Below are positions 1-64,000 of a DNA stretch of 64,000 bases, piece by piece. The notes beneath the pieces were generated by a model. The model was not told the origin of the DNA, did no database searches, and saw only the letters and a program-made list of their open reading frames with translations. Where the stretch lies: the NCBI RefSeq assembly GCF_018308945.1, contig NZ_CP070501.1, positions 868,001 to 932,000 on the forward strand, written 5' to 3'. The stretch is from Agrococcus sp. Marseille-Q4369 (GTDB taxonomy: Bacteria > Actinomycetota > Actinomycetes > Actinomycetales > Microbacteriaceae). The first letter of the stretch is position 1. The number at the start of each line of letters is the position of its first letter. Made by a program: the position numbers and the translations under genes.

Positions 1-1098
1 GAGCCGCTCGAAGCGCTCCTGCACGACCGCCTTCGGCACCTGGTCGGGCATCGTGGCCGCGGGGGTGCCGGGACGGATCGAGTACTGGAACGTGAAGGCC
101 GAGGCGAAGCGCGACGCCTCGACGACGCGCATGGTCTCCTCGAAGTCGTCGTCGGTCTCGCCGGGGAAGCCGACGATGATGTCGGTCGTGATCGCGGCGT
201 GCGGGATGCGCTCGCGCACCTTCTCGAGGATGCCGAGGAACCGCGCGGAGCGGTAGGAGCGTCGCATGGCGCGCAGCACGCGGTCCGAGCCGGACTGGAG
301 CGGCATGTGGAGCTGCGGCATGACCGCGTCGGTCTCCGCCATCGCGTCGATCACGTCGTCGGTGAAGGCGGCGGGATGCGGGCTCGTGAAGCGGACGCGC
401 TCGAGCCCGTCGATCTCACCGGCGGCGCGCAGCAGCTTGCCGAACGCGAGCCGGTCGCCGAACTCGACGCCGTAGGAGTTGACGTTCTGTCCCAGCAGCG
501 TCACCTCGAGCGCGCCGTCGTCGACGAGCGCCTGCACCTCGGCGAGGATCTCGCCCGGGCGACGGTCGCGCTCCTTGCCGCGCAGCGACGGCACGATGCA
601 GAACGTGCACGTGTTGTTGCAGCCGACCGAGATCGACACCCAGCCGGCATAGGTCGACTCGCGCTTGGTCGGGAGCGTCGACGGGAACACCTCGAGCGCC
701 TCGAGGATCTCGACCTCCGCCTCGCCGTTGTGGCGGCTGCGCTCGAGCAGCGCCGGCAGGGAGCCGATGTTGTGGGTGCCGAATACGACGTCGACCCACG
801 GCGCGCGATCGACGATCGTCGCGCGGTCCTTCTGCGCGAGGCAGCCGCCGACGGCGATCTGGAAGCCGGGCCGCTCGCGCTTGGTCTTCGCGAGGTGCCC
901 GAGGTGGCCGTAGAGCTTCTGGTCGGCGTTCTCGCGCACCGCGCACGTGTTGATGACGATGACGTCGGGGCGGCCATCGACGGCCTCGGCGTACCCGGCC
1001 TCCTCGAGCGAGCCGCGGAGGCGCTCGGAGTCGTGCACGTTCATCTGGCACCCGAAGGTCTTCACCTCATAGGTGCGCAGCGCGGAGGTCGTGGACAT
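1..1098 (-). CDS. miaB: MiaB tRNA methylthiotransferase (3' part missing)
   Basis: MiaB adds a methylthio group to N6-isopentenyladenosine at position 37 of tRNAs, using radical SAM chemistry and two Fe-S clusters. The gene starts at ATG 1098 and runs off the window start, so 366 residues are visible and the C-terminal end (TRAM region) is missing. The N-terminal UPF0004 domain shows cysteines near residues 17, 52 and 86. The radical SAM motif C-x3-C-x2-C ([11 protein letters not shown]) lies around residues 158-167. The start follows a TACGCT hexamer by 7 nt, which suggests a leaderless transcript; the GGAGGG in between is too close to the ATG to act as a normal ribosome site. miaB near recX-recA is usual in actinomycetes. 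Identification is secure. Confidence 0.95.
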
Positions 1099-1105
1099 GC
1101 CCTCC

Positions 1106-1111
1106 AGCGTA
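1106..1111 (-). promoter_or_regulatory. -10 element of miaB (leaderless type)
   Basis: TACGCT on the minus strand ends 7 nt before the miaB ATG, so transcription would begin at or next to the start codon. No -35 was assigned. Confidence 0.45.
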
Positions 1112-1135
1112 CCGAGCGGCGACCGCCCCGAAGCG

Positions 1136-1573
1136 TCAGTCCTGCGTGGCCGTGAGCGTGTAGCTGCTGCCGTTCGTGCCCTCGCCCGAGAGGTCCATCC
1201 GACCGTCCTGGGCGGTGCCGGAGACGGTCAGGTCGAACTCGCCCTCCTCGAGGCCCGTGATCGTGACGGTGAGGTCGGACGAGTCGCCCTCCCACACGTC
1301 CTGCGGGAAGTCGTACTGCGCGTCCGAGTCGCCCCACGTCGTGATGTCGACGGTGCCGTCGGCGTTGAGCGTGAACCCGAAGGGCGCGACGACGCCGTCG
1401 ATGGCGCCCGTCCACGAGGTGTCGTCGAGGCTCTCCGCCGCCGAGCTGCCGGAGCCGTTGCCGGTGTCGGTGTCGTTGCCCGGCGCTGCGGGCGGCATCT
1501 GGATGCAGCCCGTGAGCGCGAGGAGGGAGGCGGCGGCGAGCGCCGGGACGGTGATGAGCTTGGTGGTCTTCAT
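1136..1573 (-). CDS. small secreted lipoprotein
   Basis: A 145-residue protein with a lipoprotein signal peptide: positively charged start (MKTTK), hydrophobic core, and lipobox LTGC with the lipidated cysteine at residue 22. A Ser/Gly/Asp-rich linker follows (about 30-48), then a roughly 95-residue domain rich in Thr, Asp and Gly that looks like a beta-structured extracytoplasmic domain. It should be anchored to the outer face of the membrane. I do not recognise the domain family. The gene lies alone between recX and miaB, with its own TAGATT -10 hexamer 6 nt before the ATG. Function unknown. Confidence 0.85.
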
Positions 1574-1579
1574 GCGCTC

Positions 1580-1585
1580 AATCTA
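1580..1585 (-). promoter_or_regulatory. -10 element of the lipoprotein gene at 1136-1573
   Basis: TAGATT on the minus strand lies 6 nt before the ATG at 1573, matching the leaderless pattern seen across the window. Confidence 0.45.
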
Positions 1586-1640
1586 TCGCTCAGCCATGAG
1601 CCGGATGCTGACCCTCGACCCGGAGCGGCTGCCGTGCTGG

Positions 1641-2303
1641 TCAGCGGAAGCGCGGCCCACTGGGCCGCGAGCGCTCGATCGCGAGGCGCACGGCGCCACC
1701 GCTGAACCCGCGCCGCTGCAGCCAGCCGGCGAGCCGTCGCTCGGCTGTCTCATCGTCGAGCGATCCTATGCGACGCCGCCGGTCGGCGGCCGCATCGATC
1801 GCGCGCTGCAGCTCGTCGTCGCGGTCCGGCTCGTCGAGCACGGCGGGGTCGAGGCCGCGCTGGCGCAGCGCCGCGGCGATCCCGCGCTCGCCGAGCTGCT
1901 TGCGCTCGCGGAGGCGCTCTGCCTCGTCGCGCGCGAGCTGCTCGTCGTCGAGGTAGCGCTCGTCGACGAGCCGGTCGAGCACCGCCGCGCGCACGTCGGG
2001 CTCGACGTCGCGCTTCGCGAGCGCCCGGTCGAGCTCGAGGCGGCTCGCGCCGCGTCGGCCGAGGGCTCGCAGCGCGATCGCTCGCGCCGCCTCCTCGTCG
2101 ATCGGCTCGAGCGGCGCGCCGTCGTCATCTCGCTCCCCGGCGCGGCCGCGCGAGCCCCCGCCGGAGCGGCCGCGCGAGCCGCGCCGCGAAGCGCCGGGCC
2201 CAGCGGGCGCCTCGGCCTCGGGCTGGTCGCCGGTGCGCTCGTCGCGCCCGGCGATCCAGCTCGAGAGCTCGGTGACCCCGGCGAGCCGGTCAGCGTCGCT
2301 CAC
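1641..2303 (-). CDS. recX: RecX, regulator of RecA
   Basis: RecX binds RecA and RecA filaments and limits recombinase activity. The 220-residue product has a charged, Gly/Arg/Ser-rich N-terminal third (about 20-65). The helical RecX repeats follow, with typical motifs such as [29 protein letters not shown] and [12 protein letters not shown]. It starts at a GTG whose first bases overlap the recA stop codon (GTGA, 4 bp), so the two are co-transcribed and probably translationally coupled, as in other actinomycetes. It should share SOS control with recA. Confidence 0.93.
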
Positions 2304-3358
2304 GCGCCCTGGCGCTCCTGCCGGCGCGCGTCGAGCGACTCGACGCCCGCTTCGGGCGCCGCGGCGCCGATGCCGAGCTTGCCCAGGATCTGCCGCTCGA
2401 TCGAGCCCGCGATGTCGGGGTTGTCGAGCAGGAACTGGCGTGCCTTCTCCTTGCCCTGGCCGAGCTGGTCGCCGTCGTAGGTGTACCAGGCGCCGGACTT
2501 GCGGACGATGCCGTGCTCGACGCCGAAGTCGATGAGGCTGCCCTCGCGGGAGATGCCGACGCCGTAGAGGATGTCGAACTCGGCCTGCTTGAACGGCGGC
2601 GCCATCTTGTTCTTGACGACCTTGACGCGCGTGCGGTTGCCGACCGCGTCGGCACCGTCCTTGAGCGTCTCGATGCGGCGGATGTCGAGGCGCACCGAGG
2701 CGTAGAACTTGAGCGCCTTGCCGCCCGCGGTCGTCTCGGGGCTGCCGAAGAAGACGCCGATCTTCTCGCGCAGCTGGTTGATGAAGATCATCGTCGTGCC
2801 GGTCTGGTTGAGACCGCCGGTGAGCTTGCGGAGCGCTTGCGACATGAGGCGCGCCTGGAGGCCGACGTGGCTGTCGCCCATCTCGCCCTCGATCTCGGCG
2901 CGCGGCACGAGCGCCGCGACGGAGTCGATGACGATGATGTCGATCGAGCCGGAGCGGATGAGCATGTCGGCGATCTCGAGCGCCTGCTCACCGGTGTCGG
3001 GCTGGGAGACGAGCAGCGAGTCGATGTCGACGCCGAGCTTCTTGGCGTACTCGGGGTCGAGCGCGTGCTCGGCGTCGATGAACGCCGCGATGCCGCCGCC
3101 CCGCTGCGCGTTGGCGATCGCGTGGAGCGTCAGCGTCGTCTTTCCCGACGACTCGGGGCCGTAGATCTCGATGATGCGCCCGCGGGGCAGGCCGCCGATG
3201 CCGAGCGCGGCGTCGAGGGCGATCGAGCCCGTCGGGATGATCTCGACGGGCGCGCGTTCCTCGCTGCCGAGGCGCATGACGGACCCCTTGCCGAACTGAC
3301 GGTCGATCTGCGCGAGCGCCGCCTCGAGCGACTTGTCGCGGTCTGCGGGTGTGGGCAT
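2300..3358 (-). CDS. recA: RecA recombinase
   Basis: RecA is the ATP-dependent strand-exchange protein and the SOS co-protease. The 352-residue protein shows the Walker A motif GPESSGKTT (about 67-75), a Walker B strand ([12 protein letters not shown]), the L2 region and the conserved [11 protein letters not shown] segment. I chose ATG 3358 over an upstream in-frame start at 3412 because GGAAGG sits about 8 nt before it and the product begins where the family does ([15 protein letters not shown]). recX overlaps its stop codon. A LexA-type box lies about 117 bp upstream, so damage induction is expected. Confidence 0.98.
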
Positions 3359-3474
3359 GTGCTTGCCTTCCGTTTCGGTGATGGCGCTCACGCTACGTCG
3401 GGCCGCTGACATGCGAGCGACCCCGGTCCCGGCCTGTGGACAGTCCCGTCGAGCACCCTCAGCCTACGCGCGGA

Positions 3475-3490
3475 TCGAACGCATCTTCGA
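3475..3490 (-). promoter_or_regulatory. LexA/SOS box upstream of recA
   Basis: The 16-bp near-palindrome TCGAAC-N4-CTTCGA (read on the plus strand) differs by one base from the actinobacterial/Bacillus-type LexA consensus TCGAAC-N4-GTTCGA. It lies about 117 bp upstream of the recA start and just downstream of the DUF3046 stop. That LexA binds here is inference from sequence and position; no lexA gene is in the window. Confidence 0.7.
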
Positions 3491-3516
3491 ACGATCCCGC
3501 GGCGTGTCGCGATGCG

Positions 3517-3738
3517 TCAGCGACGCGCCTCGCGGACGCCGCGGCCGTGGCGCCGCGCGACGGGCACGTCCTTCGCGTCGCAGATCGCCTGCCAGACCTG
3601 GCGCGGCGGGACGCCGTCGGCGAGGGCGACCGCACCCGTGCGACCGCCGAGGCTCGAGAGCGTCGTGTCCTCCATCAGCACCGCCCCGAGCGAGCCGAAC
3701 TCCTCCTCGAGCGCGAGCTGCAGCTCGCTAGCCCGCAT
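3517..3738 (-). CDS. DUF3046 family protein
   Basis: A 73-residue protein of the DUF3046 family, which is typically encoded just upstream of recA in actinomycetes. The visible signature is the acidic helix around EEEFG followed by LGGRT, ALADGVPPRQVW and CDAMDVP-like residues (here AICDAKDVPVARR). Its molecular function is unknown. The ATG at 3738 lies 10 bp after the stop codon of the ClgR-like gene, so the two probably form an operon. The SOS box lies after its stop codon and should therefore act on recA rather than on this gene. Confidence 0.85.
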   Translation of the reverse strand: MRASELQLALEEEFGSLGAVLMEDTTLSSLGGRTGAVALADGVPPRQVWQAICDAKDVPVARRHGRGVREARR

Positions 3739-3748
3739 CCGCCGGCTC

Positions 3749-4078
3749 TCAGCGCACCGCGGAGTCGAACTCCGCGACGAGGTCGTCGGGCAGCGTGTCG
3801 GGCACGGTCGCGCCGATGCGGTCGAGCTCGTGGTAGCCGAGGCCCTCGAGCACCGCGAGGCGGTCGCCCACCTCGTGCAGCACGCTCGAGAGCGGCACGT
3901 CGAGCGCTTCGGCGACCGACGCGAGGATCTCGCTCGAGGCCTCCTTCTGGCCCCGCTCGACCTCGCTGAGGTATCCGAGGGCGACCGAGGCGCGGGAGGC
4001 GACCTGGCGCAGGGTACGGCCCTGACGCAGGCGCACATCGCGCAGCACGTCGCCGATCTCCTGTCGAACCAGCACCAT
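3749..4078 (-). CDS. clgR: ClgR-like XRE-family transcriptional regulator
   Basis: A 109-residue DNA-binding protein with a helix-turn-helix near its N-terminus (about residues 22-50: TLRQVASRASVALGYLSEVERG). Sequence and neighbourhood (next to pgsA-cinA) match ClgR, the actinobacterial activator of clp protease and other proteolysis and stress genes. ATG 4078 is preferred over a GTG at 4093 because a strong AGGGGGAG ribosome site lies directly before it, inside the longer reading frame. The C-terminal part (DTLPDDLVAEFDSAVR) may be the conditional degradation tail expected for ClgR, which is inference. Confidence 0.85.
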   Translation of the reverse strand: MVLVRQEIGDVLRDVRLRQGRTLRQVASRASVALGYLSEVERGQKEASSEILASVAEALDVPLSSVLHEVGDRLAVLEGLGYHELDRIGATVPDTLPDDLVAEFDSAVR

Positions 4079-4194
4079 GGTCTCCCCCTTCACCGTGGAT
4101 GCATCATGCTAGCCGCAGCTTGCCTGCGTGCCGCTCGATGCCTACGACCTGTGACAACGCAACGCTCCCACCGCGCATTCCGAGGGAGCACTCC

Positions 4195-4731
4195 TCAGCC
4201 CTTGGATTCGCTGTGCATCACGAGGTCGGTGCGCTCGAGCGCGGCGTCGAGCTCCCTGAGCGCCGCGAGCAGCGCCGCCTCGCGCACCTGCTCGCGATCG
4301 CCCGGCTCGAAGTGGGAGGAGGCGTGCGAGTGGAGCCCGTCGACCGTCTCGACCTCGATGCCGATGTGGAACTCGCCCGGCGCGTGGTCGTCCTGCGCTC
4401 CAGGACCCGCGACGCCCGTCGTGCCCAGGCCGATCGTGCAGTCGCTCCGGTCGAGCGCGGCGAGGCGGCGCACGCCGCGCGCCATCCAGATGGCGACGTC
4501 GGGGTCGACCGGTCCTCGCTCCTCGAGCAGGTCGGTCGGCACACGCAGCACCTGCTCCTTCATCTCGGTCGCGTACGCGACGACGCCGAGGCGCAGCACG
4601 ACCGACGCCCCCGGCGTGCGCACGAGCGTCTCGGCGACGAGCCCGCCCGTGAGCGACTCCGCGACCGCGATCGAGATCCCCCGCGCCGCGGCTCGCGCGA
4701 CGATCCAGCCCGACAGCTCCAAAGCATCCAT
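4195..4731 (-). CDS. cinA: CinA-family nicotinamide-nucleotide amidohydrolase domain protein
   Basis: A 178-residue protein made only of the C-terminal CinA domain, as is usual in this part of actinomycete genomes. The family (PncC) deamidates NMN to nicotinate mononucleotide in pyridine nucleotide recycling. Hallmarks are SIAVAESLTGGLVAETL near residue 20 and GTTGVAGPG near residue 105. The N-terminal competence-damage domain is absent. Its ATG overlaps the pgsA stop codon by one base (TGATG), so it is translationally linked to pgsA. The assignment of NMN deamidase activity rests on the family only. Confidence 0.9.
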   Translation of the reverse strand: MDALELSGWIVARAAARGISIAVAESLTGGLVAETLVRTPGASVVLRLGVVAYATEMKEQVLRVPTDLLEERGPVDPDVAIWMARGVRRLAALDRSDCTIGLGTTGVAGPGAQDDHAPGEFHIGIEVETVDGLHSHASSHFEPGDREQVREAALLAALRELDAALERTDLVMHSESKG

Positions 4732-5330
4732 CAACTGCTCCTCCACGCGTGCCAGACGAACTCGAGTCCCGAGTAGATCGTGAGCGCGACCGCGATCGTC
4801 ATCGTGACGACGCACGCCCACACGCCCCACTCGCCCACCCACGCCTGCAGCGGCAGGAGCGCGAGCGGCAGCGCGATCCCCTGCGCCATGGTCTTCGCCT
4901 TGCCCGCCCAGTCGGCGGCGATCACGGTGCGGCTCGAGACGATGAGCCGGTAGAGCGTGATGCCCCACTCGCGCACGAGCACGACGATCGTGATCCACCA
5001 CGGCAGCTCGCCGAGCACCGAGAGCACGACCAACGCGCTCGAGGTGATCGCCTTGTCGGCGATCGGGTCGATGAGCTTGCCGAAGTCGGTCACGAGCCCG
5101 CGGTCGCGAGCGATGCGCCCGTCGACGAAGTCGGTCGCGATGAGCACCGCGAACAGCACCGCCGCGAGCGTGCGCACGAGGCCCGGCTCGGGGTTCGAGA
5201 GCGCGACGACGACGAAGACCGGGGTGAGCAGGATGCGCACGACCGAGATGAGGTTCGGCACGCTCGCGACGCTCGCGGGCTCATCGCCCCTGCGCCACAC
5301 GCGCCCGCGCCACGGGCTCAGGATCGCCAT
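4731..5330 (-). CDS. pgsA: CDP-diacylglycerol-glycerol-3-phosphate 3-phosphatidyltransferase
   Basis: A 199-residue membrane enzyme of the CDP-alcohol phosphatidyltransferase family. It makes phosphatidylglycerol phosphate from CDP-diacylglycerol and glycerol 3-phosphate. The full catalytic signature D-x2-DG-x2-AR-x8-G-x3-D-x3-D is visible around residues 67-93 (DFVDGRIAR, then G, D and D). Several hydrophobic helices surround it. The start is supported by a TAGCCT hexamer 6 nt upstream, suggesting a leaderless mRNA. Position next to cinA and clgR is the conserved actinomycete arrangement. Confidence 0.93.
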   Translation of the reverse strand: MAILSPWRGRVWRRGDEPASVASVPNLISVVRILLTPVFVVVALSNPEPGLVRTLAAVLFAVLIATDFVDGRIARDRGLVTDFGKLIDPIADKAITSSALVVLSVLGELPWWITIVVLVREWGITLYRLIVSSRTVIAADWAGKAKTMAQGIALPLALLPLQAWVGEWGVWACVVTMTIAVALTIYSGLEFVWHAWRSS

Positions 5331-5336
5331 GCTGGG

Positions 5337-5342
5337 AGGCTA
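5337..5342 (-). promoter_or_regulatory. -10 element of pgsA
   Basis: TAGCCT on the minus strand ends 6 nt before the pgsA ATG at 5330, matching the leaderless pattern. Confidence 0.45.
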
Positions 5343-5376
5343 CTCGGCCCACCTGAAGCGTGCCCTGGCACGCGGC

Positions 5377-8202
5377 TCAGTCGCGGCCGGTGAGCGACCA
5401 CGCGTCGTCGTCGCCCTCGGCCTCGACGGCCTCGAGCCCGTCGCGGTTGACCTCGTCGAAGGGGTCGCTGTAGCGGTCGTCGGTCTCGACCCACGCGCCC
5501 TCGTCGTCGTCGGATGCGTCGGGCGACTCGAGCGCGCTCGGCGCCGGCCGCTCCACGGCTGCCGGCGAGGCGTCCGCGGGCGACGCGGCCGCGGCGGGCG
5601 CCGGCCCCTCGCCGCGCAGCGACGCGAGCACGGCCGCGAGCCCCTCCGGCGGCACGAGCACGTCGCGCGCCTTCGATCCCTCCGAGGGTCCGACGATCTC
5701 GCGCGACTCCATGAGGTCCATGAGCCGGCCGGCCTTCGCGAAGCCGACGCGGAGCTTCCGCTGCAGCATCGAGGTCGAGCCGAACTGGGTCGAGATGACG
5801 AGCTCGGCTGCCGCGCACAGGTCGTCGAGGTCGTCGCCGATGTCGGCGTCGATCTCGCGCTTCTGCGCGGTCTCCTCGACGTCGTCGCGGTACTCGGGGC
5901 GCGCCTGGCCGGTGACGTGCTGCACGACGCGCTGGATCTCGGCCTCGTCGACCCACGCGCCCTGCACGCGCATCGCCTTGTTGGCGCCCATCGGCAGGAA
6001 GAGCCCGTCGCCCTGGCCGATGAGCTTGTCGGCGCCGGGCTGGTCGAGGATGACGCGCGAGTCGGTGACGCTCGAGACGGCGAACGCGAATCGGCTCGGC
6101 ACGTTGGCCTTGATGAGGCCCGTGACGACGTCGACGGAGGGCCGCTGCGTCGCGAGCACGAGGTGGATGCCCGCGGCCCGCGCGAGCTGCGTGATGCGCA
6201 CGATCGAGTCCTCGACGTCGCGCGGCGCGACCATCATGAGGTCGGCGAGCTCGTCGACGACGACGAGCAGGTACGGGTAGGGCTTGAGCGTGCGCTGGCT
6301 CCCGGCGGGGAGCACGATCTCGTCGGCGCGCACCGCCTTGTTGAAGTCGTCGATGTGCTTGTAGCCGAACGACGCGAGGTCGTCGTACCGCATGTCCATC
6401 TCCTTCACGACCCACTGCAGCGCCTCGGCGGCCTTCTTCGGGTTCGTGATGATGGGAGTGATGAGGTGCGGCACGCCCTGGTAGGCGGTCAGCTCGACGC
6501 GCTTCGGGTCGACGAGCACCATGCGCACCTCGGCGGGCGTCGCGCGCATGAGCAGGCTCGTGATCATCGAGTTGACGAACGACGACTTCCCCGAGCCGGT
6601 CGAGCCGGCCACGAGCAGGTGCGGCATCTTCGCGAGGTTCGCGACGACGTAGCCGCCCTCGACGTCCTTGCCGATGCCGATCGTCATCGGGTGCTTGGAG
6701 TCGGCGGCGGCGCGCGAGCGCAGCACGTCGCCGAGCTTGACCGTCTCGCGGTCCGGGTTCGGGATCTCGATGCCGATCGCCGACTTGCCCGGGATGGGCG
6801 AGAGGATGCGCACCTCGTTCGACGCGACGGCGTACGAGAGGTTCTTCGACAGCGCGGTCACGCGCTCGACCTTGACGCCCGGCGCGACCTCGATCTCGTA
6901 GCGCGTGACCGTCGGCCCGCGCGAGAAGCCCGTGACTCGCGCGTCGACGTTGAACGAGCCGAGCACCTGGGTGATCGCCGCGACGATCTCGTCGTTGGCC
7001 GCCGAGCGCGCCTTGGGCGGGTCGCCCTGCGCGAGCGAGGCGATCGACGGCAGCCGGTAGGGGCGCTGCGCGACGGCGGGCGCCGCCGCGATCGGCTCGG
7101 CCGGCGCGTCGAGCGCGACCTCGCCGGTGTGCTTCCGCATGGCCGCCTCGGCCTGCTCGAGCGACTCGAGCACGGCGGTCGCGTACTCCTCGTGCTCGTC
7201 GTCGGCGACCTCCGGCAGCGGCTCGGGGGTCGTCGCGGGCACCGCGACCGCCTCGGCGTCGACGCGCGTCGTCGGCTGCTCGCGGTCGATCATCACGGGG
7301 GTGTCGTAGGCGGGATCGACCTCGCGGCCGGTCGCGTTGCGGCGCCAGAACGGCAGCGAGCCGGTGCCCGACTCGATCGAGTCGCCCTCGATCGGCTCCT
7401 CCTCGGCCGCCTCGGCCTTCGCGAGCTCCTTCGCCTCGCGGCGAGCGCGGCGGGCCTCCTCGCGCTCCTCGGGCGTGCCGGTCTCGATGCCGAAGAGGTA
7501 GCCGTAGAGGTCGGTGAGCCGCTCGGGGATGCGGGTCGGGGGCGTGCGGGTGATGACGAGCACCGCGAGCGCGGCGACGAGGCCGCAGACGATGCCGGCA
7601 CCGATCGGCGTCATCAGCGCCGCGAGCGGCGCGGCGGCGACCCAGCCGAGGATGCCGCCCGCGTCGGCGAGCGCGGGCATGCCGAGCGACGCATCCGGCA
7701 TCCCGAGCAGCACGTGGCACAGACCGGCGACGGAGATGAGCAGCAGCGCGATGCCGACGCCGACGCGGCCGTTGTCGCTCACCGAGGCCGGGTGGCGGAA
7801 CATCCACAGCGCGAGGAGCACGAAGACGACCGGCAGCGCGATCGCGACCTGGCCGAAGAGCCCGCCCCACGTGTAGGCGGAGATGGCCTGCGCGACCGCG
7901 TTGGCCGGCAGGATCCACTCGACGACCGCGCCGAGCACCGCGAGGATCGTGAGCAGGAAGGGCACGCCGTCGCGGCGCTCCTCCTTCGCGAGCGACTCGC
8001 GGCCGAAGACGCGCGCCGCACCGCCCGTCGCGTGCGCGAGGCCCATCCACGCGCGCTGCGCGAGGCCGGGGCCGTCGTCCTCGAACACGGGCTGCGCCTT
8101 CGTCGACCGGGCCGCCCGGTGCACCTTCGTGGTCGCGGAGGTCGACGTGCCGGTCGAGCGCCCGCGCGGGGACGGCTTGGTCGACTTGGTGCTCGTGGCC
8201 AT
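5377..8202 (-). CDS. ftsK: FtsK/SpoIIIE DNA translocase
   Basis: A 941-residue septal DNA pump that clears and resolves chromosomes during division. Domain order: a basic N-terminal tail ([14 protein letters not shown]), about four membrane helices (roughly 75-215), a charged linker rich in Glu and Ala (about 240-385), the alpha/beta motor domain and a winged-helix gamma domain. The motor has Walker [11 protein letters not shown] and the following [13 protein letters not shown] region. The gamma domain is [24 protein letters not shown], about 825-850. An acidic C-terminal extension of about 80 residues follows the gamma domain. ATG 8202 is chosen over a GTG 9 bp upstream because TAGGGT lies 7 nt before it. 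Confidence 0.97.
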
Positions 8203-8209
8203 GGCCGAC

Positions 8210-8215
8210 ACCCTA
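8210..8215 (-). promoter_or_regulatory. -10 element of ftsK
   Basis: TAGGGT on the minus strand ends 7 nt before ATG 8202. It supports this start over the in-frame GTG at 8211, which would lie inside the hexamer. Confidence 0.5.
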
Positions 8216-8251
8216 GATGCCGGCGCCCACGAGCGGCCGGAGGCGCTCCGC

Positions 8252-9469
8252 TCAGAAGCGGATGGCCTCGATCACCTTCGAGCGGACGGCGATCGTCGCG
8301 GGCACGCTGCCCGCGAGCGCGCCGACGGCCGCGGCGACCACGAGCCCCGTGACGGCGGCCGACATCGGGAAGCCCGGCAGCACCATGCCGCCGACGCCCT
8401 GCGTGAGCGCGTCCTGCACGATCGGCAGCCGGTAGGCGAAGATGCACACCGCGATGCCGATCGTGCCGGCGACGACGGTGCCGACGACCGACTCGAGCAT
8501 GACTGCGACGAAGATGCGGGTGCGCGACGCCCCGAAGGCGCGGCGGATGCCGAGCTCGCGCACGCGCTGCCGGATCGAGACGACGGCGACGGTCACGAGC
8601 CCGAGCGCGCCGAGCAGCAGGATGACGGCGGCGGTGCCGACGAGCGTGAGCTGCAGCGGCAGCAGCGGGTCATAGCCGTCGTCGAACGACTGCCAGTCGC
8701 TGCGGTTGCCGTCGACCATCGCGCCCGGGAGCGCCCCGCGCAGATCCTGCCGCAGCATCCGCACGCCCTCCTCGGCAGTCTCCTCCGGCACCCACGCCTC
8801 GAGCTGGAACGAGACCCCGAAGCTCATCGGGTCGGTCTCGGCGATGCGCACCACGTCGCGCGGCAGCATCCACGCCTGCGGCCAGTCGTCGCCGAGCCCC
8901 CGATCGACGAGGCCGACGACGACCGCGGTCGTGCCGCCGAGCTCGATCGTGCGGTGCGCCTCCATGCCCCCGCCGCCGAGCGCGTCGAGCACGCCGCGAT
9001 TGACGACGACCGCCGGGGCGAGGCGGGCGCGATCGCTCTCGACGAGGAACCGGCCCTCCGCGACCGGCAGGTGCCGCAGGATCGCCCAGTCGGGGTCGAC
9101 GCCCGCGAGCTCGACCTGCTGCGGACCGCCGAGCCCGACCAGGGTCGCCCCGGTGTTCGTCGTCGCGCTCGCGAAGTCGATGCTGTAGCGCTCGACCGCG
9201 GTCTCGATGGCGTCGAGCGTCGCGCCCGGATCGCCGCCGGGCGTGCCGTCGGCGGAGCCCTCCTGGATCCACATGCTGATCGTGGCGGCGCGGCCGGTCT
9301 GCGCCTCCATCGACGTCAGCAGCGTCGAGCGGGCGAGGTCGCCGAGGGCGACGGATGCGGTGAGCGCGGCGATCGCGACCGTCACGCCGATGAGGCTCAT
9401 GAGCACGCGGCCGCGGTGGATGCGCAGCTCGGTCCAGGCGTCCTGGATCGCGGCGACGACGTCGGTCAC
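8252..9469 (-). CDS. MacB-like ABC transporter permease
   Basis: A 405-residue permease of the MacB/FtsX type. An N-terminal membrane helix (about 15-40) is followed by a large extracytoplasmic domain (about 45-275). Three C-terminal helices follow (about 285-395), with the conserved [16 protein letters not shown] coupling segment between the first two. Such proteins transmit ATP hydrolysis mechanically across the membrane rather than moving substrate through a classic channel. It starts at GTG 9469, overlapping the stop of the ATPase gene by 4 bp, and is the last gene of a three-gene export operon. Substrate unknown; antibiotics or peptides are typical for the family. Confidence 0.88.
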
Positions 9470-10173
9470 GAGAGCGCTCCCGCCGCCGGCTCGAGCGCGT
9501 GGAGCCGCCCGTCGGCGAGCCGCAGCACGCGTCGCGCGCGAGCGGCGACCGCGAGGTCGTGCGTGATGGTCACGAGCGCGGCTCCGGCCTCGGTCGCGAC
9601 CTCGTCGAGCAGGTCCATCGTGCGCGAGCCGGTCTCGATGTCGAGCGCTCCGGTCGGCTCGTCGGCGAGGATGAGCCGCGGCCGGCGCACGAGCGCCCGG
9701 GCGATCGCGACGCGCTGCTGCTCGCCGCCGGAGAGATTCGTGGCCCTCGTGTCGAGGCGGTGCCCGAGCCCCACGCGCTGCAGCATCTCGCGCGCCAGGT
9801 GGGCGCGCTGCCAGTAGCGGCGGCCCGCGCCGTAGTGGAGCGGCACGGCGACGTTCTCGGCCGCCGTGAGCCCCTCGATGAGGTTGAACTGCTGGAAGAC
9901 GAAGCCGACGCTCGCGCCTCGCAGCCGGTCGCGCGCGCGGGCGCCCATGAGCGCGACCGGCTCGCCGTCGAGCTCGACGGCCCCGGTCGTCGGCTGGTCG
10001 ATGAGCCCGAGGATGTTGAGCAGGGTCGACTTGCCCGAGCCGGAGCGGCCGACGATCGAGACGCGGTCCCCCGGCGCGACGTCGAGGTCGATGCCGCGGA
10101 GGATCTGCAGCGCGGGCCCGTCGATCGTCGCGAACTGGCGCGTGACGTCGCGCAGGCGAAGGAGCGGCACCAT
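9466..10173 (-). CDS. MacB/LolD-like ABC transporter ATP-binding protein
   Basis: A 235-residue ATPase with Walker A GRSGSGKST (about 42-50), Q-loop VFQQFN (about 92-97), ABC signature LSGGEQQRVAIARAL (about 147-161), Walker B LILADEPTG and the H-loop histidine (ITHD). It belongs to the MacB/LolD/FtsE class that pairs with FtsX-type permeases, which fits the next gene. Its ATG shares one base with the stop codon of the membrane fusion protein gene (TGATG), so all three should be translated together. Confidence 0.93.
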   Translation of the reverse strand: MVPLLRLRDVTRQFATIDGPALQILRGIDLDVAPGDRVSIVGRSGSGKSTLLNILGLIDQPTTGAVELDGEPVALMGARARDRLRGASVGFVFQQFNLIEGLTAAENVAVPLHYGAGRRYWQRAHLAREMLQRVGLGHRLDTRATNLSGGEQQRVAIARALVRRPRLILADEPTGALDIETGSRTMDLLDEVATEAGAALVTITHDLAVAARARRVLRLADGRLHALEPAAGALS

Positions 10174-11327
10174 CAGAACCCGCAGACCATGGGGTCGGCT
10201 GTCATCGGGTCGGCGCACGGGTCGGCGGCTCCGGGCACGAACTGCAGCACGGCATCCCCCTCCGAGAGCCCTGCGCGCACCTCGACCATGCGCCCGTCGC
10301 TGAGCCCGAGCTCGACGGGCACCTCCTCCGGCTCGCCGTCGGCGCCGGGCCGGTAGGCGATGCCGGTCTCGGCGCTGCCGAGCACGGCGGTCGTCGGCAG
10401 CAGCAGCACGTCGCTCGCCGAGCCCGCGCTCAGCTCGACCTTCGCGGCGAGGCCGACGAAGACGCGCACGTCGCTCGGCACCGCGCACGTGAGCGTCGCG
10501 CTCGCGCCGGTCGTGATCTGCTCGCCGGCCGGCTGGGCGATCCTGACCGAGCCGCACTCGAACGGCGCGGGCCCGCCGTCGATCGTGACGGTCGCCGACT
10601 CGGGCTGCGTCGTGAGCCGGTACTGCTCTGCCGCGCCGAGGCTCGCGCGCACGACGTGCTCGGGCGGCTGCACGGCGCCGGTCTCCCCCGCGACGTCGAC
10701 GCTCTGGCCGACGAGCACGGCGAAGCCCGTGAGCGTGCCGGCGGCGGGCGCGACGATGCTGTGCACGCGCGCGGTGGGCGGCGGCACGGTGCCGTCGGCT
10801 GCGGGCGCGCCCTGCGTCTCGACGCGCACCGTGTAGAGCACGTCGCCCGCGGCGACCTGCGCGCCGTCCGCGGCGCTCACGCGCGCGACGGTGCCCGAGT
10901 GGGTCGAGCGCACCGGCACCGCCTCGACCGGCACGATCATGCCCTCGATCGAGACGGCGTTCTCGACCGAGCCGCGCTCGACCGTCGCGAGCGGCTCCTC
11001 GAACGCGGCGCCGGGCGCGAAGCCGTCGTCGGCGCTCACCGCCTCGACGTCGGGGAAGAACGCGAGCTTGACGAGCGCGATCGCGATCGCCGCGCCGACG
11101 GCGAGCTTGAGCACCGGCAGCACCCACGTGCGCCACGCGCCCGGGCCGCGAGCCGCGCGCTCCGCCTTCCGCAGCCGCGAGCGCTCGAGCTGCTCGAGCC
11201 TCGCCTGCCGCTTCGCGGCCGCTCGCGCCTCGCGCTGCGAGGGCTGGCGATGCACGGGGGCCTCGCCGTGCAGCGGCGGCGGCACGGCCGCGGGCTCGAC
11301 GGGGGCGGTCTGGTCCTGCTCGGGCAC
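10173..11327 (-). CDS. HlyD/MacA-like membrane fusion (adaptor) protein
   Basis: A 384-residue adaptor. The N-terminal 65 residues are cytoplasmic, proline-rich and then strongly basic, with a run of Arg/Lys/Ala. One membrane helix follows (about 69-90). The outside part holds a split biotinyl-lipoyl-like region (VPVRSTHSGTVARVSAADGAQVAAGDVLY, cited here only as a landmark near 135-165) and beta-barrel domains. Four cysteines lie outside, two of them close to the C-terminus. In Gram-positive bacteria such MacA-like proteins assist a MacB-type ATPase and permease. GTG 11327 has an AGAGGA ribosome site. It heads the operon, with TAGCGT about 55 bp upstream as a possible -10. Confidence 0.85.
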   Translation of the reverse strand: MPEQDQTAPVEPAAVPPPLHGEAPVHRQPSQREARAAAKRQARLEQLERSRLRKAERAARGPGAWRTWVLPVLKLAVGAAIAIALVKLAFFPDVEAVSADDGFAPGAAFEEPLATVERGSVENAVSIEGMIVPVEAVPVRSTHSGTVARVSAADGAQVAAGDVLYTVRVETQGAPAADGTVPPPTARVHSIVAPAAGTLTGFAVLVGQSVDVAGETGAVQPPEHVVRASLGAAEQYRLTTQPESATVTIDGGPAPFECGSVRIAQPAGEQITTGASATLTCAVPSDVRVFVGLAAKVELSAGSASDVLLLPTTAVLGSAETGIAYRPGADGEPEEVPVELGLSDGRMVEVRAGLSEGDAVLQFVPGAADPCADPMTADPMVCGF

Positions 11328-11440
11328 GGCGGCGTCCTCTCGGGCGGGGCGGCGCGCATCCGTTGCGTGCCCTCGCTCGTCACGCTAGGGCACGCGAGCG
11401 CGCTCGCCCCTCCCCCTCGAGGATGATCTCGACGTGTCGG

Positions 11441-11581
11441 CTACGCCTCGATGACGACCGGCACGATCATCGGGCGGCGGCGGATGCGCGTGCCCACCCA
11501 GCGGCCGACCGTGCGGCGCACGACCTGCTGGAACTGGTGCTGGTCGCGCACGCCATGCTCGCCGGCCTCGGCGAGCGCCTT
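11441..11581. repeat. direct repeat, distal copy (rnj 3' end)
   Basis: A 141-bp direct repeat of 12673-12813 with four mismatches, at plus-strand offsets of about 40, 91, 113 and 128. It marks the outer edge of the lower-GC insert behind rnj. The two copies lie 1232 bp apart, so recombination between them would delete the insert and restore an intact rnj end. Confidence 0.95.
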
Positions 11582-11641
11582 CGCGAGGACGACAAGGTCT
11601 TCGACCCTTTCGCCGCAAGATCTTCGAGGGCTCGCCGAGGC
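11582..11641. repeat. inverted segment inside the rnj tail fragment
   Basis: On the plus strand this segment contains GAGGACGACAAGGTCTTCGA followed by a CGCC..AAGATC..GCTCGC..GAGG pattern. In rnj that order is found on the minus (coding) strand, as the codons for EDDKVFD..RPKIVKALAEA. The flanks on both sides are in direct orientation, so the segment looks flipped in place. The end nearest 11641 also forms an inverted repeat with GGCCTCGGCGAGCGCCT at about 11564-11580. Confidence 0.75.
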
Positions 11642-11782
11642 GGGCCGACGATGGCCTTCGTCGTCCGCGACTCGAGTGCGACGATTGTCCGACCAAGAAA
11701 GCTGCGCAGAAAAGAACATTGCGGGAGTCGCATCGGCCGACTACGTTCTGGAGGTACCCACGAGTTCGACGATCGGAAAGAC

Positions 11783-12379
11783 ATGCGCTCCTTGGCGCGA
11801 CTGACAGCAGTTCTCACTATTGTTGCTGGATTCATCGGAGGTGTGAGTCAAGCGCCCGGCCCCCAGCAGCTCGACGTTGCAGATGACTCAGGGATCGTAG
11901 CTCCGAACATATTTCTCGACCCGTGGGAAACGCTGCAATGCCGCAAGGGCAATACCGGCTTCACTGTCCACGACTACTACGACTTTTACCAGCAGGAGTA
12001 TGTCTCTTTGCGCTGCGGGAGCCACAACGACTCGACGAGCACGGGCTCGGGTTGGGTGCACATCGAGGCGAGGCACTACGAGGACTGGCAGGCTCTGCTC
12101 GATAGATGTCGCGCAGAAAACGGATGCTTCGATCCGACCGTGCATTGGGACGACGTGATGAATTTGTCCATCCAGGCGGCGCTGGAGGCACAGCTGCAGG
12201 TGGTGCCGCGGGCCTCGAACCAGACTGCTTGCTATGCGACCGAAGTGTGGCTGAATTCGGATCCAATCGTCGTCTACTATCCTGCCATCGTTCTCTCGAC
12301 CAATCGAGGCGGCTCGGCGGACGATCCGCAGAACATCATAACGGCGTACTTCTCCACTTCGGACAGCACACCGTGCTGA
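11783..12379 (+). CDS. secreted cysteine-rich protein of unknown function (insert cargo)
   Basis: A 198-residue protein with a signal peptide (MRSLARLTAVLTIVAGFIGG, likely cleavage after about residue 22-25). The mature part is acidic and aromatic-rich, with seven cysteines near residues 53, 78, 109, 115, 150 and the C-terminus (last residue 198), suggesting disulfides outside the cell. I do not recognise a family. ATG 11783 has a GGAAAG ribosome site about 5 nt upstream and is the only start that gives a signal peptide; the frame stays open upstream only through the antisense of the rnj fragment. Base composition is clearly lower in GC than its neighbours (52-63% in two lines I counted). Its stop overlaps the next gene by one base. 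Confidence 0.75.
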   Translation: MRSLARLTAVLTIVAGFIGGVSQAPGPQQLDVADDSGIVAPNIFLDPWETLQCRKGNTGFTVHDYYDFYQQEYVSLRCGSHNDSTSTGSGWVHIEARHYEDWQALLDRCRAENGCFDPTVHWDDVMNLSIQAALEAQLQVVPRASNQTACYATEVWLNSDPIVVYYPAIVLSTNRGGSADDPQNIITAYFSTSDSTPC

Positions 12380-12666
12380 TGAGCGATTCTCCCGCCCGCG
12401 AGGTCGAGATCGCAGTCGACTACGGAGTACGCTGGCCAGTCAAGGTTGATCACATGTACACGTCCGAGATTCGGCGCCTACTCGATCCGGCGACGATCGA
12501 TGAGCTCAGCCATCTAGCCGAATGGTGGCATGAAGCCTTCGCTGCCACCCCAGATAACTTCGCACACCCCGCTCCCGACGCGGTCATCGACGAGTGGCGG
12601 CGCCGGCTCGACCACGCCAGAGCCACGCTGCAGCGTGATCTCGGACCTGGGTTCATCGTCGCCTGA
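12379..12666 (+). CDS. small acidic cytosolic protein paired with the secreted protein
   Basis: A 95-residue protein with no signal peptide or membrane helix. It starts at ATG 12379, sharing one base with the preceding stop codon (TGATG), so the two are translated together. It opens with a short beta-like stretch (VEIAVDYGVRWPVKV) and continues as acidic, Trp-rich helices (LAEWWHEAF, DEWRRRLDHARATLQRDLG). The DYG-x-WP opening resembles small uncharacterised actinobacterial proteins I remember only loosely, so I give no family name. Pairing with a secreted cysteine-rich protein suggests an immunity-like or chaperone role, which is inference. It ends 6 bp before the rnj stop codon, convergently. 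Confidence 0.7.
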   Translation: MSDSPAREVEIAVDYGVRWPVKVDHMYTSEIRRLLDPATIDELSHLAEWWHEAFAATPDNFAHPAPDAVIDEWRRRLDHARATLQRDLGPGFIVA

Positions 12667-12672
12667 TGGAAC

Positions 12673-12813
12673 CTACGCCTCGATGACGACCGGCACGATC
12701 ATCGGGCGGCGACGGATGCGCGTGCCCACCCAGCGGCCGACCGTGCGGCGCACGACCTGCTGGTACTGGTGCTGGTCGCGCACGCCCTGCTCGCCGGCCT
12801 CCGCGAGCGCCTT
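12673..12813. repeat. direct repeat, proximal copy (rnj 3' end)
   Basis: This is the copy of the 141-bp repeat that forms the functional end of rnj, including its TAG stop at 12673-12675. It pairs with 11441-11581. Confidence 0.95.
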
Positions 12814-14346
12814 GACGATCTTCGGGCGGATGTCGTCGAAGACCTTGTCGTCCTCGGCGAAGCCGCGCGCGTGGATCTCGGGGCCGACGATGACCTTGCC
12901 GGTCTGCGGCTCGAGCGCGACGAAGATCGAGATGAAGCCCTCCTCGGCGAGGATGCGGCGGTCCTTGAGGTCGGCCTCGTCGATGCGGCCGACGGACGAG
13001 CCGTCGACGTAGACGAAGCCGATCTCGAGCTGGCCCGAGACCGTCACCTCGCCGTCGCGCAGGTCCCACACGGTGCCGTTCTCGCCGACGAACGCTCGGT
13101 CGCGCGGCACGCCGGTGTCGATCGCGAGCGACGCCGCGGCGTGCAGGTGGCGGTACTCGCCGTGCACCGGCACGACGTTCCGCGGCTTGAGGATGTTGTA
13201 GCAGTACAGCAGCTCGCCCGCCGAGGCGTGGCCCGAGACGTGCACCTTCGCCGAGCCCTTGTGCACGACCTTCGCCCCGAGCTGCATGAGCCCGTTGATG
13301 ACGCGGAAGACGGCGTTCTCGTTGCCGGGGATGAGGCTCGAGGCGAGGATGACGGTGTCGCCCTCGCCGACCTCGATGCGGTGCTCGCCGTTGACGATGC
13401 GGCTCAGCACCGCCATCGGCTCGCCCTGCGAGCCGGTCGACATGAAGACGACCTGCTCGCGCGGCATGTTCTCGGCCTCCTTCTGGCTCACCACGACGCC
13501 GTCGGGCACCTTGAGGTAGCCGAGGTCGGCCGCGATGCCCATGTTGCGCACCATCGAGCGGCCGACGAACGCGACCTTGCGGCCGTTCTCGTGCGCCGCG
13601 TCGAGCACCTGCTGCACGCGGTGCACGTGGCTCGAGAAGGAGGCGACGACGACGAGCCCGGAGGTCTTCGCGATCACCTGCGAGATGACGGGGCCGATCT
13701 CGCGCTCGGGCGCCGTGAACCCCGGGACGTCGGCGTTCGTCGAGTCGACCAGGAACGCATCCACGCCCTCCTCGCCGAGCCGCGCGAACGCGCGCAGGTC
13801 GGTGATGCGGTCGTCGAGCGGCAGCTGGTCCATCTTGAAGTCGCCCGTGTGGAGCACGAGGCCCGCGCTCGTGCGGATCGCGACGGCGAGGGCGTCGGGG
13901 ATCGAGTGGTTGACGGCGACGAACTCGGTCTCGAACGGGCCGAGCTGCTCGACGTCGCCCTCCCTCACCGTGTGGGTGTAGGGCTTGATGCGGTGCTCCT
14001 TGAGCTTCGCCTCGACGAGCGCGAGGGTGAGCTGCGAGCCGAGCAGGGGGATGTCGGCCTTGAGGCGCAAGAGGTAGGGCACGGCGCCGATGTGGTCCTC
14101 GTGGCCGTGCGTGAGCACGACGGCGACGATGTCGTCGAGGCGGTCGCGGATGGGACCGAAGTCGGGCAGCACGAGGTCGACGCCCGGCTGGTGCTCCTCG
14201 GGGAAGAGCACGCCGCAGTCGACGATGAGCAGCTTGCCGTCCTGCTCGTACACCGTCATGTTGCGGCCGACCTCGCCGAGGCCGCCGAGCGGGAAGAAGC
14301 GGAGGGTGCCCGTCGCGAGCGCGGGGGGCTGGGTGATGGCCGTCAA
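12673..14346 (-). CDS. rnj: Ribonuclease J
   Basis: RNase J is a metallo-beta-lactamase-fold exo/endoribonuclease for mRNA decay and rRNA maturation. The 557-residue protein has the zinc motif HGHEDH (about residues 80-85) in the first beta-lactamase part, the beta-CASP region with STGSQGEP and the C-terminal RNase J domain. A TTG start at 14346 is supported by AAGGAGG about 4 nt upstream. The final 244 bp are duplicated 1.2 kb downstream, and the 3' end borders the lower-GC insert, so its last codons may derive from a recombination event. Position next to dapA is conserved in actinomycetes. Confidence 0.96.
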   Translation of the reverse strand: MTAITQPPALATGTLRFFPLGGLGEVGRNMTVYEQDGKLLIVDCGVLFPEEHQPGVDLVLPDFGPIRDRLDDIVAVVLTHGHEDHIGAVPYLLRLKADIPLLGSQLTLALVEAKLKEHRIKPYTHTVREGDVEQLGPFETEFVAVNHSIPDALAVAIRTSAGLVLHTGDFKMDQLPLDDRITDLRAFARLGEEGVDAFLVDSTNADVPGFTAPEREIGPVISQVIAKTSGLVVVASFSSHVHRVQQVLDAAHENGRKVAFVGRSMVRNMGIAADLGYLKVPDGVVVSQKEAENMPREQVVFMSTGSQGEPMAVLSRIVNGEHRIEVGEGDTVILASSLIPGNENAVFRVINGLMQLGAKVVHKGSAKVHVSGHASAGELLYCYNILKPRNVVPVHGEYRHLHAAASLAIDTGVPRDRAFVGENGTVWDLRDGEVTVSGQLEIGFVYVDGSSVGRIDEADLKDRRILAEEGFISIFVALEPQTGKVIVGPEIHARGFAEDDKVFDDIRPKIVKALAEAGEQGVRDQHQYQQVVRRTVGRWVGTRIRRRPMIVPVVIEA

Positions 14347-14449
14347 GGGGCCTCCTTCATATGCGGCTCGCGTGTGGCGAGCGGATGTGGGGTGCGCGCT
14401 CCTCGCGCGCGGGAAGATCTGGGGTGGATGCGGTCACGGGCTCGCGCGC

Positions 14450-15421
14450 TCAGCGCGTCGTGCCGTGCACCTTCGGCAGGGCGCCGCCAGCGGCGGCGTT
14501 GCGGTCGGGGCGGAAGCGGCTTAGGTCGAGGCCGTCGACGCCCGTGACGAGCGCGAGCTCGTCCTCGATGAGGGCCGCCTCGGCGTCTTCGGGGCCGACG
14601 AGCGGCAGGCGCACGCGCGGGCTGCCGATGCGGCCGAGCCCGTGCAGGATGTACTTCGTCGAGACTGTGCCGGGCACGTGCGTCATCGTCGCGCGCACGA
14701 GCGGCTCGAGCGCCTGGTGCTGCGCCTGCGCGGTGTGCAGGTCGCCCGCGTTCACGGCGTCGACGATCGTGCGGTACGGCTTGGGCGCGATGTTCGCGGT
14801 GACGCCGATGAGGCCCGACGCGCCGATCGCGAGGTGCGGGAGCACGTTCGCGTCGTCGCCCGAGAAGTAGAGCAGGTCGGTCTGGTTCAGCACGCGGCTC
14901 ACCTCGGCGAAGTCGCCCTTGGCGTCCTTCACCGCGAGGATGTTCGGGTGCTTCGCCGCCCGCAGGAGCGTCTCGTAGCGGATCGGGATGCCCGAGCGGC
15001 CGGGGATGTCGTAGAGGATGACCGGCAGGTCGGTCGCGTCGGCGATGAGCCGGAAGTGCGTGAGCACGCCCGCCTGCGTGGGCTTGTTGTAGTACGGCGT
15101 GACGATCATGACGCCGTCGGCGCCCGCTCGCTCGGCCTGGCGGTAGAGGTCGATCGCGTGCGCGGTCTCGTTCGAGCCGCCGCCCTGGATGACCTTCGCG
15201 CGGTCGCCCGCGACGGCCTTCGCGACCTCGACGAGCCGGATCTTCTCCGGGTCGGTGAGCGTCGACGTCTCGCCGGTCGTGCCGGAGACGACGATGCCGT
15301 CGGCGCCGTGCGTCACGACGTCGTCGATGAGCCGCTCGACGTCGTCCCAGTCGACCTCGCCGTCCGCCGAGAACGGCGTCACGAGCGCGACGAGCACCTG
15401 GCCGAAGGGATTGGGATTCAC
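14450..15421 (-). CDS. dapA: 4-hydroxy-tetrahydrodipicolinate synthase
   Basis: DapA condenses aspartate semialdehyde and pyruvate in the first committed step of lysine and diaminopimelate synthesis. The 323-residue TIM-barrel protein shows GTTGETSTLT (about 44-53), the tyrosine region VTPYYNKPTQAG (about 137-148) and the Schiff-base lysine segment ILAVKDAKGD (about 176-185). It starts at a GTG 6 nt after TAGCCT, a hexamer that overlaps the dfrA stop codon. It can therefore be transcribed independently of thyA-dfrA. It lies between dfrA and rnj. Confidence 0.96.
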   Translation of the reverse strand: MNPNPFGQVLVALVTPFSADGEVDWDDVERLIDDVVTHGADGIVVSGTTGETSTLTDPEKIRLVEVAKAVAGDRAKVIQGGGSNETAHAIDLYRQAERAGADGVMIVTPYYNKPTQAGVLTHFRLIADATDLPVILYDIPGRSGIPIRYETLLRAAKHPNILAVKDAKGDFAEVSRVLNQTDLLYFSGDDANVLPHLAIGASGLIGVTANIAPKPYRTIVDAVNAGDLHTAQAQHQALEPLVRATMTHVPGTVSTKYILHGLGRIGSPRVRLPLVGPEDAEAALIEDELALVTGVDGLDLSRFRPDRNAAAGGALPKVHGTTR

Positions 15422-15427
15422 CCGACC

Positions 15428-15433
15428 AGGCTA
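15428..15433 (-). promoter_or_regulatory. -10 element of dapA, overlapping the dfrA stop codon
   Basis: TAGCCT on the minus strand ends 6 nt before GTG 15421. Its first three bases are the dfrA TAG stop codon, so promoter and stop are shared. Confidence 0.5.
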
Positions 15434-15955
15434 CCGTGCCTGCCGCGAGCCCGTCCCCGGTGCGCGCTCGAGGGTGCGGTACGCGAACCGCAGCCCGCTG
15501 CGGCTCTCGTGCCACCCCTCGGCCGGATCGCGCGCGACCTCGTGCCATGACGCATCCGGGGTCGGCGCTGTCGTGTCGCCCGTCGCGTCGAGCTCGATGT
15601 CGGTGATCTCGAGCCGGTCGGCACGCGCCATCGCCTCGCGGTAGACGCGGCCGCCGCCGACGATCCACACCTCGTCGTCGAGCGCGAGCGCCACGGCGAG
15701 CGCTTCGTCGAGGCTCGAGACGACGCGCGCGCCGGGCGCGTCGAAGTCGCCGCTCGAGGTGATGACGATGTTGTCGCGCCCCAGCAGCGGCCGGTAGCGC
15801 GCGGGGAACGACTCCCACGTGCGTCGGCCCATCACGACCGGGTGGCCCATGGTGATCGCCTTGAAGCGCGCCATGTCCTCGGGGAGCGACCACGGCATGT
15901 CGCCCGCGTCGCCGATGACGCCGCCGCGCGCCTGCGCCCAGATCATGCCGATCAT
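15431..15955 (-). CDS. dfrA: Dihydrofolate reductase
   Basis: DHFR regenerates tetrahydrofolate with NADPH, which is needed because ThyA oxidises the cofactor. The 174-residue protein shows IWAQARGGVIG, MPWSLPEDMARFK and MGRRTWESFP in the first 52 residues, with the catalytic acid in PEDM at about residue 27. The NADPH site VWIVGGGRVY lies near 96-105. Its ATG shares one base with the thyA stop (TGATG), so the two are coupled. Its stop codon doubles as part of the dapA -10 hexamer. Confidence 0.95.
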   Translation of the reverse strand: MIGMIWAQARGGVIGDAGDMPWSLPEDMARFKAITMGHPVVMGRRTWESFPARYRPLLGRDNIVITSSGDFDAPGARVVSSLDEALAVALALDDEVWIVGGGRVYREAMARADRLEITDIELDATGDTTAPTPDASWHEVARDPAEGWHESRSGLRFAYRTLERAPGTGSRQAR

Positions 15956-16785
15956 CAGACCGCGACCGGCGCCTTGATGCCCGGGTGGTGCTCGTAGCCG
16001 ACGACCTCGAAGTCTTCGAGCTCGTAGTCGAGGATGCTGTCGGGCCGGCGGCGGATGCGCAGGGTCGGGAGCGGGTACGGCTCGCGTGAGAGCTGCCGCT
16101 CTACTTGCTCGACGTGGTTGTCGTAGACGTGGCAGTCGCCGCCCGTCCACACGAAGTCGCCGACCTCGAGGCCGGTCTGCTGCGCGACCATGTGCGTCAG
16201 GAGCGCGTAGCTCGCGATGTTAAACGGCACCCCGAGGAACATGTCGGCCGAGCGCTGGTAGAGCTGGCACGAGAGCCGGCCGTCGGTCACGTCGAACTGG
16301 AAGAACGCGTGGCACGGCGCGAGGGCCATGTCGGGGATGTCGGCGGGGTTCCAGGCCGAGACGATGTGCCGGCGCGAGTCGGGGTTCGAGCGGATCGACT
16401 CGACGACCTGGGCGATCTGGTCGATCGTGCCGCCGTCGCGGTCGGGCCACGAGCGCCACTGCACCCCGTAGACCGGGCCGAGCTCTCCATCCGCGTCCGC
16501 CCACTCGTCCCAGATGGTGACGCCGCGCTCCTGCAGCCAGCGCACGTTCGATTCGCCGCGCAGGAACCACAGCAGCTCGAGCGCGATCGACTTGAAGTGC
16601 ACGCGCTTCGTGGTGATGAGCGGGAAGCCCTCAGAGAGGTCGAAGCGCAGCTGCCGGCCGAACACCGAGCGGGTGCCGGTGCCGGTGCGGTCGCCCTTGT
16701 GCTTGCCGTTCGCCATCACGTCGGCGAGCAGGGCCTCGTAGGGGTGTGCGGTCACGGTGCCTTGGGTCACGGTGCCTTCCCTCAT
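15955..16785 (-). CDS. thyA: Thymidylate synthase
   Basis: ThyA methylates dUMP to dTMP using methylene-tetrahydrofolate. The 276-residue protein contains the catalytic cysteine in [10 protein letters not shown] (C158), the folate/dUMP regions [11 protein letters not shown] (33-43) and [12 protein letters not shown] (185-196), and [12 protein letters not shown]. The ATG at 16785 has an AGGAGG ribosome site and overlaps the upstream gene's stop by 4 bp (ATGA). A 10-residue extension rich in Thr and Gly precedes the usual start region. It is the first of the thyA-dfrA pair. Confidence 0.97.
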
Positions 16786-17261
16786 GGTGCCTCCTGGGGT
16801 GCCGTCTTCCGGAGCGAGAGCGCCTTGCGCGCCGCCATGCGCGCGCGGCGACGGTCGCGCGCGGCGTCGTAGGCCATCGAGAGCCGCAACCACGACTGCC
16901 ACGACTCGGGATGCGCCTCGACATCGGCCTTCGCGACCGGGAACGCGCCCTCGGCCGCCTCGCGGTCGGCGCGGCCCGAGGGCGTGCCGGGCAGCGGCTG
17001 CGGCATGCCGCCGGCGACCTCGAGCTCGCGCACCGCGCGGTCGAGCTGCACGCCGAAGACGACCTCGCGCGCGAGCGCCCACGCGCCGATGAGGAAGAAG
17101 ATGATGAGGGCGGCGCCGACAGCGATCGCGAGCGGCTGCCCGGTGGCGATGAACTGCACGGCGCGGCTGCCGGCGAGCACGACGTAGAGCGCGAGCACGG
17201 CCGCCATCGCGAGCGCGAAGCCCTTCCTCGCGCTCGTGCGCGCCGCAGGCCGATCGGTCAC
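16782..17261 (-). CDS. membrane-anchored protein with helical C-terminal repeat
   Basis: A 159-residue protein with two membrane helices (about 14-34 and 47-68). A cytoplasmic C-terminal part follows, in which [29 protein letters not shown] (about 118-146, landmark only) looks like a TPR-type helix pair. Function is unknown. It overlaps dapB by 4 bp on one side and thyA by 4 bp on the other, so it is an embedded member of the dapB-thyA-dfrA operon. Similar small proteins at this position are, to my knowledge, common in Microbacteriaceae. Confidence 0.8.
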
Positions 17262-17962
17262 GAGAGCCCCAGCAGGTCACCGATGCCGACGGTCACGCCG
17301 GGCTGCGCGTCGGCGCGGAGCGCGAGCAGGATCCCGGCGGCGTACGAGTCGCTCGAGGTCGTGTCGTGGCGGATCGTGAGCGTCTCGCCCGTCCCGCCGA
17401 AGACGACCTCCTGGCGCGCGACGACGCCGGGCAGCCGCAGCGCGTGCACCGGCACACCCGCGATCACGGTGCCCCGGCCAGGCTCGTCAGGGGTCGCGGG
17501 CACGAAGCCGCGCACCGCGCCGATCGCCTCGGCGGTGCGCGTCGCCGTGCCGCTCGGGGCGTCGCGCTTGCGGTCGTGGTGCGCCTCGACGACCTCGACG
17601 GCGGTGAAGTGCCGCGCGGCGATCGTGGCGAGGTGCGTCTCGAGCACGCTGCCGAGCGAGAAGTTGGGGACGATGCGGATGCGCTCGGCGCCTCGGGCGC
17701 GGAGGGCCTCGATGCGCTCCTCGGTCCAGCCGCTCGTCGCGACGACGACGGGCACGCCCGCGTCGAGCGCCGCGTCGACGAGCTGCTGGCTCGCGCCGAG
17801 CACGGTCGCGTCGAAGACGACGTCGATCCCGTCGAGCTCGAGCCCCTCGCGCACGTCGAGCTCGACCGGCTCGAGGTCGCCGGCGTCGCGCACGAGCCGC
17901 AGTGCGAGGGATCCGAGACTGCCGGTCGCGCCCGCGATCCCGATGCGCCTCGTCGATGCCAT
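17258..17962 (-). CDS. dapB: 4-hydroxy-tetrahydrodipicolinate reductase
   Basis: DapB reduces the product of DapA in the lysine/diaminopimelate pathway. The 234-residue protein has the Rossmann motif [10 protein letters not shown] (about 6-15), the [10 protein letters not shown] segment and the substrate motif [15 protein letters not shown] (about 145-159). The family usually has EIHHxxKxDAPSGTA there. ATG 17962 is chosen over an upstream start at 18028 because the Rossmann motif then sits at the usual place and TAGGCT lies 7 nt before it. Confidence 0.95.
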
Positions 17963-17969
17963 GCACTCC

Positions 17970-17975
17970 AGCCTA
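17970..17975 (-). promoter_or_regulatory. -10 element of dapB
   Basis: TAGGCT on the minus strand ends 7 nt before ATG 17962. It lies 27 bp from the opposite-facing GNAT -10 hexamer. Confidence 0.5.
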
Positions 17976-18002
17976 CGGCGCGGGCCGGTCGCGCAGCGCC
18001 CG

Positions 18003-18008
18003 TACAGT
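18003..18008 (+). promoter_or_regulatory. -10 element of the GNAT gene
   Basis: TACAGT ends 6 nt before GTG 18015, matching the leaderless pattern and supporting that start. Confidence 0.5.
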
Positions 18009-18014
18009 GGGCTG

Positions 18015-18488
18015 GTGCACGCCGACATCCGCCTCGAGGACCCCGCGTCCGAGCTCGCCCAGTCGCTCCTGCGGGCCTACTTCGCCGATCGCGCGATCAC
18101 GTTCGTCGGCGGTGCCTACACGCCGAAGCCCGCCGATCCCGCGACGCTCCGCGCACCCGAGGGCGCGTTCCTCGTCGTGTGGGACGGCGGCGAGGCGATC
18201 GGATGCGGTGCCCTGCGTCGACTGAGCCCGTCGCGCTTCGAGATCAAGCACCTCTACGTCGCCCCCGCGGGCCGCGGCCGCGGCACCGGCGCGGCGCTGC
18301 TCGCCGCGCTCGAGGCGCGCGCGGTCGAGCTGGGAGCGACGGAGGTCGTGCTCGACACGAACGCGGCGCTCGCACCGGCGAACCGGCTCTACGCCACGCG
18401 CGGCTACGAGTCGATCCCCGCGTACAACGACAACCCCAACGCGACGACCTGGTTCCGGAAGCCGGTCGCCTCCCCGTCCGGAGGCTGA
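18015..18488 (+). CDS. GNAT-family N-acetyltransferase
   Basis: A 157-residue acetyl-CoA-dependent acyltransferase. The acetyl-CoA loop is visible as IKHLYVAPAGRGRGTGAALL (about 77-96), with the Q/RxxGxG/A pattern R-G-R-G-T-G. It is followed by LEARAVELGATEVVLDTN and ANRLYATRGYESIPAYNDNP, typical of small-molecule GNATs. The substrate cannot be told from sequence. The GTG start is fixed by a TACAGT hexamer 6 nt upstream. It diverges from dapB and ends in a repeat-rich region facing the phosphatase gene. Confidence 0.85.
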   Translation: MHADIRLEDPASELAQSLLRAYFADRAITFVGGAYTPKPADPATLRAPEGAFLVVWDGGEAIGCGALRRLSPSRFEIKHLYVAPAGRGRGTGAALLAALEARAVELGATEVVLDTNAALAPANRLYATRGYESIPAYNDNPNATTWFRKPVASPSGG

Positions 18489-18490
18489 GC

Positions 18491-18546
18491 GCCCCAGCCG
18501 CTGGCTGAGCCGGTCCCCGCCGCCCCAGCCGCTGGCTGAGCCGGTC
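18491..18546. repeat. two tandem copies of a 26-bp unit
   Basis: The unit GCCCCAGCCGCTGGCTGAGC followed by CGGTCC occurs twice, at about 18491 and 18521, separated by a few bases. Its core CGCTGGCTGAGCCG is also the left outer arm of the palindromic element that follows. Confidence 0.8.
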
Positions 18547-18642
18547 CGCGCGCGTGAGCGCGCTGACCGTGTCGAAGCCGACTGCTGCGCGGCGAGGCTT
18601 CGACACGCTGTGCGCCTCCGGCGCGCAGCGGCTCAGCCAGCG
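18530..18642. repeat. large imperfect palindrome between convergent genes
   Basis: Outer arms CGCTGGCTGAGCCG (18530-18543) and CGGCTCAGCCAGCG (18629-18642) are exact inverses. Inner arms GTGTCGAAGCC (18569-18579) and GGCTTCGACAC (18596-18606) are also exact inverses. The element could fold into a long interrupted hairpin and may stop transcription from both sides. Its architecture resembles dispersed intergenic repeats of actinomycetes. Confidence 0.75.
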
Positions 18643-18647
18643 AAGGG

Positions 18648-19250
18648 CTAGAAGGGCTGCGGCAGCGGCAGCCCCGTGCGGTCCTCGGGCGGCAGGTGGC
18701 CGAGGTCGTTGTGCACGAGCAGCTGCGGCGGCTTGCCCGTGCGGCGACGGATGATCGTGAGCCCGCAGTTCGCCTGGTTGAGGGCCATCCACTGCCAGTT
18801 CGGCGACTGCATGACCTCGCGCACGAACCAGCCGATCACGAAGTTGTGGGTGACGAGCAGCTCGTTGACATCGCCGCGCGATGGGCGCAGCCAGTGCGCC
18901 ACCGCATCCTGCATCTGCGCCGAGCCCGCCTCGACCTCCGCGGGCCGGACGGCCTTCAGGAAGCCGTGGAACCCGAGGGGCGTGTCCTCCTCGAGCCCCG
19001 AGGGAATGCAGTCGAGCAGCAGCGCCGACTTCTGGAACTCCACCGCCGGCAGTCGCTCCTGCATGATCGCAGCCGTCTCGGTCGCGCGCTGCAGCGGCGA
19101 CGTCCACGCCTGGTCGAACGCGACCCCGGAGAGCCGCTGCGCGATCGCGTGCGCCTGCCGCACCCCTCGACCCGAGAGCCGACCGTCCTCGACCCCGTGC
19201 TCGGCGTCGAGCTGCTCTCCGTGCCGGACGAGGTAGAGCAGGTGCGCCAT
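18648..19250 (-). CDS. histidine phosphatase family protein
   Basis: A 200-residue member of the phosphoglycerate-mutase-like (histidine phosphatase) family. The catalytic LVRHGE motif is at about residues 7-12, with a second histidine region at LLVTHNFVIGW. Residues DQAWTSPLQRATETA match the family's substrate-binding arginine region. The start ATG 19250 has an AAGGA site; the open frame extends upstream but without family similarity. Substrate unknown. It follows the M16 peptidase gene on the same strand with a gap of about 67 bp. Confidence 0.88.
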   Translation of the reverse strand: MAHLLYLVRHGEQLDAEHGVEDGRLSGRGVRQAHAIAQRLSGVAFDQAWTSPLQRATETAAIMQERLPAVEFQKSALLLDCIPSGLEEDTPLGFHGFLKAVRPAEVEAGSAQMQDAVAHWLRPSRGDVNELLVTHNFVIGWFVREVMQSPNWQWMALNQANCGLTIIRRRTGKPPQLLVHNDLGHLPPEDRTGLPLPQPF

Positions 19251-19317
19251 GGAATCCTTCCGCGGGCGCAGCGTCGCGCCCAGGTCGTCCGTGGACGCGC
19301 GGGAGCGCCCTTCGTGA

Positions 19318-20691
19318 TCAGCGGGCGGTGGTGGCCGCCCCTTCCACCGTAGTGCCATCGGGGGACACGACGAGCCCGTCGAGGCCGTCCGGCGCCTGCC
19401 CGACCGCCGAGATCGACCGCGGTCCGGCGGCGAGCTCGGCGACGAGCGCCCGCACGTCCGCGTCGCTCACGCGCTCGATGCGCTCGAGCGTCGCGTCGAC
19501 GTCGAGGAACTCGCCGAGCGTGAGCTCCGCGCGGCCGAGCCGCGACATCCGCGTGTCGGTGTCCTCGAGCGCGAGCGCCGAGCCGCCTGCGAGCTGTCCC
19601 TTCGCGCGGCGCAGCTCCTCGTCGCTCGCGCCGTCGGCGAGCCGCTCGAGCTCGCCGATCATGAGCGACGCGACCTCGAGCGTCTTGCGCGGCGCGCACG
19701 CCGCCGCGAGGCCGACGAGGCCCGCGTCGGCGTAGCCGGACGCGAACGAGTAGACGGAGTATGCGAGCCCGCGCTTCTCGCGGATCTCCTGGAACAGCCG
19801 CGATGACATGCCGGCCCCGAGCACCGCGTTGAGCACCGCCATCGTGCTGCGGCGGGGGTCGGATGCGGTGAGTCCGGGCATGCCGATCATGAGGTTGACC
19901 TGCTCGAGCGGCCGGGCGACGACCGAGAGCCCGCCGGCGCCGGGGACGGCGAGCTCGCGACCGCGGCGCTCGCGCGGCGCGGCCGCGTCGAGCGACCAGC
20001 CGTAGCGGACGAGCGCCTCCTGCAGCTGCAGGGTTGCCGTGTCGTGGTCGACGGCGCCCGCGATCGTGAGGACGAGGTCGCGCGGCGCGTAGTGCTCGGC
20101 GTAGTGCTCGGCGACCCGGTCGCGCGAGACGGCGCGGATCGAGTCGGGCGTGCCGCCGATGGGGCGGCCGAGCGGCGTCTCGGCACCGTGGACGAGCTCG
20201 CTCAGCCGCTCCCCCGCGACGTCCGCGGGATCGTCGTCGGCCATCGCGAGCTCCTCGAGGATGACCTCGCGCTCGTGCTCGAACTCGTCGGGGTCGAGCA
20301 GCGACGACGTCAGCATGTCGGCGAGCACGTCGATCGCCATCGGCAGGTCGACGTCGCGCACCTTCGCGTAGTAGCAGGTGTGCTCCTTCGCGGTGAGCGC
20401 GTTGTGCTCGCCGCCCACCTCGTCGAACGCGACCGCGATGTCGAAGGCGGAGCGGGAGTGGGTGCCCTTGAAGAGCAAGTGCTCGAGGAAGTGGGTCGAG
20501 CCACGCGCGTCGCCCGTCTCGTCGCGCGAGCCGACCGGCACCCAGAAGCCGACCGTCGCGCTCAGCGCGCCCGGCATCTGCTCGGTGAGCACGCGCACGC
20601 CGCTCGGCAGCACGCTGCGGCGCACGACCGCGCCGGCTGCCGCCGCCACGGCGATCTCGGGGACGTCGAGCGGGAGGGGGACAGCAGGCAT
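19318..20691 (-). CDS. M16-family zinc metallopeptidase
   Basis: A 457-residue peptidase of the M16 (pitrilysin/processing peptidase) family. The inverted zinc motif HxxEH is present as HFLEH (residues 67-71), followed by the downstream glutamate region (HEREVILEELA, about 136-146). The second half is the inactive M16 C-terminal domain. The gene lies directly downstream of pnp, a conserved arrangement in Gram-positives. ATG 20691 is preceded by TAGACT at 6 nt, so it is probably transcribed separately from pnp, whose terminator lies in the gap. Confidence 0.92.
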   Translation of the reverse strand: MPAVPLPLDVPEIAVAAAAGAVVRRSVLPSGVRVLTEQMPGALSATVGFWVPVGSRDETGDARGSTHFLEHLLFKGTHSRSAFDIAVAFDEVGGEHNALTAKEHTCYYAKVRDVDLPMAIDVLADMLTSSLLDPDEFEHEREVILEELAMADDDPADVAGERLSELVHGAETPLGRPIGGTPDSIRAVSRDRVAEHYAEHYAPRDLVLTIAGAVDHDTATLQLQEALVRYGWSLDAAAPRERRGRELAVPGAGGLSVVARPLEQVNLMIGMPGLTASDPRRSTMAVLNAVLGAGMSSRLFQEIREKRGLAYSVYSFASGYADAGLVGLAAACAPRKTLEVASLMIGELERLADGASDEELRRAKGQLAGGSALALEDTDTRMSRLGRAELTLGEFLDVDATLERIERVSDADVRALVAELAAGPRSISAVGQAPDGLDGLVVSPDGTTVEGAATTAR

Positions 20692-20697
20692 CCGGCC

Positions 20698-20703
20698 AGT
20701 CTA
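20698..20703 (-). promoter_or_regulatory. -10 element of the M16 peptidase gene
   Basis: TAGACT on the minus strand ends 6 nt before ATG 20691, just after the pnp terminator hairpin. Confidence 0.5.
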
Positions 20704-20717
20704 CGGCCGCGGCATGC

Positions 20718-20753
20718 GAGCAGCCCCCGCCCCGTGAGGGGCGAGGGCTGCTC
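20718..20753 (-). terminator. terminator of pnp
   Basis: A GC-rich stem-loop, GAGCAGCCC-c-CGCCCC / GTGA loop / GGGGCG-a-GGGCTGCTC, lies 10 bp after the pnp stop codon. There is no long U-run, as is common in high-GC genomes. Confidence 0.75.
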
Positions 20754-20763
20754 GGGTGGGTGA

Positions 20764-23055
20764 CTACTCGGCCGAGACCGAGGACACCGAGGAGACGGAC
20801 GAGTCGGCATCGTCGCTCTTCGCCGCGACCGGGGCCACGGGCTCCGAGTCGTCGACGATCTCGAGCGAGAGCTTGCCGCGGTCGTCGATCTTGGTGATCT
20901 CCACCTGGATCTTCTGACCGATCGAGACCACGTCGTCGACGTTCTCGATGCGCTTGCCGCCGTTGAGCGCGCGCATGGCGGTCACGTGCAGCAGGCCGTC
21001 GCGGCCCGGCAGCAGCGAGACGAAGGCGCCGAACGACGCGGTCTTGACGACCGTGCCGAGGTAGCGCTCGCCGAGCTCGGGGTTGAGCGGGTTGGCGATC
21101 GCGTTGACCGCGGCGCGCGCGGCCTCCGCCGAGGGACCGTCGACGGCGCCGATGTAGACGACGCCCGTGTCCTCGATCGAGATCTGGGCGCCCGTGTCGT
21201 CCTGGATCTGGTTGATCGTCTTGCCCTTGGGGCCGATGAGCTCGCCGATCTTGTCGACCGGGATCTGCACGCTGATGACGCGAGGCGCAGTCGGCGCCAT
21301 CTCGTCGGGAGCGTCGATGGCGGCGTTCAGGACCTCGAGGATCTTCGTGCGCGCCTCCTTCGCCTGCGTGAGCGCGCCAGCCAGCACCGAGGCGGGGATG
21401 CCCGAGAGCTTCGTGTCGAGCTGGATGGCCGTGATGAAGTCGGGCGTGCCTGCGACCTTGAAGTCCATGTCGCCGAGCGCGTCCTCGGCGCCGAGGATGT
21501 CGGTGAGCGCCGCGTAGCGGGTCTCACCGTCGACCTCGTCGGTCACGAGGCCCATCGCGATGCCCGCGACGGGCGCCTTGAGCGGCACGCCGGCGTTGAG
21601 CAGCGCGAGCGTCGAGGCGCACACCGAGCCCATCGACGTCGAGCCGTTCGAGCCGAGCGCCTCCGAGACCTGGCGGATCGCGTAGGGGAACTCCTCGCGG
21701 CTCGGCAGCACGGGCACGATCGCCCGCTCGGCGAGCGCGCCGTGGCCGATCTCGCGGCGCTTCGGGCTGCCGACGCGGCCCGTCTCGCCCGTCGAGTACG
21801 GCGGGAAGTTGTAGTTGTGCATGTAGCGCTTGCTCGTCACGGGGCTCAGCGAGTCGATCTGCTGCTCGAGCTTGAGCATGTTGAGCGTCGTGATGCCCAT
21901 GATCTGCGTCTCGCCGCGCTGGAAGATCGCGGAGCCGTGCACGCGCGGCACCACCGCGACCTCGGCGTCGAGCGGGCGGATGTCGGCGGGGCCGCGACCG
22001 TCGATGCGGATGCCGTCGGTCAGGATGCGCCCGCGGACGACCTCCTTCGTGACCGCCTTGTAGGCGCCCGAGACCTGCGTCGCGATGACGGCTTCGAGCT
22101 CGCCGCGCTCGATGCGCTCGTTGATCTGCTGCTTGACCTGCTCCTTGAGCTGGTCGTCGGCCGACTGGCGCTCGAGCTTGTCGGCGATGCGGTAGACCTC
22201 GCCGAGGCGCTCTGCCGCGAGCTCGTGGACGGCCGCGAAGGCCTCGTCCGAGTACGGCGGGAACAGCGGGTACTGCTGCGTCTCCTTCGCGGCGGTCTTC
22301 GCGACCTGCTCCTGCGCGGCGACGAGCTGCTTGATGAAGGGCTTCGAGGCCTCGAGGCCCTCGGCGACGACCTCCTCGGTCGGCTTCTGCGCGCCGCCCT
22401 CGATGAGGTTCCAGGCGTTGTCGGTCGCCTCTGCCTCGACCATCATGATCGCGACGTCCTCGCTGCCGTCGGCAGCGGTGACGACGCGGCCCGCGACGAC
22501 CATGTTGAACACGGCCTGCTCGAGCTGCGAGTGCTTCGGGAACGCGACCCACTGGCCGTCGATGAGCGCGACGCGCACGCCGCCGATCGGGCCGTCGAAG
22601 GGCAGGCCCGAGAGCTGCGTCGACATGGACGCGGCATTGATGGCGAGCACGTCGTAGAGCTCGTCGGGCTCGATCGCGAGCACCGTGATGACGACCTGGA
22701 CCTCGTTGCGGATGCCCTCGACGAACGAGGGGCGCAGCGGCCGGTCGATGAGACGGCACGTGAGGATCGCGTCGGTCGACGGACGGCCCTCGCGGCGGAA
22801 GAACGAGCCGGGGATGCGGCCCGCGGCGTACATGCGCTCCTCGACGTCCACCGTGAGCGGGAAGAAGTCGAACGAGTCCTTGGGGTGCTTCGAGACGCTC
22901 GTGGCGCTCAGCAGCATCGTCTCCTCGTCGATGTACGCGACGGCCGAGCCCTGCGCCTGCTGCGCGAGGCGGCCGGTCTCGAAGCGGACGGTGCGGGTGC
23001 CGAAGCGGCCGTTGTCGATGACGGCCTCGGCGAATGTGATCTCAGGACCTTCCAT
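20764..23055 (-). CDS. pnp: Polyribonucleotide nucleotidyltransferase (PNPase)
   Basis: PNPase degrades RNA 3'-5' phosphorolytically; in actinomycetes the same enzyme can make pppGpp-type products and tails. The 763-residue protein has two RNase PH domains around a helical linker, a KH domain (about 595-650, with [17 protein letters not shown]) and an S1 domain (about 665-735). A Ser/Val-rich acidic tail closes the protein. ATG 23055 is preferred over 23091 because GGAGAGG precedes it and the protein then starts [11 protein letters not shown], as in relatives. rpsO lies upstream, the conserved order. Confidence 0.97.
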
Positions 23056-23274
23056 GAAGGGCCTCTCCTCTCCTGTGCCCTGCGGGGGCACGACATGTCA
23101 GTCGTGCGCTTCGCCTGCGCGGAGTGGTCATCAGTGGAGAGCGTCGAAGGATGCTTCGCCGCCCTCCACCAACGACCAGCTCAGAGCGGGTGCGAATGGG
23201 CGCACGACGACCGCGACTCGCGGTCTCGGCAAGGCTACCGCACGAATCCCCGAATCGGCAGGAAGCATGACGAA

Positions 23275-23300
23275 GGGCCGCCCCCTCGCGGGGACGGCCC
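23275..23300 (-). terminator. terminator/attenuator after rpsO
   Basis: A hairpin with arms GGGCCG-c-CCCC and GGGG-a-CGGCCC lies about 25 bp after the rpsO stop codon. It separates rpsO from pnp. The remaining about 220 bp before pnp shows no gene or other clear element. Confidence 0.7.
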
Positions 23301-23324
23301 AGTCGTGAAGCGCTCGAAGCCGGT

Positions 23325-23594
23325 CTAGCGGCGGAGCCCCAGTCGCTCGATCAGCGAGCGGTAGCGCTCGATGTCGACGTCCTGGAGGTAGCCGAGCAGG
23401 CGACGGCGCTGACCCACGAGCAGCAGCAGGCCACGACGCGAGTGGTGGTCGTGCTTGTGCGTCTTCAGGTGCTCGGTGAGGTCCTTGATGCGGCGCGACA
23501 GCATCGCGACCTGCACCTCGGGGCTCCCGGTGTCACCCTCGTGGGTGGCGAACTCCTCGATGATGGACTTCTTGATCTCTGCATTCAGGCCCAT
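23325..23594 (-). CDS. rpsO: 30S ribosomal protein S15
   Basis: An 89-residue S15, the normal length. It binds 16S rRNA early in 30S assembly. Typical motifs are [14 protein letters not shown] (about 15-28), [18 protein letters not shown] (about 38-55) and [21 protein letters not shown] ribosome site precedes the ATG at 23594. In the roughly 100 bp upstream, TAGCAT is a possible -10. It is followed by a hairpin and then pnp. Confidence 0.98.
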
Positions 23595-23691
23595 GCGGAA
23601 CCCCTCTCTCCTCGCAGCGCGGTGCCCATGCCCGATGCATGAGCGCTCTGGATCCGCGGCCGGTCAACGGCAACCTCACGATGCTACCAGG

Positions 23692-24942
23692 TCAGGGGCG
23701 CGGCGGTCGAGGCGGCATGGCGCCGTACCGCTGCACCGGCCCCTGCCCGACAGGCATCCGCTCCCCCGCGGTGAGCGGCACCGGCTGGCCGATCGCGGCG
23801 CTCGCCATCGTGCGGCGATGGTGCATGAGGTCGGCGAGCAGCGTCGCCTCATCGGCGACGAGGCGGGAGCGGGCGCGCTCGCGGCCGAGCAGCGCGTGCT
23901 GCCGGTGGTTGGCGAGCCGCGTCGCCGTCTGGATGTAGTCGCGCATCGCCCTGCGGAGGCCGCGCGAGCGCGCCCACTCCATGAGCGCCGCGCGCCCCTC
24001 GCTCGAGGCGAGCCGATCGACCTCCTCGCTCGAGAACCAGCCGGCGCGCCCGTAGTCGTCGAGCCGCAGCCGCGTGAGCTTGATCTCCTGCCGCAGCAGC
24101 AGCCAGACCGCGACCGCCGCGAGCACGCACAGCGGCACCTGGACGACGAGGTAGTAGACGAAGAAGCCGACCGTGCCGCCCGGCACCCACCAGCTCGCGG
24201 AGTTCCAGAGCGCGTGGAGCGCCGCCGAGACGAACCAGCCGGCCGGGCCGGCGACGAGGATCCACCAGCGGGAGCGCAGCCGCGCGGCGAAGCCGAGCGC
24301 GAGCCCGATGCCGACCGCGGTGAAGATCGCGTGCGTGAGCGGGCTCATGATGCCGCGCAGGAAGAAGATGAACGAGCCGTCGCCGCTCTCGGCGAGCGAG
24401 GTGCCGAAGTAGAGGATGTTCTCGGTGAAGGCGAAGCCCGCCGCCGACAGCGCCGCGATCACGACGCCGTCGACGGGCCCGTCGAAGCTGCGCCGGAAGA
24501 ACAGGAACATGATCGCGACCGGCACGCCCTTCCACAGCTCCTCGGTCACCGGCGCCTGGATGACGGTCGCGTAGAGCTCGAACTGCTCGGGCGACCGCAG
24601 GAAGGGCGCGACGAGCGGCTCGAGCACGAAGCCGTTGAGCACGAGGGTCAGCAGCACCGCCGCGATGGCGCCCCACAGCGCCGCGAACCACAGCGCGACG
24701 CGCGGCTCCGGCTCCCAGCGGTCGATCGCGAGCACCGCCCACAGCACGAAGCCGAGCGGCACGAGGGCCATGACCCCCGACGCCGCCACGAGCAGCGGGC
24801 TGCCGATCGCGCCGCCGAGGAACCAGATGACGACGAAGGAGGCGAGCGCGAGCACGCCGATGCCGACGAGGCCGAGCACGAGCCCGGCGCTCGGGCCCTC
24901 CTGGCGTCGCAGGGGCGAGAGCGACGACGTGGTGGCGTTCAC
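23692..24942 (-). CDS. PrsW-family intramembrane metalloprotease
   Basis: A 416-residue polytopic membrane protein, about 8-9 helices, of the PrsW family. These enzymes cleave membrane proteins such as anti-sigma factors. The family's acidic motifs are visible: VTEELWKG (E-E-x2-K), FAFTENILY (F-x3-E) and a histidine motif LTHAIFT. The soluble C-terminal third (about 320-416) is basic with many arginines and carries no known domain. A GTG at 24942 is preceded by TACGCT at 6 nt. No sigma or anti-sigma gene is adjacent, so its target is unknown. Confidence 0.88.
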   Translation of the reverse strand: MNATTSSLSPLRRQEGPSAGLVLGLVGIGVLALASFVVIWFLGGAIGSPLLVAASGVMALVPLGFVLWAVLAIDRWEPEPRVALWFAALWGAIAAVLLTLVLNGFVLEPLVAPFLRSPEQFELYATVIQAPVTEELWKGVPVAIMFLFFRRSFDGPVDGVVIAALSAAGFAFTENILYFGTSLAESGDGSFIFFLRGIMSPLTHAIFTAVGIGLALGFAARLRSRWWILVAGPAGWFVSAALHALWNSASWWVPGGTVGFFVYYLVVQVPLCVLAAVAVWLLLRQEIKLTRLRLDDYGRAGWFSSEEVDRLASSEGRAALMEWARSRGLRRAMRDYIQTATRLANHRQHALLGRERARSRLVADEATLLADLMHHRRTMASAAIGQPVPLTAGERMPVGQGPVQRYGAMPPRPPRP

Positions 24943-24948
24943 CCCGCG

Positions 24949-24954
24949 AGCGTA
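24949..24954 (-). promoter_or_regulatory. -10 element of the PrsW-like gene
   Basis: TACGCT on the minus strand ends 6 nt before GTG 24942. Confidence 0.5.
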
Positions 24955-24973
24955 CCGAGCGGCGACCTGCGGA

Positions 24974-26470
24974 TCAGCGCTGCTCGTCGGGCACGATCAC
25001 CGGGATCGCCGCGGTCGCCGGGTGCAGGCCCGAGAGGCGCGCCGGCTCGAGCAGCTTCTCCACCCGCTCGCGCTCCATGAGGCCCGCCTCGACGACGAGG
25101 TCGGCGATCGACTTGCTGCCCGTGAGCGCCTCCTTCGCGAGCTGCGCGGAGGCCGCGTAGCCGAGGTAGGGCGTGAGCGCGGTCACGACGCCGACGGAGC
25201 TGCCGACCATGAGGTCGAGCCGCTCGTGGTTCGCCTCGATGCCGTCGACGCAGTTGACGCGCAGCGTGAGGCACGCCTGCGTCATCCAGTGCAGGCTCTG
25301 CAGGATCGAGTGGGCGATGACGGGCTCGAACGCGTTGAGCTGCAGCTGGCCGCCCTCGGATGCCGCGGTCACCGTCGCGTCGGAGCCGATGACGGCGAAC
25401 GCCACCTGGTTGACGACCTCGGGGATGACCGGGTTGACCTTGCCGGGCATGATCGACGACCCGGCCTGCTTCGCGGGCAGGAAGATCTCGCCGAAACCGG
25501 CCTGCGGGCCCGATGAGAGCAGGCGCAGGTCGTTGCAGATCTTCGAGAGCTTCACGGCGGCGCGCTTGAGCGTGCCGGAGACGAGCATGAACACGCCCGT
25601 GTCGCTCGTCGCCTCGATGAGGTCGGCGGCGGGCACGATCGGCAGGCCCGTGAGCTCTGCGAGGTGGCGCGAGGCGGCTTCGGCGTAGCGCGGGTCGGCG
25701 GTGATGCCGGTGCCGATCGCGGTCGCGCCGAGGTTGACCTCGCCGAGCCACTTGATGGTCTCCTCGAGCCGGTCGTAGTCCTCGCGCAGCGTCACCGCGA
25801 AGCCGCGGAACTCCTGCCCGAGCGTCATCGGCACGGCGTCCTGCAGCTGCGTGCGGCCGACCTTGAGCACGTCCCGGAACTCGACCGCCTTGCGGTCGAA
25901 CGCATCCGCGAGCCTCGCGAGCTCGTCGAGCAGGCGCCGGAGCGTGAAGGCCATCGCGACCTTGATCGACGTCGGGTACGTGTCGTTCGTCGACTGCGAG
26001 CGGTTGACGTCGTCGATCGGGTGGAAGTGCTCGTACTGCCCCTTCTGGTGCCCGAGCTCGACGAGGCACGCGTTGGCGATGACCTCGTTGGTGTTCATGT
26101 TGGTCGAGGTGCCCGCGCCGCCCTGGATGACGCCGACCTTGAACTGGTCGTGCAGCTCTCCTCCGCGGATGCGGATGCAGACGCGGTCGATGAGGTCGGC
26201 CTTGTCGGGGTCGAGCACGCCGATCTCGCGATTGGCGCGCGCGCACGCCTGCTTGACGACCGCGAGGGCGTTCACGAGGTCGGAGTAGACCGAGATGGAG
26301 CGGCCCGTGATGGGGAAGTTGATGAGGGCGCGCTCGGTGTGGATGCCCCAGTAGGCGTCGGCGGGCACCGGCAGCTCGCCGAGCGAGTCGCGCTCGAGGC
26401 GAGTGGGGCCGGCGTAGTGGCGCTCGCCCTGCGGGGCGGGGTCGAGCTTGTACTGGGGCGTGTCGGTCAC
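24974..26470 (-). CDS. aspA: Aspartate ammonia-lyase (aspartase)
   Basis: A 498-residue member of the fumarase/aspartase superfamily, which converts aspartate to fumarate and ammonia. The superfamily signature GSSIMPGKVNP (about 347-357) is intact, with the GGAGTSTNMNTNEV and VGRTQLQDAVP regions before it. The N-terminal 25 residues are an extension compared with E. coli AspA. The sequence resembles aspartase more than class II fumarase (TSTNMNTNEVIAN, SQSTNDTYPT), but the substrate remains an inference. A GTG start at 26470 has AAGGAG upstream. Neighbours suggest no specific operon. Confidence 0.9.
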   Translation of the reverse strand: MTDTPQYKLDPAPQGERHYAGPTRLERDSLGELPVPADAYWGIHTERALINFPITGRSISVYSDLVNALAVVKQACARANREIGVLDPDKADLIDRVCIRIRGGELHDQFKVGVIQGGAGTSTNMNTNEVIANACLVELGHQKGQYEHFHPIDDVNRSQSTNDTYPTSIKVAMAFTLRRLLDELARLADAFDRKAVEFRDVLKVGRTQLQDAVPMTLGQEFRGFAVTLREDYDRLEETIKWLGEVNLGATAIGTGITADPRYAEAASRHLAELTGLPIVPAADLIEATSDTGVFMLVSGTLKRAAVKLSKICNDLRLLSSGPQAGFGEIFLPAKQAGSSIMPGKVNPVIPEVVNQVAFAVIGSDATVTAASEGGQLQLNAFEPVIAHSILQSLHWMTQACLTLRVNCVDGIEANHERLDLMVGSSVGVVTALTPYLGYAASAQLAKEALTGSKSIADLVVEAGLMERERVEKLLEPARLSGLHPATAAIPVIVPDEQR

Positions 26471-26574
26471 GGTGGCTCCTTTGCCATGGGGGCGCGCCGA
26501 TCGGGCGCGGTGGCGTGCGTGGGGGCGGGGTTCTCCCGGGCCCGAGCCTAGCCCGCGCGCATGGTCGGCGCGGG

Positions 26575-26580
26575 TATCGT
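26575..26580 (+). promoter_or_regulatory. -10 element of the lipoprotein gene at 26587
   Basis: TATCGT ends 6 nt before GTG 26587, supporting the lipoprotein start over an upstream in-frame ATG at 26515. Confidence 0.5.
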
Positions 26581-26586
26581 GCTGGG

Positions 26587-27252
26587 GTGCATCGCCTGAC
26601 CCTCCCCGTCGCCGCCCTCGCCGCGCTCGCGCTCGTCGGCTGCTCGTCGACCGCCCCGGAGCCGAGCGCGGAGCCGACGCCGGTGCCGACCGTGCTCGGG
26701 CCGCTGCCCGGTGCGGACGAGCCCGGCGCGGACGAGCCCGGTGCGGACGAGCCCGGCGCGAGCGAGTCGCCGGTGACGGCCGAGGGCGACCCGGACGCGC
26801 CCGAGGGCTACCCCATCGCGCCGCCGACCGAGTTCCCCGAGTGCGCCGACATCGAGGGCGCGGTCGCCGAGCTCACGAGCGGCCTCTCGTTCGACCAGGC
26901 GGCGAGCGACGCGCAGGACCAGGAGGACATCGCGGTCGAGCGGCAGTGCGCGTGGACCGCTGGCGACGACACGCTGCGCCTCACCCTCAGCGGCATCACC
27001 TTCGCGCCCGACGAGCTCGTCGCGCTCTCGAGCTCGCGCCTCATCGTTCCCGACGCGGGCGCGAACGAGCGCGGGCTGTTCGTGATGGGCGTCGGCGAGC
27101 CGCCGGTGCTGAGCGAGCGGTTCGCGGGCACCGTCAATCTCTTCGACCAGTTCGAGACGGTCTCGGTCGGCTGGGACGGCGGCGAGGCCGCGTTCACGGG
27201 CCAGCAGGCCGTCGACGCCGCCGTCGCGGTGCACGAGGTCATCCGCGACTAG
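26587..27252 (+). CDS. secreted lipoprotein with PGADE repeats
   Basis: A 221-residue predicted lipoprotein. The signal peptide ends in the lipobox LVGC (cysteine at about residue 19). A Pro/Glu/Ala linker follows (about 20-70) that includes four PGADE-like pentapeptides from a 15-bp tandem repeat. The C-terminal domain (about 75-221) has two cysteines (FPECADI, ERQCAWT) and no family I recognise. The GTG start is chosen because it gives a compact signal peptide and follows TATCGT by 6 nt. It converges on kynU, the stop codons overlapping by 4 bp. Confidence 0.82.
   Translation: MHRLTLPVAALAALALVGCSSTAPEPSAEPTPVPTVLGPLPGADEPGADEPGADEPGASESPVTAEGDPDAPEGYPIAPPTEFPECADIEGAVAELTSGLSFDQAASDAQDQEDIAVERQCAWTAGDDTLRLTLSGITFAPDELVALSSSRLIVPDAGANERGLFVMGVGEPPVLSERFAGTVNLFDQFETVSVGWDGGEAAFTGQQAVDAAVAVHEVIRD
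26707..26766 (+). repeat. four 15-bp tandem units coding for PGADE
   Basis: CCCGGYGCGGACGAG occurs three times and once more in altered form (CCCGGCGCGAGCGAG), in frame in the lipoprotein linker. Such repeats can change copy number without breaking the frame. Confidence 0.85.
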
Positions 27253-28475
27253 CGCAGCGCGCGCCGCAGCTCCTCCCCGAGCGCGGCGACGCCGAGCTCG
27301 ACCTCCGCGAACGTCGTCGACAGCGGGGAGAGCCCGATGCGGATGCCGTCAGGCGCGCGGAAGTCGCCGATCACGCCCCGCTCCCACAGCCTCGCGTTGA
27401 CCTCCCGGAACGACGGATGCGTCACCGTCAGGTGGCTGCCGCGGTGCGGACCGGCGGGCGGGCTCGCGAGCCGCGCCCCGAGCGGCAGCACGTGCTCGGC
27501 GAGCGCCGCCTCCGCGAAGCCGGTGAGCGCGACGGACTTCGCCCGCACCGCGTCGATGCCGACGGCTTCGACGAGCTCGACCATCGCCTCGAGCGCGACC
27601 GTCGCGAGCACGGGCGGCGTGCCGCTCAGGAAGCGGCCGAGCCCCGTGGCGGGCTCGAAGCGCGGCCCCATCGCGAACACGTCGGCCGCGCCCATCCACC
27701 CCTGGATGGGCTGCGCGAGCCGCTCGTGGAGGTCGGCGCGCACGTAGCCGAACGCCGGCGCGCCCGGCCCGCCGTTCAGGTACTTGTACGAGCAGCCGAC
27801 CGCGAGGTCGACGCCGTGCTCGTCGAGGCCGACGGGGATGACGCCTGCCGAGTGGCACAGGTCCCACAGCACGAGGGCTCCCGCATCGTGCGCGGCGCGC
27901 GTGATGCCCGCGACATCGGCGACGAAGCCCGAGCGGTAGGCGACGTGGCTCAGCAGCACGAGCGCCGTGCGCTCCCCCACCGCCTCCTCGACCTGCTCGA
28001 CCGTCACGCCCGCCGCGGGATCGGCCTCGATCCACCGGATCGTGCAGCCGCGCTCGGCGGCGATGCCCTCGACGATGAAGCGGTCGCTCGGAAAGTTGTC
28101 GTCGTCGATGACGATCTCGGTGCGGCCGTGCTCGGCTTGCGCGTCGACCGCGGCGCGCGCGAGCTTGTAGAGCAGCACCGTCGTCGAGTCGCCGACGAAC
28201 ACCTGCCCCGGCGCGGCGCCCACGAGCGCGCCGATGCGGTCCCCGAGGTCGAACGGCCGACGCATCCACTGCTCATCCCATGCGCGGATGAGTCGCTCGC
28301 CCCAATCCCGCTCGATGAAGTCGCCGTAGCGCTCGCGGAGGGTCCGCAGCGGTCGGCCGAGCGAGTTGCCGTCGAGGTAGGCGACGACGTCGCCGCTGCG
28401 GACGAAGCGCTCCGCGTGCTCGGCGAGCGGGTCGGCGGCGTCGAGCTCGGCGGCGCGGCGGGCGAGGTCGGTCAT
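27249..28475 (-). CDS. kynU: Kynureninase
   Basis: A 408-residue PLP enzyme that cleaves kynurenine to anthranilate and alanine. The PLP lysine lies in CSYKYLNGGPG (about 225-235). The first part shows YLDGNSLGRPL (about 34-44) and VGDSTTVLLYK, both typical of kynureninase. ATG 28475 overlaps the preceding amidohydrolase stop by 4 bp (ATGA), and I prefer it to an upstream in-frame start because relatives begin here. It is the last gene of a tryptophan degradation cluster with a dioxygenase and an amidohydrolase. Confidence 0.93.
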   Translation of the reverse strand: MTDLARRAAELDAADPLAEHAERFVRSGDVVAYLDGNSLGRPLRTLRERYGDFIERDWGERLIRAWDEQWMRRPFDLGDRIGALVGAAPGQVFVGDSTTVLLYKLARAAVDAQAEHGRTEIVIDDDNFPSDRFIVEGIAAERGCTIRWIEADPAAGVTVEQVEEAVGERTALVLLSHVAYRSGFVADVAGITRAAHDAGALVLWDLCHSAGVIPVGLDEHGVDLAVGCSYKYLNGGPGAPAFGYVRADLHERLAQPIQGWMGAADVFAMGPRFEPATGLGRFLSGTPPVLATVALEAMVELVEAVGIDAVRAKSVALTGFAEAALAEHVLPLGARLASPPAGPHRGSHLTVTHPSFREVNARLWERGVIGDFRAPDGIRIGLSPLSTTFAEVELGVAALGEELRRALR

Positions 28476-29503
28476 GCGGAGCCTTTCAGGTCGAACCACG
28501 TGTAGGGCAGCGATCGCGCGCGGTGCAGGTTGGCCAGCAGCGACTCGTCATCGACGACGTCGGCCGCGACGATGCCGATCATCGGGCCGGGCGGGAGCAG
28601 CCGCTCGGCGAGCAGCGCGTCGACGAGCGCGGTGCCGTCGATGCCGGCCCGACGGAGCGCGGCGACCTCCATCGGATCGAGGTCGAAGCGGTCGAGCCCG
28701 TTGCCGAGATCGGTGCCGTAGGCGACCGATCCGCCCGCGGCGGCGAACCGGGCGAGGTTGTCGGTCGCGCGAGCGAGCGCGCCCTCGTCGCCGTCGCGCT
28801 CGTGCATCGCGAGCGTCGAGATCCAGGTCTGCCGGGCCGCGGCCTCGCGGATGACCGCGTCGTCGAGCCGCTCGGTCCACGGCGCGTGCGCGAGCACGGC
28901 GACGCCCGCCGAGATCGCGCGCTCGACCTGCCCCGCGCCGCGCGCGTGGGCGACGAGCGGCAGCCCGCACGCGCGCGCCTCGGTGACGATCGCGGAGAGC
29001 ACGTCGTCGCTCGGCACGGGCCCGTCGTCGCTGCTGAGGGTGACCTTGATCGCGGCCGCACCGGCGTGCGCTTGCGCGCGCACCGAGCGCACGGCGTCGG
29101 CGGCGGTCGCGAGCTCGGCGACGGCACCCGGCGGCGCCCACGAGCGATCGGACGGGTAGCCGCCGACCGCCGCGTGGAACGGCCCGGCGAAGCGCGCCTC
29201 GACGCCGCGATGCGCGGTCTCGACCGCGTCGACGAGCGCGGGCAGCTCGCTCGGCGCCCAGCCGAGGTCGAGCACGCGGCCGAGCGCAGTGGGCTCGTCG
29301 CGCGTCGCCGCGCACAGCCCGAGGTGCACGTGCGCGTCGGTGAGGGGCGGCAGCAGCGCACCCTCGACGCGCTCGACTCGCCGCGGCGCCTCGCCGTCGG
29401 GCACGAGCCGCATGCCTGTCGCGCTCAGCTCGACCACCGCATCCGTCACCCACCGACCGCCGATGCGCGCGTGCGCGACGCGGGCGACGACCGGTGCGGT
29501 CAC
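28472..29503 (-). CDS. amidohydrolase-superfamily protein in the kynurenine cluster (candidate formamidase)
   Basis: A 343-residue metal-dependent hydrolase of the amidohydrolase superfamily, imidazolonepropionase-like. Visible metal ligands are HVH in LTDAHVHLGL (about 55-64), a lysine in AAIKVTLSSDDG, histidines in LVAHARG and VLAHAPW, and the aspartate in AYGTDLGNG. It lies between tryptophan dioxygenase and kynureninase with 4-bp overlaps on both sides. That is the place where N-formylkynurenine formamidase is needed. No classical KynB (cyclase-type) or alpha/beta-hydrolase formamidase is present in the window. The proposal that it performs this step is inference from position and chemistry. 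Confidence 0.82.
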   Translation of the reverse strand: MTAPVVARVAHARIGGRWVTDAVVELSATGMRLVPDGEAPRRVERVEGALLPPLTDAHVHLGLCAATRDEPTALGRVLDLGWAPSELPALVDAVETAHRGVEARFAGPFHAAVGGYPSDRSWAPPGAVAELATAADAVRSVRAQAHAGAAAIKVTLSSDDGPVPSDDVLSAIVTEARACGLPLVAHARGAGQVERAISAGVAVLAHAPWTERLDDAVIREAAARQTWISTLAMHERDGDEGALARATDNLARFAAAGGSVAYGTDLGNGLDRFDLDPMEVAALRRAGIDGTALVDALLAERLLPPGPMIGIVAADVVDDESLLANLHRARSLPYTWFDLKGSA

Positions 29504-30366
29504 GTGCCGATCCGCGTGCGGACGGCGTAGAGCTCGGGGAAGAACGTCAGGTCGAGCGCGCGGGCGAGGAAGTCGACGCCGCTCGAGCCGCCCGTGCCGG
29601 TCTTGCGCCCGATCGTGCGGGTCACGGTGCGGAGGTGCCGGAAGCGCCAGAGCTGGAAGTTGTCCTCGAGGTCGACGAGCTCCTCGCACGTCTCGTAGGC
29701 GCGCCAGTCGGGCGCTCCCGGCTCGGCCGCGCCCTCGTAGATGCGCTGGAGGACGGGCACGAGCGACTCGGTGTAGACGTGCGCCTTCGTGACGTCGCGC
29801 TCGAGCACCTCGGCCGGCACGTCGTGGCCGTGGCGCGCGAGCAGCCGCAGGAACTCGTCGTAGAGGCTCGGCCGCTCGAGCTCGGCCGCGAGCGCCGCGT
29901 GCTCGTCGGGGCTCGGCTCGAAGACCCGCAGCATGCGCTCGTGCTTGTTGCCGAGCGCGAACTCGACCATGCGGTACTGCGCGCTCTGGAAGCCCGATGC
30001 GCCCTCGAGGGCGCCGCGGAACTGCGCGTACTCGGTGGGCGTGAGGGTCGCGAGCACCGACCACTGCTGCGTCAGCACCTCCTGGATGTGCTTGACGCGC
30101 GCGATGCGCTTGAGCGCCGCGCCGAGGTCGTCGGCGGCGAGCAGCCGCCGCGCGTCGTCGAGCTCGTGGATGACGAGCTTCAGCCACAGCTCGGTCGTCT
30201 GGTGCTGGACGATGAAGAGCATCTCGTCGTGGTGCTCGGGGCGGCTGCGCGGATGCTGCGACGCGAGCAGCGTGTCGAGGCCCAGGTAGGAGCCGTAGGT
30301 CATCTGCTCGCGCAGGTCGGTGACGACCCCGTCCTCGATCGCGCGAGTGTTGTGCTCGACGGACAC
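29500..30366 (-). CDS. kynA: Tryptophan 2,3-dioxygenase
   Basis: A 288-residue haem dioxygenase that opens the indole ring of tryptophan to N-formylkynurenine. Family motifs are TYGSYLGLDTLL (about 24-35), FIVQHQTTELWLK (about 51-63, containing the substrate/haem pocket histidine) and the C-terminal GTGGSSGVDFL region. The GTG start has AAGGAGG about 6 nt upstream. It heads the cluster kynA-amidohydrolase-kynU, which should convert tryptophan to anthranilate and alanine. Confidence 0.95.
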   Translation of the reverse strand: MSVEHNTRAIEDGVVTDLREQMTYGSYLGLDTLLASQHPRSRPEHHDEMLFIVQHQTTELWLKLVIHELDDARRLLAADDLGAALKRIARVKHIQEVLTQQWSVLATLTPTEYAQFRGALEGASGFQSAQYRMVEFALGNKHERMLRVFEPSPDEHAALAAELERPSLYDEFLRLLARHGHDVPAEVLERDVTKAHVYTESLVPVLQRIYEGAAEPGAPDWRAYETCEELVDLEDNFQLWRFRHLRTVTRTIGRKTGTGGSSGVDFLARALDLTFFPELYAVRTRIGT

Positions 30367-30413
30367 TGCAGGCCTCCTTCGGCTCGGCCTCCACGGTAGT
30401 GGCAGGCGGGCGG

Positions 30414-31211
30414 TCAGCGCGTCGCGATGAGCACGGTCGCGCCGAGCTCATCGTCGCTGCGCACGCTCGAGGCGCGGAAGCCCGCCTCGGCGATGATCGC
30501 GGCGGCGGTCTCGACCTGGTGCGGCGCGAGCTCGACGAGCGCGATGCCGCCGGGCGCGAGGTGCCGCACCATCGCCGGCGCGTGCTCCGCGAGCGGGTCG
30601 AGGCCGTCGCCGCCGCCGTCGAGCGCGAGCAGCGGCTCGAACTCGGCCGCCTCGTGCGGGAGGTGCACGAGGTGGGCGGTCGGCACATAGGGCAGGTTCG
30701 CGGCGATGACGTCGAAGGCGGATGCGTCGAGGCCGTCGAGCACGTCGAGCGAGCGGGCCTGCACCACGAGCGCGCCCGGGAGGTTCTCGCGCGCGCACGC
30801 CACCGCATCCGCGTCGGCATCGATCGCGACGACCTCGACGCCCGGCACGCGGTGCCTCGCGAGCGCCGCGATCGCACCCGAGCCGCAGCCGAGGTCGAGC
30901 AGGCGCGGCGCTCCCCCGCCTCGAGCGGCGACCTCGCGCAGCCGCTCGGCCGCGAGCGTCGCGAGCAGCTCGGTGCGCCGGCGCGGCACGAAGACGCCCT
31001 GGTGGACGGCGATGCGCAGCTCGGCGAAGCGCGCGCTGCCGACGATGTGCTCGATCGGCTCGCCGAGCGTGCGCCGCTCGACCATCATCTCGATCGCCCA
31101 CGGGTCGTCGATCCTCGCGGCGCCCTGCAGCTCGGCGAGCTCGCGCTCGGGGAAGACGCTCCCCGAGTCGCGCAGCGCCGCCACCAGCTCGTCGGGCTCC
31201 CGCAGCTCCAT
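30414..31211 (-). CDS. PrmC-like protein N5-glutamine methyltransferase
   Basis: A 265-residue SAM-dependent methyltransferase of the HemK/PrmC type. The SAM motif DLGCGSGAIA is at 106-115, and the substrate motif reads NLPYVP (172-177) where PrmC has NPPY. The N-terminal helical part is shorter than in true PrmC. This matches the subgroup described as putative protein (glutamine-N5) methyltransferase, so release factors may not be the target. It diverges from the M20 peptidase gene across only 24 bp, with TATCGT (31220-31225) as a possible -10 at 8 nt. Confidence 0.85.
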   Translation of the reverse strand: MELREPDELVAALRDSGSVFPERELAELQGAARIDDPWAIEMMVERRTLGEPIEHIVGSARFAELRIAVHQGVFVPRRRTELLATLAAERLREVAARGGGAPRLLDLGCGSGAIAALARHRVPGVEVVAIDADADAVACARENLPGALVVQARSLDVLDGLDASAFDVIAANLPYVPTAHLVHLPHEAAEFEPLLALDGGGDGLDPLAEHAPAMVRHLAPGGIALVELAPHQVETAAAIIAEAGFRASSVRSDDELGATVLIATR

Positions 31212-31219
31212 CGCTCGCG

Positions 31220-31229
31220 ACGATAGCCT
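31220..31229. promoter_or_regulatory. overlapping divergent -10 elements
   Basis: The 24 bp between two divergent starts hold TATCGT on the minus strand (31220-31225, 8 nt before ATG 31211). They also hold TAGCCT on the plus strand (31224-31229, 6 nt before GTG 31236). The two hexamers share two base pairs, so they should compete for RNA polymerase. Confidence 0.45.
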
Positions 31230-31235
31230 GCGCTC

Positions 31236-32531
31236 GTGCTGATCGCCGAAGACGCCGTCGACCACCTCGTCGCGCTCGTGCGCGTGCCGACCGAGCGGCC
31301 AGGGCAGCTGCCCGCGTTCCGGGCTGCGCTCGAGGAGCGGTTCCCGCGGCTGTTCGCCGCGCTCGAGGTCGAGCTCGTGGGCGACACACTCCTCGCGCGC
31401 TGGCCGGGCCGCGGCGATGGCCGCCCGGCGCTGCTCATGGCCCACCAGGACGTCGTGCCCGCCCCGGAAGCCGGCTGGACGCATCCGCCCTACTCCGGCC
31501 ACCGCGACGGCACGCACGTGTGGGGGCGGGGCACGCTCGACGACAAGGGCTCGCTCGTCGCGATCTGCGCGGGCGTCGAGGCGCTGCTCGCGGCCGGCTT
31601 CGCGCCGGAGCGCGACGTGTGGCTCGTCTTCGGGCACGACGAGGAGACGATGGGCTCGGGCGCCGCCTCGGCGATTGCCGAGCTCGACGCGCGCGGCGTG
31701 CGGCCCGCGTGGGCGCTCGACGAGGGCGGCGCGATCATCGAGCCGCCGATCGCGGGGCTCTCGCGCGACGTCGCGGTCGTCGGGGTGGCCGAGAAGGGCT
31801 TCGCGAACGTCCGCTTGCGCGTGGCCCAGGTGGGCGGGCACGCGTCGACGCCGCCGCGGCTGCCGGCGACGTCGCGGCTCGCGCGGGCGATCCGGCGGCT
31901 CGACCGCTCCCCCTTCCCCCGCTCGCTGCCCGAGCCGGCGCTGCGCATGCTCGAGCTGCTCGGGGCGGATGCGCCGGGCGCGCAGGGAGCGGTGCTGCGG
32001 CGGGTGCGGCGGGCGCGACCGCTCGTCGAGCGGATCCTCGCGCGCGGCGACGAGACGCGGGCGATGCTCGCGACGACGGCGGTCGTGACGCAGCTGCAGG
32101 GCGCGGCGGCGCCCAACGCGCTCGCGGAGGAGGCGACCGCGGTCGTGAACGCGCGCATCGCGCTCGGCTCCACGGTCGACGAGACGCTCGAGCACATGCG
32201 GCGCGCGATCGCCGACCCGCGCGTCGAGCTCGAGATGCTGCACGGGCACGGGCCGAGCCCCGAGAGCCCCTCCGACGGGCCCGGTTGGGACGCGATCGAG
32301 GCGGCGATCGCGCGGGCGCGGCCCGACGTGCAGACCGTGCCCTACGTCATGCTCGGCGGCACCGACGGCCGCCACGCGCACCGCGTCACCGACCGCGTCT
32401 ACCGCTTCGCGCCGTTCGAGATGACGCGCGAGGAGCGGCTGACGCTGCACGCGCGCGACGAGCGCATCCGGGTCGACACGTGGCTCGCCGGCTGCCGCTG
32501 GTACGCCGACCTCATCGAGTCGAGCTGCTGA
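31236..32531 (+). CDS. M20-family metallopeptidase
   Basis: A 431-residue zinc peptidase or amidohydrolase of the M20 family (dipeptidase/ArgE-type, carboxypeptidase-S-like). Visible metal-site motifs are LLMAHQDVVPAP (about 67-78), GRGTLDDKGSL (about 97-107) and FGHDEETMGSG (about 129-139). The dimerisation (lid) domain follows, and a C-terminal YVMLGGTDGRHAHR carries the last histidine. The substrate is not clear. The GTG start follows TAGCCT by 6 nt. The next gene, PIN-like, overlaps its stop by one base. Confidence 0.9.
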   Translation: MLIAEDAVDHLVALVRVPTERPGQLPAFRAALEERFPRLFAALEVELVGDTLLARWPGRGDGRPALLMAHQDVVPAPEAGWTHPPYSGHRDGTHVWGRGTLDDKGSLVAICAGVEALLAAGFAPERDVWLVFGHDEETMGSGAASAIAELDARGVRPAWALDEGGAIIEPPIAGLSRDVAVVGVAEKGFANVRLRVAQVGGHASTPPRLPATSRLARAIRRLDRSPFPRSLPEPALRMLELLGADAPGAQGAVLRRVRRARPLVERILARGDETRAMLATTAVVTQLQGAAAPNALAEEATAVVNARIALGSTVDETLEHMRRAIADPRVELEMLHGHGPSPESPSDGPGWDAIEAAIARARPDVQTVPYVMLGGTDGRHAHRVTDRVYRFAPFEMTREERLTLHARDERIRVDTWLAGCRWYADLIESSC

Positions 32532-32935
32532 TGGCGCGCTTCGCGATCGACGCGCCGACCGCGCTGCGGATCGTGCGCGAGCGCGTCGACGTCGGCGAGC
32601 ATCAGCTCGTCAGCACCGGGTCGCTGCGCTCGCAGGCGATGCAGGTGCTCTACGACGAGGTGCGCGCGGGCACGCTCGACGAGGCGGAGGGCCGCGCGCA
32701 GCTCGAGACGGTCGCGGCGCTCAAGGTGCCGCTGCTCGCCGATCGGGTCTCGCGATCGGTCGCGTGGCGCATCGCCGCGCGGCTCGACTGGGCCGAGATG
32801 GCACCGGCCGAGCTGCTCGCGGTCGCGTCGCTGCAGGCCGATGTGCTCGTGACCGATGATGAGCGGCTCGCGGCGGCGGCCGAGGGCATCGTCGAGCGGA
32901 TGCCGTGGGTCGCGTTCGCGAGCGCGCTCGCCTGA
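32531..32935 (+). CDS. PIN-domain-like protein
   Basis: A 134-residue protein that looks like a PIN-fold nuclease, the VapC type. The C-terminal motif ADVLVTDDERLAAAAE matches the conserved acidic end of PIN domains, and an acidic residue lies near the N-terminus (IDAPTALRIV). The full acidic quartet is not obvious, so activity is uncertain. The ATG shares one base with the M20 stop codon (TGATG). No VapB-like antitoxin gene is adjacent. It could be a domesticated PIN protein or an orphan toxin; I favour the former because it is tied to a metabolic gene. Confidence 0.6.
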   Translation: MARFAIDAPTALRIVRERVDVGEHQLVSTGSLRSQAMQVLYDEVRAGTLDEAEGRAQLETVAALKVPLLADRVSRSVAWRIAARLDWAEMAPAELLAVASLQADVLVTDDERLAAAAEGIVERMPWVAFASALA

Positions 32936-32938
32936 CGC

Positions 32939-33364
32939 TCAGGGCCGTGCGAGGCCACGGCGCTGCAGCAGCTGCAGCGCGCCGACGCCGAGCGTGGCAC
33001 CGACGAGCAGCGCGGCTGCGACGACCATGACCATCGGATCGTCGGCGAGGATCGTCCACGCTGTGGCGATGAGGACCACCGCGAGCTGCGCGAGCGTGCC
33101 GACGTGCCAGGAGGACCACGGTGCGGGTCGCCACCACGAGCCGTGCGCGCCGGCGCTCAGCGGGAGCCCGACGAGCAGGTAGCCCGCCAGCCCCCACCAC
33201 CACGGCCAGGCCTCCGCCTGCAGCACGGCGAGCGCGATCCAGACCGGCAGGACGATCGCGAACGCGTAGCGGCACAGCACCATGCGCGTCGTGACCGGCC
33301 GCTCGTCGTAGCCCGCGTCGATGCGACCCGACACGGGGTTGGCGACTCGCGCTACCTGCTCCAC
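32939..33364 (-). CDS. small integral membrane protein
   Basis: A 141-residue protein with about four membrane helices (roughly 28-48, 53-70, 85-103 and 108-128) and a short hydrophilic N-terminus. I recognise no family. GTG 33364 is chosen because GAGGGAGG lies about 5 nt upstream; the frame stays open further back but runs into the 20-bp repeat region. Three bases separate its stop from that of the PIN-like gene, so the two converge. Confidence 0.7.
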   Translation of the reverse strand: MEQVARVANPVSGRIDAGYDERPVTTRMVLCRYAFAIVLPVWIALAVLQAEAWPWWWGLAGYLLVGLPLSAGAHGSWWRPAPWSSWHVGTLAQLAVVLIATAWTILADDPMVMVVAAALLVGATLGVGALQLLQRRGLARP

Positions 33365-33430
33365 GGCACCTCCCTCGGGTGCAGTCTGCCTGGCGTCGGC
33401 ACGGGGGCACCAGTCCCCCGTCGCGCGGAG

Positions 33431-33590
33431 GCGCCACTCAGGCGCGCGACGCGCCACTGACGCGCGGGAGGCGCCACTCATGCGCGGGAGGCGCCACTCA
33501 CCTGCGGCCGGCGCCACTCAGGCGCGGGAGGCGCCACTCACCTGCGGCCGGCGCCACTCAGGCGCGGGAGGCGCCACTCGGCTCCGGCGG
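33431..33590. repeat. 20-bp minisatellite, eight units
   Basis: The core GCGCCACTCA (with variants ending GA or CG) recurs exactly every 20 bp at 33431, 33451, 33471, 33491, 33511, 33531, 33551 and 33571. The other half of each unit alternates between forms like GGCGCGGGAG and CCTGCGGCCG. This makes a 40-bp higher-order repeat over the last units. It fills the gap between a membrane protein gene and the CDF transporter and ends just before the latter's stop codon. The array is contiguous and has no spacers. Confidence 0.92.
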
Positions 33591-33595
33591 GCGGG

Positions 33596-34513
33596 TCAGG
33601 CGTGGAGGTGCGGCTCGTGGTCGGCGTGGCCCGGCGGCTCGAGCTGGAAGGTCGCGTGCTCGAGCGAGAGCGGGAAGTGCTCGGCCGCGCACTCCTGCAG
33701 CAGGTCGAGCACGCGCGGCGCGTGGCCGTCGGCGAAGCACGACTCCTCGACCACGACGTGCGCCGTGAGCTGGTGCAGGCCCGTGCCGAGCGTCGACGCG
33801 TGCAGGTCGTGCACCGAGATCACGTGCTCGACCTCCATGAGGTGCGCGCGCACGTCGTCGAGGTCGAGCTCCTGCGGCGTCGACTCGAGCAGGATCCGCC
33901 CGCTGTCGCGCAGCAGCGCGATCGAGCGCGGCACGATGAGCACGGCGACGAGCGCGCTCGCGATGAGGTCGGCCTGCTGGAAGCCCCACAGCCAGATGGC
34001 GACGGCCGCCGCGATCACCGCGACCGAGCCGATCGCGTCGTTCACGACCTCGAGGAACGCCGCCCGCAGGTTGAGGCTCGACCCGCGGCCGCCCGCGAGC
34101 ACCGCGAGCGCGACGAGGTTGCCCGCGAGCCCGACCGCGCCGAACACGAGCAGCAGCGGCCCCGGCACCTCGGTCGGCTCGGCGATGCGGCGCAGGCCCT
34201 CGACGACCACGACGAGCGCGACGATGAGCAGCGCCGCCGCTTGCGCGGCCGCGGCGAGCACCTCGACGCGCACGAGCCCCCACGTGCGGCGCCCGCTCGG
34301 GGCGGCGCGCACGAGCCGCTGCGCCGCGAGCGCGATGCCGAGCCCCGCGACGTCGGTGAGCATGTGCACGGTGTCGACGAGCAGCGCGAGCGAGCCCGTG
34401 ACGATCGAGCCGACGACCTGCGCCGCGAAGAGCGCAGCCGTGATGCCGAACGCGACCGCGAGCCGGCGCGAGCCGGCCGCAGCCGCGTGGCTGTGCCCGT
34501 GGGACCCCGACAT
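33596..34513 (-). CDS. cation diffusion facilitator (zinc-type) transporter
   Basis: A 305-residue CDF protein exporting divalent metal, most likely zinc. The His-rich N-terminus (GSHGHSHA) and C-terminus (HADHEPHLHA) frame six membrane helices. The metal-site residues appear in LLVDTVHMLTDVAGL (about 41-55: D, H, D) and in LEVVNDAIGSVAV (about 145-157: N/D pattern). The C-terminal cytoplasmic domain begins near residue 205. ATG 34513 starts the usual CDF region; the longer open frame upstream lies opposite the ALDH gene. It ends next to the 20-bp repeat array. Confidence 0.9.
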   Translation of the reverse strand: MSGSHGHSHAAAAGSRRLAVAFGITAALFAAQVVGSIVTGSLALLVDTVHMLTDVAGLGIALAAQRLVRAAPSGRRTWGLVRVEVLAAAAQAAALLIVALVVVVEGLRRIAEPTEVPGPLLLVFGAVGLAGNLVALAVLAGGRGSSLNLRAAFLEVVNDAIGSVAVIAAAVAIWLWGFQQADLIASALVAVLIVPRSIALLRDSGRILLESTPQELDLDDVRAHLMEVEHVISVHDLHASTLGTGLHQLTAHVVVEESCFADGHAPRVLDLLQECAAEHFPLSLEHATFQLEPPGHADHEPHLHA

Positions 34514-34521
34514 GCCCGCCG

Positions 34522-35397
34522 CTACATGCGCGACTTGGTGTGCCAGACGGTCTTCGTCTCCGTCAGGGCGAGGATGCGCTGCGGCGTCTCGGGCGCGAGG
34601 CCCGGCTCGGGGCGGATGACGCGCTTGAGCGTGTCGGCCGCCGCGACCTCGAGCGCGACCCAGTCGAGATCGCCCGCGCCCGTGAGGTCGAGCGCGTTGA
34701 CGTCGGCGTGGCTCGCGAGCCACGGCGCGAGCTCGGCCGGGTCGCCCGTGAGCACGTTGACGACGCCGCCTGGGAGGTCGCTCGTCGCGAGCACCTCGGC
34801 GAGCGAGATCGCCACGAGCGGCGACGACGCGGCGGGGACGACGACGACCGCGTTGCCCATCACGAGCGCGGGTGTGACGACCGATGTGAGGCCGAGCAGC
34901 CCTTGCGACTGCGGCGCGACGATCGCGACGACACCGGTCGGCTCAGGCACCGAGATGTTGAAGTAGGGGCCCGCGACGGGGTTCGCGGAGCCCGCGACCT
35001 GCGCGATCTTGTCGGTCCACCCGGCGTGCCACACCCACAGGTCGATCGCCTCCTCGACCTGCGCGCGAGCGCGCGCGGCCGAGAGGCTCTCGGTGCGCTG
35101 CAGCTCGTCGACGAACTGCGCCTTCCGGCCCTCGAGCACCTCGGCGACGCGGTAGAGCACCTGGCCGCGGTTGTACGCGGTCGCGCCCGCCCAGCCCGGC
35201 TGAGCCTTGCGGGCCGCGCGCACCGCCTCGCGCGCATCCTTCCGCGACGCCTTCGCGACGTTCGCGACGAAGCGGCCCTCGCCGTCGCGCACCTCGCTCA
35301 CGCGCCCCGACTCGCTGCGCGGGAACGCGCCGCCGATGAAGAGCTTGTACGTCTTCGGCACGTCGAGGCGCGTGGTCGTCTTCGTGGTCGTGGTCAT
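34522..35397 (-). CDS. truncated aldehyde dehydrogenase-like protein without catalytic cysteine
   Basis: A 291-residue protein matching only the N-terminal (NAD-binding) half of the aldehyde dehydrogenase family (YKLFIGGAFPRSESG, AARKAQPGWAGATAYNRGQVL, PEPTGVVAIVAP, VVNVLTGDPAEL). The catalytic cysteine domain is absent, and the segment that holds the conserved ELGGK glutamate is replaced (ALDLTGAGDLDWVALEVAA). The C-terminus ends in a unique TETKTVWHTKSRM tail. Its ATG overlaps the stop of the full-length aldehyde dehydrogenase by 4 bp. It therefore may act as a partner or regulatory subunit rather than an enzyme. I recall similar deoC-ALDH-short-ALDH trios in other actinomycetes. Confidence 0.85.
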   Translation of the reverse strand: MTTTTKTTTRLDVPKTYKLFIGGAFPRSESGRVSEVRDGEGRFVANVAKASRKDAREAVRAARKAQPGWAGATAYNRGQVLYRVAEVLEGRKAQFVDELQRTESLSAARARAQVEEAIDLWVWHAGWTDKIAQVAGSANPVAGPYFNISVPEPTGVVAIVAPQSQGLLGLTSVVTPALVMGNAVVVVPAASSPLVAISLAEVLATSDLPGGVVNVLTGDPAELAPWLASHADVNALDLTGAGDLDWVALEVAAADTLKRVIRPEPGLAPETPQRILALTETKTVWHTKSRM

Positions 35398-36836
35398 CGC
35401 TCGCCTGCCTTCAGGTACGCCTGCATGCCCTGGACGCCGCCCTCGCGGCCGTAGCCCGACTCCTTGTAGCCGCCGAACGGGCTCGCGGGGTCGAACTTGT
35501 TGAACGTGTTCGTCCACACGACACCCGCGCGGAGCTTGTCGGCGATCGCGAGCACGCGCGAGCCCTTGTCGCTCCAGATGCCGGCCGAGAGGCCGTAGGG
35601 GGTGTTGTTGGCCTTCGCGATCGCCTCGTCGGGCGTGCGGAAGGTGAGCACCGAGAGCACCGGCCCGAAGATCTCCTCGCGCGCGATCGTCGACGACGCC
35701 TCGACGCCGGTGATGACGGTCGGCGCGAACCAGTACCCCTCTTGCGGCAGCTCGCACGCGGGGCTCCACGCCTCGCCGCCCTCCGCGATGCCGCGGTCGA
35801 CGAGGCGCGTGATGCGCTCGAGCTGCTCGCTCGAGTTGATCGCGCCGACGTCGGTGTTCTTGTCGAGCGGGTCGCCGACCCGGAGCGTCGCCATGCGCTC
35901 CTTGAGGCGATCCATCACGGCGTCGTGCACGTTCTCCTGCACGAGCAGCCGGCTCCCGGCGCAGCACACCTGCCCCTGGTTGAAGAAGATGCCGTCGACG
36001 ATGCCCTCGATCGCCTGGTCGAGCGGGGCGTCGTCGAAGACGATGTTCGCGCCCTTGCCGCCGAGCTCGAGCGTGAGCTTCTTGTCGGTGCCCGCGAGCG
36101 CCTTCGCGATCTCGCGGCCGACGGCGGTCGAGCCGGTGAAGGCGACCTTGTCGACGTCGGGGTGGCGCACGAGCGCCGCGCCCGTCGCGCCGTCGCCCGT
36201 GACGAGGTTCACGACGCCGGCCGGCAGCCCGGCTTGCTCGCAGACCTCGGCGAAGAGCATCGCCGTGAGCGGCGTCGTCTCGGCGGGCTTCAGCACGACG
36301 GTGTTGCCCGCGGCGAGGGCCGGCGCGACCTTCCACGCGAGCATGAGCAGCGGGAAGTTCCACGGGATGACCTGCGCGGCGACGCCGTGCGGCCGCGGCG
36401 CGGCGCCGAGCCCGAGGTGGTCGAGCTTGTCGGCCCAGCCGGCGCAGTGGAAGAACCACTGGGCGACGAGCGGGATGTCGGCGTCGCGCGTCTCGCGGAT
36501 GGGCTTGCCGTTGTCGAGCGACTCGGCGACCGCGAGCTCGCGGGCGCGCTCCTGCAGGATGCGCGCGATGCGGAAGAGGAACTTGCCGCGGTCGCGGCCC
36601 GACATCGGGCCCCACGTGTCACGGAACGCGGCGCGCGCGGCGCGCACCGCCGCATCGACGTCGCCCTCGTCGGCGTACGCGAAGGTCGCGATCTGCTGCT
36701 CGGTGCTCGGGGAGACGGAGGCGAACGGCTCGCCGCCGCCCGTCACCCACTCGCCGCCGATCCAGAGGCGGTAGTCCTCCCGCAAGGAGAGGATGGACGT
36801 CGACTCGGGAGCCGGCGCGTAGTCGAGGAATGCCAT
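35394..36836 (-). CDS. aldehyde dehydrogenase family protein
   Basis: A 480-residue full-length aldehyde dehydrogenase. The catalytic glutamate (LELGGKGANIVF, about 258-269), the catalytic cysteine (NQGQVCCAGSRLLV, about 289-302) and the Rossmann-type FTGSTAVGREIAKAL (about 235-249) are intact. It lies 7 bp after deoC and overlaps the short ALDH by 4 bp. Oxidation of acetaldehyde released by DeoC to acetate is a plausible role, which is inference from the operon. ATG 36836 fits the family start; a GGCACC stretch precedes it with no strong ribosome site. Confidence 0.92.
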   Translation of the reverse strand: MAFLDYAPAPESTSILSLREDYRLWIGGEWVTGGGEPFASVSPSTEQQIATFAYADEGDVDAAVRAARAAFRDTWGPMSGRDRGKFLFRIARILQERARELAVAESLDNGKPIRETRDADIPLVAQWFFHCAGWADKLDHLGLGAAPRPHGVAAQVIPWNFPLLMLAWKVAPALAAGNTVVLKPAETTPLTAMLFAEVCEQAGLPAGVVNLVTGDGATGAALVRHPDVDKVAFTGSTAVGREIAKALAGTDKKLTLELGGKGANIVFDDAPLDQAIEGIVDGIFFNQGQVCCAGSRLLVQENVHDAVMDRLKERMATLRVGDPLDKNTDVGAINSSEQLERITRLVDRGIAEGGEAWSPACELPQEGYWFAPTVITGVEASSTIAREEIFGPVLSVLTFRTPDEAIAKANNTPYGLSAGIWSDKGSRVLAIADKLRAGVVWTNTFNKFDPASPFGGYKESGYGREGGVQGMQAYLKAGER

Positions 36837-36843
36837 GGTGCCT

Positions 36844-37854
36844 TCAGTCGATCGTGACGTAGTCGGGGCCGGAGTAGCGGCCGGTGATGAGCTTCTGGCG
36901 CTGCAGCAGCACGTCGTTGAGCAGGCTCGAGGCGCCGAAGCGGTAGAGCTTCGGGTCGAGCCACGCCTCGCCGCACGTCTCGGCGACCGCGACGAGGTGC
37001 TTGATGGCGTCCTTCGCGGTCGAGATGCCGCCGGCGGGCTTCACGCCGATGCGCTCCCCCGTGAGCCGCTCCCAGTCGCGCACGACCTGCAGCATGAGCA
37101 GCGTGACGGGCAGCGTCGCCGCCGGCTGCACCTTGCCGGTCGAGGTCTTGATGAAGTCGCCGCCGGCGAGGATCGAGAGCCACGAGGCGCGGCGCACGTT
37201 GTCGTAGGTGACGAGCTCGCCGGTCTCGAGGATGACCTTGAGGTGCGCGTACGAGCCGTCGCCACGGCGGCACGCCTCCTTCGTCAGCACGATCTCGTCG
37301 AATACCTTGCCGTAGCTGCCCTCGAGGAACGCGCCGCGGTCGATGACCATGTCGATCTCGTCGGCGCCTGCGGCGACGGCATCGCGGGTGTCCTGCAGCT
37401 TGACCTCGATGCTCGCGCGGCCGGCGGGGAACGCGGTCGCGACGGCGGCGACGTTGATGCCGTCGTCCTTGCCGGCGCTCCACGCCGAGCCGAGCGCCTC
37501 GACGGCGTGGCCGACCATGTCGCCGTAGACGCACACCGCGGCGGGCCGCGGCGTCGAGGGGTCGTTCGCGTCGGGCACGAGCGCCTTCGCGACGAGCGAG
37601 CGCACCTTCCCGCGCGTGTCGGCGCCCTGCAGGGTCGTGAGGTCGATCATGCGGATCGCGAGGTCGAGCGCGGCCGCCTTCGACGAGGTCTTGATCGAGC
37701 GGGTGCCGAAGCGCGCCGCGCGGGCCTCGAGCCCGACCGCGTCGACGGCCGGCAGGCCCTCGAGGTGCTGGCGCAGCGCGACCTCGGAGAGGTCGCTGCC
37801 GAGCAGCTGGACGGCGCGCTCTGCGGGCGCGAGCGCTGCGCTGGTCGATGTCAC
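36844..37854 (-). CDS. deoC: Deoxyribose-phosphate aldolase
   Basis: DeoC splits 2-deoxyribose 5-phosphate to glyceraldehyde 3-phosphate and acetaldehyde in deoxynucleoside breakdown. The 336-residue protein is the long actinomycete form. Schiff-base lysine segment GGDFIKTSTGKVQPA (about 228-242), proton-relay region EIDMVIDRGAFLEG and VKPAGGIST are all visible. GTG 37854 has AAGGA about 6 nt upstream and is preferred to an in-frame start 60 bp earlier. It is the first gene of deoC-ALDH-short ALDH, so acetaldehyde removal is probably coupled. Confidence 0.95.
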   Translation of the reverse strand: MTSTSAALAPAERAVQLLGSDLSEVALRQHLEGLPAVDAVGLEARAARFGTRSIKTSSKAAALDLAIRMIDLTTLQGADTRGKVRSLVAKALVPDANDPSTPRPAAVCVYGDMVGHAVEALGSAWSAGKDDGINVAAVATAFPAGRASIEVKLQDTRDAVAAGADEIDMVIDRGAFLEGSYGKVFDEIVLTKEACRRGDGSYAHLKVILETGELVTYDNVRRASWLSILAGGDFIKTSTGKVQPAATLPVTLLMLQVVRDWERLTGERIGVKPAGGISTAKDAIKHLVAVAETCGEAWLDPKLYRFGASSLLNDVLLQRQKLITGRYSGPDYVTID

Positions 37855-37967
37855 GCTGTTCCTTCTTGCCCTGCCTGGCCACTCCCGCGGATCGGGGTGG
37901 GCGGATGGGTGCACGGCAGTCTACCGAGCGGCGCGCAGTCGCGCCCCGCATCGGGGGGCGCCGCCGC

Positions 37968-38918
37968 TCAGGTCGTCGCCGCGGCGACGAGCTCGCGCGT
38001 GCGGTCGACGTCGCGGCCCATCTGCGCGACGAGCTCGTCGAGGCTCTCGAAGCGGTGCATCGGGCGCACGAAGTCGATGAGCTCGAGCTCGATCGGGCGG
38101 TCGTAGAGGTCGAGGTCGACGTCGAGCAAGTAGGCCTCGACCGTCTTCGCCGCCACGCCGTCGAACGTGGGGTTGTCGCCGATCGAGACCGCCGCGGGGA
38201 AGGCGCCCGCGTCGACCCGCGCGATCGCGGCGTAGACGCCGTCGGCGGGCACGAAGCCCTCGACCGGCGTGCCGAGGTTGGCGGTCGGGTAGCCGAGCGC
38301 GCGGCCGCGCTGGAAGCCGCGCACGACGTCGCCGCGCAGCAGGTGCCGGCGGCCGAGCATCGCGTTCGCCTCCTGGATGCGCCCGAGGCCGAGCGCCTCG
38401 CGGATCCAGGTCGACGAGACGCGGCGGCCGTCGGCGAAGCAGATGTCGTCGATCGACTCGACGCGCGCGCCGCGCGGCTCGGCGTGCCTGCGCAGCATGG
38501 CCGCGTCGCCCGCCCCCCGGTGCCCGAAGCGGAAGTCGTCGCCGACGAGCAGCACGCGCGCACCGAGCCCGTCGAAGAGCACGCGCTCCGAGAACTCCTC
38601 CGCGGGCTGCGCGGCCGTCTCGGCGGTGAAGGGCACGACGATGACGCGGTCGGCGCCCGCGTCGTGCAGCAGCTCGACCTTGTGGCGCAGCGAGACGAGC
38701 GGCAGCGGCGCGCGGTCGGGTCGCACGACCTCGAGCGGGTTGCGGTCGAAGGTGACGACGGTCGTCACGAGCCCCTCGGCCTCGGCGATCGCGCGCAGCT
38801 GCTCGAGGATGCGCCGGTGGCCGATGTGCACGCCGTCGAACTTGCCGATCGTGATGGCGCTCGGCACCGCCTCGAGCTGCTCGACCCAGCCGAGCCCCCG
38901 CGCGGCGAGGTCGCTCAC
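37968..38918 (-). CDS. ribF: Bifunctional riboflavin kinase/FAD synthetase
   Basis: RibF phosphorylates riboflavin to FMN and adenylylates FMN to FAD. The 316-residue protein has the nucleotidyltransferase motif ITIGKFDGVHIGHR (about 23-36), VLLVGDDFRFGHR and SSTWIREALGLG in the N-terminal domain. The flavokinase motif GRALGYPTANL comes next, then the IGDNPTF and E in the C-terminal half. GTG 38918 overlaps the stop codon of the upstream membrane protein gene by 4 bp (GTGA). It is usually found next to truB, which here lies 1.7 kb further upstream. Confidence 0.96.
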   Translation of the reverse strand: MSDLAARGLGWVEQLEAVPSAITIGKFDGVHIGHRRILEQLRAIAEAEGLVTTVVTFDRNPLEVVRPDRAPLPLVSLRHKVELLHDAGADRVIVVPFTAETAAQPAEEFSERVLFDGLGARVLLVGDDFRFGHRGAGDAAMLRRHAEPRGARVESIDDICFADGRRVSSTWIREALGLGRIQEANAMLGRRHLLRGDVVRGFQRGRALGYPTANLGTPVEGFVPADGVYAAIARVDAGAFPAAVSIGDNPTFDGVAAKTVEAYLLDVDLDLYDRPIELELIDFVRPMHRFESLDELVAQMGRDVDRTRELVAAATT

Positions 38919-39316
38919 GCCGCCACCCGCTCGCTGCTCGCGCGCAGCCACCACAGGCCGAGGAACGGCAGCACCGCGGGGATGAAGAGGTAGCCCATGC
39001 CAAAGTAGCTCCACACCGAGTCGTGCGCGAAGAGCTCCGGGGCGACGAGCGAGAGCGTGCCGACCACGAGCACGCCGACGAGCTCGAAGCAGACGGCCGC
39101 GAGCGCGACGCGACGCCACGCATCCCTCGGGCTCGCGAGCGCGACGGTCGCGACGATGTAGACGACGGCGGCGACCGCGCTCAGCGAGTACGCGAGCGGG
39201 GCCTCGTCGAAGCGCTGCACGATCTGCACGAAGGAGCGGCCGGTCGCGGCCATCGCGAGCACCGCGTACACCGCGATGAGGACTCGGCCGATGCCGGCGT
39301 GCTTGCGCTCATTCAC
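38915..39316 (-). CDS. four-helix membrane protein
   Basis: A 133-residue protein with four predicted membrane helices (roughly 12-32, 43-62, 75-96 and 105-125) and short charged ends. I recognise no family. GTG 39316 is chosen over a GTG 21 bp upstream because TAGACT lies 7 nt before it. It overlaps ribF by 4 bp, so the two are probably made from one transcript. Confidence 0.75.
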   Translation of the reverse strand: MNERKHAGIGRVLIAVYAVLAMAATGRSFVQIVQRFDEAPLAYSLSAVAAVVYIVATVALASPRDAWRRVALAAVCFELVGVLVVGTLSLVAPELFAHDSVWSYFGMGYLFIPAVLPFLGLWWLRASSERVAA

Positions 39317-39323
39317 TCGGTCG

Positions 39324-39329
39324 AGTCTA
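39324..39329 (-). promoter_or_regulatory. -10 element of the membrane protein-ribF operon
   Basis: TAGACT on the minus strand ends 7 nt before GTG 39316. Confidence 0.45.
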
Positions 39330-39365
39330 GCGATCACGCGCCGCCGGCCCTGCCGCGGCGGGCGC

Positions 39366-39737
39366 TCACGCGATCTGCACGAACCAGATCTGGTGCATGC
39401 GGTAGACCATGACGGCGCACGCGAGGATGCCGATGCCGACGATGAGCGTCGACCACCGGCCCTGCTTGTCGACGAGCGCCCACAGCACCGCGCCGGGCGG
39501 GATGACGAGCGCGGTGAGCAGGTAGGTCCAGTACTCGAGCAGGTCGCCGGTCGGGCCGTTGCCCGTGAACGGCGCGATGAACGACACGACGGCCTGCACG
39601 ACGAGCGTCAGCAGCGAGAGCGCGGCGGCGCCGAGCACGAAGTCGTTGAACGGGCGCTTCGTGAGCCCGATGACCGCGACGATCGCGCCGATGACGCCGA
39701 GCGCGATCGCCTGCGCGAGCATGAAGGCGCTGATCAC
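39366..39737 (-). CDS. four-helix membrane protein coupled to truB
   Basis: A 123-residue protein with about four hydrophobic helices (roughly 5-25, 35-57, 70-88 and 97-117). No family is recognised. GTG 39737 overlaps the truB stop codon by 4 bp (GTGA). An internal ATG at residue 6 is an alternative start. Confidence 0.75.
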   Translation of the reverse strand: MISAFMLAQAIALGVIGAIVAVIGLTKRPFNDFVLGAAALSLLTLVVQAVVSFIAPFTGNGPTGDLLEYWTYLLTALVIPPGAVLWALVDKQGRWSTLIVGIGILACAVMVYRMHQIWFVQIA

Positions 39738-40633
39738 GACGCACCGCCGGTCGGGAAGTTCGTGACGGGCAGCAGCCGTCGCCCCTCGGCGCGGGCGATG
39801 CCGACGAGCCGGTCGCCGTGGACGGCCGCGACGAGGCCCCGCTCCCCCTCGAGCGCGACCGTGCGGCGGCCGTGCGCGAGGTTCGCGGCCCGCTCGTCGT
39901 CGAGCTCGGCGACGGGCAGGATGCGAGAGGCGGCCATGGCGGGCGGCTCGAGCAGCGCTCGAGCGCCGTCGGGCAGCGCGTCGGCGATCGGCGCGCCGTC
40001 CACGACGAACGGCCCGATGCGCGTGCGGCGGAGCGCCGTCAGGTGCCCCCCGACGCCGAGCGCGGCGCCGAGGTCGCGGGCGAGCGCGCGGATGTAGGTG
40101 CCGCTCGAGCAGTCGACGACCACGTCGACCTCGGCGCGGGCGCCGGGCCGGAAGCCGAGCGCCTCGAACCGCGAGACCGTCACGGGCCGGGCCGAGAGCT
40201 CGACCTCCTCCCCGGCGCGGATGCGCGCGTAGGCACGCTCGCCGTCGACCTTGATCGCGCTCACCGACGACGGCACCTGCTCGATCTCGCCCGAGAGGGC
40301 CGCCATCGGGGCCGTGAGGTCGTCGCTCGAGAGGTGGGACGCATCCGCCGTCGTCGTCTCCTCGCCCTCGGCGTCGTCGGTCGTCGTCGCCGCGCCGAGC
40401 GCGATCGTGGCGGTGTAGCTCTTGTCGAGCCCGACGATGTGCGTCAGCAAGCGGGTCGAGGGGCCGACGCCGAGGATGAGCAGGCCCGTCGCCATCGGGT
40501 CGAGCGTGCCCGCGTGGCCGACCTTGCGGGTGCCGAGGGCGCGGCGCGCGCGGCTCACCGCGGTGTGGCTCGTGATCCCCCGGGGCTTGTCGACGAGCAG
40601 GATGCCGTCGGGAGCGTCGGGATCGGAGGGCAT
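39734..40633 (-). CDS. truB: tRNA pseudouridine(55) synthase
   Basis: TruB makes pseudouridine 55 in the T-loop of tRNAs. The 299-residue protein has the catalytic aspartate in GHAGTLDPMATG (D45), the RxxG-type substrate region KVGHAG, and CSSGTYIRALARDLG (about 175-189). A PUA-like C-terminal part follows (about 240-299). ATG 40633 is preceded by TACACT at 6 nt. rbfA, its usual neighbour, is about 6 kb away in this genome. Confidence 0.96.
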   Translation of the reverse strand: MPSDPDAPDGILLVDKPRGITSHTAVSRARRALGTRKVGHAGTLDPMATGLLILGVGPSTRLLTHIVGLDKSYTATIALGAATTTDDAEGEETTTADASHLSSDDLTAPMAALSGEIEQVPSSVSAIKVDGERAYARIRAGEEVELSARPVTVSRFEALGFRPGARAEVDVVVDCSSGTYIRALARDLGAALGVGGHLTALRRTRIGPFVVDGAPIADALPDGARALLEPPAMAASRILPVAELDDERAANLAHGRRTVALEGERGLVAAVHGDRLVGIARAEGRRLLPVTNFPTGGAS

Positions 40634-40639
40634 CGGATG

Positions 40640-40645
40640 AGTGTA
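40640..40645 (-). promoter_or_regulatory. -10 element of truB
   Basis: TACACT on the minus strand ends 6 nt before ATG 40633. Confidence 0.5.
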
Positions 40646-40708
40646 GACGCTCGTCCGGGTCGGCTCCTGGGTGCTGGCGGTTGGCACGGCCGGCGGTGCG
40701 CGCGGCGA

Positions 40709-40714
40709 TAGCCT
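40709..40714 (+). promoter_or_regulatory. -10 element of panE
   Basis: TAGCCT ends 6 nt before ATG 40721. It diverges from the truB promoter, about 64 bp away. Confidence 0.5.
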
Positions 40715-40720
40715 CTCGGC

Positions 40721-41722
40721 ATGGCGATCGACGAGGCCCCGACTGCGCGGCAGCGCGTCGCGGTGATCGGTGCGGGCGCGATCGGCGGCACGATGGCGGC
40801 ACTGCTCGAGGCTGCGGGCCACGACGTCACCGTCACCGCGCGCGGCGCGAACCTCGAGGCGATGCGCGAGCACGGGCTGCGGCTGCGCGGCGGCTTCGGC
40901 GCGCGGACCGCCGCCGTGACGGCGCTCGAGCGGCTCGCTGAGGCGCCCGACGTCGCGATCCTCGCCGTGAAGGCGACCGGCACCGCCGAGGCGCTCGAGG
41001 CGAATCGCGAGCAGCTGGCCGACGTGCCGCTGCTCGTGGCGCAGAACGGGCTCTACGGCGAGCGCACGGCCGGGCGGCTGCTCGGGCACGAGCGCGTGGC
41101 CGGCGCGCTCTCGCTCATCGCCGCGAACTCGCTCGAGCCGGGCGCCGTCACGGTCACGGCCGCGAACCCCACGATCGTCGGCGGGCCGGAGGGCGAGCGC
41201 TTCGCCGCGCTGCTCGGCGAGGTGATGCCGATCGAGCGGACCGCCGATCTCGAGGGATCGCAGTGGACGAAGCTGCTCATCAACATGGTGAACGCGATCC
41301 CCGCGATCGTCGGCCACTCGGTGCAGGATGTCATCGGCGACCCGGGGCTGCGGCGCGTCATGGTCGCCTCGATGCGGGAGTGCGCGCGAGTCGGGCTCGC
41401 GAGCGGTGTGCGCTTCCAGCCGATGCAGGGACTCTCGCCGCTGCTCGTGCGGCTGCTGGCATGGGCGCCGCACCGCGTCGCCCAGCAGGTGCCGCTGCGC
41501 ATCCGAGCGCGGCTCGGAGCAGTCCCCAATCTCGGCTCGACGCAGCAGTCGATCCGGCGGGGCCAGCCGACCGAGGTCGACATGATCAACGGCGCGGTCG
41601 TCGAGGCGGCGGCGCGCGCGGGGCGGCAGGCGCCGGTCAACGCTGCGCTCGTCGAGCTCGTGCACGAGGTCGAGCGATCCGGCCGCTTCCTGCCCGCGTC
41701 GGTCGTGCGGCAGCTCGCCTAG
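40721..41722 (+). CDS. panE: 2-dehydropantoate 2-reductase family protein
   Basis: A 333-residue NADPH-dependent reductase of the ketopantoate reductase family (pantothenate synthesis). The N-terminal Rossmann motif VAVIGAGAIGGTMA is at about 13-26. The catalytic lysine region KLLINMVNAIPAI (about 185-197) and the first lysine motif ILAVKATGT (about 84-92) are present. Many genomes hold several paralogues, so the substrate could be another 2-keto acid. It stops one base before the kinase gene, and the two converge. Confidence 0.85.
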   Translation: MAIDEAPTARQRVAVIGAGAIGGTMAALLEAAGHDVTVTARGANLEAMREHGLRLRGGFGARTAAVTALERLAEAPDVAILAVKATGTAEALEANREQLADVPLLVAQNGLYGERTAGRLLGHERVAGALSLIAANSLEPGAVTVTAANPTIVGGPEGERFAALLGEVMPIERTADLEGSQWTKLLINMVNAIPAIVGHSVQDVIGDPGLRRVMVASMRECARVGLASGVRFQPMQGLSPLLVRLLAWAPHRVAQQVPLRIRARLGAVPNLGSTQQSIRRGQPTEVDMINGAVVEAAARAGRQAPVNAALVELVHEVERSGRFLPASVVRQLA

Positions 41723-42424
41723 TCAGCAGGAGTCGGCGAACACCTGCACGGGGCGGCGCCAGTCGCTGTTCTCGACGATGAAGGCCGCCCTGCGACGAGG
41801 GTTCACCGCCCGCTCGTACAGGTCGTGCGCCTCGCTGTAGCGGCGGTGCGACTCGTGGCGGAGGTCGGGGTGCGCGCCGTCCCGAGCGCGCATCCGCTCG
41901 CCCCTCGTCCGCTCGTCGGCGTCGAGGTAGACGACCGCGTGCCACTTGCCGGCGAGCGCCGGCCGCTGCAGGAAGACACCGTCGACGATGAGCACGACGT
42001 CGGGGCCGGCGGTCTCCCACTCCGTCTCGACGCCGCGGTCGGCGTGGAGGTCGAAGGCGCGCGTCACGAAGCCGGTCGAGCCGCCCATCCGGAACGGGTG
42101 CAGCAGCACGCGGTCGAGCAGCTCGACGTCGAACGCATCCTCGTAGTAGCCCTTCGGCGAATCGCGCCCCTGCCGGTAGCGGAACACCTGCGGCCGGTGG
42201 AAGTCGTCGGCGCTCGCCCTAAACGCCTCGACGCCCGCTCGCGCGAACGCGACCTGGAGCGCATCCGCGAAGTGCGTCTTCCCGACCCCGTCGCGGCCCT
42301 CGACGGCGATGAGCCGGCGGCCGCGCGGGTTGCGGCGCAGCAGCTGGTCGACGAGGTCGGTGTAGAGCGCCTTCTGCTCGGGCGTCCAGGAGGCGGCCTT
42401 CATGAGCAGCGAGCGGTCGATCAT
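41723..42424 (-). CDS. uridine kinase-like P-loop protein
   Basis: A 233-residue nucleoside-kinase-like protein. The P-loop is GRDGVGKTHFADAL (about 43-56), followed by the acidic substrate motif RASADDFHRPQ (about 69-79) and DAFDVELLDRVLL. A Walker B-like strand (VVLIVDGVFLQRP, about 141-153) follows. It resembles actinobacterial uridine kinase-like proteins, but the phosphate acceptor is not certain. ATG 42424 follows TAGGCT by 6 nt; an internal ATG at residue 8 is an alternative. Confidence 0.8.
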   Translation of the reverse strand: MIDRSLLMKAASWTPEQKALYTDLVDQLLRRNPRGRRLIAVEGRDGVGKTHFADALQVAFARAGVEAFRASADDFHRPQVFRYRQGRDSPKGYYEDAFDVELLDRVLLHPFRMGGSTGFVTRAFDLHADRGVETEWETAGPDVVLIVDGVFLQRPALAGKWHAVVYLDADERTRGERMRARDGAHPDLRHESHRRYSEAHDLYERAVNPRRRAAFIVENSDWRRPVQVFADSC

Positions 42425-42430
42425 GGCGTC

Positions 42431-42436
42431 AGCCTA
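42431..42436 (-). promoter_or_regulatory. -10 element of the uridine kinase-like gene
   Basis: TAGGCT on the minus strand ends 6 nt before ATG 42424. Confidence 0.45.
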
Positions 42437-42441
42437 AGCGC

Positions 42442-43806
42442 TCACGCGACGGGCGTCGGGGGCGCGACCGGCCGCGAGCCGTAGGCGAGGCGCCGCAGCA
42501 GCGCCTCGGCGGGGCCGCGCTTGCCGCGCACGTCGAGCACGAGGGCGATGGCGACGCTCACGAGCCACACGGCGACCGCGACGCCCGCGGCGGCGAGCGG
42601 CGACAGCGTCGCACCGAGCCCGAAGCCCCATGCCGCGAGCGTCGGCACGAGCAGCACCGACTGCAGCACGTAGCTCGAGAGCGAGCGCTTGCCGACCGCC
42701 GTGAGGGCTCGCACGACGACGCCGCGCCGCTCGCCGATCGCCGCGGCGAGGAGGGCGAAGAGCGCGGCGTAGCCGATGCCGCCCGCGACGCCCGCGAGGC
42801 TCGAGACGCCCATCGTGGCCCACGAGAGCGCCGGGTCGAGCAGGAGCCCGGCGAACTGCGCCGCCGCGAGCGCCCCGCCGGCCCAGCCCACCGCGATGCC
42901 GACGATCGCGATCGCCACGAGCGCGCGGCGGTGCTCGCGCGGGCGGTCGAGCAGGCCGCGGCGAGCCGCGAGCATGCCGAGCACGACCGCGAGCGGCACG
43001 GTGAGCGAGAGCAGCTGCCCGGGGGTCGCGAGCAGCCACAAGCCGATGCTCTGCAGCGCGAACCACGCGTAGCTCGGCTCTCCGGCAGGCGTCGGGAGGG
43101 CGCCACCGCCGAATGCGGAGACGTCGCCCGCGATGCCCGAGCCGAGCAGCAGCCCGCCGGCGAAGCTGAAGGCCGCGAAGACGGCGAGCAGGCCGACGAG
43201 CACCCACGCGACGATCCGCAGCACCCGGTCGGAGCGGCGCAGCAGCAGCGCGACGACGATGAGGCCCGTGAGCCCGTAGGCGCCGACGATGTCGCCGAAC
43301 CACAGCAGCAGCGCGTGCGCGGCGCCGATCGCGAGCATCCACGCGTGCCGTCGCTGCAGGATGCGTCGCGCCTGCCGCCACGGCGTGCCCGCCGCGGACT
43401 GGCGGCTGTAGAGCTGCCAGATGCCGTAGCCGAACAGGAACGCGAACAGCGGGTAGGAGCGACCGTCGATCGCGACGAGCGAGAAGAGCTGGTAGGCGAG
43501 GTCGGCGCCCTCGTGGCCGGGCTGGTGCGCGTTCGTGAGCGCGTGCTCGCGGCCGTAGAGCAGCCACGGCACGTTCGCGAGCGCGATGAGCAGGAGCATG
43601 AGCCCGCGCGCGAGGTCGGGCGCGAGGCTGCGGCTCCGCGGCGCGGTCGCGGCGGCCGCGAGATCGACCGCGGGCTCCTGCCACGGCGGCGGCGCGGGCC
43701 ACCCGGCCGTCAGCCGAGGCCCGCCGGCCGGTGACGGCTGCAGCGGATGCGGCTGGGACGGATGCGGCTGGGGCGGCTGGGCGGGCGGCGGCTCAGCGTG
43801 CGTCAT
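42442..43806 (-). CDS. DUF418 polytopic membrane protein
   Basis: A 454-residue membrane protein. The first 55 residues are Pro/His/Gln-rich with HPSQPHPLQP-like repeats. The DUF418/HgmB-like membrane region follows with about ten helices, starting at SLAPDLARGLMLLLIALANVPWL (about 59-81, landmark only). The DUF418 signature KRSLSSYVLQSVLL lies near 365-378. These proteins are proposed to be acyltransferase-like or transporters; the role is unknown. ATG 43806 follows TACCGT by 6 nt. It diverges from mutY. Confidence 0.82.
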   Translation of the reverse strand: MTHAEPPPAQPPQPHPSQPHPLQPSPAGGPRLTAGWPAPPPWQEPAVDLAAAATAPRSRSLAPDLARGLMLLLIALANVPWLLYGREHALTNAHQPGHEGADLAYQLFSLVAIDGRSYPLFAFLFGYGIWQLYSRQSAAGTPWRQARRILQRRHAWMLAIGAAHALLLWFGDIVGAYGLTGLIVVALLLRRSDRVLRIVAWVLVGLLAVFAAFSFAGGLLLGSGIAGDVSAFGGGALPTPAGEPSYAWFALQSIGLWLLATPGQLLSLTVPLAVVLGMLAARRGLLDRPREHRRALVAIAIVGIAVGWAGGALAAAQFAGLLLDPALSWATMGVSSLAGVAGGIGYAALFALLAAAIGERRGVVVRALTAVGKRSLSSYVLQSVLLVPTLAAWGFGLGATLSPLAAAGVAVAVWLVSVAIALVLDVRGKRGPAEALLRRLAYGSRPVAPPTPVA

Positions 43807-43812
43807 GCCTCG

Positions 43813-43818
43813 ACGGTA
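43813..43818 (-). promoter_or_regulatory. -10 element of the DUF418 gene
   Basis: TACCGT on the minus strand ends 6 nt before ATG 43806. Confidence 0.45.
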
Positions 43819-43858
43819 TCGAGGCGGCAGCCGACCGGTGGCGAGGGGCCCGCGCGTC

Positions 43859-43864
43859 TACGCT
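43859..43864 (+). promoter_or_regulatory. -10 element of mutY
   Basis: TACGCT ends 6 nt before ATG 43871. Confidence 0.5.
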
Positions 43865-43870
43865 GGCGGG

Positions 43871-44743
43871 ATGCTCGGCGACCCCTCCTCGGCCGCGCTC
43901 GCGGACTGGTACCGCTCGAGCGCGCGCGACCTGCCGTGGCGGCGGCCCGACTTCGACGCGTGGGGCACGCTCGTGAGCGAGGTCATGCTGCAGCAGACGC
44001 AAGCCGCGCGCGTCGCGGTCGAGATCGACCGCTGGCTCGCGCGTTGGCCCACGCCCGCCGACCTCGCCGATGCGCCGACCCACGAGGTGCTGCGGCAGTG
44101 GGGCACGCTCGGCTACCCGCGACGGGCGCTGCGCCTGCAGGACACGGCGCGCGCGATCGTCGAGCGGCACGGCGGCGAGGTGCCGCGCGACGTCGCGTCG
44201 CTGCTCGCGCTGCCGGGGGTGGGCGACTACACGGCGCGCGCGGTCGCCGTCTTCCACTTCGGCGACCGGCACCCCGTCGTCGACACGAACGTGCGCCGCG
44301 TCGTCGCGCGCGCCGTGCACGGCCGGGGCGAGGCGGGCTCGGCCGCGAGGCGCGACCTCGCCGACGTCGACGCGCTGCTGCCCGAGGCCCCTGCCGACGC
44401 ATCCGTCGTCTCCATCGCGCTCATGGAGCTCGGCGCGCTCGTCTGCACCGCCCGCGCACCGCGCTGCCCCGAGTGCCCGATCGCCGATGCGTGCGCGTGG
44501 CGAGCGGCGGGCTACCCGCCGTTCGAGGGGCGGCGGGCGCCGCGGCAGCCGAGGTTCGAGGGCAGCGACCGGCAGGCCCGCGGCACGGTGCTGCGCGCGC
44601 TCCGCGCCGTCGACGTGCCGCTCTCCCCCGCCGAGCTGCACGCGCGGTGGCACGACGCCGACCAGCTCGAGCGCGCGATCGCCTCGCTCGCCGCCGACGG
44701 CCTCGTCGTGCGCGAGGGCGACGCGGTGCGGCTCCCGGATTGA
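43871..44743 (+). CDS. mutY: A/G-specific adenine glycosylase
   Basis: MutY removes adenine mispaired with 8-oxoguanine. The 290-residue protein has the catalytic glutamate in SEVMLQQTQ (E37) and the helix-hairpin-helix LPGVGDYTARAV (about 114-125). The catalytic aspartate is in PVVDTNVRR (D138), and the 4Fe-4S ligands are C192, C199, C202 and C208 (C-x6-C-x2-C-x5-C). The C-terminal Nudix-like OxoG-recognition domain of E. coli MutY is reduced to about 75 residues that look like a winged helix, as in short actinomycete versions. ATG 43871 follows TACGCT by 6 nt. Confidence 0.93.
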   Translation: MLGDPSSAALADWYRSSARDLPWRRPDFDAWGTLVSEVMLQQTQAARVAVEIDRWLARWPTPADLADAPTHEVLRQWGTLGYPRRALRLQDTARAIVERHGGEVPRDVASLLALPGVGDYTARAVAVFHFGDRHPVVDTNVRRVVARAVHGRGEAGSAARRDLADVDALLPEAPADASVVSIALMELGALVCTARAPRCPECPIADACAWRAAGYPPFEGRRAPRQPRFEGSDRQARGTVLRALRAVDVPLSPAELHARWHDADQLERAIASLAADGLVVREGDAVRLPD

Positions 44744-44760
44744 CGCTCGGGCTCGCTCGG

Positions 44761-44766
44761 TAGGTT
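44761..44766 (+). promoter_or_regulatory. -10 element of the RNB ribonuclease gene
   Basis: TAGGTT ends 7 nt before ATG 44774. It includes the TTG that would be the start of a slightly longer frame, so ATG 44774 is preferred. Confidence 0.5.
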
Positions 44767-44773
44767 GAGCGGC

Positions 44774-46198
44774 ATGCCGGCTCGACACCAGCGCGTCACA
44801 GCTCCGAGCGACGACCTCGCCGCCGCCCTCGAGGCGATCCGCGACGAGCTCAGCCTCGACGCGGCCTTCCCGCCCGCCGCGATCGCCGAGGCGGAGGCCT
44901 TCGCCGCTGACCCGCGGCTGCCGGATGCCGACCGCACCGGCATCCCGTTCATCACGATCGACCCCGAGGGCTCGACCGATCTCGACCAGGCGCTGCACCT
45001 CGAGCGCGACGGCGACGGCTTCCTCGTGCACTACGCGATCGCCGACGTGGCCGCCTTCGCCCTGCCCGGCGGCGCGATCGACCTCGAGGCGCGCCGCCGC
45101 GGGCAGACGATGTACGCGCCCGACGGCCGCGTGCCGCTCCACCCGGCGGTCGTGAGCGAAGGGGCCGCGAGCCTGCACGCCGGCGAGGTGCGCGGCGCGT
45201 ACGTGTGGTCGTTCCGGCTGGATGCGTCGGGCCGGGCCCTGCGCGTCGGTCTCGAGCGCGCTCGGGTGCGTTCGCGCGCGCAGCGCAGCTACGCCGAGGC
45301 GCAGCGCTTGCTCGACGGCGGCGACGCCATGCTCGGGCTGCTGCGGGAGGTCGGCGAGCTGCGGATCGCGCTCGAGGCGGAGCGGGGCGGGGCGAGCCTC
45401 GACATGCCCGAGGAGGAGATCGAGCGCGACGGCGACGAGTACCGCTTGACGCGCCGCGAGCTGCTGCCCGTCGAGCGCTGGAACGCGCAGCTCTCGCTCA
45501 TGACCGGCATGGAGGCCGCGACCCTCATGCTCGGCGCGGGCGCCGGCATCCTCCGCACGATGCCGCCGCCGCCCGAGCGCGACGTGCGCGCCTTCCGCGC
45601 GGAGGTCGCGGCGATCGGCGAGCCGTGGCGCGAGGACGAGCACTACGGCGACTTCCTGCGGCGCCTCGACCGCTCGGAGCCGTCGACGCTCGCGATCCTG
45701 CAGGCCGCGAGGCGGCTCTTCCGCGGCGCCGCGTACCGCGTGATCACCGAGGGGGCCGATGCCTCCGACTGGGTGCAGGCGGCGATCGGCGCCCCGTACG
45801 CGCACGCGACCGCGCCGCTGCGGCGGCTCGTCGACCGCTACGTGCTCGCGCACTGCGAGGCGATCGCCAACGGGCGCGAGGTCCCGCCGTGGGCCGCCGA
45901 GGGGCTCGAGGGGCTGCCGGAGATCATGCAGGAGTCGAGCCGCATCGCGGGCACGCTCGAACGGGCATCGGTCGACGCCGTCGAGATCGCGGTGCTGCGG
46001 CACCGCGTCGGCGAGGAGTTCGACGCGGTGGTCGTGGAATCGCGGAAGGAGGGCGCGACGATCCAGCTCATCGACCCGCCCACCGAGGCGATGTGCGACA
46101 CGGCTGCGTCGCCGGGCGAGCGCATCCGAGCGCGGCTCGTGGAGGCCGACCTCGCCGAGCGGAGCCTCCGCTTCGCCGACGCCGCCCTCACCGGCTGA
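44774..46198 (+). CDS. RNB-domain ribonuclease
   Basis: A 474-residue 3'-5' exoribonuclease of the RNase II/R superfamily in its short actinomycete form. The RNB domain has the acidic active-site motif DPEGSTDLDQALHL (about 63-76), HYAIADVAAF and the later PYAHATAPLRRLVDR (about 336-350), all typical. Cold-shock and S1 domains are missing or strongly reduced: only about 60 residues follow the RNB core. It starts 30 bp after mutY and ends in a hairpin shared with rbfA. Confidence 0.9.
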   Translation: MPARHQRVTAPSDDLAAALEAIRDELSLDAAFPPAAIAEAEAFAADPRLPDADRTGIPFITIDPEGSTDLDQALHLERDGDGFLVHYAIADVAAFALPGGAIDLEARRRGQTMYAPDGRVPLHPAVVSEGAASLHAGEVRGAYVWSFRLDASGRALRVGLERARVRSRAQRSYAEAQRLLDGGDAMLGLLREVGELRIALEAERGGASLDMPEEEIERDGDEYRLTRRELLPVERWNAQLSLMTGMEAATLMLGAGAGILRTMPPPPERDVRAFRAEVAAIGEPWREDEHYGDFLRRLDRSEPSTLAILQAARRLFRGAAYRVITEGADASDWVQAAIGAPYAHATAPLRRLVDRYVLAHCEAIANGREVPPWAAEGLEGLPEIMQESSRIAGTLERASVDAVEIAVLRHRVGEEFDAVVVESRKEGATIQLIDPPTEAMCDTAASPGERIRARLVEADLAERSLRFADAALTG

Positions 46199-46222
46199 GC
46201 CGCCCTGGGACGGCTCAGCCGG
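46191..46222. terminator. bidirectional terminator between the RNB gene and rbfA
   Basis: A perfect 12-bp stem, CCGGCTGAGCCG and its inverse CGGCTCAGCCGG, with an 8-nt loop. It overlaps the RNB stop codon (TGA at 46196-46198) and ends 10 bp before the rbfA stop. It could end both convergent transcripts. The CGGCTCAGCC arm also appears in the palindrome at 18530-18642. Confidence 0.8.
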
Positions 46223-46231
46223 CGGGAGGCG

Positions 46232-46681
46232 TCAGCTCGCGGCCGACTCGTCCTCGTCGGCGTCCTTCGGCTTGCGGTACGGGTCGGGCTCGCCCGCGTA
46301 CTGAGCGCTCTCGGCCGCCCGCTGCGCCGCGAGGTCGCGCTGCCGCGCCTCGTCGAGCAAGTGGTCGATCGACGCCGCGCTGTCGGGCAGCGCGTCGAGG
46401 TGGAACTCGATCGTCGGGGTCAGTCGCAGCGAGAGGCCCTTGCCGATCTCGCGCCGCACGACGCCCTTCGCGCTCGAGAGCGCCTTCGCCGTCTCGTCGC
46501 GCTCCTCGTCGGTGCCGTAGACCGTGTAGAAGATCGACGCGTGCTGCAGGTCGCCCGTCACCCGCACATCCGTGATCGTGACGAAGCCGAGCCGCGGGTC
46601 GCGCACCTCGCGCTCGAGGGCGCGCACGGTGATCTCCTGGATGCGGTCGGCGATCTTCCTCGCCCGGGGGTTCTCTGCCAT
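46232..46681 (-). CDS. rbfA: Ribosome-binding factor A
   Basis: RbfA helps 16S rRNA maturation and 30S assembly. The 149-residue KH-like protein shows RARKIADRIQEITVRAL (about 5-21), DPRLGFVTITDVRVTGDLQHASIFYTVYG (landmark near 27-55) and a C-terminal acidic tail (about 115-149). ATG 46681 has CAGGAGGAACCC upstream and is preferred to a start 48 bp earlier inside the hairpin region. It follows infB, the conserved order, but a strong hairpin separates them. Confidence 0.95.
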   Translation of the reverse strand: MAENPRARKIADRIQEITVRALEREVRDPRLGFVTITDVRVTGDLQHASIFYTVYGTDEERDETAKALSSAKGVVRREIGKGLSLRLTPTIEFHLDALPDSAASIDHLLDEARQRDLAAQRAAESAQYAGEPDPYRKPKDADEDESAAS

Positions 46682-46702
46682 GGGTTCCTCCTGTTGAGAC
46701 GA

Positions 46703-46731
46703 GTGTGGGGCGGCCAGCAGCCGCCCCACAC
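46703..46731 (-). terminator. hairpin between infB and rbfA
   Basis: A perfect 12-bp stem, GTGTGGGGCGGC and its inverse, with a 5-nt loop. It lies just after the infB stop and 22 bp before rbfA. It could end or weaken read-through into rbfA, or stabilise the infB mRNA end. Confidence 0.75.
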
Positions 46732-46742
46732 CGTACTGCGCG

Positions 46743-49460
46743 TCAGACGCGCGGCTTCTCGACCATCTCGATCGTCTCGATCTCGTCGCCGAGCTGGATG
46801 TCGTTGAACCGGCCGAGCCCGATGCCGCACTCGAAGTCGGTGCGGACCTCGGTCACGTCGTCCTTGAAGCGGCGCAGCGACTCGATGGCGAGGCCATCGG
46901 CGAGCACGACGCCGTCGCGGATGATGCGAGCCTTGGCGTTGCGGGTGATCGTGCCGGAGCGGACGATGCAGCCCGCGATGTTGCCGAACTTCGAGGAGCG
47001 GAACACCTCGCGGATCTCGGCGACACCCGACTGGACCTCCTCGAACTCGGGCTTGAGCATGCCCTTGAGCGAGTTCTCGACATCCTCGATCGCCGCGTAG
47101 ATCACGTTGTAGAACCGCACGTCGACGCCCTCTCGGGCGGCGCGCTCGCGGGCCTTCGTGTCCGGGCGGACGTTGAAGCCGATGATGACTGCCGAGTCGA
47201 CGGTCGCGAGGTTGACGTCCGACTCGGTGATCGCGCCGACGCCGCGGTGGATGATCCGCAGGTCGACGGTGTCGTCGATCTCGATCTTCATGAGCGACTC
47301 CTCGAGCGCCTCCACGGCACCCGAGACGTCGCCCTTGATGATGAGGTTGAGCGTCTCGACCTTGCCCTGCTCCATCGCCAGCTTGAAGTCCTCGAGCGAC
47401 ATGCGCTTGCGAGCCTTGGCCAGCTGGGCGTTGCGCTCGACGGCCTCGCGCTTCTCGGCGATCTGCCGAGCCGTGCGGTCCTCCTCGGTGACGATGAAGG
47501 TGTCGCCGGCGCGCGGGACGCTCGAGAGGCCCTGCACCTGCACGGGCATCGACGGGTACGCCTCCTCGACGAGCTCGCCGCGGTCGTCGACCATCGCACG
47601 GACGCGGCCGTAGGCCGTGCCCGCGACGATCGCGTCGCCGACGCGCAGGGTGCCCGACTGGATGAGCACGGTCGCGACCGAGCCGCGGCCCTTGTCGAGC
47701 TTCGCCTCGATCGCGATGCCGCGCGCCTCCTTGTTCGGGTTGGCACGCAGGTCGAGACCGGCGTCCGCGGTCAGCAGCACCGCCTCGAGCAGCTCCTCGA
47801 TGCCGGTGCGGGCGAGCGCGGAGACGTCGACGAACATCGTGTCGCCGCCGTACTCCTCGGTCACGAGGCCGTACTCGGTCAGCTGCTGGCGCACCTTCGC
47901 CGGGTTGGCGTCGGGCTTGTCGACCTTGTTGACCGCGACCACGACCGGCACGCCTGCGGCCTGCGCGTGGTTCAGCGCCTCGATCGTCTGCGGCATGATG
48001 CCGTCGTCCGCCGCGACCACGAGGATCGCGATGTCCGTCACCTGCGCACCACGGGCTCGCATGGCGGTGAACGCCTCGTGACCCGGGGTGTCGATGAAGG
48101 TGATCGCGCGGTCCTCGCCGTCGTGCTCCTTCCAGACCTGGTAGGCGCCGATGTGCTGCGTGATGCCGCCGGCCTCGCCCTCGATGACGTTCGCGCCGCG
48201 GATGGCGTCGAGCAGTCGCGTCTTGCCGTGGTCGACGTGACCCATGACCGTGACGACGGGGGCGCGGTACTCGAGGTCCTCGTCCGACTCGTCCTCGAGC
48301 TCCTGCTCGAGGTCGATGTCGAAGCCCTCCAGGAGCTCCTTGTCCTCGTCCTCGGGGCTGACGACCTGGATCTTGTAGCCCAGCTCGGCGCCCAGCAGCT
48401 CGAAGGTGGTCTCGTCGAGCGACTCCGTCGCCGTCGCCATCTCACCGAGGTGGAACAGCACGGTCACGAGGTCGCCGGGGCTCGCGTCGATCTTCTCGGC
48501 GAAGTCTGCGATCGATGCGCCGCGGCGCATCCGGATGACCGTCGTGCCGTCGCCGCGCCGGACCTTGACGCCGCCGATCGACGGCGCCTCGCGCATCTCG
48601 AACTCGAGCCGCTTCGTGCGCTTCGACTTGCGCGACTTGCCCTTGGCGCCGCCCTTGCCGAACGCGCCGGCCGTGCCGCCGCGACCGCGGCCGCCGCCGC
48701 CGGGACGACCCGCGAACGCGGGACCGCCGCGGCCCGGAGCACCGGGAGCGGGAGCGCCGGGGCGCTGGAAGCCGCCGGGGCGACCGGGACCGCCGGGACG
48801 ACCGGCGCCGCCCGCGCGGGGCGCGCCGGGTCGCGGCGAGCCGGGACGCGGAGCGCCCGGGCGCGGGGCACCGGGACGGGGAGCCGCCGGTCGCGGACCG
48901 GCGGCGCCCTGCTTGCTCGTGAACGGGTTGTTGCCGCCGCGCGGGCGGCCCATGCCCTGGGCCGACGCGAAGGGGTTGTTGCCGGGGCGCGGAGCGCCCG
49001 GGCGACCCATCGGGCGCGGGATGGCGCTGGGCGACGGCGCGGCCGCGCCGCCCTCAGCGGGCTTCTCGGGGGTCGCCGGAGCGGCCGGAGCCTCGGCGGG
49101 GCGCGCGGGCGCGGCCTGCGGCGCCTCGGCCGCCGGAGCGGGCGCTGCCGCGGGCGCGGCGGGCGCTGCTGCCGGTGCGGCGGGGGCCGCGGGGGCTGCC
49201 GGTGCCGCGGGGGTCGCCTTCGCGGCGCCCGGCTTCGCGGCCGACTTGGCCGGGGCCTTCGCCGCCGGCTTCTCCTTCGCCGCCGCGGGAGCGGCGACGC
49301 CTTCCGCCTCGAGGGCGGCCTTGAGCTTGCGGGCGACCGGCGGTGCGATCGCCGAGGCGGGTCCCTTGACGAACTCGCCCATCTCCTTGAGCTTGGCCAG
49401 AGCGACCTTGCTCTCGACGCCGATCTCGGCGGCGATCTCGTGAACGCGTGGGTTTGCCAC
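46743..49460 (-). CDS. infB: Translation initiation factor IF-2
   Basis: IF-2 is the GTPase that places initiator tRNA on the ribosome. The 905-residue protein has an N-terminal IF2_N segment ([24 protein letters not shown], landmark near 2-26). A long low-complexity region follows (about 45-275), first Ala/Pro/Lys-rich and then Gly/Arg/Pro-rich with repeated PRPGAP units. The G domain follows, with [17 protein letters not shown] and NKVD, and then domains 2-4. GTG 49460 is chosen because AGGAGAGAA precedes it and the IF2_N match begins here. Confidence 0.97.
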
Positions 49461-49570
49461 TTCTCTCCTGTCCTGGTCCGCCCAGGACAGGGCGGACGTC
49501 AATTGCTGACGGGTCTCATTTCGAGCCGCTCATCAGTTGTCCATGTGCCGTTCATTCCTTCGTTCAGGGC

Positions 49571-49813
49571 TCAGGCGAGCCCGTCCGCCCACCGTGCGAT
49601 GGGCGAGGTATCGAGGTGCCGCTGGCGCAGTGCCCGCGGGAGCGAGCGGATCGCGCGCTCCGCGCACTGCTGCGTCGGATGCACCCACGCGCCTCGGCCC
49701 GGGATCCGTCGACCCTCGTCGACGACCGCGGTGCCGCCCGGTGCAGCGATCCGCACGAGTTGTGCGGGTTCGGTGCGCGCGCGACAGCCAAGACACGTTC
49801 GGATGGGTTCCAC
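49571..49813 (-). CDS. ylxR: YlxR-family (DUF448) RNA-binding protein
   Basis: An 80-residue YlxR-type protein, with the signature RTCLGCR (residues 5-11), LVRIAAPGG, GRGAWVHPTQQCAERAI and the GRG-A-V pattern. It lies between nusA and infB as usual. The family binds RNA and, in some species, RNase P or nucleoid targets. It begins at GTG 49813, 44 bp after nusA. About 110 bp separate it from infB, and I see no gene there. Confidence 0.9.
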   Translation of the reverse strand: MEPIRTCLGCRARTEPAQLVRIAAPGGTAVVDEGRRIPGRGAWVHPTQQCAERAIRSLPRALRQRHLDTSPIARWADGLA

Positions 49814-49857
49814 TCTACAGCACGACACGCCCGGGCGCTGGAGTTGAAAGCGCGTCG

Positions 49858-50853
49858 TCAGTCCTCGTCCATGACCGAATCCGGCTGGATGTCGATCTTC
49901 GCCCCCGTGAGCTTCGCCGCGAGGCGCGCGTTCTGCCCCTCCCTGCCGATCGCGAGCGAGAGCTGGAAGTCGGGCACGAGCGCCCGGACGGCCTTCGTCT
50001 TCGCGTCGAGCATGAACGCATCCGACACCCGTGCCGGGCTCAGCGCGCTCGCGACGAACGCCGGCAGGTCCTCGGAGTAGTCGACGATGTCGATCTTCTC
50101 GTCGCCGAGCTCGGCCTGGACGGCGCGCACGCGCGCGCCGAGCTCGCCGATGCACGCGCCCTTCGCGTTGATGCCGGGCTGCGTCGCGCGCACGGCGATC
50201 TTCGTGCGGTGGCCCGCCTCGCGCGCGATCGCGACGATCTCGACGGCGCCCGACGCGATCTCGGGGACCTCGAGCGCGAAGAGACGGCGCACGAGCGACG
50301 GGTGCGTGCGGCTGACGGTCACCTGGGGTCCGCGCGGGCCGCGCTCGACCTTCGTGATGAACACGCGCAGGCGCTGGCCGTGCTTGTACTCTGCGCCCGG
50401 CACCTGCTCCTCGGGCGGCAGCAGCGCCTCCATGTCGTCGCCGAGCTTGACCTGCACCATGCGCGGGTTCGTGCCCTGCTGCACGACGCCGGCGATGATG
50501 TCGCCCTCGCGGTCCTTGTAGGCGCCGAGCACCGACTCGTCGCTCTTGTCGCGCAGCGCCTGGAAGATGACCTGCTTCGCGGCGGTCGCGGCGATGCGGC
50601 TGAAGTCGTCGGTCGTCGCGACGGACTCGCCGATGCGGTTGCCGTCGTCGTCGAGCTCGGGCTCGAAGAGGGTGACCTCGCCCGTCCTGCGGTCGACCTC
50701 GACGCGCGGCTGCGGCGCGGTCGGGTCGGGCTTGGCGTCGTGCGAGCGCACGTGGGCCTGCAGGATCGCCTGCTCGATGATGCGGATCAGCTCGTCCGAG
50801 GAGATCTCCCGCTCGCGCTCGACGGTCTTCAGCACGGTCAGATCGATCTTCAC
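49858..50853 (-). CDS. nusA: Transcription termination/antitermination protein NusA
   Basis: NusA binds RNA polymerase and nascent RNA to control pausing, termination and antitermination. The 331-residue protein has the N-terminal polymerase-binding domain (about 1-125), an S1 domain (about 128-200) and two KH domains (about 205-331). A conserved stretch reads GPQVTVSRTHPSLVRRLFALEVPEI. The E. coli acidic repeats are absent, as normal for actinomycetes. GTG 50853 has AAGGAG 8 nt upstream. rimP, which usually precedes nusA, is not found here; an AGCS symporter gene on the other strand occupies that place. Confidence 0.95.
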   Translation of the reverse strand: MKIDLTVLKTVEREREISSDELIRIIEQAILQAHVRSHDAKPDPTAPQPRVEVDRRTGEVTLFEPELDDDGNRIGESVATTDDFSRIAATAAKQVIFQALRDKSDESVLGAYKDREGDIIAGVVQQGTNPRMVQVKLGDDMEALLPPEEQVPGAEYKHGQRLRVFITKVERGPRGPQVTVSRTHPSLVRRLFALEVPEIASGAVEIVAIAREAGHRTKIAVRATQPGINAKGACIGELGARVRAVQAELGDEKIDIVDYSEDLPAFVASALSPARVSDAFMLDAKTKAVRALVPDFQLSLAIGREGQNARLAAKLTGAKIDIQPDSVMDED

Positions 50854-50939
50854 TTGTGGGCTCCTTGGGTCACGACTCATCCGGCATGCGATGCCGACCC
50901 AGCAGTCTACCGCTCGGCTGGCTCGAAGGACGGCCCTCC

Positions 50940-50945
50940 TATGCT
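50940..50945 (+). promoter_or_regulatory. -10 element of the AGCS symporter gene
   Basis: TATGCT ends 7 nt before ATG 50953. It overlaps an upstream in-frame ATG (50941), which argues for 50953 as the start. Confidence 0.45.
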
Positions 50946-50952
50946 CAGCGCC

Positions 50953-52443
50953 ATGGCATCTCTCGACGAGGCGATCCTGACGGCCGGCGACTTCTGGTGG
51001 ACGTGGGTCGTGCTGCCCGTGCTCGCCCTGCTCGGCGTCTACTTCACGATCCGGTCGGGCGTCGTGCAGCTGCGCCTCCTCCCGGCGATGCTCCGCGTGC
51101 TGACCGACAAGACGCCTCTCGCGCGCGACGGCAGCACGCAGTCGGTCTCGGCGTTCCAGGCGTTCACGATCTCGGCGGCGAGCCGCGTGGGCGTCGGCAA
51201 CATCGCGGGCGTCGCGACGGCGATCGCGATCGGCGGCCCCGGCGCGGTGTTCTGGATGTGGACGATGGCCTTCGTCGGCGGCGCCTCGTCGTTCATCGAG
51301 TCGACGCTCGCGCAGCTCTACAAGCACCGCGACGCCGACGGCTTCCGCGGCGGACCGGCGTACTACATGCAGCGCGGCCTCGGTGCGCGCTGGATGGGCA
51401 TCCTCTTCGCGATCATCCTCATCGTCTGCTTCCCCTTCGCGTTCTCGTCGCTGCAGGCGAACACGATCGTCGCGACGGTCACCTCGACCGTCGGCACCGA
51501 CGCCGCGTGGCTGCCCTGGGTGATCGGCGCGGTCGTCGCGGTGCTCACGGGGCTCATCGTCTTCGGCGGCGTGCGCCGCATCGCGAAGGTCACGCAGTCG
51601 CTCGTGCCGGCGATGGCGCTGCTCTACCTCGTGCTCGGGCTCATCATCGTGGCGATGAACATCACCGAGGTGCCGCGCGTGCTCGGCGAGATCTACGCCG
51701 GTGCGTTCGGCTTCCAGCAGGTCGCCGGCGGCGCGATCGGCACGATCATCATGCAGGGCGTCAAGCGCGGCATGTTCTCGAACGAGGCGGGCCTCGGCTC
51801 GGCGCCGAACGCGGGCGCCTCGGCCGCCGTCACCCACCCGGCGAAGCAGGGCCTCGTGCAGACGCTCGGCGTCTACTTCGACACGTTCCTCGTCTGCTCC
51901 ATCACCGCGTTCATCATCCTCGTCTCGACGCCCGACCTCGCGGGCGCCGAGGGCGGCATCGACCTGACGTTCCAAGCGGTCACGGGCGAGCTCGGCGCGT
52001 GGGCGGGCATCGCCCTCTCGCTCATCGTGTTCCTGCTCGCGTTCTCGTCGATCATCGGCAACTACTACTACGGCGAGTCGAACATCGAGTTCATCACCGA
52101 GAGCCGCACGGTGCTGACCGCCTACCGCGTGCTCGCGGTCGTCGCGGTGCTCGCCGGCTCGGTCGTCGCGACCGCGACCGTCTGGAACACCGCAGACCTG
52201 CTCATGGGCATCATGGCGATCGTCAACCTCGTCGCGATCGGCCTGCTCTCGGGCGTCGCGTTCAAGCTGCTCAAGAACTTCGACGAGCAGCGCCGGACCG
52301 GCACGGATCCCGTGTTCACGCGCGACATGCTTCCGGAGCTCCGCGGGGTCGAGGAGTGGCGCGACGTCGAGTCGGTCACGGGCCAGTGGACCACCGTCGC
52401 GCCCGCCGACGAGCAGCGCGCGGCACGCGAGCCGCGCGACTGA
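50953..52443 (+). CDS. AGCS-family sodium:alanine/glycine symporter
   Basis: A 496-residue sodium-coupled amino-acid transporter of the alanine/glycine:cation symporter family. About 11 helices are visible. Family motifs are AASRVGVGNIAGVATAIAIGGPGAVFWMW (landmark near 78-106), ESTLAQLYK and KRGMFSNEAGLGSAPNAGASAAVTHPAKQGLVQ (about 276-308, landmark). The substrate, alanine or glycine, is inferred. Either ATG 50941 or 50953 could be used; the leaderless pattern favours 50953. It sits between proS and nusA on the opposite strand and ends 3 bp before the proS stop. Confidence 0.92.
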   Translation: MASLDEAILTAGDFWWTWVVLPVLALLGVYFTIRSGVVQLRLLPAMLRVLTDKTPLARDGSTQSVSAFQAFTISAASRVGVGNIAGVATAIAIGGPGAVFWMWTMAFVGGASSFIESTLAQLYKHRDADGFRGGPAYYMQRGLGARWMGILFAIILIVCFPFAFSSLQANTIVATVTSTVGTDAAWLPWVIGAVVAVLTGLIVFGGVRRIAKVTQSLVPAMALLYLVLGLIIVAMNITEVPRVLGEIYAGAFGFQQVAGGAIGTIIMQGVKRGMFSNEAGLGSAPNAGASAAVTHPAKQGLVQTLGVYFDTFLVCSITAFIILVSTPDLAGAEGGIDLTFQAVTGELGAWAGIALSLIVFLLAFSSIIGNYYYGESNIEFITESRTVLTAYRVLAVVAVLAGSVVATATVWNTADLLMGIMAIVNLVAIGLLSGVAFKLLKNFDEQRRTGTDPVFTRDMLPELRGVEEWRDVESVTGQWTTVAPADEQRAAREPRD

Positions 52444-52446
52444 GCG

Positions 52447-54210
52447 TCAGCGGCCGAGCGCCGCCTCGAGCTCGTCGATGCGCGCCTGCTGCCGCTCCCC
52501 GGTCGCGCGGTCCCACACCTCGACGACGCCCTCCGCCGCGTCGCGGCCGACGATGACGATCTGCGGCACGCCGATGATCTCGGCGTCGCCGAACTTCACG
52601 CCGGGCGAGACCTTCGGACGGTCGTCGTAGAGCACCTCGAGGCCGCGCGACTCGAGGCTCGCGACGACGCCCTCGGCAATCTCGAACACGCCCGCGTCGC
52701 GGCCGGTCGCGACGACGTGCAGGTCGAACGGCGCGACCTCGCGCGGCCAGACGATGCCCCGCTCGTCGCGCGACTTCTCGACGATCGCCGCGAGGTTGCG
52801 GGTCACGCCGATGCCGTACGAGCCCATCGTGACGGTGACGAGCTTCCCGTTCTGGTCGAGCACCTTGAGGCCGAGCGCCTCGGCGTACTTGCGGCCGAGC
52901 TGGAAGACGTGGCCGATCTCCATGCCGCGCTCGAGCGTGACGGGACCCGACCCATCCGGTGCCGGGTCGCCCTCGCGCACGTTCGCGGCCTCGACCCAGC
53001 CGTCGCCGACGAAGTCGCGCCCGGCGACGAGGCCGAACACGTGCTTGCCGGGCTCGTTCGCGCCGGTGATCCAGCTCGAGCCGTCGACGACGCGCTTGTC
53101 GAGGAGGTAGCGGATGCGCGTGGCGCCCTGCTCTCCCAGCACGGCGCCCGAGGGCGACCACGGGCCGATGTAGCCCTTCACGAGGCCAGGGTTGGCCTTG
53201 AAGTCGTCGTCGTCCGCCGCCGAGACCTCGGCCGGCTGGAAGGCGACCTCGACCCGCTTCTCGTCGACGTCGCGGTCGCCGGGGACGGCGACGACGACGA
53301 GCTCCTTCGAGCCGTCGAGCTGCGTGAGCCGCAGCACGACGTTCTTGAGCGTGTCGGCGGCCGTCCACTCGCGGCCGTCCTCGCGCGGGAAGCGCGCGTT
53401 CGCGTCGGCGACGAGAGTCTCGATCGTCGGGGTGTCGGGGGTGTCGCGCACCTCCGCGGCCGGCAGCCCCTCGATTGGGTGCGGCTCGGGCGCGAGCGTC
53501 TCGAACGCCTCGACGTTGGCGGCATAGCCGCCCGCCGAGCGCACGATCGTGTCCTCGCCGACGGGCGTCGGGTGCAGGAACTCCTCCGACTTCGAGCCGC
53601 CCATCGCTCCGGCGTCGGCCGAGACGATGACGTACTCGAGCCCGAGGCGGGCGAAGATGCGCTCGTACGCGTCGCGCTGGCGCTGGTAGCTCGCCTCGAG
53701 CCCCGCGTCGTCGACGTCGAAGGAGTAGGCGTCCTTCATCGTGAACTCGCGCGCGCGCAGCAGGCCCGCGCGGGGCCGGGCCTCGTCGCGGTACTTGTCC
53801 TGGATCTGGTAGATCGTCAGCGGCAGCGACTTGTAGCTCGAGACGAGGTCCTGCACGAGCAGCGTGAAGACCTCCTCGTGCGTCGGCGCGAGCAGGTGGT
53901 CGGCGCCCTTGCGGTCCTGCAGGCGGAAGATCCCGTCGCCGTACTCCGTCCAGCGTCCGGTGCGCTCGTAGGGCTCGCGCGGCAGGAGCCCGGGGAAGAG
54001 CACCTCCTGCGCGCCCGCCGCGGTCATCTCCTCGCGGATGATGCGCTCGATGTTGCGCCGCACCCGCAGGCCGAGCGGCAGCCACGAGTACAGGCCGGCG
54101 CCGGCGCGGCGGATGTAGCCCGCGCGCAGCAGCAGTCGGTGGCTCGCGACCTCGGCCTCGGCCGGGTCCTCGCGAAGCGTGGTGAAGAAGAGCTCGGAGA
54201 GGCGGATCAC
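52447..54210 (-). CDS. proS: Proline-tRNA ligase
   Basis: A 587-residue class II synthetase of the bacterial type with the inserted editing-like domain (INS, about 230-400) between motifs 2 and 3. Motif 1 is near [14 protein letters not shown]. Motif 2 is [24 protein letters not shown] (landmark near 136-159). Motif 3 is [13 protein letters not shown] (about 449-461). The anticodon-binding domain is the last 110 residues. A GTG at 54210 follows TAGGAT by 6 nt, consistent with a leaderless transcript. Confidence 0.97.
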
Positions 54211-54216
54211 CCAGCG

Positions 54217-54222
54217 ATCCTA
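54217..54222 (-). promoter_or_regulatory. -10 element of proS
   Basis: TAGGAT on the minus strand ends 6 nt before GTG 54210. Confidence 0.5.
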
Positions 54223-54247
54223 TGCGCGGTGCGGGGTGCGGGCCGAC

Positions 54248-55006
54248 TCACCAGGGTCGCTCGACGTCCGAGCCGCCGCCCGGCTCGTCGCCGCCCTGGT
54301 CGTACTGGTCCTGCTGCTGCTGCTCGGTCTGGGCGCCCTGGTTCTGCTCCTCGAGCTGCTCCTCGGGCGTCTGCGGCTCGTTCCCCTCGCCTTCGCCCTC
54401 GCCCTCGCCCTGCTCCGGGTCCTCGATCTTCTCCTCGATGCGCGGCACGGCGGCCTCGAGCTGCGCGGCGGTGTCGGCCTCGCCCTCTCGCGGCTCGTCG
54501 TGGCATCCCTCGGGGGTCGCGCCGATGAGCGCGAGCGCCTCGTTGTAGAAGGCGTTCGCGCCCTCTCGGTCGTCGCCCTCGCGCGCCGCGTCGCCCTGCT
54601 TCTCGATCGCGGTCGCGAGCGACGCGACGATGACGCAGTGCTCGTGCACCTGGCTCGCGGTGACGGGCTCGCCGTGGAGCCGCAGCGACTCCTCGAGCTT
54701 CGCCCTGCCCTGCTCGAGCTCGCCGCCCATCGTGAGCGAGACGCCGAGGCTGAACGGCGCCTTCCACGGCTCGACCCAGTTCCAGAGCTCGAGCCCGCGC
54801 GCCGCCTCTGCGGCCTGGCCGTACGCGCGGCTCTCGAAGCGGTCGACCGCGGTCTGCGAGAGCGCGCTGACGCTGATGAGCTTCGTCGAGACGACGAGCA
54901 CCGCGAGCGCGACGGGGATGAGCCCGAGCATGAGCCACCAGCGCAGCCTGCGGCGCTGGCGGTCGGTCAGCACGCGGCGCGGCCTCGGCGGGATCGGGAC
55001 GGTCAC
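54248..55006 (-). CDS. membrane-anchored TPR-like protein, last gene of the MoxR/vWA operon
   Basis: A 252-residue protein with a basic N-terminus, one membrane helix (about 24-42) and an outside part with TPR-like helices (about 48-170, with YGQAAEAARGLELWNW and LEESLRLHG). An acidic Glu/Gly/Gln-rich tail fills about 195-252. I recognise no named family, but TPR proteins often close MoxR-DUF58-vWA (Bat-type) operons. GTG 55006 overlaps the stop of the vWA gene by 4 bp (GTGA). Confidence 0.78.
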   Translation of the reverse strand: MTVPIPPRPRRVLTDRQRRRLRWWLMLGLIPVALAVLVVSTKLISVSALSQTAVDRFESRAYGQAAEAARGLELWNWVEPWKAPFSLGVSLTMGGELEQGRAKLEESLRLHGEPVTASQVHEHCVIVASLATAIEKQGDAAREGDDREGANAFYNEALALIGATPEGCHDEPREGEADTAAQLEAAVPRIEEKIEDPEQGEGEGEGEGNEPQTPEEQLEEQNQGAQTEQQQQDQYDQGGDEPGGGSDVERPW

Positions 55007-55989
55007 GGCGCCTCCGTCGGCAGGATGCCGCGAGTGGAGCGGAGGGAGCGAGCGAGGCTCAGCCCCTCCCACGCGAGCAGCAGCGCGATCGGCAGGCCGA
55101 GGATCCACGCGACCTCGAGCCGCGCCTCCTCGGTGCGGTCGAGGTTCGCGGCGCCGTCGAGCGCGGCCATGGGCCCGAGCGCGTCCGAGAGCGGGAGCCC
55201 GGGCTGCCGGTGCAGGTAGCTGATGCCGAGCTCGCTCGCGATCGACTGCAGCTGCCCCTCGTCGATGCGGCTGACCGCGTCGCCGCCCGCGGGATCCTGC
55301 AGGTAGCGGTCCTCGTTCGGGTTGAAGCTCGAGACGCGCATCCGCCCGCCCTGCTCCGTGCCGTAGCCGAGCACGAGGCCGCGGTCGACGAGCCCGCCGA
55401 GGTCGGCGAACGACTGCGGCGGCTCCTCGGCGGTGTGCTCGCCGTCGCCGAGGTAGAAGACGATCGCGGGCGAGCCGGGATCGGCCGCGGCGGAGCGCTC
55501 GAGCTCGGTGCGCAGCAGGTCGTGCGCGGCCGCGACCGACGTGCCGCGGGACTGCTGCGCGATCTCTGGCCGCAGCGCCCGCACCATCTCGATGACCGCG
55601 GAGCCGTCGTCCGTGAGCGGCACGCGCAGCAGCGCCTGCGAGTCGAACGAGATGACCGAGATGTCGGCGCCCGCGAACGAGCGCGCGATCTCGACGACGT
55701 CCTCCTGCATGCCGGCGAGCCGCGACTCGCTCCCCCAGTCCTCCGCGGCGACCGATTGCGAGGTGTCGACGACGACGAAGACGCGGGCGGAGATGGATGC
55801 GGTGGGCACCTCGCCGCCGGGCAGCGCGGGGCGGAAGGCCATGGCGATCGCGAGCGCGACGAGCAGGGAGCGGCGCAGCCAGGCGATCCGACGGCCGCGC
55901 GCCGCGACGAGCTGCCACACGCACAGGGCGAGCGCGAGCGCGCCGACGATCGCGACGAGCACGGGGAGCGTGGGGTGGAACGTGATCAC
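55003..55989 (-). CDS. vWA-domain membrane protein (BatB-like)
   Basis: A 328-residue protein with two N-terminal membrane helices (about 8-30 and 38-57), a von Willebrand A domain (about 70-265) and a C-terminal helix (about 293-313). The metal site is conserved as VVDTSQSVAAED (D-x-S-x-S, about 74-85). It is paired with a second vWA protein encoded immediately upstream, a layout like BatA/BatB. GTG 55989 overlaps that gene's stop by 4 bp. Confidence 0.85.
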   Translation of the reverse strand: MITFHPTLPVLVAIVGALALALCVWQLVAARGRRIAWLRRSLLVALAIAMAFRPALPGGEVPTASISARVFVVVDTSQSVAAEDWGSESRLAGMQEDVVEIARSFAGADISVISFDSQALLRVPLTDDGSAVIEMVRALRPEIAQQSRGTSVAAAHDLLRTELERSAAADPGSPAIVFYLGDGEHTAEEPPQSFADLGGLVDRGLVLGYGTEQGGRMRVSSFNPNEDRYLQDPAGGDAVSRIDEGQLQSIASELGISYLHRQPGLPLSDALGPMAALDGAANLDRTEEARLEVAWILGLPIALLLAWEGLSLARSLRSTRGILPTEAP

Positions 55990-56969
55990 AGCCTGGCCCT
56001 CCACGCCATCGCGACGACGCCCGCGGCGAGCAGGAGCACGACGAGCGGCAGCGCGCCGGGCCGGTCGACGACCTGGATCTGCGGCGGCGTCTCGATGTAG
56101 CCGGCCTCGATCGCGTTCACCCGGTCGACGATCTGCGGCACGGTCTGGGCGAAGTCGAGCGCGAAGTACGCGCCGCCGGTGCCCTCGGCGATCTCGCGCA
56201 GCTCTTGCGAGGCCATGTCGCCGCCCCAGTCGAAGGGGTTGATCGCGTACACGCGCACCTCGTTGTCGACCGCGAGCTGTCCGGCTTGCGGGAGGGTGAA
56301 GATCTGCTGCCCGTTCACGACGTTGTCGGTCGCGAGGATGATCGACCGCGGGCGCTCGCTCGCCTCGAGGTCGGCGAAGTCGAGCACGCACGACGCGAGC
56401 CCGTCGCCGACGAGCGAGGCGCCGAGGCCGCTCGCGGTGCCGGCGAGGTAGTTGAACTGCTCGTCGGGGCCGAGCGTGCCGGTGAGCGCGCGCACGTAGC
56501 GGCCGAGCTGCTCCTGGATGTAGTCGTAGTCGCTCGTGAGCGGGAAGGCCATGACGCTCGACGCGTCGAAGATGCGCATGCCGATGCGCTCGCCGTCGAG
56601 CGACGCGGCGATGTCCTGGTAGACGCCGAGGATCTCGGCGTCGACGTCGACCATCGAGCCCGAGACGTCGAGGCACAGCACGATGTCACGCTTGTAGTCG
56701 TCCTCCTGGTTCGCGTGGACGCCGGAGGGACGAGCGGCGACCGCGCCGGCGACGGTGAGCCCCGCGAGCGCCGCGACGAGCGCCGCGCCGATCCAGAGCC
56801 GGTAGCGCGTGAGCGCGCCGCGGAACGCGGGCAGCGCCGTCATCCGGTCGACGTGCGCGACCGGCAGGCCCCGGTCGCGACGGCGCTTCGGCAGCAGCAG
56901 CCCGACGATCGCGAGCGCGAGCCCGACGACCACCACGATCGGCAGCAGCCACGGCCAGAGCAGGCTCAC
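55986..56969 (-). CDS. vWA-domain membrane protein (BatA-like)
   Basis: A 327-residue protein with two membrane helices (about 6-26 and 58-80), a vWA domain with MIDAS motif CLDVSGSMVDVD (about 97-108) and a C-terminal helix (about 305-323). It belongs to the Bat/MoxR-associated vWA group. I place the start at GTG 56969, which overlaps the previous stop by 4 bp as in the neighbouring genes; GTG 56975 is an alternative adding two residues. Confidence 0.85.
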   Translation of the reverse strand: MSLLWPWLLPIVVVVGLALAIVGLLLPKRRRDRGLPVAHVDRMTALPAFRGALTRYRLWIGAALVAALAGLTVAGAVAARPSGVHANQEDDYKRDIVLCLDVSGSMVDVDAEILGVYQDIAASLDGERIGMRIFDASSVMAFPLTSDYDYIQEQLGRYVRALTGTLGPDEQFNYLAGTASGLGASLVGDGLASCVLDFADLEASERPRSIILATDNVVNGQQIFTLPQAGQLAVDNEVRVYAINPFDWGGDMASQELREIAEGTGGAYFALDFAQTVPQIVDRVNAIEAGYIETPPQIQVVDRPGALPLVVLLLAAGVVAMAWRARL

Positions 56970-57454
56970 ATCCACGTCGCCACCACCTGCCGCGCCGCGC
57001 CGAGCGCCGCCTCCGGGTCGTGCTTCGCCGCTCGCCGGAACGACGCCGGGTAGTACTGCGCGACCGCGCCCTCGACCGCGGGGAGGTCGGCGTCGCGCAG
57101 GTCGCGGAGGGTCATGACCTCGGCGACGACGCCGGTCGACTCGTGCGCGAAGAAGCGCAGCACGAGGCTCAGCCGCTGCGCGAGCTCGCGCGGGCCGATG
57201 TCGCCGGCCGCGTGCTCGGCGGCGACCTCGTCGATCATGCCGAGGTACTTCTCCTTGACGCTGCGCACGTCGATCGGGACGACGGGCGGGGGCGGAGGCT
57301 CGAGGATGCCCCGCGGACGGGTGTAGAGCCACGCGAAGGCGTAGGCGGCGACGACCGCGGCGAGCGCGAGCGCGCCGAGCAGCCACCACGGGCCGTAGCC
57401 GAACGGGCCGTAGGTGTCGGGCGCGGGCAGTCCGCCGAGCTCAGCGACGCGCAC
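56966..57454 (-). CDS. single-pass membrane protein of the MoxR/vWA operon
   Basis: A 162-residue protein with one membrane helix (about 22-44), a Pro-rich hinge (EPPPPPVVP) and a helical cytoplasmic part with YPASF and FFAHESTG segments. It resembles the DUF4381-type subunits of Bat operons. GTG 57454 lies inside the end of the DUF58 gene (14-bp overlap). Confidence 0.75.
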   Translation of the reverse strand: MRVAELGGLPAPDTYGPFGYGPWWLLGALALAAVVAAYAFAWLYTRPRGILEPPPPPVVPIDVRSVKEKYLGMIDEVAAEHAAGDIGPRELAQRLSLVLRFFAHESTGVVAEVMTLRDLRDADLPAVEGAVAQYYPASFRRAAKHDPEAALGAARQVVATWM

Positions 57455-58328
57455 GCCGGTGCCTCTCGAGCAGGCGGAAGAGCCCGCCGATCGCGGTCGC
57501 GCTCGAGCCGATGCGCACCGAGGCGATGCCGAGCGAGCGCAGCCCCGCCTCGAGCCGCTCGCGGCGCAGCGCCGACTGCTCGTCGAATGCGCGGCGGAGC
57601 CCCTTGTCGCGGCGCAGGAACGACGGCAGCCCGAGCCCCGTGTCGACCCCGACGAGCTCGCGGTGGTCGCCGGCGCGCGCCATGAGGTCGGCGTCGCCGA
57701 CCGAGACCCACAGCACCTCGTGGCGCGTGTGGAGGCGGCCGAGGTGCACGTCGAGGTCGTGCGTGTAGGCGAGGTCGTCGGCGATCACGACGATGAGCGA
57801 GCGCCGGCGCATCCGCCGCACCGCGTGCTCGAGCACCCCCTCGAGCCGCGAGAGGGGGCCGTCGATCGAGACCGCCTCGTCGATGCGCCGCAGCATGCGC
57901 TCGAGGTGCGCCTCCGAGCCGCCCTCCGGCATGCTCTCGGTGCGCTCCGCGTCGCCCATGAGCAGAGCGACGCGGTCGCCGTGCCGGGTCGCGAGGTAGC
58001 CGAGCACGCCCGCGACGAGGATCGCGATCTCGCGCTTCGACTCCCCCGACTCGGCGATCGCGGCCATGTTGCGGCCCGAGTCGACGACGAGCAGCACGTT
58101 GTGCTGGCGCGAGGCGATGTAGCGCTTGATGAGCGGCACGTGGCTGCGCGCGGTCGCCTTCCAGTCGATGTCCTTGACGTCGTCGCCCGGCTGGTACTCG
58201 CGCAGGTCGTCGAAGTCGTGGCTGCGGCCGTGGTGGATCGACTGGTACTCCCCCTCGAGCAGCTCGAGGGTGCGACGGTGCGCGTGAATCGACATGGTCG
58301 TCTTCACCTTTCGCAGCTGTCGCTCCAT
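57441..58328 (-). CDS. DUF58-domain protein
   Basis: A 295-residue DUF58 protein. The signature REYQPGDDVKDIDWKATAR lies at about 43-61, followed by a vWA-like fold (LLVVDSGRNM at about 79-88). DUF58 proteins are the usual partners of MoxR ATPases. Here the N-terminal membrane helices found in longer versions are absent, so it is cytoplasmic. It starts 8 bp after moxR. Confidence 0.88.
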   Translation of the reverse strand: MERQLRKVKTTMSIHAHRRTLELLEGEYQSIHHGRSHDFDDLREYQPGDDVKDIDWKATARSHVPLIKRYIASRQHNVLLVVDSGRNMAAIAESGESKREIAILVAGVLGYLATRHGDRVALLMGDAERTESMPEGGSEAHLERMLRRIDEAVSIDGPLSRLEGVLEHAVRRMRRRSLIVVIADDLAYTHDLDVHLGRLHTRHEVLWVSVGDADLMARAGDHRELVGVDTGLGLPSFLRRDKGLRRAFDEQSALRRERLEAGLRSLGIASVRIGSSATAIGGLFRLLERHRRARR

Positions 58329-58336
58329 GACCGGTC

Positions 58337-59344
58337 CTACGGGGTCCGCACGGCGCCGAAGATGGCGTCGATGATCTGCTCGGTCGTCACGCCGTCGGCC
58401 TCGGCCTCGTAGCCGAGGATGAGGCGGTGCCGCAGCACGGGGTGGCGGAGGTCCTTGACGTCCTCCGGGATCACCCAGTCGCGGCCCTGCACGAGCGCGA
58501 TCGCGCGCGCCGCTTGCGAGAACGACAGCGAGCCGCGCGGGCTCGCGCCGTACTCGATGTAGCCCGCGAGCTGCGCGCCGATGTAGTCGGCCGCGTGGCG
58601 CGTCACGTACATGAGCTGCACGACGTAGTTCGTGATCGCCTGGTCGACGTAGACGCGCTTGACGAGCCCCTGCAGGAACCGCACGTCGTCGAGCGTCGCG
58701 ACGGGCTCGCCGTGCCCCTGCTCGAACACGCCCGACTCGGCGCGCCGCACGATCTCTGCCTCCTCGGTCGGCGACGGGTACGTGAGCACTTCCTTGAGCA
58801 GGAAGCGGTCGAGCTGCGCCTCGGGGAGCGTGTACGTGCCCTCCTGCTCGATGGGGTTCTGGGTCGCGAGCACGAGGAACGGCTGCGGCAGGGGGTGCGT
58901 CTCGCCGCCGATCGACGTCTGCCGCTCCTGCATCGCCTCGAGCATCGCCGACTGCGTCTTCGCGCTCGAGCGGTTGATCTCGTCGAGCAGCACGAAGTTC
59001 GCGTGCACGGGGCCGAGCTGGGTGCGGAACTCCCCCGTGTGCTGGTCGTAGATCTGCGTGCCGACGATGTCGCTCGGCAGCAGGTCGGGGGTGCACTGGA
59101 TGCGGTGGAACGAGGCGGAGACGGATCTCGCGAGGGTCGCGGCCGCGGTCGTCTTCGCGAGCCCGGGCACCGACTCCATCAGCACGTGGCCGCCCGTGAG
59201 GAGCGCGACGAGCAGCGAGCGCAGCAGCTGGTGCTGGCCCACGACCGTCGACTGGAACGACTGCTCGATCGAGCGGATGATGCCCTTCGCGCGCTCGAGC
59301 TCCTCGGGCGTGATGGGGTCCCGGCCGGGGACTGCTGTGGACAC
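58337..59344 (-). CDS. MoxR-family AAA+ ATPase
   Basis: A 335-residue AAA+ chaperone-like ATPase. Walker A is ESVPGLAKTT (about 57-66), Walker B is FVLLDEINR (about 117-125), sensor 1 is LATQNPIEQEG and the C-terminal lid follows. MoxR proteins act with vWA proteins to load metals or remodel complexes. A GTG at 59344 with AGGAG about 5 nt before it starts the operon moxR-DUF58-DUF4381-vWA-vWA-TPR. A 15-bp tandem repeat lies just upstream. Confidence 0.92.
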   Translation of the reverse strand: MSTAVPGRDPITPEELERAKGIIRSIEQSFQSTVVGQHQLLRSLLVALLTGGHVLMESVPGLAKTTAAATLARSVSASFHRIQCTPDLLPSDIVGTQIYDQHTGEFRTQLGPVHANFVLLDEINRSSAKTQSAMLEAMQERQTSIGGETHPLPQPFLVLATQNPIEQEGTYTLPEAQLDRFLLKEVLTYPSPTEEAEIVRRAESGVFEQGHGEPVATLDDVRFLQGLVKRVYVDQAITNYVVQLMYVTRHAADYIGAQLAGYIEYGASPRGSLSFSQAARAIALVQGRDWVIPEDVKDLRHPVLRHRLILGYEAEADGVTTEQIIDAIFGAVRTP

Positions 59345-59360
59345 GCGCGCTCCTATCGGT

Positions 59361-59435
59361 GGCGGTCGGTGGGTGGGCGGTCGGTGGGTGGGCCGTCGTC
59401 GGGTGGGTCGTCGTCGGGTGGGTCGTCGTCGGGTC
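59361..59435. repeat. five 15-bp tandem units upstream of the MoxR operon
   Basis: Units at 59361, 59376, 59391, 59406 and 59421 follow the pattern GGYSGTCGKYGGGTG. The first two are identical (GGCGGTCGGTGGGTG) and the fourth and fifth nearly so (GGTCGTCGTCGGGT). The array lies 16 bp upstream of the moxR start, so it could affect the transcript leader. Confidence 0.85.
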
Positions 59436-59511
59436 TGCCGATGCTGGTCGGCGGTGCCGCCTCGGTCACGCTACCGGCTCGCGCCGTGCGCGGCCGATGA
59501 CATCGCCGTGC

Positions 59512-60753
59512 CTACGCGGGCTGCGGCGCGCGTCGCCCGGTCGCGGCGATCGCCGCGACCGCGATCGCCGCGATGAGCGGCAGCATCGCGAGGTTGAGCC
59601 CCGCGTAGCCGACGAGCCCGAGGATCGGTCCGGCGGTCGCGCCGGCCCCGGCGCCCGCGAGCCCCATCACGAGGTCGGAGCGGCCCTGCAGCGCGGGGCG
59701 CAGCGGCGGCTCGACCGCGGCGGCGACGAGCGTCGAGCCGGCGACGGTCGCCGCGCTCCAGCCGAGCCCGAGCAGCGCGAGGCCGACGGGCGCGAGGTCG
59801 ACGGGCAGGGCGAGGTTCGAGGCGATCGAGAGCAGCAGAATGCCCGCGCCGACGAGCACGGTCGAGCGGGCGCCGACGCGGTCGGTGAGCCAGCCGAAGA
59901 CGGGCGAGAGCGCGTACATGCCGGCGGTGTGAGCGCTCATCGTGAAGCCGATGACGCCGAGGTGCTGGCCCGCGTGGTCGAGGTGCACGGGCGTGAGCGC
60001 CATGACGCCCACCATCGTCGCGTGCGCGGCGGCGACCGCGATCACGGCGGCGAGCGCGCGCGGGTGCTCGGCGAGGCGGAGGCGCGGCGCCGCGCCCCGG
60101 ACGGGCACGCCGATGCGGCTCTCGAGCAGCGGGTCGGGCCGCAGCAGCGTCCAGAGCACGACCGCGACGACCGCCATCGCGACGGCGCTGATGAGGTAGG
60201 CGCCCACGAGCGGCGGCAGGCCGAGCCCGATGCCGAGCGCATCGCCGGGGCCGATGAGGTTCGGGCCGACGACGACGCCGATCGTCGTCATCCAGACGAC
60301 GAGCGAGAGGTCGCGGCCGCGGTGGCGCGGGGTCGAGAGGTCGGTCGCGGCGAAGCGCGACTGCAGGTTGACGGCCATCGCGCCGCCGAGCACGAGGAAG
60401 CCGGGCAGCACGATCACCGCCGAGCCGAGCGTGCCGCCGACCGCGAGGGTCAGCGCGCCGGCGAGCGCGAGCAGCGCGCCGCTCGTGAGCGCCACGCGGC
60501 GGCCGCGGCGCTGCGCGAGCCGCGCGAGCGGCACCGCGAGCGCCGCGCCGCCGAGCGTCAGGAGCGTCGCGGCGAGACCGGCGAGCTCGTCGCGGCCCGT
60601 GACTTGGGCGACGAGCAGCGAGCCGACGCCGAGCGCGACGCCGTTCGAGAGCCCGCCGAGCGCCTGCGCGAGCGAGAGCACGGCGAGCGTGCGACGCTGC
60701 GCCGGGTGCTGCAGCTCCGGCTGCCCCGGCTCCGCCTCCAGGGGCGCGCTCAC
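59512..60753 (-). CDS. MFS transporter
   Basis: A 413-residue major facilitator with about 12 helices and a long loop (about 197-215) between the halves. The basic loop LARLAQRRGRRVAL (about 76-89) and the second-half GWLTDRVGARS (about 284-294) match the MFS motif between helices 2 and 3 and its repeat. The substrate is not clear. GTG 60753 lies one base before the end of ispG on the same strand, so it is likely read from the ispG transcript. Confidence 0.85.
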   Translation of the reverse strand: MSAPLEAEPGQPELQHPAQRRTLAVLSLAQALGGLSNGVALGVGSLLVAQVTGRDELAGLAATLLTLGGAALAVPLARLAQRRGRRVALTSGALLALAGALTLAVGGTLGSAVIVLPGFLVLGGAMAVNLQSRFAATDLSTPRHRGRDLSLVVWMTTIGVVVGPNLIGPGDALGIGLGLPPLVGAYLISAVAMAVVAVVLWTLLRPDPLLESRIGVPVRGAAPRLRLAEHPRALAAVIAVAAAHATMVGVMALTPVHLDHAGQHLGVIGFTMSAHTAGMYALSPVFGWLTDRVGARSTVLVGAGILLLSIASNLALPVDLAPVGLALLGLGWSAATVAGSTLVAAAVEPPLRPALQGRSDLVMGLAGAGAGATAGPILGLVGYAGLNLAMLPLIAAIAVAAIAATGRRAPQPA

Positions 60754-60754
60754 C

Positions 60755-61897
60755 TCAGGCGGTGACGACCTGGGCCTCGCCCGCGGGCAGGCCCTGCTCG
60801 TCGGCGATGCGGCGGGCCTCCTCGATGAGCGTCTGCACGATCTCCGCCTCGGGCACCGTCTTGACGACCTCGCCCTTGATGAAGATCTGCCCCTTGCCGT
60901 TGCCCGACGCGACCCCGAGGTCGGCCTCGCGCGCCTCGCCGGGGCCGTTCACGACGCATCCCATGACCGCGACGCGCAGCGGCACCTGCACGTCCTTGAG
61001 CCCCTCGGTCACCGAGTCGGCGAGCGAGTAGACGTCGACCTGCGCGCGGCCGCACGAGGGGCACGAGACGATCTCGAGCTTGCGCTCGCGGAGGTTGAGC
61101 GACTGCAGGATCTGCATGCCGACCTTGATCTCCTCGACCGGCGGCGCCGAGAGCGAGACGCGGATCGTGTCGCCGATGCCCTCGGAGAGCAGGATGCCGA
61201 ACGCGGTCGCCGACTTGATCGTGCCCTGGAACGCGGGGCCGGCCTCGGTGACGCCGAGGTGGAGGGGCCAGTCGCCCCGCTCGGCGAGCTGGCGGTAGGC
61301 CTTGACCATCACGACGGGGTCGTTGTGCTTGACCGAGATCTTGAAGTCGTGGAAGTCGTGCTCCTCGAACAGGCTCGCCTCCCACACCGCCGACTCGACG
61401 AGCGCCTCGGGCGTCGCCTTGCCGTACTTCTCGAGCAGGCGCGGGTCGAGCGAGCCGGCGTTGACGCCGATGCGCAGGCTCACGCCGGCGGCCTTCGCGC
61501 GCTTGGCGATCTCGCCCACCTGGTCGTCGAACTTGCGGATGTTGCCCGGGTTGACGCGCACGGCGGCGCAGCCCGCGTCGATCGCCTGGTAGACGTACTT
61601 CGGCTGGAAGTGGATGTCGGCGATGACCGGGATCTGGCTCTTCTTCGCGATGATGTGCAGCACATCCGCGTCGTCCTGGCTCGGCACCGCGACGCGCACG
61701 ATGTCGCAGCCGGTCGCGGTGAGCTCGGCGATCTGCTGGAGCGTCGCGTTGATGTCGGTCGTCTTCGTCGTGGTCATCGACTGCACCGAGACGGGCGCGT
61801 CACCGCCGACGAGCACCTTGCCGACCTTGATCTGCCGGGTCTTGCGTCGGGGCGCGAGCGTGAGCGGCGCGGGGCTCCCGAGGTTGATGGCTGCCAT
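60755..61897 (-). CDS. ispG: 4-hydroxy-3-methylbut-2-en-1-yl diphosphate synthase (flavodoxin)
   Basis: IspG makes HMBPP in the MEP isoprenoid pathway with a 4Fe-4S cluster. The 380-residue protein shows [12 protein letters not shown] (about 38-49), [10 protein letters not shown]-like residues ([11 protein letters not shown]) and RVNPGNI. The cluster cysteines are in SCPSCGRAQ (about 281-289) and [14 protein letters not shown] 61897 follows TAGGCT by 6 nt. rseP usually lies directly upstream of ispG; here an opposite-strand RNase H gene lies between them. Confidence 0.97.
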
Positions 61898-61903
61898 GCG
61901 CTC

Positions 61904-61909
61904 AGCCTA
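61904..61909 (-). promoter_or_regulatory. -10 element of ispG
   Basis: TAGGCT on the minus strand ends 6 nt before ATG 61897. Confidence 0.5.
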
Positions 61910-61963
61910 CGCGGCGGGGCTATGACGATCGCCTGCCGCGCTGCGCGCCGCCCGACCGGCTGG

Positions 61964-61969
61964 CAGGAT
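61964..61969 (+). promoter_or_regulatory. possible -10 of the RNase H gene
   Basis: CAGGAT, a weaker match to TANNNT, ends 6 nt before GTG 61976. Confidence 0.35.
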
Positions 61970-61975
61970 CGTCGG

Positions 61976-62923
61976 GTGATCACGGCAGCGGCAGACGGCT
62001 CCTCCCTCGGCAACCCCGGCCCCACCGGTTGGGGCTGGTACATCGACGAGGCGCGCTGGGCCGCGGGCGGGCAGCGCATCGGCACGAACAACATCGGCGA
62101 GCTCTCGGCCGTCGTCGACCTGCTGCGGCAGACGCGCGGCGTCGACGAGCTGCTCATCCTCTGCGACAGCCAGTACGTCATCAACTCGGTGACGAAGTGG
62201 ATGGCCGGTTGGAAGCGGAAGGGCTGGCGGAAGGCCGACGGCAAGCCGGTCATGAACCGCGAGCTGCTCGAGGAGCTCGACCGGCTGATGGCCGAGCGGA
62301 AGGCCGACGGCGGCACGGTGCGCTTCGAGTGGGTCAAGGGCCACGCGGGCCACCCGCTCAACGAGGCGGCCGACCGGCTCGCGAACGGCGCGGCGGCGGC
62401 CTACCAGCGGGGGGCGGTGCCGGATGCGGGACCCGGGTTCGGGGGCGTGACCCCGGCAGCGGTGCCCACGCCGTGCGCGGCGGAGGCGACCGGCGCGCGA
62501 GCGCCCGCCGACGCATCCGCCACGACCGCCGCCGCGGCCCCCGCGTCGCCCGACCTCTTCGACGGCTTCGACTTCCTCACCGACACGCCCGCCGAGGCCG
62601 AGGTCGTGCGGCTCGAGCGCTCGCTGCTGAGCGACGAGGTGCGCGCAGATCCCGCGAGCGTCGCGGCGCTGCTGCACCCCGAGTGGGAGGAGATCGGTGC
62701 CTCGGGCCGCCGCTGGAGCCGCGAGGAGCTGCTCGCCGAGATCGCGCCGCTGCCGGAGCGCACCGAGCTCGAGGTGCTCGCGACGCACGAGCTCGGCGAC
62801 GACGCGCTGCTGCTCGTGTGGCGCTCGGTGGGCGCTCGCAGGAGCGCGCTGCGCAGCTCGCTGTGGGTGCGCGTCGGCGGGCGCTGGCGGCAGCGCTTCC
62901 ACCAGGGCACGCCGGAGGCTTGA
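61976..62923 (+). CDS. RNase HI fused to a DUF4440/SnoaL-like domain
   Basis: A 315-residue protein. The N-terminal RNase HI domain (about 1-145) holds all four acidic catalytic residues: D7 (AADGSSLGNPG), E42 (NIGELSA), D64 (LCDSQYVIN) and D134 or nearby (NEAADRLA). The VKGHAGHPLNE histidine motif is also present. A Pro/Ala/Thr-rich linker follows (about 146-190). The C-terminal part (about 205-315) reads as a DUF4440-type fold (LLSDEVRADPASVAALLHPEWEEIGASGRRWSREEL, landmark), usually a small-ligand domain. The GTG start gives a normal RNase H N-terminus. It removes RNA from RNA-DNA hybrids; the role of the added domain is unknown. Confidence 0.88.
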   Translation: MITAAADGSSLGNPGPTGWGWYIDEARWAAGGQRIGTNNIGELSAVVDLLRQTRGVDELLILCDSQYVINSVTKWMAGWKRKGWRKADGKPVMNRELLEELDRLMAERKADGGTVRFEWVKGHAGHPLNEAADRLANGAAAAYQRGAVPDAGPGFGGVTPAAVPTPCAAEATGARAPADASATTAAAAPASPDLFDGFDFLTDTPAEAEVVRLERSLLSDEVRADPASVAALLHPEWEEIGASGRRWSREELLAEIAPLPERTELEVLATHELGDDALLLVWRSVGARRSALRSSLWVRVGGRWRQRFHQGTPEA

Positions 62924-62938
62924 GCGCTGGAGCTGAGA

Positions 62939-62962
62939 GCGGAGGCCCTTTCGGGCCTCCGC
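62939..62962. terminator. terminator hairpin after the RNase H gene
   Basis: A perfect 10-bp stem GCGGAGGCCC/GGGCCTCCGC with a TTTC loop lies 15 bp after the RNase H stop codon. Confidence 0.8.
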
Positions 62963-62974
62963 CGCGACGCCAGC

Positions 62975-62999
62975 TCCGGGGCCCGTCTCGGGCCCCGGG
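62975..62999. terminator. terminator hairpin after rseP
   Basis: A 10-bp stem TCCGGGGCCC/GGGCCCCGGG(A) with a GTCTC loop. It lies about 30 bp from the rseP stop and pairs with the previous hairpin between convergent genes. Confidence 0.75.
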
Positions 63000-63029
63000 A
63001 ACCGCGGATCCCGGCGAGCCCTGCCTCGG

Positions 63030-64000
63030 TCAGCCCCCGAACAGCGCGATCGGCTTGACGATGTCGGCGTAGATGAGCAGCGCGCTCATGATGCCGAGCA
63101 GGCCCGTCACGACGAGCGTGACCGGCACCCACTTCGCGGTGTCGAGCGGCGTCGCGACCGTGCCGCGCAGCCTCGCCCAGCCGCGCCGCACCGCGTCGAC
63201 GACCGCGCCGAGGATGTGGCCGCCGTCGAGCGGCATGAGCGGGATGAGGTTGAACACGAACAGCGCGACGTTGAGGCTCGCGAGCAGCTGCACCATCGCG
63301 CTGATGCGCTCGAGCACCGGCACCTGGTCGAGCGCCGCGATCTCGCCCGCCATGCGGCCGACGCCGACGACCGACATCGGGCCGTTCGGGTCGCGCTCCC
63401 CCGGCCCGAACGCCGCCGCGGCGACGTCGACGAGCCGCTGCGGCAGGTTCACGATGAGCTGCCCGACGCGCCAGACGTTGTCGCCGACCGCCGGCAGCAC
63501 CGCCGATGCGGGCTGCTGCGCGACCTCGTACTGCGGGCCGACGCCCGCGAAGCCGACCGTCTCGGTGCGCTGCCGACCGTCGACCTCGACGGGATCGCCG
63601 CGGTCGTCGAAGACGTAGCGCTCGGTCGCGAGCGGCGTGAGCTGCAGCGCCTGCCGGGCGCCGTCGCGCTCGACGACGAGCTCGACCCGCTGCCCCGCGA
63701 GGTCGCGGATCGCGGCCTGCACGTCATCCCAGCTGCCCGCGGGCTGCCCGTCGATAGAGACGATCGTGTCGCCGGGCTGCACGCCGGCCTCGGCGGCGGG
63801 CGCGAGCGGGTCGCCGGGCTCGCACTCCGCCCGCTCCTCCGAGGCCGCGATGACGCACTCCGAGACGCTCGCGACGGTCGTCGAGGGCACCGCGATGCCG
63901 AAGCCGCACAACACGATCGCGTAGAGCACGACCGCGAGCACGAGGTTCATGAGCGGCCCGCCGAGCATGATGGCGATGCGCTTCCACGTCGCGAGGCGCC
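63030..64000 (-). CDS. rseP: RseP-like site-2 protease (5' part missing)
   Basis: The C-terminal 323 or so residues of a membrane zinc protease of the RseP/SpoIVFB site-2 class, cut by the window end. The HExxH zinc motif lies outside. Visible are the GGPLMNLVLAVVLY helix, a PDZ domain (around VQPGDTIVSIDGQPAGSWDDVQ) and the second metal motif LIPLMPLDGGHILGAVVD. C-terminal membrane helices follow. It cleaves anti-sigma factors or signal peptide remnants in the family. It normally lies between dxr and ispG; here it converges with the RNase H gene instead. Confidence 0.92.
   Translation of the reverse strand, partial: RLATWKRIAIMLGGPLMNLVLAVVLYAIVLCGFGIAVPSTTVASVSECVIAASEERAECEPGDPLAPAAEAGVQPGDTIVSIDGQPAGSWDDVQAAIRDLAGQRVELVVERDGARQALQLTPLATERYVFDDRGDPVEVDGRQRTETVGFAGVGPQYEVAQQPASAVLPAVGDNVWRVGQLIVNLPQRLVDVAAAAFGPGERDPNGPMSVVGVGRMAGEIAALDQVPVLERISAMVQLLASLNVALFVFNLIPLMPLDGGHILGAVVDAVRRGWARLRGTVATPLDTAKWVPVTLVVTGLLGIMSALLIYADIVKPIALFGG

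What the first reader, a model, noticed from the sequence alone, without database searches (positions are those of the whole stretch)
11441..12813. Lower-GC insert at the rnj 3' end bracketed by a duplicated rnj tail
Seen in sequence: a 141-bp direct repeat (four mismatches) of the rnj end lies 1232 bp downstream. The roughly 1 kb between holds visibly lower-GC DNA with two genes and no transposase. Known: elements that integrate in the 3' end of a gene often bring a replacement end, leaving the displaced end at the far side. Inference: rnj is an integration or recombination site, and the 141-bp repeats act like attL/attR or allow excision by homologous recombination. rnj is, to my knowledge, not a commonly reported target.
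Basis: partly seen in the sequence, partly recalled or inferred. Interest (0 to 1): 0.8.

Follow-up and report, generated by a model that had tools for sequence, protein, structure and literature searches.

The report
Toxin-immunity cassette behind duplicated gene end
A small foreign two-gene unit, probably a secreted antibacterial toxin and its antidote, appears to have inserted at the end of an RNA-processing gene and left a scrambled spare copy of that gene's end on its far side; related units carry similar scars at unrelated genes, which hints at a recombinase-free way of acquiring such weapons.

Summary
In detail: a 141-bp direct repeat (4 mismatches) of the rnj end brackets the lowest-GC kilobase of the window. 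In 20 of 20 same-genus relatives fetched at rnj (of 23), insert and second tail are absent; in the two nearest, the rnj-HlyD gap is 113 nt, as beyond the distal tail here. The distal copy (about 244 bp) is degraded and micro-inverted, so it is the displaced one. The insert is a two-gene module: casA (198 aa, signal-like start) and casB (95 aa). casB matches the CDI immunity protein CdiI of Serratia by profile (E 4e-5) and fold (TM 0.70); casA as its toxin is inferred. Relatives occur across the family. Direct repeats bracket casA in 6 of 47 loci against 10 of 3433 control positions; four bracketed pairs, this one included, sit at unrelated gene ends (rnj, citrate synthase, Na/H antiporter, sigma factor), the last with a repeat of only 31 bp. 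Unrelated targets, variable repeat lengths and no integrase match nearby argue against an att site. Best explanation: recombinase-independent capture, such as homology-assisted illegitimate recombination. Whether the functional tail was imported is inconclusive, mobility is untested, and rnj does not look like a general hotspot.

The parts
12673..14346 (-). rnj, RNase J, intact, with the functional tail
   Evidence: 557 aa; RNase J Pfam domains and TIGR00649 over its cut-off; 92-98% to the 14 closest of the relatives listed, 80-85% to six others
12673..12818 (-). Proximal (functional) tail copy of the repeat
   Evidence: family D1; first base is the rnj stop codon
11441..11586 (-). Distal, displaced tail copy; direct part, not joined to a gene
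   Evidence: carries two amino-acid changes against the functional tail
11571..11645 (.). Micro-inverted part of the displaced tail, overlapping the direct part at its arm; borders approximate
   Evidence: matches about 12793-12870 reversed; exact 22-nt inverted match 11584-11605 / 12835-12856
11642..11684 (-). Last recognisable part of the displaced tail, 81% to 12881-12923
   Evidence: (D13)
11685..11782 (+). Leader of the cassette; presumably holds the casA promoter (inferred)
   Evidence: sequence position only; no promoter scan was run
11783..12379 (+). casA, 198 aa, hydrophobic signal-like start (by eye); likely the toxin of the pair (inferred)
   Evidence: weak model
12379..12666 (+). 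casB, 95 aa, CdiI-like immunity protein; start overlaps the casA stop by one base
11328..11440 (.). Native rnj-HlyD spacer, 113 nt, aligned with the spacer of the empty sites in G010 and G011
10173..11327 (-). HlyD/RND-adaptor-like gene, native neighbour of rnj in 13 of the 20 relatives fetched

Best explanation
A horizontally acquired toxin-immunity cassette (casA secreted toxin, casB cytosolic immunity protein) was inserted at the 3' end of rnj in this lineage after its split from its two nearest sampled relatives. The event left two copies of the rnj tail: the one joined to rnj keeps the gene whole and stays under selection, and the one beyond the cassette is a displaced, decaying relic with a micro-inversion. 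The most likely route is recombinase-independent: incoming DNA paired with rnj by homology on one side (or a repair polymerase switched template) and was joined illegitimately on the other side inside the gene, which doubles the tail instead of deleting it. Only outcomes with an intact rnj survive. Shown: insertion relative to the empty sites, two tails, decay of the distal one, immunity-protein homology of casB, recurrence of repeat-bracketed modules. Inferred: that casA is a toxin, the transfer route, and the homology-assisted joining.
For: Insert and second tail absent in 20 of 20 relatives fetched, with a 113-nt spacer at the same place in G010 and G011. Foreign composition: GC 59.4% against 72.8%, third-position GC 0.71 against 0.96-0.99 in four neighbours. 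Distal tail scrambled, proximal intact. casB profile hits CdiI 7m5f_A at E 4e-5 and its model has 7m5f_A as best PDB match, TM 0.70/0.68. Direct repeats bracket casA in 6 of 47 loci against 10 of 3433 control positions, and at 90% identity in 5 of 47 against 0 of 3433. Bracketed pairs at three other, unrelated gene ends: gltA, antiporter, sigma factor. Nearest PF00589 match about 56 kb away.
Against: No donor with casBA behind rnj was found. The proximal tail is not more diverged from G010 than the rest of rnj, so import of the tail is not shown. The repeat starts exactly at the stop codon, which a random duplication does not predict and a carried replacement end (including an integrase att) does. 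A looser casB-centred test that requires a gene end was only weakly enriched: 5 of 54 against 43 of 2626, and one of the five rests on a spurious ORF. In a scan of 56 sequences (570 kb) 14 repeats of at least 60 bp were found and only 4 bracket a casA-casB pair. The casA fold match is not significant.
Confidence: 0.6

Rival explanations
1. Remnant or passenger of a site-specific element: an integrase, lost or acting in trans, recombined an attP with a replacement rnj tail into rnj, and only the cargo remains.
For: The anatomy fits: the gene end is restored, a displaced end lies at the far side, and the repeat begins exactly at the stop codon. The displaced copies agree with relatives at the informative sites in three loci.
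Against: No recombinase seen in the insert; nearest PF00589 match about 56 kb away. Related cargo sits at four unrelated gene ends with repeats of 31 to about 244 bp and different orientations, so each would need its own integrase, lost each time.
Confidence: 0.2
2. Long target duplication made by the insertion itself (staggered break and fill-in, or template switching), with no imported tail.
For: Repeats are local sequence and differ in length and identity from site to site, including non-gene sequence in G583 and an internal NUDIX piece in G409. rnj shows no import signal.
Against: In the window the repeat edge coincides with the stop codon, and in A. minutum it lies at the stop codon too; random edges would rarely do so. 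In G409 the two copies do not have the layout of a simple target duplication.
Confidence: 0.15
3. Coincidence: the tail was duplicated by an unrelated event and the cassette came separately.
For: Small partial duplications occur; most repeats of this size in the fetched loci (10 of 14) do not bracket a casA-casB pair.
Against: Cassette and second tail are absent together in all 20 relatives fetched, and casA loci are bracketed above the background of the same loci.
Confidence: 0.05

Closest known systems
CdiA-CT/CdiI toxin-immunity pair of Serratia marcescens BWH57 (PDB 7M5F; PMC8616854, passages)
   Same: casB is similar to this CdiI in profile and predicted fold; toxin gene followed by a small immunity gene
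   Different: casA is a short stand-alone protein with a signal-like start, not the tail of a large CdiA; no CdiB seen in the insert; no detectable sequence match of casA to a solved toxin
Effector-immunity module capture by homology-facilitated illegitimate recombination in Vibrio cholerae (PMC5361080, passages)
   Same: Small toxin-immunity module enters by a proposed one-sided homology and shifts an older gene end downstream
   Different: There the displaced part belongs to the effector locus itself; here it is the tail of an unrelated housekeeping gene
Integrative elements that use gene 3' ends as att sites (recalled, not from a call)
   Same: Gene end kept intact, displaced end at the far side, empty sites in relatives
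   Different: No recombinase, insert of about 1 kb, and different targets and repeat lengths for related cargo
Small variable segments attributed to illegitimate recombination (PMC2884548, passages)
   Same: Short variable inserts without known mobile elements, some flanked by direct repeats
   Different: Those repeats were mostly below 30 bp according to the passage; here 31 to about 244 bp of a gene end

Membership tests
Site-specific integrative element | Recombinase encoded in or beside the element | tested here: not met
   Insert holds casA and casB only; nearest PF00589 match about 56 kb away. Serine recombinases were not searched for genome-wide.
Site-specific integrative element | A common attachment core shared by related elements | tested here: not met
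   Related cargo sits at rnj, gltA, an antiporter and a sigma-factor gene, with repeats of 31 to about 244 bp; no shared core seen by eye, no motif search run.
Site-specific integrative element | Empty sites with a single gene end | tested here: met
   20 of 20 relatives fetched; exact spacer in G010 and G011.
Site-specific integrative element | Excised circle or deletion product | not testable with these tools
   Needs cells or reads.
CDI-type (CdiI) immunity proteins | Sequence or fold similarity to a solved CdiI | tested here: met
   Profile E 4e-5; model TM 0.70/0.68 to 7m5f_A, Foldseek probability 1.00, E 0.012.
CDI-type (CdiI) immunity proteins | Neutralises the toxin encoded next to it | not testable with these tools
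   Needs expression.
BECR-fold nuclease toxins | BECR fold in casA | tested here: inconclusive
   Model pLDDT 70.6; CDI BECR toxin 6cp9 has the highest probability listed (0.47) but E 0.1; no sequence hit.
Homology-facilitated illegitimate recombination product | One junction homologous with a donor, one illegitimate | tested here: inconclusive
   No donor found; tail of rnj not unusually diverged.

The most novel reading that the evidence does not exclude
casA-casB modules are recombinase-free mobile cassettes that travel with, and are repaired by, copies of the host gene ends beside them. They spread by RecA-dependent exchange at many different core genes and are held in place by toxin-immunity selection.
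Probability: 0.15. Interest if true: 0.8.

Novelty: new variant of a known kind. Interest (0 to 1): 0.55.

Why it matters
How small toxin-immunity modules enter chromosomes without transposases or integrases is mostly inferred. Here an insertion with clean empty sites, a displaced gene end that records the event, and similar scars at unrelated genes in other genomes make the question testable. It also describes a secreted toxin-like family, mainly seen here in Microbacteriaceae, paired in many genomes with CdiI-like immunity proteins, for which Pfam and NCBIfam gave no model.

Tried and rejected
Considered and rejected or left open: an rnj paralogue as source of the distal tail (the own genome shows one full-length rnj match); rnj as a general hotspot (table cut); a transposon (no transposase-like ORF seen in the insert); an import signal in rnj (none). 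Antiporter homologues could not decide which tail is native in G350 (best 49%). Position 142 of the tail (index 141), where the distal copy shares a base with G010/G011 only, lies in the arm of the inversion and was not used. casA alone found no relatives in genome contigs. casA profiles found nothing convincing in the PDB. Paper searches with nothing on point in the listings: (no papers). A looser bracket test around casB was only weakly enriched. In the tail-duplication test by protein many hits are the casB frame itself overlapping the cassette edge and were not counted; a 31-bp, 87% bracket of casB in L161, and one of casB alone in L154, were not followed to an explanation. Rows left out: duplicate loci of the same region (L084, L085, L086; L088 in favour of L139); of 23 relatives in the genus search G012, G019 and G020 were not fetched downstream of rnj (short contig, no match, fragment).

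Full report
Observation. rnj (12673-14346, minus strand) and a second copy of its end at 11441-11581 differ at 4 of 141 positions and are spaced 1232 bp. The second copy is longer than reported. It matches directly over 11441-11586, then carries a stretch of about 75 bp that matches rnj in inverted orientation (about 12793-12870), then 43 bp of direct match at 81% (11642-11684 against 12881-12923). The inverted stretch scores 37 in a local alignment, 13.5 in direct orientation, and 18 at most in 500 shuffles. The distal copy is therefore about 244 bp of rnj end with an internal micro-inversion. Against the functional tail it has two amino-acid changes in its open part, one at a base that is the same in all 14 relatives compared. 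The insert 11685-12672 is 59.4% GC in a 72.8% window. Third-position GC is 0.71 in both cassette genes and 0.96-0.99 in four neighbours.

Empty site. The window lies in a genome of 2.74 Mb in one contig. The genus search covered 24 genomes with this one, and 23 had an rnj match. I fetched the rnj 3' region (8-11 kb) for 20 of the 23 relatives. In 20 of 20, tblastn finds one rnj end and no casA or casB. The HlyD-type neighbour of the window also follows rnj in 13 of the 20. In G010 and G011, the nearest (rnj 98%, HlyD-type 92-93%), the spacer between rnj stop and HlyD start is 113 nt by coordinates and aligns with 11328-11440 of the window. So the distal tail sits where the native tail sits in the empty sites.

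Which tail is native. At two third-codon positions the proximal tail differs while the distal tail agrees with G010, G011 and G017. In A. minutum the far-side gltA end has GTT, as do the four of seven relatives that share that end, and a flank resembling that of G319; the gene itself has GTC. In G198 the far-side copy has a T found in two of three close relatives where the gene has C. This fits a replaced tail, but also ordinary drift: rnj's tail is not more diverged from G010 than the rest of rnj. I call it inconclusive.

The cargo. casA (11783-12379) and casB (12379-12666) overlap by one base. Neither hits Pfam, NCBIfam, PADLOC or PHROGs at the thresholds used. With single sequences, casA relatives were found in 14 of 299 family genomes and casB in 2 of 299, this genome included in both. 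A casB profile matched 82 of 398 family genomes, and a casA profile 20 of 396 genomes drawn from the order. A casB-profile match lies beside casA in 9 of the 12 family loci fetched for but in only 7 of the 20 loci of the order set. The casB profile hits CdiI of Serratia marcescens BWH57, 7m5f_A, at E 4e-5. The AlphaFold2 model of the window casB (pLDDT 85.6) has 7m5f_A as best PDB match: probability 1.00, TM 0.70/0.68, E 0.012. According to the authors the toxin partner in 7M5F adopts the BECR nuclease fold (PMC8616854, passages). The casA model is weaker: pLDDT 70.6, the other four models 50-52. It has no significant match; the CDI BECR toxin 6cp9 has the highest probability listed (0.47) at E 0.1, while the best E-value (0.043) goes to an unrelated-looking Tae3-Tai3 entry. 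casB as an immunity protein is well supported. casA as its toxin follows from the pairing and is not shown.

Recurrence. In Aurantimicrobium minutum (L074 and L084, the same region) the pair lies convergent to citrate synthase between two 86-bp copies of the gltA end, 97.7% identical. In G350 (L148) it follows a Na/H exchanger gene in the same direction, with a 67-column, 83.6% copy of that gene's end beyond it. In G198 (L169) a convergent casB-casA pair (segments of 59-66% GC between flanks of 70-78%) is bracketed by a 31-bp, 96.8% copy of a sigma-70-type gene end. Less similar scars: an internal NUDIX fragment in G409 (285 bp, L155), a 205-bp repeat in G672 that looks by eye like the end of an IS30-like element (L230), and an 84-bp intergenic palindromic repeat in G583 (L243).

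Controls. Direct repeats of at least 60 bp, at least 80% identity and 0.7-2.6 kb spacing bracket casA in 6 of 47 loci, against 10 of 3433 control positions in the same loci; at 90% it is 5 of 47 against 0 of 3433. The script's binomial value without the window, 2.6e-7, overstates the case, because control positions overlap and lie nearer locus ends. Central positions of 21 other sequences gave 0 of 3258. Against this: in 56 sequences (570 kb) there were 14 such repeats at 0.5-3.5 kb spacing, of which 4 bracket a casA-casB pair, and a casB-centred test that requires a gene end gave 5 of 54 against 43 of 2626, one of the five resting on a spurious ORF. Only four loci including the window show the gene-end layout.

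Mechanism. A classical att site is unlikely. The nearest PF00589 match is at 822.7-823.2 kb, about 56 kb from the insert at 879.4 kb; other recombinase families were not searched. Related modules sit at four unrelated gene ends, in different orientations, with repeats of 31 to about 244 bp. Among 249 family genomes the rnj end is doubled nearby only here in the rows listed; nine others have a second match whose place was cut from the table. What remains is capture without a dedicated recombinase. Homology-facilitated illegitimate recombination pairs one end of incoming DNA by homology and joins the other end illegitimately. If that joint falls inside the gene, the tail is doubled and the gene survives. 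This process has been proposed for effector-immunity modules in Vibrio cholerae (PMC5361080, passages) and for small variable segments in bacterial genomes (PMC2884548, passages). The repeat edge at the rnj stop codon is best explained if the incoming DNA carried its own rnj end followed by unrelated sequence; no donor was found. Template switching without an imported tail is the main alternative. Recombination between the 141-bp copies could delete the cassette or make a circle; nothing here shows that it does.

Novelty. Searches of the open-access library listed no paper that, from titles and abstract starts, describes toxin-immunity cassettes bracketed by housekeeping-gene tails. The library lacks most subscription papers. 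The components are of known kinds. The combination, its recurrence at unrelated genes, and this secreted family with CdiI-like partners are new as far as these searches go.

Noticed in passing
L289 (G364:C1:647000-666000) 3174-15823; also L290 (G409): A NUDIX gene is present as one near-complete and two partial copies (90-99% identical over 460-614 bp) about 6 kb apart on one strand, with an AbiD-like (Abi_2) gene, a DUF4062 gene and an HSDR_N gene between them; in G409 the casA-casB pair lies between similar NUDIX copies. Possibly a cargo array anchored on repeated NUDIX pieces.
   Followed up: partly
L247 (window genome C1:1765500-1775500) 4974-5546; L245; L246: A divergent casA-like lipoprotein-type protein occurs in this genome and in G015 and G006 of the same genus; no casB-profile match or bracketing repeat there.
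   Followed up: partly
L230 (G672:C25:39000-45627) 4279-5816: casA (interrupted by a TAG) and casB lie between two 98% identical 205-bp repeats that look by eye like the end of an IS30-like element.
   Followed up: partly
L243 (G583:C5:151000-161000) 3747-5725: A longer casA-like gene with a different partner ORF is bracketed by an 84-bp, 97.6% repeat that holds a palindrome.
   Followed up: partly
L160 (G295:C58:1-6500): Repeats of 96-97 bp at 87-94% overlap casB, which suggests an array of casB-like immunity genes.
   Followed up: no
L088 (Clavibacter tessellarius, NZ_LQXA01000030.1) 1063-4812: A tandem repeat of about 2 kb (77%) lies just upstream of casA.
   Followed up: no
L078 (G282:C4:121400-129700) 4576-5348: A 125-bp repeat (83%) lies in front of casA and in front of a neighbouring small ORF, perhaps a duplicated promoter region.
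   Followed up: no
L154 (G388:C30:1500-9875) 2883-5370: A casB-like gene without a casA match and about 2 kb of other ORFs are bracketed by a 128-bp, 90.6% repeat.
   Followed up: no
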